IMG/VR virus record: IMGVR_UViG_3300047363_000004 | Span: 1-30,068 of that record | DNA: 30,068 bases | Strand: one strand, 5' to 3' | Origin: a virus | In this document: piece by piece, positions 1-30,068 of the stretch | Layout: each line of letters begins with the position of its first letter | Numbering within the stretch: the stretch's first letter is position 1 | Translations under genes and position numbers: made by a program | The notes under the pieces: generated by a model | What the model was told of the DNA's origin: nothing | What the model saw: only the letters and a program-made list of their open reading frames with translations | The model's database searches: none

Positions 1-127
1 ATTCGAAATGTATCCACTTGGAGAAGTTGTCGAACACTTTCACCCGTGGTTCATCATGGAAGTACAGGCGCATCATTTCGTTTAGCCAGAGGCTCGCATC
101 GGGATCATGGTTACCCCTTACGTTGAT
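1..127. repeat. Left copy of 127-bp direct terminal repeat
   Basis: Positions 1-127 are identical to 29942-30068. The repeat lies inside the metallophosphoesterase gene, and joining the two ends restores that gene's reading frame. This is most simply an assembly overlap of a circular or circularly permuted genome, because 127 is a common maximum assembler k-mer. A biological terminal repeat is less likely. Confidence 0.95.
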
Positions 128-850
128 CAGCCACACTTCCTTGTGCGTCTCCAGCATCCGAGTGATTAGGACTTTGAATAGGTTCCCGACAATACGGATG
201 ACCCGGCCCAGCCTTCCATCGACATCGACCGGGGTTCCTTTGGCTGTCTTGTTGTCGCCTGAGTTAGCGTGAAGGAAGTCACCCAAGTTAATAAGTGCGC
301 CTACTTCCGATTCACCTGCCGCAGATACCAGCTTATCGACTGCCTTGATCAGTACGTCTTGAGCAATGTTTGTATCCCAGTCATCGCCACCCGTCTCAGG
401 GGACCAGCAGAGGGCGTTAAGGTGATGATCTCCGATTAGGTAAGCTGATAGCCTATCTTCATTCTTTGCCGCTTCTGGGGCTTCTATGGGCTTGTAGAGG
501 CCATCTATCTCTTCGAGGAATCCAGCCTTGAATGACTCAAGCGCCGCCTCAAGCATAGCTTCTCGATCAGCCATCGACTTAACCCACTGACCGACGGGTT
601 TTCCGTCCTCGTTGTAGTAGGTTGACACCCCTTTAACCTTGAAGGTATCGGGGACAGTGCGAGTCATGTCATGCTCGGGTGAATAGCCTTGGGCGGCGGC
701 TTTATTTTTTACGCCTTTAATGCAATCTCTGACACTAAGACGGCCAATGCCTACTTGCTGGCCGATCCTCGTATAACCCAAGCCCTGTTCGTGAAGCTCC
801 ACGATTTGTCGTTGTCTGTCGGTAGTACAATACTCAAGTAATGACATCAT
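1..850 (-). CDS. HTH-calcineurin-like metallophosphoesterase, N-terminal 283 residues (gene crosses the contig ends)
   Basis: This is the first part of a 388-residue protein that continues at 29625-29941 once the circle is closed (1167 nt, in frame). Residues about 11-46 look like a helix-turn-helix. The metallophosphoesterase domain shows its metal ligands in order: GDHH (D141, H143), GDFLH (D191, H194) and GNHD (246-249). The rest (HHGD and GHIHH) lies in the second part. The family hydrolyses phosphodiesters or phosphomonoesters with two metal ions, and phage members are often guessed to be SbcD-like nucleases. Two adjacent ATGs (850 and 847) follow a G-rich ribosome-binding stretch, so the start is uncertain by one codon. 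It sits at the end of the early recombination genes, 17 nt after the NinB-like gene, which suggests a role in phage DNA processing. The substrate is unknown. Confidence 0.85.
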   Translation of the reverse strand, partial: MMSLLEYCTTDRQRQIVELHEQGLGYTRIGQQVGIGRLSVRDCIKGVKNKAAAQGYSPEHDMTRTVPDTFKVKGVSTYYNEDGKPVGQWVKSMADREAMLEAALESFKAGFLEEIDGLYKPIEAPEAAKNEDRLSAYLIGDHHLNALCWSPETGGDDWDTNIAQDVLIKAVDKLVSAAGESEVGALINLGDFLHANSGDNKTAKGTPVDVDGRLGRVIRIVGNLFKVLITRMLETHKEVWLINVRGNHDPDASLWLNEMMRLYFHDEPRVKVFDNFSKWIHFE

Positions 851-867
851 CTCCCCCCGGATAGATG

Positions 868-1263
868 TTAAGTGCGCCTCCCGAATGGCACGTTGATCGA
901 GTATTTTTCGACAAGTAGCCTACTCAAAACCTCGTAAATTTCGTTGACCTCCACGGGATTAATCTTTCTGGTGGAATCAACGCCTGTTACAGCCTTTTGA
1001 ATTGGTCGCCACATGTAATCCTTAATCAGGTACATAGTGGGATCAATGGGGACGCCTTCCTTGATGACGGTCTTCATGTCCATACCGTGCGCCGCCATAA
1101 CACTGGCGACCTCTCTACAGTAAGCATGAATTGCGTCGTTCTGCTTTCCGGTCCGGGTGAGAGGAATAATCTCGTAGATATTCCCCTTGTCTTGGTTAGC
1201 CCGAATGTATTCACAAAACTGATCGGCTTGGAATTTGTTGTTGACGAACCATCGCTCGCTCAT
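868..1263 (-). CDS. NinB-like recombination protein (tentative)
   Basis: This 131-residue protein resembles the layout of the lambda Orf/NinB family. An N-terminal strand region is followed by a GKQNDAIHAYCREVA helix, and the C-terminal part has DSTRKINPVEVNEIYEVLSR. In NinB proteins the matching regions are a Gln-Asn pair followed by a helix, and a Ser-Thr segment before a C-terminal helix. Lambda Orf binds ssDNA and helps load recombination proteins. The gene overlaps the upstream gene by 4 nt and precedes the metallophosphoesterase, so it is in the early recombination operon with the ERF-like protein. The assignment rests on motif pattern only and could be wrong. The gene itself is secure from its length, start and operon spacing. 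Confidence 0.6.
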   Translation of the reverse strand: MSERWFVNNKFQADQFCEYIRANQDKGNIYEIIPLTRTGKQNDAIHAYCREVASVMAAHGMDMKTVIKEGVPIDPTMYLIKDYMWRPIQKAVTGVDSTRKINPVEVNEIYEVLSRLLVEKYSINVPFGRRT

Positions 1264-1649
1264 GCAGTTACCCGCTCGCCTTCGAAGGTGACGTACTGCC
1301 CATACTTCTGGAGGCAGTATGCTCGAAACTTTTCGGATTTGAGAAAATCATGGGTGCAATCGTCTAGGAAGCTCCAACTCTTCAAGCCGATTTTACCAGA
1401 AGTTGACTGTAATTTCGCGGCAAATGGGGACACGCCTTTTTCCATGTCGGCGGCACGTTTGAGCCACGAGGTAATGAACTGCTTTATTCCTCGCGGGGTT
1501 TTGCGTTTCTTGGGGTTGGCATCGCACCACATAGCCATCGCATTCAGCTCGGCAAAGACATCGACAGTTGAGTAGGCCTGTTGCAGTTGGATCAGGTATT
1601 CATCGTCGGGTTCGTAGTAAGTACCATCGTTTAAAATAATCATCCACAC
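1260..1649 (-). CDS. Phage replication-protein-like domain protein
   Basis: This 129-residue protein centres on a segment (about residues 29-68) with an ELNAM...WCDANPKKRKTPRGIKQFITSWLKRA pattern. That pattern is familiar from the C-terminal part of phage replication initiator or primosome-type proteins. Here it stands alone without an obvious DNA-binding N-terminal domain, so the protein may be a reduced replisome-recruiting factor. It is the only replication-like gene I can point to in a genome with no polymerase, primase or helicase. The ATG follows AAAAGGGAAGTG, a fair ribosome-binding site. A 20-nt imperfect palindrome (1661-1680) lies just upstream of that site. Confidence is good for the gene and moderate for the role. 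Confidence 0.65.
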   Translation of the reverse strand: MWMIILNDGTYYEPDDEYLIQLQQAYSTVDVFAELNAMAMWCDANPKKRKTPRGIKQFITSWLKRAADMEKGVSPFAAKLQSTSGKIGLKSWSFLDDCTHDFLKSEKFRAYCLQKYGQYVTFEGERVTA

Positions 1650-1972
1650 TTCCCTTTTAATGCCGGAGCAAGCTCCAGCAAATTAGTTAATTAGTAATGG
1701 CGAGCTTTGATTACTGTATCGAATCTTGACATCTATCCGCTTGACCAGCTCTCGGCCTGCGGGGCGCATCATGGAGAGGGTCAACTCCGTCTCCGACGTT
1801 CTTAAGTTCGTCGGCCTAACGCCCAGTAATCTCTGACAAAAAAGTAGATGAGGGAGGATACGGAATGGTTTTGTAGTGTATAATCCATACATCTTCTAGC
1901 TTTGACCCCTTGAAGATATCATTAGTCCCTCCCTTGGACAAGTGACATGGCCCCAGTGATGGGGCCTTTTTT
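1650..1972. other. Non-coding stretch between early genes
   Basis: This is the longest gene-free stretch in the genome, about 320 bases. No open frame here has a convincing start and ribosome-binding site. It holds an imperfect 20-nt palindrome (1661-1680, GGAG-CAAG-CTCC core), a TATAAT on the plus strand (1879-1884), and a strong rightward terminator (1949-1974). It could carry a promoter or operator for the replication-like gene, a small RNA on the plus strand, or an origin. None of these is proven. Confidence 0.6.
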
Positions 1973-1974
1973 TT
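1891..1974 (+). ncRNA. Possible ~84-nt plus-strand small RNA
   Basis: A perfect TATAAT (1879-1884) on the plus strand is followed after about 7 nt by a stretch that ends in a canonical intrinsic terminator (1949-1974). The RNA would be about 84 nt. Two further short stems are possible: ATCTTC with GAAGAT, and GTCC with GGAC. The -35 region is poor (GGATAC at 17-bp spacing), so the promoter is weak evidence. No protein frame explains the rightward terminator. This is an inference, and the alternative is that the terminator ends a longer antisense transcript. Confidence 0.3.
1949..1974 (+). terminator. Intrinsic terminator facing rightward
   Basis: The plus strand reads GGCCCC, a 6-nt loop AGTGAT, GGGGCC, then eight T. 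This is a textbook rho-independent terminator for rightward transcription. On the minus strand the A run precedes the hairpin and no U run follows, so it should not efficiently stop the leftward operon that passes through it. It sits directly after the stop codon of the secreted-protein gene. Confidence 0.8.
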
Positions 1975-2251
1975 ACCACTGATTAACCACCTTAAAGATC
2001 GACTTGCGGTAGCGATACTTTCCTTGCTGGTCCCACTTGGCAAAGATGGTTGTGTCGTCATCCTTCCAACAACCTTCCTCGGTATAGTGGCCTTCAGTAA
2101 AGAAGTAGGCCCGAAGCATCGTTGGATCAGCTTCACAACGCTCATCGGTTAGGACAATCTGACCGCCTTCCCCGTTCTTGGTGTATGCCTTAGTTCCGGC
2201 GAATGCTGGCATAGCTACCAGCGTGATAAGTAAAACAATGAACTTCTTCAT
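1973..2251 (-). CDS. Small secreted protein of unknown function
   Basis: This 92-residue protein starts with a clear type I signal peptide: MKK, a hydrophobic core FIVLLITLVAM, then PAFA before the predicted cleavage at about residue 19. The mature part (about 73 residues) has two cysteines (in DERCEAD and EEGCWKD) that could form a disulfide in the periplasm. No lipobox is present. It starts 4 nt inside the end of the HTH gene, within the early operon. An exported early phage protein could act in superinfection exclusion or host-envelope change, but no homologue was recognised and that role is speculation. Confidence 0.75.
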   Translation of the reverse strand: MKKFIVLLITLVAMPAFAGTKAYTKNGEGGQIVLTDERCEADPTMLRAYFFTEGHYTEEGCWKDDDTTIFAKWDQQGKYRYRKSIFKVVNQW

Positions 2252-2466
2252 GCTCTCTCCCCTTTAATAAACCACTCTGCAATCCGCACCGATTCACCGT
2301 AGCGATTCAGCACTGGCTTCATGGTTGTCAGTATTGTGTGACCTTCATGCCTTAGCTCTGAGATACGAGCCGGGGCTTCGATCACCCCTAACTCATCCCA
2401 TGCGTTCAGTCTGTTCAACACCTTGCCTTGCTTGAGGTACTGAAGTACCCGATCTTTCTGACTCAT
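2248..2466 (-). CDS. Small helix-turn-helix protein
   Basis: This 72-residue protein matches the pattern of the short phage and prophage helix-turn-helix family typified by Pfam HTH_39. MSQKDRVLQYLKQGK opens into a first helix. NRLNAWDELGVIEAPARISELRHEGH forms the HTH with recognition helix, and a small wing with NRYGESVRIAEW follows. It overlaps its neighbours on both sides by 4 nt (ATGA junctions), so the three genes are translationally coupled. It is a likely DNA-binding regulator of early transcription. Its target is unknown, but the palindromes at 4101-4135 and 28658-28670 are candidates. Confidence 0.75.
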   Translation of the reverse strand: MSQKDRVLQYLKQGKVLNRLNAWDELGVIEAPARISELRHEGHTILTTMKPVLNRYGESVRIAEWFIKGERA

Positions 2467-2684
2467 GCTTTCTCCCTATATGGCAAGTCAAGAAACGATT
2501 CGAAGTCCATATCGAACCGCTCTGCAAAATCCACTGTGCGGCTCAAGGTTGCGTCCTTGCTCTTGCGCCATCTGTGGATTGTCATTTCAGTTACATCAAA
2601 GTCCCGCGCCAGTTGTTTATTACTGACACGAAACTCTTTCTGCGCTGTTCTCAGCGACAGACCAATATCAAAATGGAATGTCAT
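2463..2684 (-). CDS. XRE-like helix-turn-helix regulator
   Basis: With the ATG at 2684 the product is 73 residues. Its central part, VSNKQLARDFDVTEMTIHRWRKSKDATLSRTVDFAERF, reads as a Cro/C1-type HTH: helix 2, a turn at FDVTE, recognition helix MTIHRWRK, then a helix ending at a phenylalanine. An upstream in-frame start at 2750 would lie deep inside the preceding gene. I prefer 2684, which overlaps that gene by 17 nt. It is the best candidate in the genome for a Cro or repressor-type switch protein. No integrase was found, so a full lysogeny circuit is not shown. Confidence 0.65.
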   Translation of the reverse strand: MTFHFDIGLSLRTAQKEFRVSNKQLARDFDVTEMTIHRWRKSKDATLSRTVDFAERFDMDFESFLDLPYREKA

Positions 2685-2931
2685 TAGAGAAATCTTCGCT
2701 TGGCTGAACGGCTTTTCGGGCTTGTTGCATACCCTTGTTGTGCGCCTCATCCTTAGCCGTGGTACTGAGAGACATGAAGACGTTGCCGTTCTTGTCCTTC
2801 TTCAGCCACGCAGACAGCCAAAACTCTGACCCATTGGCGTCGGTGTAGCTCCCTTTGTAGTCCGGGTGCGTTTCCTTTTCTTTGCGGTCGTTCTTAAACA
2901 AGACGCCGCGATTGGTGTTGTCGTACTCCAT
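2668..2931 (-). CDS. Small ssDNA-binding-like protein
   Basis: This 87-residue acidic-tailed protein opens MEYDNTNRGVLFKNDRKEK. It continues with HPDYKGSYTDANGSEFWLSAWLKKDKNGNVFMSLS, a beta-rich segment of a kind common in short phage and prophage proteins. The C-terminus SNDIPF resembles the acidic tip (DIPF) of bacterial single-stranded DNA-binding proteins, which recruits partner proteins. It directly follows the ERF-like annealing gene (1 nt between stop and start). A small SSB-like partner of the annealing protein is therefore reasonable. It is shorter than a classical SSB and the OB fold is inferred, not shown. Confidence 0.7.
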   Translation of the reverse strand: MEYDNTNRGVLFKNDRKEKETHPDYKGSYTDANGSEFWLSAWLKKDKNGNVFMSLSTTAKDEAHNKGMQQARKAVQPSEDFSNDIPF

Positions 2932-3522
2932 TTATGCTTCTCCCAAGATTAGCTTACGTGCTTCGTTGAACTCGTTTGATTTGAGATCACTACGCTCAGC
3001 AGTTGTGAAGATGCCGCCCTTACTAGGCGCTACCCACAAGGCTTTCTTGTCGTCGTTAGTAATCTCGCCCCATGCTTCTGCTACGGCCTCCCATGCCTTC
3101 AATGCGAGGTGTTCTTTGATGAAGTACACAGACGCATAGTTACGCTGTAGTGCTTCGTTGTGGGCCATGATTGGCCCGGTGTCTTGTTGCTGTTGGATAG
3201 CGTGGGCAACCTCATCGGCAGACGCGTACTCAGTACCGCCAAAGCCTAGAGCTGATAGACAGCGACCAATAGCTGAGGTTTCTGCGTTCTCTAGCGCACT
3301 GGTTGCATTGATCTTGCTGGCGGCACGTACCTCTTCTGAGTAGCCAGTAGCCAACAGGCGACCATCATTGTCTAAGATGCTGGCCTTCATAATCACCAGC
3401 ACATCATTGGCCTCAACTAGATCGGTCGAGATTGTGTAATCGGGATGGGCCGCTCTAAACTCTGCGACCCGAAGTGCCACGGTCTTATATTCTTTACCGT
3501 GGATTTTTACGACACCATTCAT
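2932..3522 (-). CDS. ERF/Rad52-like ssDNA annealing protein
   Basis: This 196-residue protein begins MNGVVKIHGKEYKTVALRVAEF. Its central core is a signature seen in many phage ERF-type recombinases: ATGYSEEVRAAS, then SALENAETSAIGRCLSALGFGG, then EYASADEVAHAI (about residues 58-108). The family binds ssDNA and anneals complementary strands in phage recombination and repair. The variable C-terminal half (from about 115) is of the kind that differs between members. It overlaps the upstream small gene by 4 nt and is followed by the SSB-like gene, as expected for an annealing module. The exact subfamily (Erf, Rad52 or another group) cannot be settled by eye. Confidence 0.7.
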   Translation of the reverse strand: MNGVVKIHGKEYKTVALRVAEFRAAHPDYTISTDLVEANDVLVIMKASILDNDGRLLATGYSEEVRAASKINATSALENAETSAIGRCLSALGFGGTEYASADEVAHAIQQQQDTGPIMAHNEALQRNYASVYFIKEHLALKAWEAVAEAWGEITNDDKKALWVAPSKGGIFTTAERSDLKSNEFNEARKLILGEA

Positions 3523-3731
3523 GCTACTTCTCCTGCGACACTTGCCGCGTCCATCATTTGAATTAACTCATAACCACAGGCAAAACCTGCCTCGTAGTCC
3601 TGATCGGGTATGTGGCGCTTACCCCAATTGTGAGCCATGCCATCCTCAAAGCCGCACCTGTACGCCCTGATCTTGGGGTCCATGTGCTCGCGTAAGCCCT
3701 TGCTCAACACTTCTTCAGTATCAAAAGTCAC
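3519..3731 (-). CDS. Small protein of unknown function
   Basis: From a GTG at 3731 the product is 70 residues. A GGGGG stretch lies about 9 nt upstream, and the gene overlaps the end of the upstream gene by 11 nt. A longer in-frame start at 3818 would overlap that gene by about 100 nt and add a low-quality Arg/Ser-rich stretch, so I reject it. The body has a paired pattern: IRAYRCGFEDGM, then YEAGFACGYELI. Repeats of Gly-Phe-x-x-Gly like this are common in small phage proteins of unknown role. It sits between an unknown acidic protein and the ERF-like gene in the early operon. Confidence 0.6.
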   Translation of the reverse strand: MTFDTEEVLSKGLREHMDPKIRAYRCGFEDGMAHNWGKRHIPDQDYEAGFACGYELIQMMDAASVAGEVA

Positions 3732-4080
3732 TGTCGCGTACCCCCAGATCAAGTGCCGTCTCAGGCTTGATATCCATCTCATAAGCGTACTTTGACTGCT
3801 CATCCGAAATGGCCTCAACGGTCATTGGCTTGGCGTAGTTCCAAAGCATGGTGCGGAGTTTATTGACGACATCAGCCGGGTCCATCTGGTCGTTGAAAAT
3901 CATGTCAACGAATTCCAGCTCGGAGCCAGTCTGGTGTGCGGCGGTAGGTGCAAGCTCGGATGAGTCGCGTTCGACTTGACGCATTAAGTCACGGCGAATG
4001 TCCATGTCCTCAATGTAGTCAACATTATCTTCCCAGTTAGGGAAGTTTGTAGCGATTTCATAGAAATCAAATTCTGACAT
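3721..4080 (-). CDS. Acidic early protein of unknown function
   Basis: This is the first gene of the early leftward operon, 119 residues from the ATG at 4080. That start is chosen because GGGAGAAGGA ends 3 nt upstream. An ATG nine residues earlier (4107) lacks such a site. The protein is rich in Asp and Glu, without membrane segments, cysteine motifs or a recognisable domain. First genes of phage early operons often encode host-takeover or inhibitor proteins, which is only a positional hint. The promoter region with two palindromes lies immediately upstream. Confidence 0.65.
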   Translation of the reverse strand: MSEFDFYEIATNFPNWEDNVDYIEDMDIRRDLMRQVERDSSELAPTAAHQTGSELEFVDMIFNDQMDPADVVNKLRTMLWNYAKPMTVEAISDEQSKYAYEMDIKPETALDLGVRDSDF

Positions 4081-4100
4081 TTGTCCTTCTCCCTTGGTTA

Positions 4101-4114
4101 GTTCCACATGGAAC
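4101..4114. promoter_or_regulatory. Palindrome in early leader
   Basis: GTTCCA-CA-TGGAAC is a perfect 6-bp inverted repeat with a 2-bp centre. It lies immediately downstream of the putative early transcription start and abuts a second palindrome. It is a candidate operator for one of the phage HTH proteins. Confidence 0.45.
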
Positions 4115-4135
4115 AGATAACACTTTACGTTATCT
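4115..4135. promoter_or_regulatory. 21-bp palindromic operator candidate
   Basis: AGATAAC and GTTATCT form perfect 7-bp arms around a 7-bp spacer ACTTTAC. On the minus strand the candidate -10 hexamer occupies the spacer, so a bound dimer would block RNA polymerase. The size and symmetry suit a phage repressor or Cro-like dimer. Confidence 0.55.
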
Positions 4136-4150
4136 TTAAGGGGAGTGCAA
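4122..4150 (-). promoter_or_regulatory. Candidate early promoter
   Basis: On the minus strand TTGCAC (4150-4145) and TAAAGT (4127-4122) are separated by 17 bp. That would start transcription near 4115, just upstream of the first early gene. Both hexamers are weak matches to the sigma-70 consensus, so the promoter may need activation. The support is mainly position and the overlapping palindrome. Confidence 0.3.
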
Positions 4151-4163
4151 CATTATTTGTTAT

Positions 4164-4520
4164 TTAGGAATAGGTCCACATAACGGGCGTGGTTTTGCGG
4201 CCGTCGATATGTATGAAGCCCTTGGCTACCCCTATGCCTCCGAAGCCAAGCTTGAGTGCCTCATGTACGATGTTCATGCGCTCAAAGCCGTTAGACACTG
4301 CGATGTCAGCCGCAAGGCCTTGGCAATGATAGCCTGTACCGGGTTCAGCTTTACGCGCCTCAGCAGGATGGGTTGCATCCCTGTAGCCTGAAGTGATTAC
4401 AAAGGGAAAGCCAACACGTTCGCGTAACTCATCGAGCCGGTGGATGAAGGCATGGTCCATGCAATTAAGGTTCGTGTGAGTACAGTTGAACTCTTCGAGT
4501 CTGAAGAACTTGAAGCTCAT
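4164..4520 (-). CDS. Peptidase M15 family endolysin
   Basis: This 118-residue protein has the zinc-peptidase pattern of the M15 (D-Ala-D-Ala carboxypeptidase-like) family. SGYRD is at 44-48, the first metal ligands H65 and D72 are in YHCQGLAAD, and the last is H104 in FIHID. W115 lies near the C-terminus. Family members cleave peptidoglycan peptide cross-links, and small phage versions act as endolysins. It has no signal peptide, so it needs a holin, which is present at 4647-5045. It is the last late gene and starts in a 4-nt overlap with the tiny basic gene upstream. No leftward terminator follows it. Confidence 0.88.
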
Positions 4521-4645
4521 TTCTTTTTCTTCTTGGCCTTTGACAGTGCGATAGCGATAGCTTGCTTTTCTGGATAGCCTTCACCACGTAACAGGCTTAT
4601 GTTCTTGCCGATAGTCTTGCGGCTTCTTCCTTTCTTCAATGGCAT
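4517..4645 (-). CDS. Tiny basic protein (42 residues)
   Basis: This is a 42-residue Lys/Arg-rich protein. It starts [15 protein letters not shown] and ends with a run of lysines after [16 protein letters not shown]. Similar very short proteins with an 'EGYPxKQAxAIALSKA' segment are common in marine and environmental phages, without known function. Its ATG lies 1 nt after the holin stop codon, and its TGA overlaps the endolysin ATG (ATGA). It is therefore tightly coupled between the two lysis genes. Its charge suggests nucleic acid or membrane-surface contact, but that is a guess. Confidence 0.75.
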
Positions 4646-4646
4646 A

Positions 4647-5045
4647 TCAGCTCCGCGCTACGTTCTTGGTCTTCTCTACAGTACGCATACCGCCCAATCC
4701 CAGCATCCCTAGTAGTACGGGCATCATCTCGCTAACGTCCAATGACGGGATCAGCAGGGAGTTCTCAGACCATGCAGTTAGGTAGATGTTTACAATTGGA
4801 ATAATAAGAAAATTAACGCTGAAACCAAGAACACATATCCAACCACACGCCGGTCTCCAGCCAGAGACGAAAACCGACTTGTGTTTGGCCTCATTCTGAT
4901 TGACATTAATTTGAGCTTTTGCAATTTCATGGGCTTGCCTCTCCGCTAGTGTTGCGATCTCGTGGGCTAACCGACTGCGTTCATCCGCATCGGGGATAAC
5001 CTTGTCTAACAGCTTGAAGATAGGGCCAACCAGTAACTTCACCAT
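4647..5045 (-). CDS. Holin (3TM, gene-transfer-agent type)
   Basis: This 132-residue protein fits the holin family found in gene transfer agents and many phages. It has an N-terminal amphipathic charged region (about 20-55). The hallmark [21 protein letters not shown] starts the first membrane segment, a second hydrophobic stretch ([12 protein letters not shown]) follows, and a third is near [19 protein letters not shown]. It should form membrane lesions that release the M15 endolysin to the wall. The gene shares one base with the upstream coiled-coil gene and lies two genes ahead of the endolysin, a normal lysis cassette. Confidence 0.85.
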
Positions 5046-5377
5046 TAGATACCGCCCTTAATCCACACGCCTATAACAGCCATAACGCCAGCCATAATGA
5101 TGCGCTCAATCCACTGGTTCTTGGCTATGCTGATCTCGATAGCTTGAAGCCGCTTCTCGTGGTTCTTCACTTCATCTTTCAATACAGCTTGAATCTCATC
5201 AATGCGTTTGTGGGCGCGAGCTGCTGTCTCGGTCAAGTGGACTTGCCTTTGCTCCATGCTTGATAAGTCTTGAAGGGTCTGGGCAATACTTGTGAGAGCG
5301 GATTTCATCTCGCTAACGTCTTGCGCCATCGCTTCCTGCTGGGCTTCGAGCTTCGCTACTGACCGCTCTATGCTCAT
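5045..5377 (-). CDS. Coiled-coil protein with C-terminal membrane anchor (XhlA-like)
   Basis: This 110-residue protein is almost wholly helical. A long heptad-rich region runs from about residue 5 to 85. A single hydrophobic segment, IERIIMAGVMAVIGVWI, ends near the C-terminus with a short KGGI tail. This matches the shape of the haemolysin XhlA-type accessory holin family. Such proteins act with a holin in lysis control, and may be antiholin-like. It immediately precedes the 3TM holin (1-nt overlap). No separate spanin pair was recognised, so a role in outer-membrane disruption cannot be excluded. Confidence 0.7.
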   Translation of the reverse strand: MSIERSVAKLEAQQEAMAQDVSEMKSALTSIAQTLQDLSSMEQRQVHLTETAARAHKRIDEIQAVLKDEVKNHEKRLQAIEISIAKNQWIERIIMAGVMAVIGVWIKGGI

Positions 5378-5379
5378 GG

Positions 5380-5535
5380 TTACTTCTTCTTAGCCGTCTT
5401 GGCCGCATCTTTAAATGCCTGAGCTGTAGGCGCACCAGCAGTGCCGGGCTTACGCATACGCTCACCAGAGCCAGACGCTATTCGCTCGCGCTTCTTCATG
5501 ATGTTGTAGTACAAACCTTTCTTTGGCTTCTTCAT
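5380..5535 (-). CDS. Tiny basic protein (51 residues)
   Basis: This 51-residue protein begins MKKPKKGLYYNIMKKRERI and continues SGSGERMRKPGTAGAPTAQAF before a Lys-rich end. Short proteins with 'GLY.NI..KR.RI..GSGE.MRKPG..GAPTA.AF' are widespread in environmental phages and have no assigned function. Its ATG overlaps the stop of the upstream gene (ATGA at 5532-5535), so it is translationally coupled to it. The role is unknown. A virion-associated or DNA-condensing role is possible from the charge but unproven. Confidence 0.75.
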   Translation of the reverse strand: MKKPKKGLYYNIMKKRERIASGSGERMRKPGTAGAPTAQAFKDAAKTAKKK

Positions 5536-5831
5536 GCCTTCCTCGCTTTGTTACGCTTAGAGATTGCCGCCGCCTTCTTTCTAGCATCCGCCTTTGAGCT
5601 GGCACCCCATGCGTTCAATGATAACAGCAAACGTGTGGGTTCGCCGTCCTTACGTTCTGGCCCAGGCATGTTACCCATGCGAGCAAGGAAGCTGGCCCGT
5701 CGCGGGTTGTCACCGCTCTTCACAGGACGCTTGAGGTTCATCCCCTGCTTCTTGGCTGAACGTCTACCTGCTTCGTTCAAGCCGCCCTTTGGGTTCTTAC
5801 CGGCCTTGCGTTGCCATGCGGGTGTGCTCAT
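5532..5831 (-). CDS. Basic protein of unknown function (DUF6321-like)
   Basis: This 99-residue strongly basic protein carries a very regular conserved pattern: PAWQRKAGKNPKGGLNEAGR, then LKRPVKSGDNPRRASFLARMGNMPGP, then GEPTRLLLSLNAWGASSKADARKKAAAISKRN. I recognise this as a common uncharacterised phage family (DUF6321-like). Its function is not known. It forms a coupled pair with the downstream 51-residue basic protein. A cysteine-protease-like gene lies upstream and the lysis genes lie downstream. High conservation in many phages and abundant Arg/Lys suggest an interaction with DNA or capsid. Confidence 0.8.
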   Translation of the reverse strand: MSTPAWQRKAGKNPKGGLNEAGRRSAKKQGMNLKRPVKSGDNPRRASFLARMGNMPGPERKDGEPTRLLLSLNAWGASSKADARKKAAAISKRNKARKA

Positions 5832-5832
5832 A

Positions 5833-6231
5833 TCAGCCTCTAATCTTTCCTAATGCCATCTTAATCGCCACGGTAGTAGGCAGAATCGTATAGTTCCAAG
5901 GCCAGAAGTCGTGGCCTAGCTCTTCCATGTCTTCACGCTCGACCCATGCTTTTGTCCAATTATCAATGTACATGTCGCCGTAGCGCAGTACAGCATGGCC
6001 TCCGCCGTTCTTAGTCTGACAGCCACATATCTCAGCTTGGAAGGTAAACAGCATCCACCAAAACTTGAGCCATGATCCTTGGCATACAACGTAATAAAGG
6101 ACGGAAAGCGAGTAGTCCTCGCAGTCGCCCCGGTACGCACCTTGCTCATTCGGCTTAATAACGAACCACACATCCCGACCTTTTGGGTCGTACTTGTAGT
6201 CGTATAAGCTGTTGAACTCAGTTAGGTTCAT
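5833..6231 (-). CDS. Transglutaminase-like cysteine protease family protein
   Basis: With the ATG at 6231, which is 7 nt after the upstream stop, the product is 132 residues. It shows a papain/transglutaminase-type triad in the correct order: C37 in RGDCEDYS, H79 in GGGHAVL and D90 in YIDNW. That spacing matches the bacterial transglutaminase-like cysteine proteinase family (BTLCP, peptidase C93). A hydrophobic aromatic stretch (LKFWWMLFTF) lies between Cys and His. It has no signal peptide. The position between structural and lysis genes suggests either a virion-associated enzyme that cuts peptide bonds in the cell wall or a maturation protease. The substrate is unknown. Confidence 0.75.
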   Translation of the reverse strand: MNLTEFNSLYDYKYDPKGRDVWFVIKPNEQGAYRGDCEDYSLSVLYYVVCQGSWLKFWWMLFTFQAEICGCQTKNGGGHAVLRYGDMYIDNWTKAWVEREDMEELGHDFWPWNYTILPTTVAIKMALGKIRG

Positions 6232-6238
6232 GCCAATC

Positions 6239-6544
6239 TTACGACGACAGATAGTCGATCCACTTACAAGCAAGTCGGACCTTGCAAGTACCCGAACCGA
6301 AGTCGCCTGTCTTCACGCCTACGCGATAGTTCTGACGCTCTGCCTCAAAGCCAAAGGTCTCGATGTCGGATGAGAATGTATCAACGTCGGTCCAGTTAGT
6401 GCCATCAACACCAGACTGCTTCTGTACTGTGACGACAGTGCCGCCAGCAATACCAGAGATAGACAAGTTAAAATAGCCCTGAGTCTTGATCTCATCGCTG
6501 AATGAGTTCTGAGCCGTAATGCTCTTAGTTACTACACCTGACAT
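6239..6544 (-). CDS. Small beta-rich virion-associated protein (putative)
   Basis: This 101-residue protein begins MSGVVTKSITAQNSFSDEI. It is built of short alternating strands with GYFNLSISGIAGGTVVTVQ, DGTNWTDVDTF and YRVGVKTGDFGSGTCKVRL. Small proteins with this 'ITAQN.FSD...F..SISG.W.GTV' layout often sit beside tail-fibre genes in environmental podoviruses, and probably form a beta-sandwich. A receptor-binding or decoration role is likely from fold and place, but I know of no tested function. It shares one base with the upstream gene. Confidence 0.65.
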   Translation of the reverse strand: MSGVVTKSITAQNSFSDEIKTQGYFNLSISGIAGGTVVTVQKQSGVDGTNWTDVDTFSSDIETFGFEAERQNYRVGVKTGDFGSGTCKVRLACKWIDYLSS

Positions 6545-6795
6545 TATTCAACCTCCTGTGCCGCGTATGCCGCTTTAGCTTCATCGCTAAATACAGCCGA
6601 TGCGATAGCCACAACCTCAGCATCTTCTCCAGACAAGTCTGCATCTGGTGTGAGTACATGACGATGGAATGTACGAGATACTTCTTCGCCATCGCGCATA
6701 ATCATTGTCGCAGTGCGAACCTGTACTACTGGATAACCAGCGGCAAGGTGCAACACCTCAATCTTGTCGTTCATTGTTTGTTCAGTAAGTGCCAT
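6544..6795 (-). CDS. Small protein of unknown function beside the tail spikes
   Basis: The start at 6795 is set by a near-perfect AGGAGG four bases upstream, giving 83 residues. An in-frame ATG 13 codons earlier lacks this support. The sequence MALTEQTMNDKIEVLHLAAGYPVVQVRTATMIMRDGEEVSRTFHRHVLTPD is followed by an acidic SGEDAEVVAIASAVF segment. Similar short proteins occur downstream of spike or fibre genes in other phages and have no assigned role. A chaperone or fibre-assembly part is one option from position only. Confidence 0.7.
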   Translation of the reverse strand: MALTEQTMNDKIEVLHLAAGYPVVQVRTATMIMRDGEEVSRTFHRHVLTPDADLSGEDAEVVAIASAVFSDEAKAAYAAQEVE

Positions 6796-6846
6796 GTGGC
6801 CTCCTATGTTTATCGCCCTATCGGGCCTGTCCACCCGCTAAGGGTA

Positions 6847-8106
6847 TTAAGTTTGAGTTCCTACTACAGTGCCGTCTGTGTCTGAAGTTGGTGCGCCATT
6901 TTTAATTCTAAGCCTGCCCGAAGCATCCACCCAAAAATGATAGCTCCCAAGCTGTAAAGGGCTAAAGTCCCACCCAGCTTCACCAATGTCCACCTGTTGA
7001 GATACATGCATTTTGCCATTAGATGTCACATGAAAGCGATCAAGGCCATCTGATTTTCTTTCGCCCTTTATAATGTAACTGGAATTTGTATCTCTACCGC
7101 TTTCAACTAAAATTCCAAAGCTATTGCCTGAGAGGGAATATTCATCGTCAATTCTTAGGACTGGATTATTCCCGCCAGCACCAAGTCGATTTAAAATTAA
7201 TGTTTGGCTGTCATTAGTTGGAGTGATAAGTTTATTTAGATCACTCAATAGCAAGGAGTTAGACAAGCCATTATCAGTTACCGTAGTGTACAAGGATCTG
7301 CTGTCAACCGTGTTGCGCTGAGTGTAAGTCCCAAAAACAATGTCGTCATTTACCCATGTGCCCTCTGTTCTGCAATTCCAAATCACATTGGAATGGCTTG
7401 AATATTCAGGAGCTAAATCTGAAGCATCTAAATAGAAAGCCTGATCGCCTTCACCTTCGCATGACATAGCAATGAATCTATTGTGGTTCATGCCGACATC
7501 TAAATAAACATTCGTATTCGTATCTGAGGTGGTAAACATTCTTCCACCAAGGAATACATTCTCGTTAAAGAATCCTGTTCCCGATTTAGAGCCCGTTATG
7601 TTGTAAAAGCCGCCAGTACCGCCTATGTTTATAAACGTATTGTAAGAAACTCGCATTTCATTTTGCGGCTTAAACCACCAGTTATATTTTGAATATCTAC
7701 TTTGGACGCTCTCCATAACAACGCCAGTTGCGTCATAAACTGCTAGTCCTATATTTTCTGTCGTGCCATCATAAGATGTTCTATCAATCGTTAGATTTTT
7801 GATAGAGCCAGAAAATCTAGAGCTAGATCCGACTTTGACAGCCTCCAAAACCGAGCTATCTGTTAAAGAAATAACAGTGGTTCCAACGTCAGAGCCAGCG
7901 CCCTCAATAATCTTTTTACCGTCAATCAATAAAGAAGAAGTTATCTTGTAGGTTCCAGCAGGGATATAGATTTTTAAAGCAGAGCTATTAAAAGCGCTGT
8001 GTAATGCCGAAGTGCTGTCTGCAACTCCGGTTGGATCTGCGCCAAAATCTAAGGCATTAGCAACAGACCCTTCAATCATACGGTTGTGTGTTTTTGTTAA
8101 TGCCAT
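6847..8106 (-). CDS. Pectate-lyase-like tail spike
   Basis: This 419-residue protein opens with a typical right-handed beta-helix entry (ALDFGADPTGVADSTSALHSAF, then KIYIPAGTYKITSSLLIDGKKIIEGAGS). Parallel beta-helix rungs follow to about residue 270. The C-terminal part ends with HFWVDASGRLRIKNGAPTSDTDG, a tail often seen in trimeric spikes. Such proteins bind or cleave surface polysaccharide. No N-terminal virion adaptor is present, so it should attach through another spike, probably the 733-residue fibre encoded upstream. Its base composition is clearly more AT-rich than the head genes, a sign of exchange. Catalytic residues cannot be picked out by eye. Confidence 0.8.
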   Translation of the reverse strand: MALTKTHNRMIEGSVANALDFGADPTGVADSTSALHSAFNSSALKIYIPAGTYKITSSLLIDGKKIIEGAGSDVGTTVISLTDSSVLEAVKVGSSSRFSGSIKNLTIDRTSYDGTTENIGLAVYDATGVVMESVQSRYSKYNWWFKPQNEMRVSYNTFINIGGTGGFYNITGSKSGTGFFNENVFLGGRMFTTSDTNTNVYLDVGMNHNRFIAMSCEGEGDQAFYLDASDLAPEYSSHSNVIWNCRTEGTWVNDDIVFGTYTQRNTVDSRSLYTTVTDNGLSNSLLLSDLNKLITPTNDSQTLILNRLGAGGNNPVLRIDDEYSLSGNSFGILVESGRDTNSSYIIKGERKSDGLDRFHVTSNGKMHVSQQVDIGEAGWDFSPLQLGSYHFWVDASGRLRIKNGAPTSDTDGTVVGTQT

Positions 8107-8113
8107 AATAACC

Positions 8114-9010
8114 TCATGTCATGTAAAAACCAGAAAATGAAATCTGATTATCTGAAGACGTGTTTCCCATATTGCTTGCTTGGAAAAAAGTAGATGCGCC
8201 GTTTGAAGATGATTTTTCTGTCAAATATATACGGGATGTTCCGGCTTGGAATCTTCCAGCGGTTGGGTAGTTTGTTCCAAATGCAAGGGCTTCACCTATC
8301 GTAACCGCTGATCTGGTACTTAATCCTGTGCCCGATCCTGTGGCAAACGGAAGCCCCTCAATAGTTAAACCGCCATCAACAGCGACTACTGCCGAGTTAG
8401 TAGTAATGTACCCAGAAACATGAACAACATTACCAATTTTTGTGTATGTTCCGCCTGTAAATGCATTATATGTAATGCTAGAAAATGAGCCTCCGGTGAT
8501 GCCAAAGGTCGGAGTCCAAGTACCCTCTTCATAGTCATCGAATAGTTCAGAGGTGCCAGTGCCAGAGGTAGCAGAGAAGTCGATGCCTGAGCCAGACGCA
8601 AGAATGATGCTGCCATCATGTCCATTAGTCATATCTAAATGACCAGCTTCAGTAAAACGAGCCGCTTCACTGTCATTAGTGAAGAATCGCATATAACCGC
8701 CAGAACCGCTGTGATTATATTGCAACCTTCCTTTAGCTGAACCGGTTGGTTTTCCAAAGAAAATTGCGCCCGCCTTATTTTCTGGAGTTGCAATAGTAAT
8801 TCCAGCATTATCGGCATTCTCAACCATCAATTCATTGGCACTGCTCGAAGGACCAACGCCGCTATCCGCTGTCTGAATAACAGTATTAGTCCCTAATGTG
8901 GTCGTGGCTGAAGTTGCATCAACAACACCACTTATAGTTAAGTCTGTAACCTCAACATCATTAAATGTTGGGTTGCGACCAAAGATGCCGCCTATATGTT
9001 TAATCGTCAC
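8114..9010 (-). CDS. Tail fibre/collar-like protein
   Basis: This 298-residue, Gly/Ser/Thr-rich protein starts MTIKHIGGIFGRNPTFNDVEVTDLTISG, a short entry domain. It has no charged coiled coil. A middle segment with GSGIDFSATSGTG and DDYEEGTWTPTF is a phrase found in many tail-fibre C-terminal domains of marine phages. The end is beta-rich. It lies between two beta-helix spikes in a single transcription block, so it is probably a third component of the adsorption apparatus. AT-rich codon use like its neighbours points to a shared transferred block. The receptor is unknown. Confidence 0.7.
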   Translation of the reverse strand: MTIKHIGGIFGRNPTFNDVEVTDLTISGVVDATSATTTLGTNTVIQTADSGVGPSSSANELMVENADNAGITIATPENKAGAIFFGKPTGSAKGRLQYNHSGSGGYMRFFTNDSEAARFTEAGHLDMTNGHDGSIILASGSGIDFSATSGTGTSELFDDYEEGTWTPTFGITGGSFSSITYNAFTGGTYTKIGNVVHVSGYITTNSAVVAVDGGLTIEGLPFATGSGTGLSTRSAVTIGEALAFGTNYPTAGRFQAGTSRIYLTEKSSSNGASTFFQASNMGNTSSDNQISFSGFYMT

Positions 9011-9021
9011 GCTATATCTCC

Positions 9022-11223
9022 TTACGGCTCAGTTGCCAAAATTTGTGCTGCACCAGTACCAAAACGAACCATCAATTGCGTTTTCCCGGCACCATTGTCT
9101 TTAAGGTAAAGTCGGGCTTGATTTGCCGCTGGATTTGCTGGGTCAGCCGAAACTTCTCCAAGAATACGAACAACAGCCGCACCGTTTTCTTCTTCAAATT
9201 GCATTCGGTTTGTGCCAGCAAATGCAAAAACATGATCTGCCGTTGAAGATGGGACGCCATAAATCCAGCTATCAGTTGACGCGCTTCTGATCTGATAATT
9301 GGCAGATGTTGTCCCGGCATTGTTAACCGATCTCAAACCAGAGGAATTTTTTAAAACAACATCACTATCAGTGGCACCTGTTTGCACATTATGCCCAACC
9401 AACATAAAGTTTTTTTCATCATTTCTAATTTGAATTAGCTTGGCAGTTGAGTTTGTTTCGCCAGCTGTATTGGCAGAAAATGTTGCTCCAATAGCTGTAA
9501 TTGCATCGCCAGAGGCGGCATTGATGCCAAAGCCAGTGGTTGTTTGAATTTTGCCGCCAATGATTGTGATACCTTGTCCAGCAGAATAAATCCCATCGCC
9601 AGCGGTCGGGCCAATGCCACAACCAATAATCGTTACGCCAAAATTTGATGATGTTATATGAATGCCATCATCACCAGCGCCTTCAGCGCCACATCCAGTG
9701 AATGAAATGGACTGATTATCTCTTGTTGCTCCATCCAAATAATACGTGTGACGTGTGGAAGAATCTGATCCACAATTTACAAGCGCACTATAAGACATCC
9801 CAGATATTGAATAATTGTCTTGGCCACATTCTTTTACAAAACAATTACTAAGAGTTACGGATGTCCCACCGCCAACAGCGCTTGGCTCTAATCGGATGCC
9901 ATCTCTTGTGCAATCTTCAATAACAACTTGCTCAATAGTCGATGTTTGAAGCCTAATTGCCCTAATACCATCTTGGAATCCTTTAATGCTAACTTGCTTA
10001 ATAAGAACTCCGGCAACAGTACCATCATCACTTACTATGCCATCACCGTTTCTTTCGAGATAAATACCAGCGCCACTTGTCCGTGATCCAGACGTATCTC
10101 GAATGGATATATTCTGAACAACTGTCTGGCTTGCACTCGCAATGTTGAATACATTAAAACCATCGGTTGCAACAATAAATAAAGAAGCGTGTTCAGACGT
10201 TGCAATTACACCGTCTTTATTCCAAGGGCCATAACCTTCGCCCTCAAAGATTATTGCTGGTGCGCCATACCAAGACGCAAGATCAATGGTTGAAGAAACA
10301 AGATATTTACCTGTAGGTACAAAAACCTTTCCGCCACTAGCGGCAACAACAGCATCAACAGCCGCCTGAATCGCCGCAGTATCATCAGTCACGCCATCGC
10401 CAACAGCACCAAAGTCCTTGACGCTAACGCTCTCTCGTAGCTTGGTCTGTACTGTGGTCTGTACTGCGCCAGTTCCGGCGGGTGTGTAAGTAACATTAGC
10501 GGCGTCAGTAGCAACAAGATCACTTACTTTGTAACTAACAACCTCAATACTTGCGTTAGTTGGTGGCGCTTCTGTAAATGTCAGAGCTGTGCCGCTTACG
10601 CTATAAGTGCCCTCTTCCTGATATACGCCGTCAATGTAGATGACGACAGCCGCCGCAGAGCCGGGGTCCGCCGCCAGAGTGAATACAGTTGTTGAGCCAT
10701 TACCTGTGAACTGTTGACGTACAATGATCGACGGGCTGAGTGCGCTTGATAGTGGCGACGTGCTTACCGCGCCAGTTGAATCAAAGGTCAAGAAGCTATC
10801 AGTACGATCAGCCGCCTCGGGTAGCTCCATCGAGATAGAGTCAGAGTCGGTAATAGGCTTGCGGATAGACTGAGAGAATGCACGGTTAGTCTGTTCGCCT
10901 GCTAACCAGAGATTATCGAAGTCGCTGTTAACCTCAGAGGCTAGGAAGTCACCAGAGTTTGTATAGTTCTGGGTTCGCGAGTAAGGCATATCCCGGTACA
11001 GGGTCAGAATGTCGCCTGTAGTCGCGCCAACGGTAAGGGTTACATTGCCACCACTATCATTGCCCACGTTCGACACAGTGTAGTCTGTGCCCTCTGAGAG
11101 GGTAGTACCGTTCTTTAGGACGACAACATCGTCCTTGTCTACGATCTCGAACGTATACGCAAAGACCGTCTGACCAGAAGTCGCGGTATATTGGTTACGG
11201 CTTGTATTGTCTGCTACTGTCAT
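9022..11223 (-). CDS. Tail fibre/spike with T7-gp17-like N-terminus and beta-helix body
   Basis: This is a 733-residue protein. Residues 1 to about 130 match the T7 tail-fibre N-terminal domain that docks on the podovirus tail (TATSGQTVFAYTFEI, GDILTLYRDMPYSRTQNY, FDNLWLAGEQTNRAFSQSIR). A second beta domain follows (FTGNGSTTVFTLAAD). A pectate-lyase-type beta-helix starts at VKDFGAVGDGVTDDTAAIQAAV (about 272) and runs for most of the rest. It should be the main adaptor and receptor-binding spike. The gene begins in a 4-nt overlap with the large ejection protein. GC content drops from the beta-helix start onward (below about 10400), which suggests the receptor-binding part was exchanged onto a resident adaptor. 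Confidence 0.85.
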   Translation of the reverse strand: MTVADNTSRNQYTATSGQTVFAYTFEIVDKDDVVVLKNGTTLSEGTDYTVSNVGNDSGGNVTLTVGATTGDILTLYRDMPYSRTQNYTNSGDFLASEVNSDFDNLWLAGEQTNRAFSQSIRKPITDSDSISMELPEAADRTDSFLTFDSTGAVSTSPLSSALSPSIIVRQQFTGNGSTTVFTLAADPGSAAAVVIYIDGVYQEEGTYSVSGTALTFTEAPPTNASIEVVSYKVSDLVATDAANVTYTPAGTGAVQTTVQTKLRESVSVKDFGAVGDGVTDDTAAIQAAVDAVVAASGGKVFVPTGKYLVSSTIDLASWYGAPAIIFEGEGYGPWNKDGVIATSEHASLFIVATDGFNVFNIASASQTVVQNISIRDTSGSRTSGAGIYLERNGDGIVSDDGTVAGVLIKQVSIKGFQDGIRAIRLQTSTIEQVVIEDCTRDGIRLEPSAVGGGTSVTLSNCFVKECGQDNYSISGMSYSALVNCGSDSSTRHTYYLDGATRDNQSISFTGCGAEGAGDDGIHITSSNFGVTIIGCGIGPTAGDGIYSAGQGITIIGGKIQTTTGFGINAASGDAITAIGATFSANTAGETNSTAKLIQIRNDEKNFMLVGHNVQTGATDSDVVLKNSSGLRSVNNAGTTSANYQIRSASTDSWIYGVPSSTADHVFAFAGTNRMQFEEENGAAVVRILGEVSADPANPAANQARLYLKDNGAGKTQLMVRFGTGAAQILATEP

Positions 11224-14200
11224 AAGTCTCCAACCTCTTCCTCTATTCTATCAAAGGCTTGACGAATAAACGTAAGATTTTGATAGGGGATTAGTCTCCG
11301 CAATGCGCGGGTGTCTGATTCGTTCCATCCGTCCTCTGCCAGACCAGCGTTAGCCACCCTTAGAGACGTATCCAAAAAGCTCCCGAATGTGGGGCCAAGT
11401 AAGTTTTCCGACATGCTACGTGAGGCAAAGCGAGCCGCCGGGATGTCTACACCCAACAATGGACGCATTCCAAAGTTATTGCTCGATAGCTTCTCAAGCG
11501 TATTGTTGATCTCCATGATGCCGCCAAGCGCACCCGATCTATCAATGCCCTCAATCACTAACTCAACAGGGTCTTCCGCAATATCGCGCTTCGCATCCCA
11601 TTGCTTGAACGAGTAGGACATCATGCCCAAGCTAGTCAGCATCAATACGCCAGCCAGAGCATTGTGATCTTGATTCTGTAGCGCCGCTATAGTCATACGC
11701 TGAGTCGATGCAAACATGAACGAGCGGAACTGAAAGATCGTCTTGCCCAGCTCAGTAGACATAAACAAGGGCTTTTCTTGGCCGGGGACTACGATCACGC
11801 GGTCAGACTCTTTACGAATCGCCGCGCCCCAAAGTCTTTCAAGTTCGGGTGAATCCCAGTTGCGAGCATTCGACAGCCATACGCCATCAACCTTAGTCGC
11901 GTGTTTCTTTAGCTCTGCCGCCATTGCCTGAGCGTTACCGGCATCAATACCCAAGCGAGCCAGACGCTTATCGACCTGACCTTTCAGCAGTCCATCAATA
12001 ACACTGTTCTGCATGGTTACCGCGTGAAGCTGTTTTACTCCAGTCGTCCAGTAATCCATGAGGTTTACACGACCAAAGTTGTCAGTGGCGTACTGGATGC
12101 CACGCTCAAACGCAGTGTTAGGCTGTGTGTAATCAGCTACATCCGAAATAATCTGCGAGCGACCGCCCATCAACGCATCAACGCCAACGCCATACCGCTT
12201 GGCCTCTGCCGATGACACTTTGAACGAATTGATATTCCTAGCGAGCGGCAACAAGCCCTTTGAGAAAGTCTTGCCAATGCCTTCAGCCATGAAGATACGA
12301 GCCACATCGGGAACAGATGACGCAACAACGCCACCCATAAACCGCATATAGTTGAGGTTTCGAGATACACGACCAGCGCGAACCCATACGTTATCAGGAT
12401 CGGGTTGGGCATAGACGCCACGCATACGATCACGCATCGCCACGATATCGCGTATATCTGCGTCGGCTTGCTTCTTCAGCTTGATTCGCTCTTTCTCAGT
12501 CTTGGCTACACGTTGCGCTTCTGTGTACCAATCCAATATCTCTTTCTTCTGGATGGTCAGATCGAGATCGCCAAACTCTCGCACGATCTCCATATCCGTT
12601 GCCGTGTTGCGTAGGTAGTAACGGCCCAAGTCCTCGATGTCGTTATCCAAGAACTCCTCAACCATGTTGTCTGGGATCTGGAATGTTCGAGACTTGAGCG
12701 GCCCACGCAGTCCAACAGTGCCATTCAGATTGTTGTTCGCAGAGCCTTCGCCAATCTTCCAGTCGTAGGGAAGCCGACCATCTGGAGTGCCTTGAATACG
12801 CTGTGCGATCTGCTCCGCAATGCGCTGGTAATCCTCATCGGTTAAGTCTTTGGCCTCTTTACGCTCTGCCCGGTCGATGATTTCTTGGAGTCGTGTACGT
12901 TCTGCGCCAGTAGCTTCAGCAATATCAGCCTCGGCCTTTGTCGCTTGATCGCGCAAACGAACATCCTCATCGCGCAACCACTTCGCAGTAGTGTCGATAA
13001 ACTTGGGAAGATTCGCTGATACCTTGCCTTTGTTCCAGCGTCGGTTCAGATAGCCGACAGCAGTGCCAACGCTTACGTCTTCGGGTAGCAAGCCAAGCTC
13101 AACCAAGTCATCCTTGATTGGGTTATATAGTTCTGTGCGCCAGCTATTCGCAGACTGTAGAGCCTCGGGTATTGCAGACTCTTCATTCCGCATGGCCCTT
13201 GCCACTTCCTCGTTGAACTGCCGACGACGCAGACGACCGCCGTTAGATCGGTATTGCTTATAAATATCTAAGTGGTTTTGGAGTGCCGTCGCATACTTGC
13301 CGTCGTGTATCTTGGCGCGTGACTCAACAGACGTAACGATATCGCCATCCATCTTAACTGGATTCTCAGCAAGTAGATTGGAAACTATCCGAGTGAATGG
13401 GTTGTCACTGGTGATCGTGCGAGATAGTGGGTCAAAGCCAAGGGCCTTAACCAATCCCTTCGCAAACTTGCCGCTTACTTCAACATCTGCAACACGCTGT
13501 GCCGCACCTGCGCTCTTCTCTTCTGGAGTCGCCCGATACTCAGGGGACAACACGCTGTCATCGCCAGCTTTTACTTTTGGCTCAACATTCATTGAGTCCT
13601 CAAGAGTCCTGATAGCAGACGCATCAAGGGAGTTAGCTAGAGCCTTACCGCCTGCGCCCAGTACACCGCCTAGAAGAGCCGCCGCGCCTAAGTTGATCGC
13701 AGACTCGCCATAGGTACGTGTTAGCTGTGATTGGTGCAGAGCGGCCTCTGTGACTGCTGTGGAGGCTGTTGCAACACTGCCCGTGACGACTGCCGCATCA
13801 AGAATGGAGTTACCCGCCTTGTATGTCTTGGCAACCGCACCGCCAATCGGTATCAGGTTAATAGGATCGGCAATACCAACAACACCAAGGCCAACAAGAA
13901 ACGACATAGCGCCGCCCTTCTGAATAGTCTCTCGATCTGTTGTCTCTTTGGCATACTGTTTGCGTACTGCCTCAATCTCATCGACCGTATCTGCTAGTGC
14001 CGCATGAGATACAAACTTTTTGTCTAGCTTCTCGCCTTCCGATAAGTAGTCGTAAGGGTTGAATGACTGATCATCCACGCCATCGGGTAGGCCAGACTCT
14101 TGATTAACGAATGAGCCGATTGTGTTTTCTTGACGCCATAACGCGCTTGCGATCTCGATTACCGACGGATCTTCATCCTCGGGCGCTTCCGCAAGGTTCG

Positions 14201-14249
14201 TCAGCTTATTAAGCAGTATGCGGTCATCTTGAGCTTCAACAAAAGGCAT
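11220..14249 (-). CDS. Large internal virion (ejection) protein, T7 gp16-like position
   Basis: This 1009-residue, mostly helical protein has hydrophobic, Gly/Ala-rich segments near residues 115-140 and 185-205 (AINLGAAALLGGVLGAGGKALA). These could insert into the host membrane during DNA ejection. A long charged helical region with DRAERKEAKDLTDEDYQRIAEQIAQ follows. It is the third of three consecutive internal-protein genes directly before the fibre gene, the same order as T7 gp14-gp15-gp16-gp17. T7 gp16 carries an N-terminal lytic transglycosylase. I see no such motif here, and the protein is shorter than T7 gp16 (about 1318 residues). The assignment is by order, size and composition. Confidence 0.7.
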   Translation of the reverse strand: MPFVEAQDDRILLNKLTNLAEAPEDEDPSVIEIASALWRQENTIGSFVNQESGLPDGVDDQSFNPYDYLSEGEKLDKKFVSHAALADTVDEIEAVRKQYAKETTDRETIQKGGAMSFLVGLGVVGIADPINLIPIGGAVAKTYKAGNSILDAAVVTGSVATASTAVTEAALHQSQLTRTYGESAINLGAAALLGGVLGAGGKALANSLDASAIRTLEDSMNVEPKVKAGDDSVLSPEYRATPEEKSAGAAQRVADVEVSGKFAKGLVKALGFDPLSRTITSDNPFTRIVSNLLAENPVKMDGDIVTSVESRAKIHDGKYATALQNHLDIYKQYRSNGGRLRRRQFNEEVARAMRNEESAIPEALQSANSWRTELYNPIKDDLVELGLLPEDVSVGTAVGYLNRRWNKGKVSANLPKFIDTTAKWLRDEDVRLRDQATKAEADIAEATGAERTRLQEIIDRAERKEAKDLTDEDYQRIAEQIAQRIQGTPDGRLPYDWKIGEGSANNNLNGTVGLRGPLKSRTFQIPDNMVEEFLDNDIEDLGRYYLRNTATDMEIVREFGDLDLTIQKKEILDWYTEAQRVAKTEKERIKLKKQADADIRDIVAMRDRMRGVYAQPDPDNVWVRAGRVSRNLNYMRFMGGVVASSVPDVARIFMAEGIGKTFSKGLLPLARNINSFKVSSAEAKRYGVGVDALMGGRSQIISDVADYTQPNTAFERGIQYATDNFGRVNLMDYWTTGVKQLHAVTMQNSVIDGLLKGQVDKRLARLGIDAGNAQAMAAELKKHATKVDGVWLSNARNWDSPELERLWGAAIRKESDRVIVVPGQEKPLFMSTELGKTIFQFRSFMFASTQRMTIAALQNQDHNALAGVLMLTSLGMMSYSFKQWDAKRDIAEDPVELVIEGIDRSGALGGIMEINNTLEKLSSNNFGMRPLLGVDIPAARFASRSMSENLLGPTFGSFLDTSLRVANAGLAEDGWNESDTRALRRLIPYQNLTFIRQAFDRIEEEVGDL

Positions 14250-16591
14250 TAGTCTTTAGCCTCTCGCTCTTGAATATCCTCAATAAGCTTTGATCGCTGG
14301 CGCTTGCCAGTCTGTTCAATCCTTTCGCCAACCGTTGTCAGCATTTCAGCGGCAGACTTTGCTACTTCCCTGCGGATTTCACCGGGTAGCTGTATCGCTT
14401 CTGCGATGATCTTGCGGCTATCAGATAGGACGGTATCTGCATAAAGCTCTGACGCTGGCACGGCCTTCTTAGGCTTGCCCTTGCGCTCTTCATATCCCGC
14501 TTTCTTCTCTTCGAACTGCTGGCGTCTGTGGGCAACGCTACCTTCTTCCTCTGCCTGTCTGATCTCAGCGGCTAGTTCTGCTGTTTCGATTCGGAGCTTG
14601 GCTTCATGTGCATCTTTATCAGGGAAGAAATAACCGCTTCGCTGTTGGAATACGCCATTGTCATCAAGGATGAGGACACGATATTTTGGTGCGCCTTCCG
14701 TTGCTGTCCGGGCGGTATAGTCATCGGTCAGCAAATAGATGTTGTCTTTGTCGAACTGCATATTTGGCATTTCTGCGCGAATCTCTTCATCTAACTGATC
14801 ACGCGCATACTCGACGCTTCCATTCACAGCGTAATACTGTTCGGGCGCGTACATCATGTCGCCAAATGTGGACTGAGTATAATTAGACTGAATCATCTTC
14901 TCAGCTTGCGCTCTTGCCGCATCCTCATCGGAACCAGCGAGATAATAGCTCTCAAAGATAGTTTGATACTGGTTAACGGCATTCTGGAATGATGTCGGAT
15001 TAGTCTCGCCAACGATGTTACGAGTCCAATCAACGTACTTGTCGTTAAACTTCTCAGTCTTGATCTGATCCCGTCGAGCCGTTACACGGTTCTGGTCAGC
15101 AGGGTCCGTTAGTTGCTGGCTAAGTCGGAGCGCCTCTTTAGGGTCCATGACCTCCATAAGCCTGACCATGTTCGATGCAAAGGCTTTTGTCTGAACATTG
15201 GTGATCTGGTCAAACATTCCGGGCGTCTCATCAACGCGATCAATGAGCTGTGCCGCCTGCATAATCAATGCGGGATCACCTGACAGCAGATAGCTGTTTG
15301 TCTGGTTCTTTACAGTGCTTGGGATCATGCGCGTCTTCTGAATGAAGATCGTATCCATCAACATACGTTGCTCGGGTGTCGCATCTTCCATCTTTGTCGC
15401 GTATTTCTCATCGTAATACTTGTTGATATCAGACTGATCTGGCACGTAATAGGGATCGCGCTCACCTGTGAACTGCTTAGTAATCTTGGCATTAACAGCA
15501 TTGATCTCGGCCTTTTTAGCCACGGCAGTACGTGCCGACTTCTTGAGGCTGGTCATCTCGCTCTGAGAAATGCGGCCCGATGTATACCAATCGTTTGCTT
15601 GCTGATCTACGTCAACCGGGTCAATGTTCCCGCTTGCAACCTGTACTTCGTAATCAGAAAGCTCGATGCCGAATGCTGTGTCCTCTTCAACTAGACGGCT
15701 TTCAAGCTCATTCAGTCTGGTCGCCATCTTTGATTCTAACTGTGATTGCCGTTCTGGAGTCAATCCTTCGATGGGATTGGCGGTAACAGTCGCAAGCATC
15801 TGCCTGCCGTTCTCAATCCTTTCCTGAAGCGATAGGTCTTCTTCATTTTCAAAAATAGCGCGATCAAGCTGGCCCAAGTTGCTCTGAACAATCAACCGAT
15901 CTTCTTGCTCTGAGACATATTTTTGGTATGCCGCTGGGTCGAGAATATCAACGTTCTCGGCACCAATGTTTTCTATTTGCAACTGCAACTCTTGAACGCG
16001 GGTGTCGTCACCTTCACGGGCGGCTCTTGCTTGCTCATCGCCAAGAACTGTTAGCTCTTCATTCAAGTTAGCGGCGGCAAGGTCAAACTGGCGCGCTCGC
16101 TGTGAGTCCGCTAAACGGCCTTGTACGCGCATTGCATCTTCAGTGAGTCGCAACCGTAGATCTGCCGCGATATCTTCTGGCAAGCCTTGGGTTACGCCCT
16201 TCATGTATCCATTGAAGTCGCTTTGGAATGCTACGGGATCGGGGTCAGCGGCGTACTTTTCCTCAAGCTCAAACAACTTCTTCTTGCCATCAACACGGAT
16301 GCCAGAGCTATAGGCGTTCACAGCCGCTTTGTTGTAAGCCTGATCGTAGATAGAGATCGCAGAGAGAAAGCCTTCTTTGGTTTCTGGTGCCTGACCTTCT
16401 TGCGCCGCTTCCATACCGGATGCAACACCAGCTTCTTGGCCTCGCTCTGTCTGGATCTTAGCGCCGATATCAAACGCAATATCCCCGACCTGTTCAGCCA
16501 AGCCAGAGAGAGCCTGCAAGCGTTTAGCCTGAGACGTATCTACACCTGTTGGTGTAAACCTGCCGTAGTAATCAATGCGCTTCTGAGCCAT
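14249..16591 (-). CDS. Internal virion (ejection) protein, T7 gp15-like position
   Basis: This 780-residue protein is rich in Glu, Gln, Ala and Arg, with long predicted helices and few glycines after the first 90 residues. Examples are LADSQRARQFDLAAANLNEEL and RERIENG-type stretches. It opens MAQKRIDYYGRFTPTGVDTSQAKRLQALSGLAEQVGDIA, an N-terminal pattern common in podovirus internal proteins. Its length is close to T7 gp15 (747). It is the second gene in the three-gene ejection block and shares one base with the next gene (TAATG). Its expected role is to form the periplasmic channel with its neighbours during genome entry. Confidence 0.7.
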   Translation of the reverse strand: MAQKRIDYYGRFTPTGVDTSQAKRLQALSGLAEQVGDIAFDIGAKIQTERGQEAGVASGMEAAQEGQAPETKEGFLSAISIYDQAYNKAAVNAYSSGIRVDGKKKLFELEEKYAADPDPVAFQSDFNGYMKGVTQGLPEDIAADLRLRLTEDAMRVQGRLADSQRARQFDLAAANLNEELTVLGDEQARAAREGDDTRVQELQLQIENIGAENVDILDPAAYQKYVSEQEDRLIVQSNLGQLDRAIFENEEDLSLQERIENGRQMLATVTANPIEGLTPERQSQLESKMATRLNELESRLVEEDTAFGIELSDYEVQVASGNIDPVDVDQQANDWYTSGRISQSEMTSLKKSARTAVAKKAEINAVNAKITKQFTGERDPYYVPDQSDINKYYDEKYATKMEDATPEQRMLMDTIFIQKTRMIPSTVKNQTNSYLLSGDPALIMQAAQLIDRVDETPGMFDQITNVQTKAFASNMVRLMEVMDPKEALRLSQQLTDPADQNRVTARRDQIKTEKFNDKYVDWTRNIVGETNPTSFQNAVNQYQTIFESYYLAGSDEDAARAQAEKMIQSNYTQSTFGDMMYAPEQYYAVNGSVEYARDQLDEEIRAEMPNMQFDKDNIYLLTDDYTARTATEGAPKYRVLILDDNGVFQQRSGYFFPDKDAHEAKLRIETAELAAEIRQAEEEGSVAHRRQQFEEKKAGYEERKGKPKKAVPASELYADTVLSDSRKIIAEAIQLPGEIRREVAKSAAEMLTTVGERIEQTGKRQRSKLIEDIQEREAKD

Positions 16592-16593
16592 TC

Positions 16594-17037
16594 TTAACCG
16601 CCTTCTCCGCCGCCTTCTCCGCCGCCACCACCAAGTGAAGCAATCTGCCCCGCGCCACTCAGGAGGCTACTCGCCGCTCCTATATACGCAGTTTGCTTTG
16701 CCACCCTACCTTGACGCTCTAATGATGCCCTTCTTAGCTTCTCAGATAGGTCAATGGTGGCTTCACTTAATCCAACTTGCTTTGCGCTTTCCAATGCCAG
16801 ACTAGCTGGCGTACCTTCCCCAGATATTCCTGCTGTTGAGAGTGCCGCCACGTTAGCCGCTAATGCTCGGTTTAATTCCTGCCGACGCTGTAGCTCCTGA
16901 CTCTGAGCCGCAAACTCTTCTTGTTTCGCTTGCTCTTTCATGGCCTGCTCTTGTGCTTTGCCAGCTTGAACCTGTCCATAGACAGACGTTGCTGTTCCAG
17001 CGGCACTTAAGGCAATCGCCGTAATAACCCAACTCAT
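16594..17037 (-). CDS. Small internal virion protein, T7 gp14-like position
   Basis: This 147-residue protein has an N-terminal hydrophobic segment (MSWVITAIALSAAGTATSVYG). A Gln/Glu/Ala-rich helix follows (about 25-60), then a second hydrophobic stretch (TAYIGAASSLLSGAGQIASL) and a Gly/Glu tail. This matches the shape of small T7 gp14-type ejection proteins that open the outer membrane. It starts the three-gene ejection block just after the cupin gene, with a 4-nt overlap. The C-terminal Gly tract is unusually pure (GGGGGEGGGEGG). Confidence 0.72.
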   Translation of the reverse strand: MSWVITAIALSAAGTATSVYGQVQAGKAQEQAMKEQAKQEEFAAQSQELQRRQELNRALAANVAALSTAGISGEGTPASLALESAKQVGLSEATIDLSEKLRRASLERQGRVAKQTAYIGAASSLLSGAGQIASLGGGGGEGGGEGG

Positions 17038-17405
17038 TGTTCAGTCTCCAATATCTGCTCGGCAATCTTCTCAGGATTGGTTTCATCGGTAGGATGATAA
17101 GTCGTCCATACCGTATCTGTTACTGCGTAGATAACTCGCTTCATGCCGGGCCTAGTTTGTCCTGTATACGGTGCAACCATGTGTTCCTTGCCTTCATGCG
17201 TCACTGCGTAGCACTCGCCTTGTGAGACTGTGAATATGTGATTGGTCTTATGTAGTGCGCCGACCAAGCAAACACCCGCAGGGATGAACAACTCACGCGC
17301 ATATAGACCGTCGGCAAAGTGATCAGTCACAACCGTCTCGGCTTGAGGCATTTGAAGCATCAAGTCCTGCGCTTTGAAGATTCCATCCTGTAGGGCAAGG
17401 TTCAT
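17034..17405 (-). CDS. Cupin-like phage protein
   Basis: This 123-residue protein has the beta-barrel pattern of a small phage cupin. DGLYARELFIPAGVCLVGALHKTNHIFTVSQGECYAVTHEG is followed by GMKRVIYAVTDTVWTTYHPTDETNPEKI. The histidines in HKTNH and YHPTDE are placed where cupins bind metal, but a complete ligand set is not certain. Such genes occur between tail tubular B and the internal proteins in many podoviruses of this kind. Their role is not established, and a structural or assembly part in the tail or core is likely. It shares one base with the upstream tail gene. Confidence 0.75.
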   Translation of the reverse strand: MNLALQDGIFKAQDLMLQMPQAETVVTDHFADGLYARELFIPAGVCLVGALHKTNHIFTVSQGECYAVTHEGKEHMVAPYTGQTRPGMKRVIYAVTDTVWTTYHPTDETNPEKIAEQILETEQ

Positions 17406-19990
17406 CAGTTACCTTCGACCTCGTATTCAATCATCTGTATGTGCATGGGAGTAGGATCAGGACAAGTAATCGTCGGTATGACCTCTCTACCCCAGCCGTT
17501 AATATCGTAAACGTCCTCTATTATGCCACTTACCGGCGTAATAGACTCAGGACTTAATGGTGACTCATCCCCAGCAGGGCCAAACGCCCGGATAGGTACA
17601 GGGATATTGTCGATATAGATACCCGATGACTCGTAGACACGTACGTTCATGCGTACGATTTTCTTCAAGCGCATCTGATTTTGGCCTGATCCGATGTTTG
17701 TATTCAGTGGCATAGGCTTGATAGTCGGTATGAATCGACGCCCGACCTCATATTCAAGGGTTGAATAGCCTGTGTCATAGGGAGCGGGTAGGGTGATCGA
17801 ACCACCTGATACCGTTTGATCTGCCAATACGAACCCGTCGTTTTCGTCACTATCATCACCGCGCGTGACAATTGAGACAGTTTCGCCTTCGAGGTGTTCT
17901 AACCCAGAAATAGTCCCACTCGTCGCAGTTTTACGGACACTGCTGTCCAGTAGTCGGGTGAAGTCCCATTGCTCAATGGAAATATCGCCAGCACTCGGGC
18001 CAAGGTTACGGCCCACAACCATGAATAGCTTCTCGCCCACGGTTGTCACGTTGGTCACTTCCGCATCGTCCATCGTCCAGCTAGTGAAGCCGTTGATATC
18101 CTGACTTCTTAGGGTGTTCAAGACGGTGGCAGTCCCGTCATCATTAACAACGAACAGCCAGTTAGCGTCATCGCTTGCAGTACCCGCTAGAAGCGCCATG
18201 TCACGGGGCTGTTTAATCAAGTGGCTAGCAAGAACAGAGCGGTCATCACTCGTATATGCGTCCTCATTGAACGAGTACAGGAACGTCAGCAAGGCTTTAC
18301 CAAAGCGATCAATGAATATCGTCGAGCCATCTACGTCTTGCACTTCGACATTACTCGCACCATGCGCTGTTTGTGGCGTGATCTGGATATTGCTCGGGGT
18401 TACCGGCTTACTCGTTACAGCAAACTCTGCACCAGAGGTAAACACTTGTAAGTTTCTGCCGGGATAAACGTCAACAATATCATTCAGTGTACGAGAGGAT
18501 ATGGTTGCAAAGATTGCATCGTCATCGTCCGCTTCTTCAATGTCGAAGTTAAAGAAGTCAGAGGACTTAGACAAGAATAATGATTGTGGCTTGGATGCTG
18601 TGCCGCCAATAACCAATCGGCCTTCATAAAAGCAAATGGTCTTGGGCCATCCACGGGTAGACGACCAAACATCTTCTTTACGTGGGGAGCCTGATTGGTC
18701 TTTGGTAAAGTCGATCTCGTGATCAGCAGAGCCTTCCGTTACATACGCAGAGAATAGCTCGAAATCCTTGGCAGATTCACCAGATATGGTGATCGTATAC
18801 TCTCGGGTTCCGGTTCTTTCTACCAATACACCCGTCTCACCAAAGACCGGCATGTCTTGCAGGTTCTTCTGGATGTTAAAGACAGTCGCGGCCTGCTCAT
18901 CGGCAGTCGAGTCACCCGCATAGCTAATAGACTTTGAAACTACACTTTCAATATCTACTTCAAATCGGTCGCCACGCTTCCATTGTCCCGATCCGGTATG
19001 CCCCAGAGTCATCACCTGTATCTCGCTGGTAGGTGTTGGGCTTTGTGCATCGTCGAAGTCGTACTGAGGTACGTTGGTGAATGGGATCTCATCAAGCGAC
19101 CAATCGGTATCCGTACCTAGATTGACCAATCTAAGGGGCTGGAAGTTGCCCACGATCAACATGACGTTCTCGACCGTCGCTACCCTAATGTTTTCGACAT
19201 CAATAAACGACAGAAGGCCAGCAGGGTAGGCATTCCAGATCGGTAGTATGTCGATCACACGCTGTACGGGGTCGCCAGTTGTCGCATCAGTGCGATAAAT
19301 GCGGATGTTCTCAGGCGTAAACTCAACCAAATAGTTGCGGTCAGCCTCAACCTCGAAGCTCTCTAGCTTGGTTCTGCTGTCTCGGTTGCCACCGCTGTAG
19401 TAATAGTTAACACCAGACGCGCCAATGTTGCCCGCGAAGCTGTCACTGCCATCACGAATGATGCGCCAATCGGTAATCGCCGATGCAGGGTCAACAGGGA
19501 AACGGAAGTTCTGAGGGTTAGTGCCGATCAGTGGAATGGCTTGCTGGTCTACCCACGTTGTACCGCCATCGGTCGAATACTGGAACATCATGTCGCTAGT
19601 GGAACCGGCAGTCGTAAACATGTCGGTCACTTCGATAAATACAATATTGCCGAATGCTAGGCTTACATCGCAATCAACAAACACCCAATCGGTTGTAGTA
19701 CCGGGCGGGGTTGTCGTCTGTGTGCTGGTGCTTCGGTCATTGTCATTGAGACTTGCGACAGTGCCGCCATTGGGCATAGTCCCGGTCCATGAATCAACCA
19801 CTAATGTATCTACGCCCTGACCTACAAACGAAGTACCCGGACGCCGACGCATTCCACCTTGAGGGACGATCACCACATTATCGGCAGTCTCTACCGCCTG
19901 ATAATACTGGTTGATATCAATGCGGCCCTTCAGTAACGGGGATAGCTCGCCACTTACAAAGCTAGACTGAATGAATCGAGTCTTAGCCAT
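17405..19990 (-). CDS. Tail tubular protein B (tail nozzle)
   Basis: This 861-residue protein starts MAKTRFIQSSFVSGELSPLLKGRIDINQYYQAVETADNVVIVPQGGMRRRPGTSFV. This is a hallmark N-terminus of podovirus tail tubular B/nozzle proteins (GELSPLL.GR.D...Y...N....PQGG..RRPGT). It is mostly beta and slightly longer than T7 gp12 (794 residues). It also contains the family phrase VWSSTRGWPKTICFYEGRLVIGG and the segment HGASNVEVQDVDGSTIFIDR. It forms the distal tail that touches the host surface. It shares a base with tail tubular A upstream, as expected from T7 order (gp11-gp12). Confidence 0.88.
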   Translation of the reverse strand: MAKTRFIQSSFVSGELSPLLKGRIDINQYYQAVETADNVVIVPQGGMRRRPGTSFVGQGVDTLVVDSWTGTMPNGGTVASLNDNDRSTSTQTTTPPGTTTDWVFVDCDVSLAFGNIVFIEVTDMFTTAGSTSDMMFQYSTDGGTTWVDQQAIPLIGTNPQNFRFPVDPASAITDWRIIRDGSDSFAGNIGASGVNYYYSGGNRDSRTKLESFEVEADRNYLVEFTPENIRIYRTDATTGDPVQRVIDILPIWNAYPAGLLSFIDVENIRVATVENVMLIVGNFQPLRLVNLGTDTDWSLDEIPFTNVPQYDFDDAQSPTPTSEIQVMTLGHTGSGQWKRGDRFEVDIESVVSKSISYAGDSTADEQAATVFNIQKNLQDMPVFGETGVLVERTGTREYTITISGESAKDFELFSAYVTEGSADHEIDFTKDQSGSPRKEDVWSSTRGWPKTICFYEGRLVIGGTASKPQSLFLSKSSDFFNFDIEEADDDDAIFATISSRTLNDIVDVYPGRNLQVFTSGAEFAVTSKPVTPSNIQITPQTAHGASNVEVQDVDGSTIFIDRFGKALLTFLYSFNEDAYTSDDRSVLASHLIKQPRDMALLAGTASDDANWLFVVNDDGTATVLNTLRSQDINGFTSWTMDDAEVTNVTTVGEKLFMVVGRNLGPSAGDISIEQWDFTRLLDSSVRKTATSGTISGLEHLEGETVSIVTRGDDSDENDGFVLADQTVSGGSITLPAPYDTGYSTLEYEVGRRFIPTIKPMPLNTNIGSGQNQMRLKKIVRMNVRVYESSGIYIDNIPVPIRAFGPAGDESPLSPESITPVSGIIEDVYDINGWGREVIPTITCPDPTPMHIQMIEYEVEGN

Positions 19991-20550
19991 TAGAACCTCA
20001 CATTAGTGAATGGGTTGCTTCTTATGGGTTGCGTAGGATGTTGCTGAGAGTCCGTGAATCGCGCCATACGGGACGCATTCACATAAGCCGCCGCCATCTC
20101 ACCTCGTGCCGCCGAACTGTCTCTAATGCTTGCCGCGAAGTCCATAGCCAGTGCGTACTCGATCATCTTGGAAAAGTACACGGGCCACTCATCTTCAGTG
20201 ACGTTTGCAATGTAGTCAGCGTACAGGGCTTGCGATGAATTGCTGTAAACCTTATCGCCGTAAACCTGATAGTTCGAATCAGGGGAAACAGTGATCAGGA
20301 ATAGTAAATCAGTGGGTAGCTGATAGATGCTCTTCCACTCATTGGGATCAGTCGGGGTATCTGTCAGCAGAGATATCTGCGCCTTACGACGTGCAAAGCC
20401 CCAACGATGCTTGGTTAGCTCGTTCTGGACAATGTTGTCGTAGAGATTGTTTGCGACAGTCTCGCGCCGTGATCCACCAGTAAGTGAATTAATCGGAGTG
20501 TCACCAATTAGAATAAGTGCATTGCTAATTAAGTCGATCTTGCTCGCCAT
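19990..20550 (-). CDS. Tail tubular protein A (adaptor/gatekeeper)
   Basis: This 186-residue protein has the gp11-like opening MASKIDLISNALILIGDTPINSLTGGSR. A helical middle follows with NNLYDNIVQNELTKHRWGFARRKAQISLL, and then WKSIYQLPTDLLFLI and YVYGDKVYSNS-type strands. Its length matches T7 gp11 (196). The protein forms the ring below the portal that connects the head to the nozzle. It is the first gene after the major capsid gene, behind a hairpin at 20571-20586. Confidence 0.85.
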   Translation of the reverse strand: MASKIDLISNALILIGDTPINSLTGGSRRETVANNLYDNIVQNELTKHRWGFARRKAQISLLTDTPTDPNEWKSIYQLPTDLLFLITVSPDSNYQVYGDKVYSNSSQALYADYIANVTEDEWPVYFSKMIEYALAMDFAASIRDSSAARGEMAAAYVNASRMARFTDSQQHPTQPIRSNPFTNVRF

Positions 20551-20570
20551 AATCCACCCGGAAATAGAAT

Positions 20571-20586
20571 GGCCCCCGAAGGGGCC
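20571..20586 (-). promoter_or_regulatory. UUCG-tetraloop hairpin after the capsid gene
   Basis: The minus-strand transcript reads GGCCCC-TTCG-GGGGCC, a 6-bp GC stem with an exceptionally stable UUCG tetraloop. It lies 9 nt after the capsid stop codon. No U run follows, so it is not a clean terminator. It probably stabilises the capsid mRNA end or tunes the read-through to the tail genes. Confidence 0.6.
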
Positions 20587-20595
20587 GGATAAGAC

Positions 20596-21429
20596 TTATG
20601 CAGTCTTGTCGTACTGGACCTTAACCAAACCACCTTCGTCACGTACAACAGAGCCAGCCTTCAGCATACCGTTGGTAAGCCAAGAGGTCTTCTCAGGGAC
20701 GTAGTTGATTTCTGTCTTCATGTCGATACCGACAGCAAGGCCAACCGATGGACGCTGGAAGAACCAAGAGTCTACGATGTTAGCCGCTTCAGTCAGACCG
20801 CCTTCGGCACGAGTCTCAAGGATGATGAACTGGAAGCCAACGAGAGTGTTGATCTCACCAGATACAAGAGCCTTGATAGCCTGATAGTCGCCAGAAGTTG
20901 CCTTCTCATCGTTCAACAGACCGCCCAGACCACCAGCTTCGATAACAGCGAAAAGCTCAGTGTTTGGAACGCCCTGATCACGCAACTCAACCTGCGCTGA
21001 GTTTACCTTAGCGATAGTCAAGTTAGTGCCACCAGCAGGAACAGCAGTTGTTAATGGAGTAGAAGCGTCCATTGCATCGATAACGAGCTGATCACAACGA
21101 CGACCCAAAGCGCCAGCGATTGTAGTCGCCAACTCTTGCTTCTCGTCAAAGTTTACGTCTTGCGCGTCAAAGATGTCAGTGAACTCAGGCGCGTTCCAGT
21201 TTGCGAGAGTCGCAGTCTTGAACTCGTGTCCTACGTTCATTGGAGTTACGTCAACAGAGCTAGCCTTCTGGTTAGCAAGACCTTTGCCCATGCGACGGAA
21301 TTTGTAGGTATCACCTACGACGTTGTTTCGGAGTGTGACAGCGTTCTTGAGCAAGCCAGCGTTCGCGTAAGCGTGCTTCACCATGCTGTCAAATTCAGTT
21401 ACCGCTACTGCGGAGAGATTAATTGACAT
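20596..21429 (-). CDS. Major capsid protein
   Basis: This 277-residue protein follows the scaffold gene and precedes the tail adaptor. Its opening, MSINLSAVAVTEFDSMVKHAYANAGLLKNAVTLRNNVVGDTYKFRRMGKG, resembles podovirus capsid proteins with an N-arm. DFKTATLANW-type and QELATTIAGALGRRCDQLVIDAM segments match the spine helix region. The end (LTNGMLKAGSVVRDEGGLVKVQYD) fits the P-domain C-terminus. It is a small HK97-fold capsid without an extra insertion domain (T7 gp10A is 345). The ribosome-binding site is strong, with AGAGGAG upstream of the ATG. A long leader with a stem lies in front, consistent with high expression. Confidence 0.85.
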   Translation of the reverse strand: MSINLSAVAVTEFDSMVKHAYANAGLLKNAVTLRNNVVGDTYKFRRMGKGLANQKASSVDVTPMNVGHEFKTATLANWNAPEFTDIFDAQDVNFDEKQELATTIAGALGRRCDQLVIDAMDASTPLTTAVPAGGTNLTIAKVNSAQVELRDQGVPNTELFAVIEAGGLGGLLNDEKATSGDYQAIKALVSGEINTLVGFQFIILETRAEGGLTEAANIVDSWFFQRPSVGLAVGIDMKTEINYVPEKTSWLTNGMLKAGSVVRDEGGLVKVQYDKTA

Positions 21430-21576
21430 GATTCAGTCTCCTCTATGTCAAATGTATAAAAAATGATTAAGAGGTTTTGGACTGAGTACCCGGCAGTCGG
21501 TCAGTCTTTCAACCTAAAAACTACCGGGCCTTGTGAAAGGGGTATCCGATCTCTCTATGATACCACAAGAAATGTG
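21430..21576 (-). promoter_or_regulatory. Capsid-gene leader with a long-loop stem
   Basis: This 147-nt gap before the capsid gene is the largest inside the head module. On the minus strand CCCGGTAG (21528-21521) pairs with CTGCCGGG (21496-21489), with a 24-nt loop. It can extend by one more G-U pair. The wobble pairs only form in the minus-strand RNA, which supports a functional leader hairpin. An AT-rich stretch and a good AGAGGAG ribosome-binding site follow. A promoter could lie here but I see no strong one. Confidence 0.4.
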
Positions 21577-22311
21577 TTAGCCAACAATGCGTTCGTATGG
21601 CTTATCACCGCCGAACTCTTTCATCATGCGCTGTATCTTACGCTCATGGTTCGGATCGACTGCACGAAGCATCTGACCGCTCTCATGCTTCTTGAACATC
21701 TCAGCCTCAATGTCATCCCATGTAATGCCACCGGGCTGAATGTAGCCATCAATCGGCAACTTAGCAGGGGCAGTTGACTTGATCAGCGCCTCGATCAGTT
21801 GGACAGACTCAGCACTGTTTACAGCGTAACGAAGCTCCTCGTATGTATCGCCATCGAGATTGTTCTTCATGTACTGTTCGACAACCTTGATACGCTCAAC
21901 AGCGTTATCACCTAGCTTTGCCATCTCAGTCTCAATTGAAACTTCCTCAATGGCTTGCTCTTGTGCTGTCAGTAGCTCCCACGCCTCATTCATAGCGGCC
22001 TGAGACATGTTTTGCTTGGTGCCAAACTCAACAAGCTCGCCCCACAACGCATCATCCGCCTCGACACCTTCATAAGGCTGGTAACCGTCTTTAGGTGCGC
22101 CAGTGAATCCGCCGAACTTCTTTTCTAGCTCGGTGTATGCCTTGGCTTGCTCTGCTACTGACTTGTACTTATCGGCTTTGTACCACTCGGGTTGATCGCC
22201 TACGCCCTTGATTCCCTCACTCAGAAAGAATTCGCCTTCACCTAACGTGGGTTCAGCGGCATCTACTAATGATGTCAGGGTGTCGTTACTTTCTACGGCC
22301 TGTTCGTCCAT
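21577..22311 (-). CDS. Scaffolding protein
   Basis: From the ATG at 22311 the product is 244 residues. This start has GGAG seven nt upstream, and an ATG four codons earlier lacks a good site. The protein is highly acidic and helical. DQPEWYKADKYKSVAEQAKAYTELEKKFGGFTGAPKDGY is a phrase typical of podovirus scaffolds (PEWF..KYKSVEDQAKAY.ELEK..G.F.GAPE.Y). The C-terminus holds the positively charged helix (NHERKIQRMMKEFGG) that usually contacts the capsid. The position directly upstream of the capsid gene confirms the role: it templates procapsid assembly and is lost before packaging. Confidence 0.88.
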   Translation of the reverse strand: MDEQAVESNDTLTSLVDAAEPTLGEGEFFLSEGIKGVGDQPEWYKADKYKSVAEQAKAYTELEKKFGGFTGAPKDGYQPYEGVEADDALWGELVEFGTKQNMSQAAMNEAWELLTAQEQAIEEVSIETEMAKLGDNAVERIKVVEQYMKNNLDGDTYEELRYAVNSAESVQLIEALIKSTAPAKLPIDGYIQPGGITWDDIEAEMFKKHESGQMLRAVDPNHERKIQRMMKEFGGDKPYERIVG

Positions 22312-22313
22312 GA

Positions 22314-22631
22314 TTATCTCCAAGGATAGTTAATGATCGCCCTCTTGGGGCTTATGGGTTGGTGTTTCAGTAGGATAACTTCCAGCCTCCGCTTGCCATT
22401 GATCAGGGCTAAGTCGTTAACGTCAATCCAGTCAACGTGTTGCCCGTCCTTATAGCACCGGAATGCACGGAATTTGTGGATATACTCGAACTTCTCGAAG
22501 CCATACCGCTCATGCAATGGGGTCAGCCACTCAAGCTCGCAGTTGATAGTAGCTAGGTGATCAAGATTTCCGCCCGCTACCTCATACTTGGGCTTTGCTT
22601 TGCGCGTTCGCTTCTTGGGTTCCTCGCTCAT
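22314..22631 (-). CDS. Protein of unknown function in the head module
   Basis: This 105-residue protein has a lysine-rich head (MSEEPKKRTRKAKPKYEVAGGN). A small mixed domain follows (DHLATINCELEWLTPLHERYGFEKFEYIHKFRAFRCYKDGQHVDWIDVNDLAL). It overlaps the upstream gene by 4 nt and lies 2 nt before the chosen scaffold start. I do not recognise the family. A basic, disordered N-terminus next to head assembly genes could mean a minor capsid or DNA-contacting protein, but that is a guess. Confidence 0.65.
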   Translation of the reverse strand: MSEEPKKRTRKAKPKYEVAGGNLDHLATINCELEWLTPLHERYGFEKFEYIHKFRAFRCYKDGQHVDWIDVNDLALINGKRRLEVILLKHQPISPKRAIINYPWR

Positions 22632-22903
22632 TGTCTCTCCGCTTGCTGTATGTAGTGGATGATCATGCGAATTACACCCGCCTCGCCATTGTGATACGCC
22701 GCTTCATACGCGACGTTCTGGCTGGATAGGGATGTTGCATTGTCGAATAGAAAGCGACGTGTCAGATCCTCTAAAACCTTCTGCCCGTCTTCAGTATTGA
22801 AGCACCGGGCATAGGCTTTGGTCATTTGGGAGATCTGTTCTTGTGCTTTAGCTTTCTGTTTCTTGGCGTCCGGGCTTGCGCCCTCAATTGTTTCCCAAGT
22901 CAT
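22628..22903 (-). CDS. Bbp19-like small phage protein
   Basis: This 91-residue protein contains YARCFNTEDGQKVLEDLTRRFLFD, then NVAYEAAYHNGEAGVIRMIIHYIQQA. That layout matches the small domain named after Bordetella phage protein Bbp19: a helix with RCF...DGQ.VL.DL, then a helix with .G.R.....I. The family sits next to portal genes in many podoviruses, and its exact role is unclear, perhaps in head assembly. Here it overlaps the portal gene by 4 nt at its start, in the expected place. Confidence 0.75.
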   Translation of the reverse strand: MTWETIEGASPDAKKQKAKAQEQISQMTKAYARCFNTEDGQKVLEDLTRRFLFDNATSLSSQNVAYEAAYHNGEAGVIRMIIHYIQQAERQ

Positions 22904-24462
22904 TCAGCTTCCATTGGTTGTTGTTGTTGTGCCATTTGCACTTGTGCGCCAGCTTGGATGATCTGCTGTTTCTCGACCTCAGATCGCACTAACTCTGCTG
23001 GCATCCCTGTCTTATTCGCCGCCCATGTGCCGAAGTCTTCGATCTTATAGGCTATCTGCACTTGCTCAGGGCCGGACGTACCCAATACAAACTGTACGGC
23101 TTGCTGAACGGCTAGCAGATCCTCGCCATCCTGTGCCCGTGCTAGTGGAGAAGTGAACTTGATCTGCACATCACGCCCATCTAGCTCGATAGGTACGATC
23201 AAGCCGCGTCGAGTCAGTATTGCGACGACACGCTTGAGTATTGGTACGAGTATCTCGGTCTGAAGTCGCCCAAATGCCGACCCGATCCGTTTTGCAAGCT
23301 CTCGGGATTCAATAGCAACTTCAGTGGCGCTACGCACAGGACCAGCAGGATCACGCAAGTCGTTGAACAGTGCCAACTTGATAGCGTTCTGAAGCTCCAC
23401 GATTTCGAATTGCGCAAGAGCAAGGTTCGATCCTGTATCGAGACGTTGAATAGAAGGGTTATTGGTGTTGTTTGATCCGACTGGGATCACGACACCCGGT
23501 GCAATGACCATATTGTACGGGTTAGTAACGCCGTCGTCAGTAGCTGTATACATGCCAGCAAGGTCGATTGCGGCCTTCTGCAATACAAACTCTTTCGCTT
23601 TGTTCAATGAGCGTACATCGGGCAGTGATTGCATAGCTGGACCGCGACCACGGACCTCACCAGCTACCTTCGTGTAGCGACCAGTAACCCATGGGCTTGA
23701 TTGACCGAAGTCTTCAGTCCATGAGAATCGGTTTTCCTCTGCCACCCATAGGCAACCGTAATACTTCTTGTCTTTAGGGTCGAATATGACGCCCTCAGAT
23801 ACACGGACCTCGCTGTTGGGGCTGTTCTCGATCATGTTGCGGATCTTCTGTGACGCCTCAAAGCCCTGCCACATACGCTCTAACAAGCGAGCCTTAACCT
23901 CAAACCGTCGCCAGTGTGTCTCAACGCCGCCATATGGGCCTTCTTCAAACGCGATGCCCTTCTGTGGGATCGTGTTAAAGCAAATAGGATTGGTCTCATC
24001 GTCCGTTTCTTCGATCTTCATGGTGGCTGTGCCTACCAATAGATCAAGTGCGGCTTCATAGAACTGCGTATGGAAGTTGGATCGGTTGATATAGTCGAAT
24101 ACCAGCTCGCATTGCTGGTCTAGGTTTGCCCGGATGTCCTCTTCAGACACATCGAACTGCCCTGATTCTAGTAACCGGATGATCTCATCGGTTGGCTGGA
24201 AGGTAGCCCAGCGCGACATGATCGGTGCGATGTTCTCTTGTAGCTTGCTCGCGCCCTGTTGGATAGCTGTCAACGCAGTCGAGTCAAAGATGCGGTCCAT
24301 CTTCTTCTGGCCTGTGTTCTCAGTGTCGAACAGGTTCCGTTGAGGTAGGAAATATTCATACACATCCTGCAATTGGTCGTGCCACATTGCCTGAGTGCTG
24401 AATGCCTTTTGCTCTCGTTCCTTAATATCTTGGATCGAGCCTAGATGCGGGGGCAAGCTCAT
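22900..24462 (-). CDS. Portal (head-tail connector) protein
   Basis: This 520-residue protein has a typical podovirus (T7 gp8-like) opening: AFSTQAMWHDQLQDVYEYFLPQRNLFDTENTGQKKMDRIFDSTALTAIQQGASKLQENI. GYYGCLWV-type strands, TKVAGEVRGRGPAMQSLPDVRSLNKAKEF and a crown or stem region follow. LREPAGPVRSATEVAIESRELAKRIG-like helix spacing is preserved (LFNDLRDPAGPVRSATEVAIESRELAKRIGSAFGRL). The C-terminus is Gln-rich (QVQMAQQQQPMEAE). Its length is close to T7 gp8 (536). It forms the dodecameric ring for DNA packaging and exit. Confidence 0.92.
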   Translation of the reverse strand: MSLPPHLGSIQDIKEREQKAFSTQAMWHDQLQDVYEYFLPQRNLFDTENTGQKKMDRIFDSTALTAIQQGASKLQENIAPIMSRWATFQPTDEIIRLLESGQFDVSEEDIRANLDQQCELVFDYINRSNFHTQFYEAALDLLVGTATMKIEETDDETNPICFNTIPQKGIAFEEGPYGGVETHWRRFEVKARLLERMWQGFEASQKIRNMIENSPNSEVRVSEGVIFDPKDKKYYGCLWVAEENRFSWTEDFGQSSPWVTGRYTKVAGEVRGRGPAMQSLPDVRSLNKAKEFVLQKAAIDLAGMYTATDDGVTNPYNMVIAPGVVIPVGSNNTNNPSIQRLDTGSNLALAQFEIVELQNAIKLALFNDLRDPAGPVRSATEVAIESRELAKRIGSAFGRLQTEILVPILKRVVAILTRRGLIVPIELDGRDVQIKFTSPLARAQDGEDLLAVQQAVQFVLGTSGPEQVQIAYKIEDFGTWAANKTGMPAELVRSEVEKQQIIQAGAQVQMAQQQQPMEAE

Positions 24463-24470
24463 AAGATTAC

Positions 24471-24776
24471 CTACTTAAATTGGACGTTCATGCCGCCATA
24501 CGGACCTGTTGGAGTGCCGCCAGTACGACGTGGCCCAGCCGCTCCGCCACCCATGCCTAGCATAGTACGAGCCGGGGCCGCACCAGCACGACCGCCAGCC
24601 GCTTCAGCACGACTGCGAGGTACACCGCCTAACAGTGACTTGGTTCCTAGCTTACCGCGAGCCATTGCACGGAAGCGCTCTTCCTGCTCTCGGATCTCTT
24701 CATCTAGTGCCGCCGCTTGACGACGCTCTACAGCGATTTGCTGTGCTGTGGGCTTAGGTGCCTTTGGTGATTTCAT
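24471..24776 (-). CDS. Small basic Gly/Ala-rich protein upstream of the portal
   Basis: This 101-residue protein opens MKSPKAPKPTAQQIAVERRQAAALDEEIREQEERFRAMARG, a charged helix. It then becomes low-complexity (Gly, Ala, Arg, Pro), ending GPYGGMNVQF. I know similar helical-then-glycine-rich small genes just before podovirus portal genes, but their role is not known. The end is followed within 9 nt by the portal start. It may be a minor virion component, because its low-complexity tail is unlikely for an enzyme. Confidence 0.6.
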   Translation of the reverse strand: MKSPKAPKPTAQQIAVERRQAAALDEEIREQEERFRAMARGKLGTKSLLGGVPRSRAEAAGGRAGAAPARTMLGMGGGAAGPRRTGGTPTGPYGGMNVQFK

Positions 24777-24777
24777 T

Positions 24778-24999
24778 TCATCCCATCCTTAGCGAGTCAC
24801 GGGAAACTTTCTGCCCGTTACGTGTGAAGTCTTTGCCGTCATAGCCTATGAGTGATGGGCGCTTACTACCTTGCTCCCTTCGATAACGCTCGGACTCTCT
24901 GCCTGTACGCTTGAGACCGGCCTCCTTGCGAAAGCTCTTGCCGCGTAGCAAACCCATTTGACCACGCATCATTTTATCCAGACCAAACTTACCCGACAC
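24778..24999 (-). CDS. Small basic protein in the packaging region
   Basis: This 73-residue protein is strongly basic (MMRGQMGLLRGKSFRKEAGLKRTGRESERYRREQGSKRPS), and its last third, LIGYDGKDFTRNGQKVSRDSLRMG, is more polar. The gene overlaps the start of its downstream partner only slightly and is followed 1 nt later by the next gene. I do not recognise a family. DNA binding or packaging support is possible from charge and place. Confidence 0.55.
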   Translation of the reverse strand: MSGKFGLDKMMRGQMGLLRGKSFRKEAGLKRTGRESERYRREQGSKRPSLIGYDGKDFTRNGQKVSRDSLRMG

Positions 25000-25336
25000 T
25001 TTGTTTCTCCAAATACCGATACAGTTGATAAGGCGTCCATATGAACGGCTTGTTAATTCCTAACACCTGCTTGGTATAACCCACACAAGTGTTCAACATA
25101 AATAGCCCACGCTTGGGCCTAGTAACTTTTGATTTTATCAGAATATCGTTCTGGACTACATCCGTAATGTTATCGACAATCATTAGCTCTATGCCTTCCG
25201 TTGACTTGCCCAGTGCGAGCCACTCGCCATCATTCGGAATCACGACGTAACAGTGTCGGATCTCTGGGTGTAGCATCCATGACCACCAGTGACCCTCATC
25301 AATTGAGAACGCCACATAGGCGATATCAGAAGACAC
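24989..25336 (-). CDS. Circularly permuted NlpC/P60-like protein (putative)
   Basis: This 115-residue protein has two clues. The first half contains WWSWMLHPEIRHCYVVIP, with a His followed by a beta strand. The second half has LNTCVGYTKQVLGINKPFIWTPYQLYRYL, with a Cys at the head of a helix. A His before a Cys, each in this setting, is the order of the circularly permuted NlpC/P60 (YiiX/LRAT-type) papain fold. In normal NlpC/P60 enzymes the Cys comes first. Such proteins cut or modify amide or acyl bonds. It overlaps the terminase gene by 11 nt. A virion-borne wall hydrolase or maturation enzyme would fit. The fold assignment needs a structure search. Confidence 0.55.
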   Translation of the reverse strand: MSSDIAYVAFSIDEGHWWSWMLHPEIRHCYVVIPNDGEWLALGKSTEGIELMIVDNITDVVQNDILIKSKVTRPKRGLFMLNTCVGYTKQVLGINKPFIWTPYQLYRYLEKQSVG

Positions 25337-26789
25337 TGAACTTGACCTGCGCCCGTTGTGTCTGCCGTTGCCTTGTATGCAAGTTGGTTAGCGCCTGTCT
25401 GCCTTCACCTTCGCCCTGCAATGCGTACTCAAGCGCTTCAACCGGGTGCGAGTATTCGTTCTTGTCTGGCTCATCTGTGTACTTCTCACCCGATAGCTGT
25501 AACCGTCGGTAACAGAAGCCGCCTTGTAACCCCTTACGAATCATCTTTGCTTTGGGGCTGATTAGGAATCGAGGCTTGCCATCCATGCACAGCTCTTTCA
25601 TGGGTAGTTCCAGAGCCGCTCTCCGCATAGCTGGATCGTTAGACAGCGTGGGAGTACAAGGAATACCAGCCGCTCGTAATATCTTAAATGGTGTGTCGGC
25701 ATTCGCTTGGTTCTTGTTATCGCCCGAGGGATCACCCCAGCCGCGGAACTTAAACTTCGGATAGTTCGCCTCGATATATCGTTTGAGGGTAGGTGCAAAG
25801 TCCACCGCCCCGCTATCGGTCATGCAGAATTCATCGAAACAAATCCAGCGACCCAACGCATCACGCTGTAGAAAAGCACAAGCGGGAGTCCGACCAAAAT
25901 CGAAACCAAGCACAACAGGGGTGTCAGCATTAGGAGCGTACAAATCCCCAAGACAGTGTATAGAGTCAGTATAAAGAGGGTGCACCGGCTTACCACTTGA
26001 GACGAAGCCATACTCGTTAGCCAAGTTGACCTTGATCCAGTCGTCGGTCTTGCCTTGGAGTCCGCGTCGGTAGTAATCCTCGGGTAAGTTGTTGAGGTTC
26101 TCGGCTTTGGTATTGAGATACCAACCATCTCCCTCCCGATAGACTCCACCGGGCTGGCGATGAAACTTCCAATCTTCCGGCCTTTCCTCTTCAGCCAATC
26201 GGTAATACCAGTGGTCTTCATCTGGGGCATTCGAGTCACCTATCATTCCGTAGTGAGTAGGGCGTACACCTTCCTTCATTGACGGGTATCGACCGCAACG
26301 CAAGTCGAGCATGTCCACAACGCTCTTGGAATGCTCCTTAGCCTCGTTTAGCCATACCCATGTAGTCTGGATACCTCGTGCCTTCTTAACGTGATCAGGG
26401 CGATCAAAGGCGATGAAGATGACCTCGCTTCTGACTGTCGTGCCATCCTCTAACTTGAACTGGATCTTATGCGTGGGCGGTTCTTTGTTGCCCTGCTTGA
26501 ACTCACCAAGGTCACCATGCACTTCGAGCCAGTCTTTAATGGTCGTGGAGAATAGTTCGCTATAGGTATTACGTGCGGCAATGATCCGACTGAGCCGTAC
26601 ACCGTAGTTGGGATGCGTCTCGCGCTTCACCGGTGCCTGCTCGCACATCAACTCTAGTAGCTTGAGGATAACTTGGACTGTCTTGCCGGAGCCTAGTGGC
26701 CCCATGATGAAAGAGTTACGCGCCCGACAGTCGGCGAACTCTTCGAGAACTTTACCGGGTGGCTTGGTTATGTACTCAATCTTCGCCAT
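25326..26789 (-). CDS. terL: Large terminase subunit
   Basis: This 487-residue protein has both expected domains. The ATPase has Walker A GPLGSGKT (30-37) and Walker B WVWLNEA (144-150, with the catalytic Glu). The C-terminal RNase H-like nuclease has GFDFGR (295-300) and WGDPSGD with D353, and a third acidic site is likely in EYSHPVEALEY near the end. It drives DNA translocation into the procapsid and cuts the concatemer. It overlaps the small-terminase-like gene by 14 nt and the permuted NlpC-like gene by 11 nt. Phylogeny of this protein could tell whether packaging is headful, which would fit a circularly permuted genome. Confidence 0.95.
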   Translation of the reverse strand: MAKIEYITKPPGKVLEEFADCRARNSFIMGPLGSGKTVQVILKLLELMCEQAPVKRETHPNYGVRLSRIIAARNTYSELFSTTIKDWLEVHGDLGEFKQGNKEPPTHKIQFKLEDGTTVRSEVIFIAFDRPDHVKKARGIQTTWVWLNEAKEHSKSVVDMLDLRCGRYPSMKEGVRPTHYGMIGDSNAPDEDHWYYRLAEEERPEDWKFHRQPGGVYREGDGWYLNTKAENLNNLPEDYYRRGLQGKTDDWIKVNLANEYGFVSSGKPVHPLYTDSIHCLGDLYAPNADTPVVLGFDFGRTPACAFLQRDALGRWICFDEFCMTDSGAVDFAPTLKRYIEANYPKFKFRGWGDPSGDNKNQANADTPFKILRAAGIPCTPTLSNDPAMRRAALELPMKELCMDGKPRFLISPKAKMIRKGLQGGFCYRRLQLSGEKYTDEPDKNEYSHPVEALEYALQGEGEGRQALTNLHTRQRQTQRAQVKFSVF

Positions 26790-27033
26790 CGAAGCGCTTT
26801 CGCTGTACAGCTATGACTAAATCGCCACCATCCGGGCCAGTGATCTCAGTGGTTTTCAGGTCTGGGAGATACTTAGCCATGAGCTTTAGACGTAGATCAG
26901 CCGCCGCTTTTAACCTTTGCACCCACAAGGAATCATATTCCAATTCTGGATCAGACAAATTCCCAATGATTTCAGAGATATACTGCTCATGACCCTGTTG
27001 GGACAATTGCTCTCTGAGAGCCTCTTGTCTCAC
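26776..27033 (-). CDS. Small terminase subunit-like protein
   Basis: This protein contains QEALREQLSQQGH, then DSLWVQRLKAAADLRLKLMAKYLPDLKTTEITGPDGGDL. That phrase is common in proteins directly before podovirus large terminases (RLKAA.DLRLKL..KYLPDLK..E). I take the GTG at 27033 as start (85 residues), 5 nt after the upstream stop. An in-frame ATG at 27147 would overlap the preceding gene by 110 nt and I consider it unlikely. The start is uncertain. The DNA-binding part is not obvious, so the role as TerS is from context. Confidence 0.65.
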   Translation of the reverse strand: MRQEALREQLSQQGHEQYISEIIGNLSDPELEYDSLWVQRLKAAADLRLKLMAKYLPDLKTTEITGPDGGDLVIAVQRKRFDGED

Positions 27034-27037
27034 CTGT

Positions 27038-27208
27038 CTATTGAGCTGTGCCTTTGTCTTTGCCACCGAAGATCCTATCCCAGTTATCAGAGTATGCTTT
27101 CGTACTACTCTTGGTGAACTTACGTGGTCTTGATCCTTTCCCGCCATTCAGCTCGGGGAAGTGTCTATCCCGCGTTTCCTTGTCTAGCTTACCACGTTGA
27201 TCAGCCAT
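27038..27208 (-). CDS. Small basic protein before the terminase genes
   Basis: From the second of two adjacent ATGs (27211 and 27208) the product is about 56 residues. GAGG six nt before the second ATG favours it. The sequence MADQRGKLDKETRDRHFPELNGGKGSRPRKFTKSSTKAYSDNWDRIFGGKDKGTAQ is basic. It has a pattern (KAY.DNWDRIFG) that I have seen in short phage proteins near terminase genes, without known function. It overlaps the end of the HTH gene. A role in packaging initiation is possible. Confidence 0.65.
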   Translation of the reverse strand: MADQRGKLDKETRDRHFPELNGGKGSRPRKFTKSSTKAYSDNWDRIFGGKDKGTAQ

Positions 27209-27383
27209 CATTGACCTCAGTTGGAAATGGTCCCCAGAATGATTTCCCGTAACGCTCAAACGCCCGGATATACCGGCGAATAGTTGTTGGGCTTACATCA
27301 AAGATAGTGGCTAGGCTGTCGAACGTAACGCCATTGTGATTCAGCTTTGATGCCTCTTGTACATCCTTATACGTTAGCTTCAT
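27201..27383 (-). CDS. Helix-turn-helix protein
   Basis: This 60-residue protein is essentially one HTH: MKLTYKDVQEASKLNHNGVTFDSLATIFDVSPTTIRRYIRAFERYGKSF. The second helix is FDSLATIF, then a turn (DVS) and a recognition helix PTTIRRYIRAFERYG. The tail GPFPTEVNDG is short. It overlaps the methyltransferase gene by 17 nt at its start and the small basic gene at its end. It could be a transcription regulator or the DNA-recognition part of the packaging initiation complex, given its place just before the terminase genes. Confidence 0.7.
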   Translation of the reverse strand: MKLTYKDVQEASKLNHNGVTFDSLATIFDVSPTTIRRYIRAFERYGKSFWGPFPTEVNDG

Positions 27384-28185
27384 TTATCGCCCTTCCTATC
27401 AATTCTGGTATTGGTGGAACAACAGCATTGCCTAAGCATTTAAGTCTGTGTGACCTAGCGGGAATCCCATTAGCCACTCGACCCATTCCGGGTTCAGTTT
27501 GCCACCCGCTTGCGCCGACAATGTTGGCGTTTTCCTTGTGTATTCTGCTGGATAGGCTCCCTCTTTGGCATTGTGCGCTGTTGGGGTAGGCCACATTCTC
27601 ACTGCATGACAAAGCATTATCTGCTTTTTCTTGTCGATACGGTTTTGAATATTGAGCGTATCCGACTTCACTTCTGTCGTTCCCGGGGTAGGCCACAATC
27701 CAGATCCGATCTCTGTGGTGGTGCGCGCCAAGTTCGGAAGCTGGTATACAGTGCCACTCCGCATCATACCCGATCTGGGAAATGTCCCAGAAAACTCGCT
27801 TAAACCAAGCTCCCCGCTCTCCATTAAGCAAGTTTGTGACGTTTTCAAAGATGGCGTATTTGGGTCGAAGCTCCCCAAGCAAACGGGCGCACTCTGACCA
27901 TAAGCCGCTTCGGGTTCCGTCCTGTATTCCTGCCCGATTTCCTGAGACTGAGATGTCTTGGCAGGGGAAGCCGCCTGTAATGACATCGACTCCAATTCCG
28001 TCTGAAGCCAATCGCTCTGCTGTGATTGTTCTAACATCGTCATAGATCGGTACTCCGGGCCAGTTTTTGCGTAAGACTTTCTGAGCATAAGGATCTATCT
28101 CACAGAAAGCCGCTGTCTCGAATCCTGCTCGCTCAAGACCGATGGTAAATCCACCGATCCCAGCGAATAGATCAAGAACTTTCAC
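27367..28185 (-). CDS. C5 cytosine DNA methyltransferase
   Basis: This 272-residue enzyme has the ordered C5 motifs: DLFAGIGG (5-12, motif I, SAM binding), GGFPCQDIS (71-79, catalytic C75), FENV (113-116, motif VI Glu), HHRDRIWI (156-163, motif VIII) and LGNAVVPPIPELIGRAI near the C-terminus (motif X). It methylates cytosine in DNA, and for a phage this usually means protection from host restriction. The target-recognition region between motifs VIII and IX is short (about 70 residues), and the whole protein is smaller than the usual 300-400. It sits at the head of the late operon. A 218-residue frame overlaps most of it on the same strand. Confidence 0.95.
   Translation of the reverse strand: MKVLDLFAGIGGFTIGLERAGFETAAFCEIDPYAQKVLRKNWPGVPIYDDVRTITAERLASDGIGVDVITGGFPCQDISVSGNRAGIQDGTRSGLWSECARLLGELRPKYAIFENVTNLLNGERGAWFKRVFWDISQIGYDAEWHCIPASELGAHHHRDRIWIVAYPGNDRSEVGYAQYSKPYRQEKADNALSCSENVAYPNSAQCQRGSLSSRIHKENANIVGASGWQTEPGMGRVANGIPARSHRLKCLGNAVVPPIPELIGRAINEANV
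27432..28088 (-). CDS. Overlapping-frame protein inside the methyltransferase gene (putative)
   Basis: This 218-residue open frame lies wholly inside the cytosine methyltransferase gene, same strand, shifted frame. It does not look random. It contains PSLKTSQTCLM, FSGTFPRSGMMRSGTVYQLPNLA, GSGLWPTP, a second WPTP, and GKLNPEWVEWLMGFPLGHTDL near the end. To my knowledge very similar phrases (RTSQ..., FPRSGM.R.GT.Y.LP, WPTP, NPTWVEWLMGFP.GWT) recur in phage and metagenome proteins next to or overlapping C5 methyltransferases, with no known function. Part of the conservation could merely mirror the methyltransferase codons in the other frame, for example WQTEPGMGRVANGIP. It has no obvious ribosome-binding site, so translation is unproven. 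Confidence 0.4.
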   Translation of the reverse strand: MLRKSYAKTGPEYRSMTMLEQSQQSDWLQTELESMSLQAASPAKTSQSQEIGQEYRTEPEAAYGQSAPVCLGSFDPNTPSLKTSQTCLMESGELGLSEFSGTFPRSGMMRSGTVYQLPNLARTTTEIGSGLWPTPGTTEVKSDTLNIQNRIDKKKQIMLCHAVRMWPTPTAHNAKEGAYPAEYTRKTPTLSAQAGGKLNPEWVEWLMGFPLGHTDLNA

Positions 28186-28384
28186 AATCTACACCTCGGA
28201 AGTTTGGATGCCCGTTCTCACCATTGGAGTCGATCCACATGGCGACATTCTCACAATAGAACTCGTACTGGCTGATTTCTTCTTCCATGTCGGCATTACC
28301 TACGATGCCCAACACAGTGATAAATAAGATAACCGCGCAAATTACTAAGCCCGGATTCTTGTTAAACATTTCTTGCTCGTACAT
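28172..28384 (-). CDS. Small membrane protein of unknown function
   Basis: From the ATG at 28384 the product is 70 residues. AAGGG about 9 nt upstream supports this start over one nine codons earlier. MYEQEMFNKNPGLVICAVILFITVLGIVGNADMEEEI contains one membrane segment (about 12-30). After it comes QYEFYCENVAMWIDSNGENGHPNFRGVDC, with two cysteines. Similar short phage proteins with a membrane segment and 'YC..V......G..GHP.F.G.DC' occur, function unknown. It overlaps the methyltransferase start by 14 nt. It may act at the inner membrane early in late transcription. Confidence 0.65.
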   Translation of the reverse strand: MYEQEMFNKNPGLVICAVILFITVLGIVGNADMEEEISQYEFYCENVAMWIDSNGENGHPNFRGVDCESS

Positions 28385-28404
28385 GACCCATTCCCTTTTT
28401 TTGA

Positions 28405-28419
28405 GGGGCAAGAAGCCCC
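28405..28419 (-). promoter_or_regulatory. GC hairpin before the small membrane-protein gene
   Basis: On the minus strand GGGGC-TTCTT-GCCCC forms a 5-bp stem. It is followed by A7 and not U, so it is not a terminator. It sits about 15 bases upstream of the ribosome-binding region of the 70-residue membrane-protein gene and may affect its translation or mRNA stability. Confidence 0.4.
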
Positions 28420-28450
28420 GTGACCTTTCCGGCCTGTTGTTACCCTTAGC

Positions 28451-28645
28451 TCAATGAGCCGGGTAGTATTTCGCCATACCTAGCGCTCGTGCATTCTCTA
28501 GCTTACTAACTGCACAAAGATCGAGATACTCGGACTCCGTGAGTCCTTTCAAACGCCCGATGAGTACACATACCTTATCGAGGTTCTCAATGTGCTTTTC
28601 GCCGTTACGAGTGCAGAACATGGCTCGCTTCACTGTAGTACACAT
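28451..28645 (-). CDS. First late-operon small protein, unknown function
   Basis: From the ATG at 28645 the product is 64 residues: MCTTVKRAMFCTRNGEKHIENLDKVCVLIGRLKGL, then TESEYLDLCAVSKLENARALGMAKYYPAH. There are four cysteines, but no CxxC zinc pattern. A TTG further upstream (28678) would extend it across the promoter and operator, which I reject. The ATG has no ribosome-binding site but falls exactly where transcription should begin after the TATACT box, so the mRNA is probably leaderless. The function is unknown. The divergent position from the sigma-like gene suggests an early regulatory or host-directed role. Confidence 0.6.
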   Translation of the reverse strand: MCTTVKRAMFCTRNGEKHIENLDKVCVLIGRLKGLTESEYLDLCAVSKLENARALGMAKYYPAH

Positions 28646-28651
28646 GCCATT

Positions 28652-28680
28652 AGTATAACACAATTTGTGTATTCGCAACT
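28652..28680 (-). promoter_or_regulatory. Leftward late-operon promoter
   Basis: On the minus strand TATACT (28657-28652) is a strong -10 box. A TTGCGA (-35-like) ends 15 bp upstream, or GTTGCG at 16 bp. The predicted start is about 28645, the A of the first ATG. The spacer contains the palindrome 28658-28670. Confidence 0.55.
28658..28670. promoter_or_regulatory. Palindromic operator in the divergent promoter region
   Basis: ACACAA-T-TTGTGT is a perfect 6-bp inverted repeat with a single central base. It lies in the spacer of the leftward promoter, and its right arm coincides with the -35 of the rightward promoter. A dimeric regulator bound here could control both directions. Candidates are the phage HTH proteins or the divergently encoded sigma-like protein. 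Confidence 0.6.
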
Positions 28681-28694
28681 ATTTTTGTTACTAT
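28665..28694 (+). promoter_or_regulatory. Rightward promoter of the lone plus-strand gene
   Basis: TTGTGT (28665-28670) and TACTAT (28689-28694) are separated by 18 bp, with a start near 28701. A GGGGGG ribosome-binding stretch follows before the ATG at 28717. The hexamers are moderate matches to sigma-70 promoters. Confidence 0.4.
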
Positions 28695-28716
28695 GTAGGA
28701 AAACAAGGGGGGAACA

Positions 28717-28920
28717 ATGACAAGAGCAATTAACGACGACTACCTAATGACTCATCAAGAGATTGCCGATGAGTTAGGTATCACCCGGAGTAGGGTGGCT
28801 CAGTTAGAAAAGAGCGCCCTGACTAAGCTCCGGGATCGCTTCATTCTTAGGCAGTATTATCTGGACTATGTTAGTTCCAGCTCTGAATCTCGTAATCAGG
28901 ATCAAGTTCCTTACGCCTGA
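28717..28920 (+). CDS. Sigma-70 region-4-like DNA-binding protein (only rightward gene)
   Basis: This 67-residue protein is almost only a sigma region 4-like HTH. LMTHQEIADELGITRSRVAQLEKSALTKLRDRF lines up with the sigma-70 pattern (T..EIA..LG.TR.RV.QIE..AL.KLR). In full sigma factors this part binds the -35 element and the RNA polymerase flap. A standalone region 4 can recruit or redirect the host polymerase or act as an anti-sigma-like co-factor. It has a strong ribosome-binding site (AAGGGGGGAA). It is the only gene on the plus strand, divergent from the late operon across a palindrome. Its 3' end overlaps the HNH gene on the other strand by 50 nt. This makes it the best candidate for a switch regulator of the genome. 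Confidence 0.8.
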   Translation: MTRAINDDYLMTHQEIADELGITRSRVAQLEKSALTKLRDRFILRQYYLDYVSSSSESRNQDQVPYA

Positions 28921-29257
28921 CTTCATCGCGGTAGTGATCGCCAATATCCTTTCTCAACAGCTTGTTGGTCTTGTATATCTCATTGCGATCCATCCGCAAC
29001 TTATCCATGTGTTCTTCGCCCAGTAGGTCATTCAGCCAGTCGTGGAATGCTATCGGATTGGACGTGAAGTAACGGTGGCAGGCATGGCACAGGGCGGTAG
29101 CGTTTGACATAGCCCAGCGCACTCGCTTGTTGGCTCTGCCGTAAATATGGGCGCACTCTAACCGATCAGTCTTGTGGCAGTGTAAGCACTTCCCGTCGCG
29201 TAACCTTACCGCCTTTGAAAACCATATATCACACGACTCGCGCTTGATTGTTCCCAT
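28871..29257 (-). CDS. HNH/NinG-like nuclease
   Basis: From the ATG at 29257 (AGGGAAGACG just upstream) the product is 128 residues. It contains DGKCLHCHKTDRLECAHIYGRANKRVRWAMSNATALCHACHRYFTSNPIAFHDWLNDLLG. That is a CxxC, a histidine (AHI), an Asn region and a CxxCH, which make up a zinc-binding HNH-type nuclease core as in NinG/Rap-like and HNH endonuclease proteins. It probably resolves or nicks DNA in recombination or near packaging. It is the last gene of the early leftward operon. Its last 50 nt lie over the 3' end of the rightward gene, and I see no terminator after it. Confidence 0.8.
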   Translation of the reverse strand: MGTIKRESCDIWFSKAVRLRDGKCLHCHKTDRLECAHIYGRANKRVRWAMSNATALCHACHRYFTSNPIAFHDWLNDLLGEEHMDKLRMDRNEIYKTNKLLRKDIGDHYRDEVRRKELDPDYEIQSWN

Positions 29258-29396
29258 CGTCTTCCCTCGTGTATTGACGCTCTCGGAGTATAGCCTTCTC
29301 GCTGTTCCCGCAGTCACATGACCAGCCTTCCAGCTTGTGAGGGTATTCGCTCTTAAACTGGGGGACCATGATCTTGAAGCACTCAGTGCACTTCAT
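29229..29396 (-). CDS. Zinc-ribbon small protein
   Basis: From the ATG at 29396 the product is 55 residues. MKCTECFKIMVPQFKSEYPHKLEGWSCDCGNSEKAIL has a CxxC and a CxC spaced by about 22 residues, so it should bind one zinc. It overlaps the end of the upstream gene by 14 nt and runs into the HNH gene. Small zinc ribbons in phage early operons may bind DNA or partner proteins. I do not recognise a named family. Confidence 0.6.
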   Translation of the reverse strand: MKCTECFKIMVPQFKSEYPHKLEGWSCDCGNSEKAILRERQYTREDDGNNQARVV

Positions 29397-29628
29397 CTGG
29401 GGTAAATACGACCTCATACTCCGGCTCTCCATCGTCTATCAATGCTGATACCCATACCTCTGCGAAGTCATCCAAACTTAAATCGACTGTGATTCCGTTA
29501 GCCGCCCAACCTAGAATATAGACATCGCACTCTTTTGGATTCTTGCCGGTTGTTGCGCCGCCGATGTCCTGTGTCTTGATAAGCGCTTGACCGCCACCGG
29601 GTAACGGACAGCTAATGATTGGGATCAT
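29383..29628 (-). CDS. Acidic protein of unknown function
   Basis: This 81-residue protein reads MIPIISCPLPGGGQALIKTQDIGGATTGKNPKECDVYILGWAANGITVDLSLDDFAEVWVSALIDDGEPEYEVVF. It is acidic toward the C-terminus and without membrane segment or known motif. Its start overlaps the metallophosphoesterase stop by 4 nt (ATGA) and its end overlaps the zinc-ribbon gene. It belongs to the early operon. The function is unknown. Confidence 0.65.
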   Translation of the reverse strand: MIPIISCPLPGGGQALIKTQDIGGATTGKNPKECDVYILGWAANGITVDLSLDDFAEVWVSALIDDGEPEYEVVFTPDEVH

Positions 29629-30068
29629 GCCTTAACCTCATCAATGCCAACTTTGAATCGACTGTGCTCGCCATAGCTCTTATCGAGTATAACGCACGAC
29701 ATGGACCTTGCGGACCCATAGCCCGAAGCTGAATGGTACGCATCCGGTGGACATAACACGCCAAATGATTCGAGGTGCAAGCCGCCCATCTCAGTCACAG
29801 TCCGGTGGTGAATATGACCGTGATACAAGTATCGGTGTTTAGTCCGTCCCCATTCCTCTGCGTAGTCTCTTGTCACAGCTTCATAAAGCGCCTGAGTCTT
29901 TACCCGGTCCCCGTGGTGCATAACCACAAGAGTCTTGCCCCATTCGAAATGTATCCACTTGGAGAAGTTGTCGAACACTTTCACCCGTGGTTCATCATGG
30001 AAGTACAGGCGCATCATTTCGTTTAGCCAGAGGCTCGCATCGGGATCATGGTTACCCCTTACGTTGAT
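29625..30068 (-). CDS. HTH-calcineurin-like metallophosphoesterase, C-terminal part (continues from position 1)
   Basis: This is the second part of the gene that begins at 850 and crosses the circle joint. Bases 29942-30068 repeat positions 1-127, so the unique part ends at 29941. It supplies the last metal ligands of the fold: VVMHHGDRVK (His and Asp) and the YHGHIHH segment (GHxH). The region around HHRTVTEMGGLHLESFGVL is typical of phage metallophosphoesterases. With both parts the enzyme has the complete metal site, so it should be active. The reading frame stays open through the joint, which confirms the circular join. Confidence 0.85.
   Translation of the reverse strand: MNVRGNHDPDASLWLNEMMRLYFHDEPRVKVFDNFSKWIHFEWGKTLVVMHHGDRVKTQALYEAVTRDYAEEWGRTKHRYLYHGHIHHRTVTEMGGLHLESFGVLCPPDAYHSASGYGSARSMSCVILDKSYGEHSRFKVGIDEVKA
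29942..30068. repeat. Right copy of 127-bp direct terminal repeat
   Basis: Identical to 1-127 at an offset of 29,941. See the left copy for the interpretation: this marks a circular contig, with the repeat probably produced by the assembler. Confidence 0.95.

Follow-up and report, generated by a model that had tools for sequence, protein, structure and literature searches.

A conserved small-RNA gene in a family of small phages, with an exposed seed that probably pairs with Shine-Dalgarno sites of phage mRNAs

The window analyzed here, a virus contig of 30,068 bases, encodes a head-tail adaptor, tail proteins, and internal virion proteins that appear podovirus-like. Its two ends carry a 127-base direct terminal repeat, so the joint between the genome ends assumed in an earlier note on this DNA is real. 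Each of the 62 phage records that match the internal virion protein shares less than 60% identity with it (27 to 31% in those listed), and annotated phage records yielded no DNA match. The lone clear rightward gene, which the note had placed near 28.7 kb, is present and matches Sigma70 region 4 (Table 1). A NinB-like gene at 868 to 1263 (minus strand) scored 22.0 bits against Pfam NinB, slightly under the cutoff of 23.8, and the gene at 1260 to 1643, which adjoins a conserved leader (module A), matched no family. A weak hint of the host comes from L251 (DAOUSV010000002.1), a 30.9-kb contig of a Piscirickettsiaceae MAG with a terminase 74% identical to that of the window. No convincing copy of the small-RNA locus described below (B) was found in six MAG contigs with terminase relatives, L251 included (best E value, 0.146).

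Table 1. Features of the B locus and its predicted targets in the window
Feature	Position	Strand	Description
Promoter region of B	1837..1884	+	In the family, direct repeats with a 10-bp period, in register with the -10 element; weak in the window
-10 element TGTATAAT of B	1877..1884	+	TATAAT at 1879-1884; no -35 match
Small RNA B	1885..1974	+	Predicted start ~1890 (gene ~1890-1974); three hairpins, seed, terminator
Hairpin 1 of B	1891..1917	+	ATCTTC/GAAGAT; 100% of cells paired, 4/6 pairs changed on both sides
Hairpin 2 of B	1919..1945	+	TCAT/GTGA, inner GTCC/GGAC; displays the seed
Seed of B	1929..1937	+	CUCCCUU at 1929-1935; extended to CUCCCUUGG for the F2 match
Intrinsic terminator	1949..1974	+	GGCCCCA-GTGA-TGGGGCC-T8; 7 pairs, 6 of them G-C; 5/7 stem pairs double-changed in the family
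Module A, structured leftward leader	1640..1844	-	Runs up to the ribosome-binding site of gene 1260-1643; separate from B
F1, probable second target	2248..2466	-	Winged helix-turn-helix, HTH_39; SD AGGGAG at 2472-2477
F2, main predicted target	3721..4080	-	119 aa, predicted all-helical
Target site CCAAGGGAG	4089..4097	-	SD of F2 (ATG 4080-4078); complements CUCCCUUGG, 9 nt
Lone clear rightward gene	28717-28920	+	67-aa protein, Sigma70 region 4 match

The note had pointed to a strong rightward terminator in a region of leftward genes, and rightly so: a seven-pair stem is followed by eight T's, and only the plus strand has the T-run. This terminator heads a list of 13 terminator-like sites in positions 1 to 15000, and none of the 12 sites in 15001 to 30068 has an uninterrupted T-run after a comparable stem. 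Site numbers are at chance level in both halves (13 versus 12.1 and 12 versus 11.5 in shuffles), so the case rests on the quality and conservation of this one terminator. The TATAAT read by the note on the plus strand is also where it was said to be, and a TATANT box lies upstream of 51 of 52 covariance-model matches in the family, the exception being a cut contig. The word TGTATAMT occurs once in the window versus 1.5 times by chance. A consensus promoter scan did not find a -35/-10 pair at B, which has no -35 box.

Upstream of the -10 element, the family carries direct repeats with a period of exactly 10 bp (lag-10 autocorrelation z of 10.3, next highest 2.1, in 16 sequence clusters with mononucleotide shuffles as the control); the signal is weak in the window itself. 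Such a period suggests that an activator may be bound in front of B. The repeats, one per helical turn, are seen in L039, L013, L022, L212, and others and could form an activator array. One idea is that the 67-aa Sigma70 region 4 protein is a candidate binder of them.

Relatives were collected with the protein encoded at 1260 to 1649 (30 viral contigs) and with a word of the conserved noncoding block (54 stretches); the terminator unit is absent from both probes. B is found in at least 102 loci, representing at least 68 distinct contexts on viral contigs, and its carriers form a family of small, mainly metagenome-derived phages. Loci from several scans overlap, and contexts are those that remained distinct after removal of identical ones. 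The B pattern is present in 82 of 87 sources (the window and L002 to L087); the five sources lacking it are three cut contigs (L025, L035, and L087) and two with a UUCCC seed (L009 and L044). One extra scan used a short pattern that gave mostly chance matches, and among the matches listed, only L122, L131, and L161 were clear new members.

The conserved noncoding block consists of two parts, module A (~1640 to 1844) and module B (~1877 to 1974), with variable DNA between them. B occurs without module A in L010 to L012, L122, L131, and L161. A strict module-A pattern was passed by 51 of the 68 B contexts, and the failures L197, L204, L212, L215, and L246 still carry module A with small changes. 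DNA to the left of B has been exchanged in some relatives, and the gene to its right also varies. In L010 (minus strand, left of B), L122 (1 to 325), L131 (~3700 to 4075), and L161, module A is replaced by an unrelated noncoding stretch that is conserved among them and that yielded no Rfam match at gathering score.

Module A ends at the leftward ribosome-binding site AAAAGGGAAG, with the ATG at 1643; it always lies immediately before a ribosome-binding site, and the downstream gene varies. Its 47 distinct sequences show covariation, and the pattern of G-U pairs fits the minus strand (182 cells in 13 pairs, some of them constant columns, versus 4 cells in 3 pairs for the plus structure). The consensus fold is likewise stronger on the minus strand (-37.7 versus -29.3 kcal/mol). 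Because module A is structured on the minus strand and B on the plus strand, the two leave the region in opposite directions. No Rfam match to module A was found, and its word was present in none of the contigs of bacterial genomes. We speculate that module A could be a riboswitch-like or translation-control element.

An RNA of about 84 nt with extra stems, starting behind the -10 box, had been proposed from the window alone, and comparison strongly supports it: 68 distinct contexts preserve the -10 box, the three hairpins, and the terminator together, and compensatory changes are seen. Folding of the 84-nt stretch yields -27.9 kcal/mol versus -17.85 ± 3.19 for shuffled sequences (z of -3.15; 1 of 200 was as good). 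A covariance model (R2) with a hand-written structure was trained on 34 sequences from a single clade. It detects 52 of 55 sources; of the three missed, L025 is a contig truncated ahead of B, L035 is one truncated within B, and the third is L070. The model also recovers 11 of 12 sequences of a left-out divergent clade, with E values of 5e-5 to 0.013 in a search space of 0.51 Mb. An earlier model, R1, had an automatic consensus structure that paired implausible columns and was dropped.

Across 47 distinct rows, 95.1% of cells in the structure are paired, and both sides have changed in 12 of the 21 pairs. Double-changed cells number 98; shuffles gave 27.4 ± 5.7, and slid structures never gave more than 10. 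These counts come from a model-fitted alignment (A4) that is biased toward its own structure. A plain MAFFT alignment (A2), in which no structure was fitted and terminator stems of unequal length are misaligned, gave fewer double-changed pairs than shuffles (3 versus 4.1) and more double-changed cells (26 versus 12.1). Counts of G-U versus A-C, at 14 each, showed no strand preference for B.

We found no conserved rightward ORF in B. No through-open frame exists in 19 of 61 distinct RNAs, a complete ATG-initiated small ORF exists in only 8 of the 61, and ORFs that span B differ in length, with many contexts having none. A small protein gene was ruled out, as the rightward reading frame is not conserved. 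The locus combines what is expected of a small-RNA gene, namely, a promoter (by its -10 box only), a covarying structure, a terminator, and no ORF, and comparison among relatives strongly supports the reading of B as a conserved small-RNA gene.

The seed of B is unpaired in all 61 distinct RNAs, with a computed unpaired probability of at least 0.84. In one clade it occupies a hairpin loop; in the other, it is part of the linker preceding the terminator. Among the 102 loci, 89 have the seed CUCCCUU, 5 have CUCCCGU, 5 have UUCCCUU, and 3 have CUCCCUC. We searched for targets in the 46 of 69 distinct genomes whose right flank extends for 2.7 kb or more. An exact complement of the own 7-nt seed was present in 44 of them, within the Shine-Dalgarno (SD) region of a leftward gene at +1.0 to +2.7 kb, and in the remaining two (L122 and L044) one G-U replaces one pair. 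A second gene of 196 to 250 aa bears the word as well in about a third of the 44 genomes, and in a few the site found precedes a small unrelated ORF. Of 35 permutations of AAGGGAG, the word itself was found in 45 genomes, an overlapping neighbor in 40, and the next in 14, against a mean of 3.7 for all 35. A base-swapped word occurred in 4 of the 46 genomes, all in the CUCCCGU clade and before the 196- to 250-aa second gene.

In the window, the complement precedes F2, for which we found no PHROG, no Pfam match above the cutoff, and no fold match at an E value of ≤0.001. Homologs of F2 in different clades fall to 17 to 25% identity with the SD word retained, and in several genomes another gene stands behind the F2 leader, again with the word retained. 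Cofolding of B with the F2 leader of the window gave a net energy of -15.2 kcal/mol, with pairing that spans the SD and the AUG. When RNAs were swapped among seed groups, a group's own RNA cofolded best in only two of six groups, so energy alone is no proof of specificity. Beyond 7 nt (positions 8 and 9), complementarity did not favor the own RNA either. In favor of pairing, L215 and L231 have a 9-nt seed-target match with a different flank. A duplex ranking within the window, in which the starts of F2 and of gene 1260-1643 were wrong, put other genes first. Two small hairpins, GATAAC/GTTATC and GTTCC/GGAAC, precede the F2 SD in the window (4078 to 4140, minus strand); other clades have GTGC/GCAC in place of the second.

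Seed and target have changed together in one clade. Four contigs with the seed CUCCCGU (L036, L039, L041, and L075) retain the target flanks, and all 10 of their leftward ACGGGAG copies outside B stand at SD spacing before an ATG: four before F2, four before F1, and two before further genes. Elsewhere among the B loci (904,635 redundant bases), this is so for 1 of 19 copies. The fifth CUCCCGU locus, L208, has no leftward ACGGGAG outside B, in a contig with only 771 nt of right flank. As a paired example, the sequence before the ATG is CGGCATTAAAGGGAGATAGGC in L079 and CGGCATTAACGGGAGATAGGC in L075. Since the change is confined to one clade, it represents one event, visible in several genes. 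There are exceptions: a 197- to 239-aa gene of the CUCCCGU clade keeps the SD AAGGGAG, and in L197, which has the seed CUCCCUC, the SD is likewise unchanged. The two features expected of an SD-blocking antisense RNA, an exposed seed and an SD complement kept through change, were thus both observed, with a single covariation event and exceptions among genes.

We consider it quite probable that B is a trans-acting antisense small RNA of about 85 nt that blocks translation of phage genes. Sequence and conservation suggest that its transcription would run rightward from a -10 promoter of its own and that the RNA would be released at the intrinsic terminator of B. Its middle part is computed to present the unpaired seed CUCCCUU, which would pair with complementary SD sites of leftward mRNAs, above all that of F2 and probably that of F1. 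The duplex is predicted to cover the SD and, in the window, the AUG too, so that ribosome binding would be blocked. The seed-SD pairing is supported by comparison among genomes, transcription and repression being predicted steps, and repression is likelier than activation. That the seed is conserved and single-stranded suggests that B acts in trans on other genes.

This last point bears on the earlier proposal that the terminator ends an antisense RNA of about 3.2 kb, which would start at the lone rightward gene at 28.7 kb and cover the metallophosphoesterase, NinB-like, and replication-like genes. The scan did show no comparable rightward terminator from 28701 to the end or before 1949, and the ends of the window repeat. 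Such a long transcript is nonetheless unneeded and very improbable, because a -10 box stands directly before a conserved, covarying RNA and because B is retained where the DNA on its left has been replaced; a read-through transcript from 28.7 kb may also end at 1974. Least probable of all, to the point of being hardly tenable, is that the hairpin at 1949 to 1974 merely serves as the 3' stabilizer or end of a leftward mRNA of the gene at 1973 to 2251. That ORF (minus strand) does end at the T-run. The minus-strand hairpin, however, lacks a T-run, and where the right-hand gene has changed, the other two hairpins and the -10 box still accompany it.

Two further explanations accept the conserved word and read it differently. 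B may be real, with CUCCC as a general anti-SD motif, host mRNAs as its main targets, and the F2 and F1 matches as a product of shared SD usage. CUCCC and UCCC motifs block SDs generally in bacterial RNAs, according to the portions cited of PMC4132741 and PMC12559287, AAGGGAG serves fairly often as an SD in these phages (53 of 1,302 distinct regions), and the flank and energy swaps were unspecific. We think this unlikely, as the word occupies a single conserved leader in 44 of 46 genomes, also where a different gene follows, and word and seed change together. Lower still, though a little above the long transcript, we place the notion that B and the F2 leader share the word as a site at which a protein binds DNA or RNA, with no pairing involved. 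The word does have the same DNA orientation in both places, and an altered protein preference would make both copies covary. Against this, the word coincides exactly with a correctly spaced SD in several genes, and within B it is single-stranded in every case, though its structural context varies by clade.

How does the proposed antisense RNA compare with known ones? The sar RNA acts on an mRNA that overlaps it. In the sections cited of PMC12197685, c4 (P1/P7), sar (P22), and OOP (lambda) are described as short structured phage RNAs. Translation initiation of a phage mRNA is blocked by c4 and sar, with c4 using loops that complement the surroundings of the ribosome-binding site; OOP is antisense to cII and acts on an mRNA that it overlaps. 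These belong to temperate phages; B differs in lying about 2 kb from F2, in overlapping no target, and in having a seed that coevolves with the leaders of exchangeable genes. VpdS (VP882) and PreS (lambda) are phage-encoded small RNAs that act in trans on mRNAs (PMC12197685, same sections). Both are experimentally known, Hfq dependent, and from temperate phages, and B was compared with them through Rfam only.

At gathering score, Rfam 15 identified no family in the window or in ten further loci, and sub-threshold matches of B to many small RNAs consist mainly of the terminator and the C-rich motif. The alphaR8/suhB RNAs (MmgR and SisA-D; RF00519) are like B in carrying a C-rich anti-SD motif, CCUCCCU, before a strong terminator (PMC12559287; Rfam alignment). 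For these alphaproteobacterial RNAs, the cited part of PMC12559287 describes an anti-SD 10-mer and proposes base-pairing control of many mRNAs. Their hairpins differ from those of B, which is phage-borne and has its targets in the same phage genome. B scored 17.5 bits (window) and 24.4 bits (L131), below the RF00519 gathering score of 41, and membership in suhB was rejected by this cutoff. In the Gram-positive RNAs LhrC, RsaE, SprD, and RNAIII, UCCC in loops or single strands pairs with GGGAG-type SDs and blocks translation, as the cited part of PMC4132741 reports; their action would be similar to that of B, to which they are not known to be related in sequence, and they control bacterial genes. 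We found no paper on a B-type RNA by title or abstract in the open-license PMC literature on phage and structured small RNAs.

The seed/leader pairs CUCCCUU/AAGGGAG and CUCCCGU/ACGGGAG, with exchangeable cassettes as the genes behind the leaders, allow a further speculation, that B supplies the specificity of an RNA-based code for phage-against-phage immunity or timing. We regard this as doubtful. If it were true, leaders that match the seed of a resident phage would be silenced in a co-infecting relative, and those of another seed type would be spared, much as c4 acts between P1 and P7.

The phage small RNAs described in the literature cited here come mostly from temperate phages of few hosts. 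Sequence alone sufficed to find B, in phages that are uncultured, and comparison allowed a reading of its structure, seed, and targets whose predictions are testable to single base pairs. B also marks a likely control region, in which a structured leftward leader, a phased-repeat promoter, and a small RNA are fixed while the surrounding protein genes are exchanged. Because the exposed loop of B matches the ribosome-binding sites of particular phage genes, it is very probably a built-in switch for them.

Follow-up and report, generated by a model that had tools for sequence, protein, structure and literature searches.

The window (the whole 30,068-nucleotide stretch of viral DNA analysed here) contains one gene called on its rightward strand, a 67-codon open reading frame that we refer to as the regulator gene. 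Positions 1–127 of the window are identical to positions 29942–30068, an exact 127-bp end overlap that makes the genome complete at about 29,941 bp (the record is classed as linear although the genome closes). From 28645 down to 4164 lie the leftward terminase, portal, tail and lysis genes; a second leftward block, from about 4107 across the cut (which is spanned by a metallophosphoesterase-like gene) to 28871, holds the genes for replication and recombination. Because the window closes on itself through the end overlap, the junction between the early and late genes is real; a first-pass annotation had placed a gene of only 67 codons at the point where the late unit starts and the early unit ends, and both its length and its position hold. 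The features discussed below are collected in Table 1.

Table 1. Genes and candidate regulatory elements of the window (strand: +, rightward; −, leftward;., none assigned)
Feature	Position	Strand	Remarks
Second HTH gene (rival regulator), early unit	2463..2750	−	95 aa; HTH_23 E 0.0015, below cut-off
Leader hairpin GTTCC-ATGT-GGAAC	4101..4114	−	ahead of first early gene
Dyad AGATAAC-N7-GTTATCT on early −10	4115..4135	.	contains AACACTTTACGTT (4119–4131)
Putative early promoter TTGCAC-17-TAAAGT	4122..4150	−	read from sequence; uncalled by promoter scan
Operator-like AACATTATTTGTT at early leftward promoter	4149..4161	.	exact match; adjoins −35 TTGCAC
First late gene	28454..28645	−	MCTTVKRAMFCTRN..., ~64 aa; conserved left border of array
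Divergent regulatory region, late unit to regulator	28646..28716	.	array insertion point (empty here); border distance varies
Putative leftward late promoter	28650..28678	−	−35 TTGCGA (28673–28678), −10 TATACT or TACTAA; read from sequence
Operator-like repeat AACACAATTTGTG	28657..28669	.	1 mismatch to AACA-N5-TGTT; part of dyad 28658–28670
Putative rightward promoter TTGTGT-18-TACTAT	28665..28694	+	read from sequence; below promoter-scan threshold
Second operator-like repeat, leftward, AACAAAAATAGTT	28677..28689	.	1 mismatch; adjoins putative late −35 TTGCGA
Regulator gene	28717..28920	+	67 codons/67 aa; sigma-70 region 4.2-like HTH; conserved end gene of rightward (array) operon
HNH / NinG-like endonuclease, last early gene	28871..29317	−	phrog_5034, 5e-15

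The regulator gene begins with an ATG codon, has the purine-rich sequence AAGGGGGG upstream of it, and overlaps the HNH gene tail to tail by 50 bp. Every rightward open reading frame of at least 100 codons in the window lies opposite a longer leftward one. The regulator gene is under strong purifying selection: with the window as reference, and over the 49 codons outside the overlap with the antisense HNH gene, 20 of 24 other DNA variants differ by 3–12 synonymous codon changes and by no nonsynonymous change (a single one in one variant), with nonsynonymous sites being 3.5 times as numerous as synonymous ones. The description of the regulator as the only rightward gene is correct for the window and fails as a general trait, since most relatives carry further rightward genes ahead of it. 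At three related loci (L173, L176 and L178) the regulator and the genes ahead of it run in the same direction as the early and late genes; its lone orientation is therefore not essential, while its location at the boundary of the early and late genes is conserved.

Portal relatives in cultured phages include Methylophilales phage MEP301 and Pelagibacter phage EXVC031P (32–34% identity), while no near match to 10 kb of the window was found among cultured phages, and a tblastn search of the phage collection returned no close relative of the regulator. Terminase relatives in genome contigs lie within metagenome bins of mixed taxa, which point to no one host, and the regulator has no relative among genome contigs. 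A tail protein encoded at 9022–11223 of the window carries a pectate-lyase-like beta-helix domain.

The regulator resembles region 4.2 of sigma-70

The Pfam family Sigma70_r4 (PF04545) matches the regulator at 40.4 bits (E 2e-10; cut-off 24.1), whereas generic HTH families reach at most 19 bits. The match spans profile positions 21–49 of 50, which is the HTH of region 4.2 without region 4.1. In a phmmer comparison with solved structures, region 4 of RpoH and of SigA rank first. The AlphaFold (AF2) monomer, a moderately confident model (pLDDT 69), has helices at residues 13–20, 24–40 and 42–56 (the last of low confidence) and nothing before residue 13; it thus carries an additional C-terminal helix and tail. 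The first-pass annotation had made its reading depend on a predicted structure like region 4, and the top-ranked Foldseek matches to the model are indeed chains of sigma region 4, but every E-value exceeds 0.001 and none is significant for a chain as short as this one. The same annotation described the protein as a −35-binding HTH and nothing else; the HTH part of that description agrees with the Pfam score, but the homology covers region 4.2 only and a further helix and tail follow it.

Region 4.1, which forms part of the beta-flap contact in sigma structures, is missing from all 26 aligned family members, each of which begins about 10 residues ahead of the HTH. At the positions that we take to correspond to the −35 contact residues R584, E585, R588 and Q589 of sigma70, the R584 equivalent is invariant among these 26 proteins, the E585 equivalent is never present, and the other two vary. 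The 67-residue protein gave no match to region 2, the part of sigma responsible for core binding and −10 recognition. We conclude that the regulator gene is real and, as judged from its sequence, encodes a predicted DNA-binding regulator that is similar to one half of sigma region 4.

In a second subfamily (L031–L075) the regulator gene is found a short way ahead of a 528-aa gene resembling a primase or helicase; these phages are organised differently and do not contain the second HTH gene of the window.

In related phages the regulator closes an array of exchangeable genes

A scan of IMG/VR identified 79 loci encoding regulator relatives, and a scan with the terminase gave 80 loci, on contigs that are partly shared with the first set. 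The regulator is present wherever both borders of the region are visible. The first late gene and the MT[HY] motif of the regulator are 101 bp apart in the window and up to 1239 bp apart in relatives (the motif is too strict for L132 and L145, both of which have the regulator by open reading frame listing); the added length is taken up by one to four rightward open reading frames, mostly of 45–95 aa, with the regulator last. In 29 distinct divergent regions, L132 and L145 included, the sigma4-like frame is the last rightward one.

The genes ahead of the regulator are shuffled extensively. The 39 arrays with cargo listed by our ORF caller display 36 different gene orders drawn from 32 cargo families, almost all of them orphans. 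Cargo family F1, for example, occurs at position 1, 2 or 3 and beside F2, F3, F6, F8, F9, F13 or F21. These hypervariable cassettes are found in L001–L030 and L085–L178, flanked by the MCTTVKRAMF gene on one side and the sigma4-like gene on the other; a few genomes (L023, L028, L128) have an empty array like that of the window.

Most cassettes share a common joint, GYCGC-RTAA-GCGGCC-YTTA followed by CCAAGGGAG. The majority end in GYCGC-RTAA-GCGGCC-TTTA, then CCAAGGGAGA, then the ATG of the next gene, and the joint forms a hairpin with the stop codon of the cassette in its loop (−12.1 kcal/mol as RNA, z −3.05, for one example). The exact pattern occurs at 30 viral loci, some of them among those already collected; the window itself contains no cassette joint. 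Among the cargo families that were run, DUF7249 is the sole Pfam match above cut-off, and the part of the cargo compared with Pfam, PHROGs and NCBIfam gave no anti-CRISPR match. That the cargo might serve in anti-defence is a guess suggested by the layout.

At two loci, array-like genes also lie at the early-promoter locus beside a lysis gene (L177:6829–7500 and L176:2240–2806). The L176 leader at that locus resembles an array leader, and L176 and L177 may thus have a second cassette site.

An operator-like repeat is found at the predicted array, early and late promoters

In relatives, the array promoter contains the inverted repeat AACA-N5-TGTT, which overlaps its −35 element. After dereplication at 85% identity, 12 of 16 array promoters, the same ones in which the motif was first noticed, contain an exact copy with varied centres, located before the array leader, as compared to a mean of 0.11 and a maximum of 2 exact sites in 500 dinucleotide shuffles; the copy at the early promoter came to light only afterwards. 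Three loci (L173, L163 and L122) deviate from the site at the array promoter. Across the window, 17 matches with at most one mismatch are present against 12.9 expected, a number near chance. Four of the 17 (at 4119, 4149, 28657 and 28677) fall within two short intergenic regions that account for 103 of the 30,056 start positions (p ~3e-7, binomial). The operator signal is one of placement and not of genome-wide count. In nearly all of the array and early promoters that were read, the register is close to fixed, with the −35 element beginning at operator position 12–13 and the −10 element at about 35–37.

Individual sites are conserved to differing extents. At 28657, AACA-N5-TGT is kept in most relatives but the outer dyad is not. 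The second late-region repeat is an exact match, AACAATTTATGTT, in L002, L096, L102 and L106, and most relatives have the late promoter site (it is absent from L132, L134 and L145). Relatives retain the site at the early promoter, with a changed centre (TTATT, GTTTA, CTTTA or CTTTT). The arms of the neighbouring dyad on the early −10 element change together (AGATAAC/GTTATCT, AAACATA/TATGTTT, ATAGAC/GTCTAT).

We assigned the promoters by eye or with a simple score, and a consensus scanner calls none of those in the window; the late promoter block, likewise uncalled by the promoter scan, is conserved in relatives. Array promoters of three relatives (L115, L121 and L127) have a full TTGACA −35 element and a TGn ahead of the −10.

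The palindromes listed by the first-pass annotation are present, as the exact dyad ACACAATTTGTGT at 28658–28670 and as GTTCC-acat-GGAAC and AGATAAC-N7-GTTATCT within 4101–4135. As an operator in its own right, the strict 13-bp dyad ACACAA-T-TTGTGT was rejected: relatives do not preserve its symmetry, and the window has a single copy. A second candidate for a shared operator, the perfect palindrome GCAACA-N5-TGTTGC, found 2–3 kb upstream of the regulator in the second subfamily, was also discarded, as it codes for the conserved peptide QQQALLRKW. Among the few divergent groups, compensatory changes linking the recognition helix to the operator were not demonstrated.

Possible roles of the regulator

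We infer from these arrangements that the regulator, composed of the 4.2 half of sigma-70 region 4 and a C-terminal helix, would bind the AACA-N5-TGTT repeats that overlap the array −35 element, probably as a dimer, that the predicted promoters would be in use, and that the effect of binding would be repression. The array operon would then be expressed in a burst and silenced, in the way that Aca proteins silence anti-CRISPR operons. Through the same repeats, early transcription may be damped and the late unit tuned; given the additional sites at the early promoter and in the late/rightward region, a phage-wide role is plausible. The array promoters of L115, L121 and L127 look active unaided, and repression is therefore favoured; where array promoters carry TTGACA and TGn it is the simpler reading. 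We assign roughly even probability to the proposal that the regulator is an operator-binding, Aca-like protein that closes an exchangeable cassette operon, represses its own array and acts on the early and late promoters. The earlier suggestion of a genome switch protein is strengthened in that repeats lie at the early promoter, the late/rightward region and the array promoter of relatives; the regulator is, however, only presumed to bind them, and the second HTH gene is a rival.

That second gene offers the main competing account, in which the AACA-N5-TGTT sites would be operators of its product, a general phage repressor, and the sigma4-like protein would have a separate role. It occurs together with the sites in window-type records and also in more diverged array-bearing records, and it belongs to the early unit that one of the sites governs. 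Its Pfam HTH matches are weak, however, and it is the sigma4-like gene that is physically tied to the site-bearing array promoter, also in L178, where the array is reversed. We regard this account as possible but on balance unlikely. It is a good deal more improbable that the regulator is a passenger, one further small orphan cassette fixed at the array end by chance; it is similar in size to the cargo genes, but it is found in almost every array, as compared to at most 10 of the 39 listed arrays for any one cargo family, and it is a near-invariant protein whose HTH scores far above the Pfam cut-off.

A different possibility lies close to the original proposal of host polymerase redirection: by sigma appropriation or class II activation, the regulator would sit at the −35 position and hold or recruit host polymerase at promoters with a poor −35 element. 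The fold belongs to region 4, the early and late −35 elements are indeed poor (TTGCAC and TTGCGA), and the sites adjoin the −35 in near-fixed register with a centre near −41, a location that could equally serve activation. Several array promoters already carry TTGACA together with TGn before the −10, however, and the putative late promoters differ in their spacing to the −10. Because region 4.1 is missing in 26 of 26 aligned members and the −35-reading residues are only partly kept (the R584 equivalent alone is invariant; those of E585, R588 and Q589 vary), appropriation is less likely, and we consider it quite improbable. The same features count against polymerase redirection. The supporting argument that phages of this size without their own polymerase need such a device does not follow either: two 31-kb records, which may be incomplete, encode ~90% identical terminases and give no match to the regulator family or to the second HTH gene (G021 and G022; L142 and L137). 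A Pfam scan of the long open reading frames of the complete genome (at least 700 aa) detected no single-subunit or phage RNA polymerase; a search of the records with PF00940 found nothing, and its control was silent too. The first-pass annotation thus observed the locus mostly correctly and placed the regulator properly at the early/late junction, but its polymerase redirection is not supported and it missed the cassette array.

Returning to autorepression of the array, we tentatively extend it to a broader picture, which we think somewhat doubtful as a whole: a hypervariable anti-defence array in uncultured marine podovirus-like phages, in which cassettes of small genes inhibiting host defences would be swapped through their hairpin joints under a new Aca-like repressor that consists of one half of sigma region 4 and whose operator would also be present at the early promoter and in the late region. 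Many anti-CRISPR genes have been discovered through marker genes of this kind. If the picture is right, the regulator family would be a marker for arrays of small genes (32 cargo families from the relatives of one phage group), and a promoter-reading domain of sigma would have been trimmed and put to new use in a phage regulator that binds operators.

Comparison with known systems

The regulator family shares with sigma-70 region 4 (PF04545) the region 4.2 HTH, the invariant R584 equivalent and a C-terminal LR tail. It differs from it in having no region 4.1 and variable residues at the other −35 contacts, and in forming small stand-alone proteins (~58–76 aa) without regions 2 or 3.

The array invites comparison with the mobile regulatory cassettes that Arbiol et al. 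reportedly described in 2010 for T4-type phages, where shared sequence between small variable genes is thought to promote shuffling. Shared sequence between small variable genes is also found here; unlike those cassettes, however, the array has one promoter and not one per cassette, and most genomes have a single array site. In Cluster K mycobacteriophages, start-associated and extended start-associated sequences have been described (PMC3203893). The likeness lies in a conserved element, linked to the ribosome binding site and partly an inverted repeat, before genes of different families. In contrast to Cluster K, the joint described here is a GC hairpin with the stop codon of the preceding gene in its loop, and it belongs to one operon with a fixed last gene in small podovirus-like genomes.

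With sigma appropriation by MotA and AsiA of phage T4 (PMC6755090), the resemblance is that a phage protein is proposed to act at the −35 element of the phage's own promoters; the difference is that the regulator is itself region 4.2-like.

The parallel in layout that we draw is with acr–aca operons, in which an HTH gene lies downstream, an inverted repeat lies inside the core promoter, Aca represses its own promoter, and some promoters contain two related repeats (PMC9410906). No Aca protein was found for the regulator in the PDB sequence search or among the Foldseek matches listed. As in those operons, relatives of the window have a small HTH gene that follows a set of exchangeable small genes (the array of the window being empty) and, in the core promoter of that operon, an inverted repeat; unlike Aca proteins, the regulator has an HTH resembling sigma region 4.2, and its repeat is shared with other promoters of the phage.
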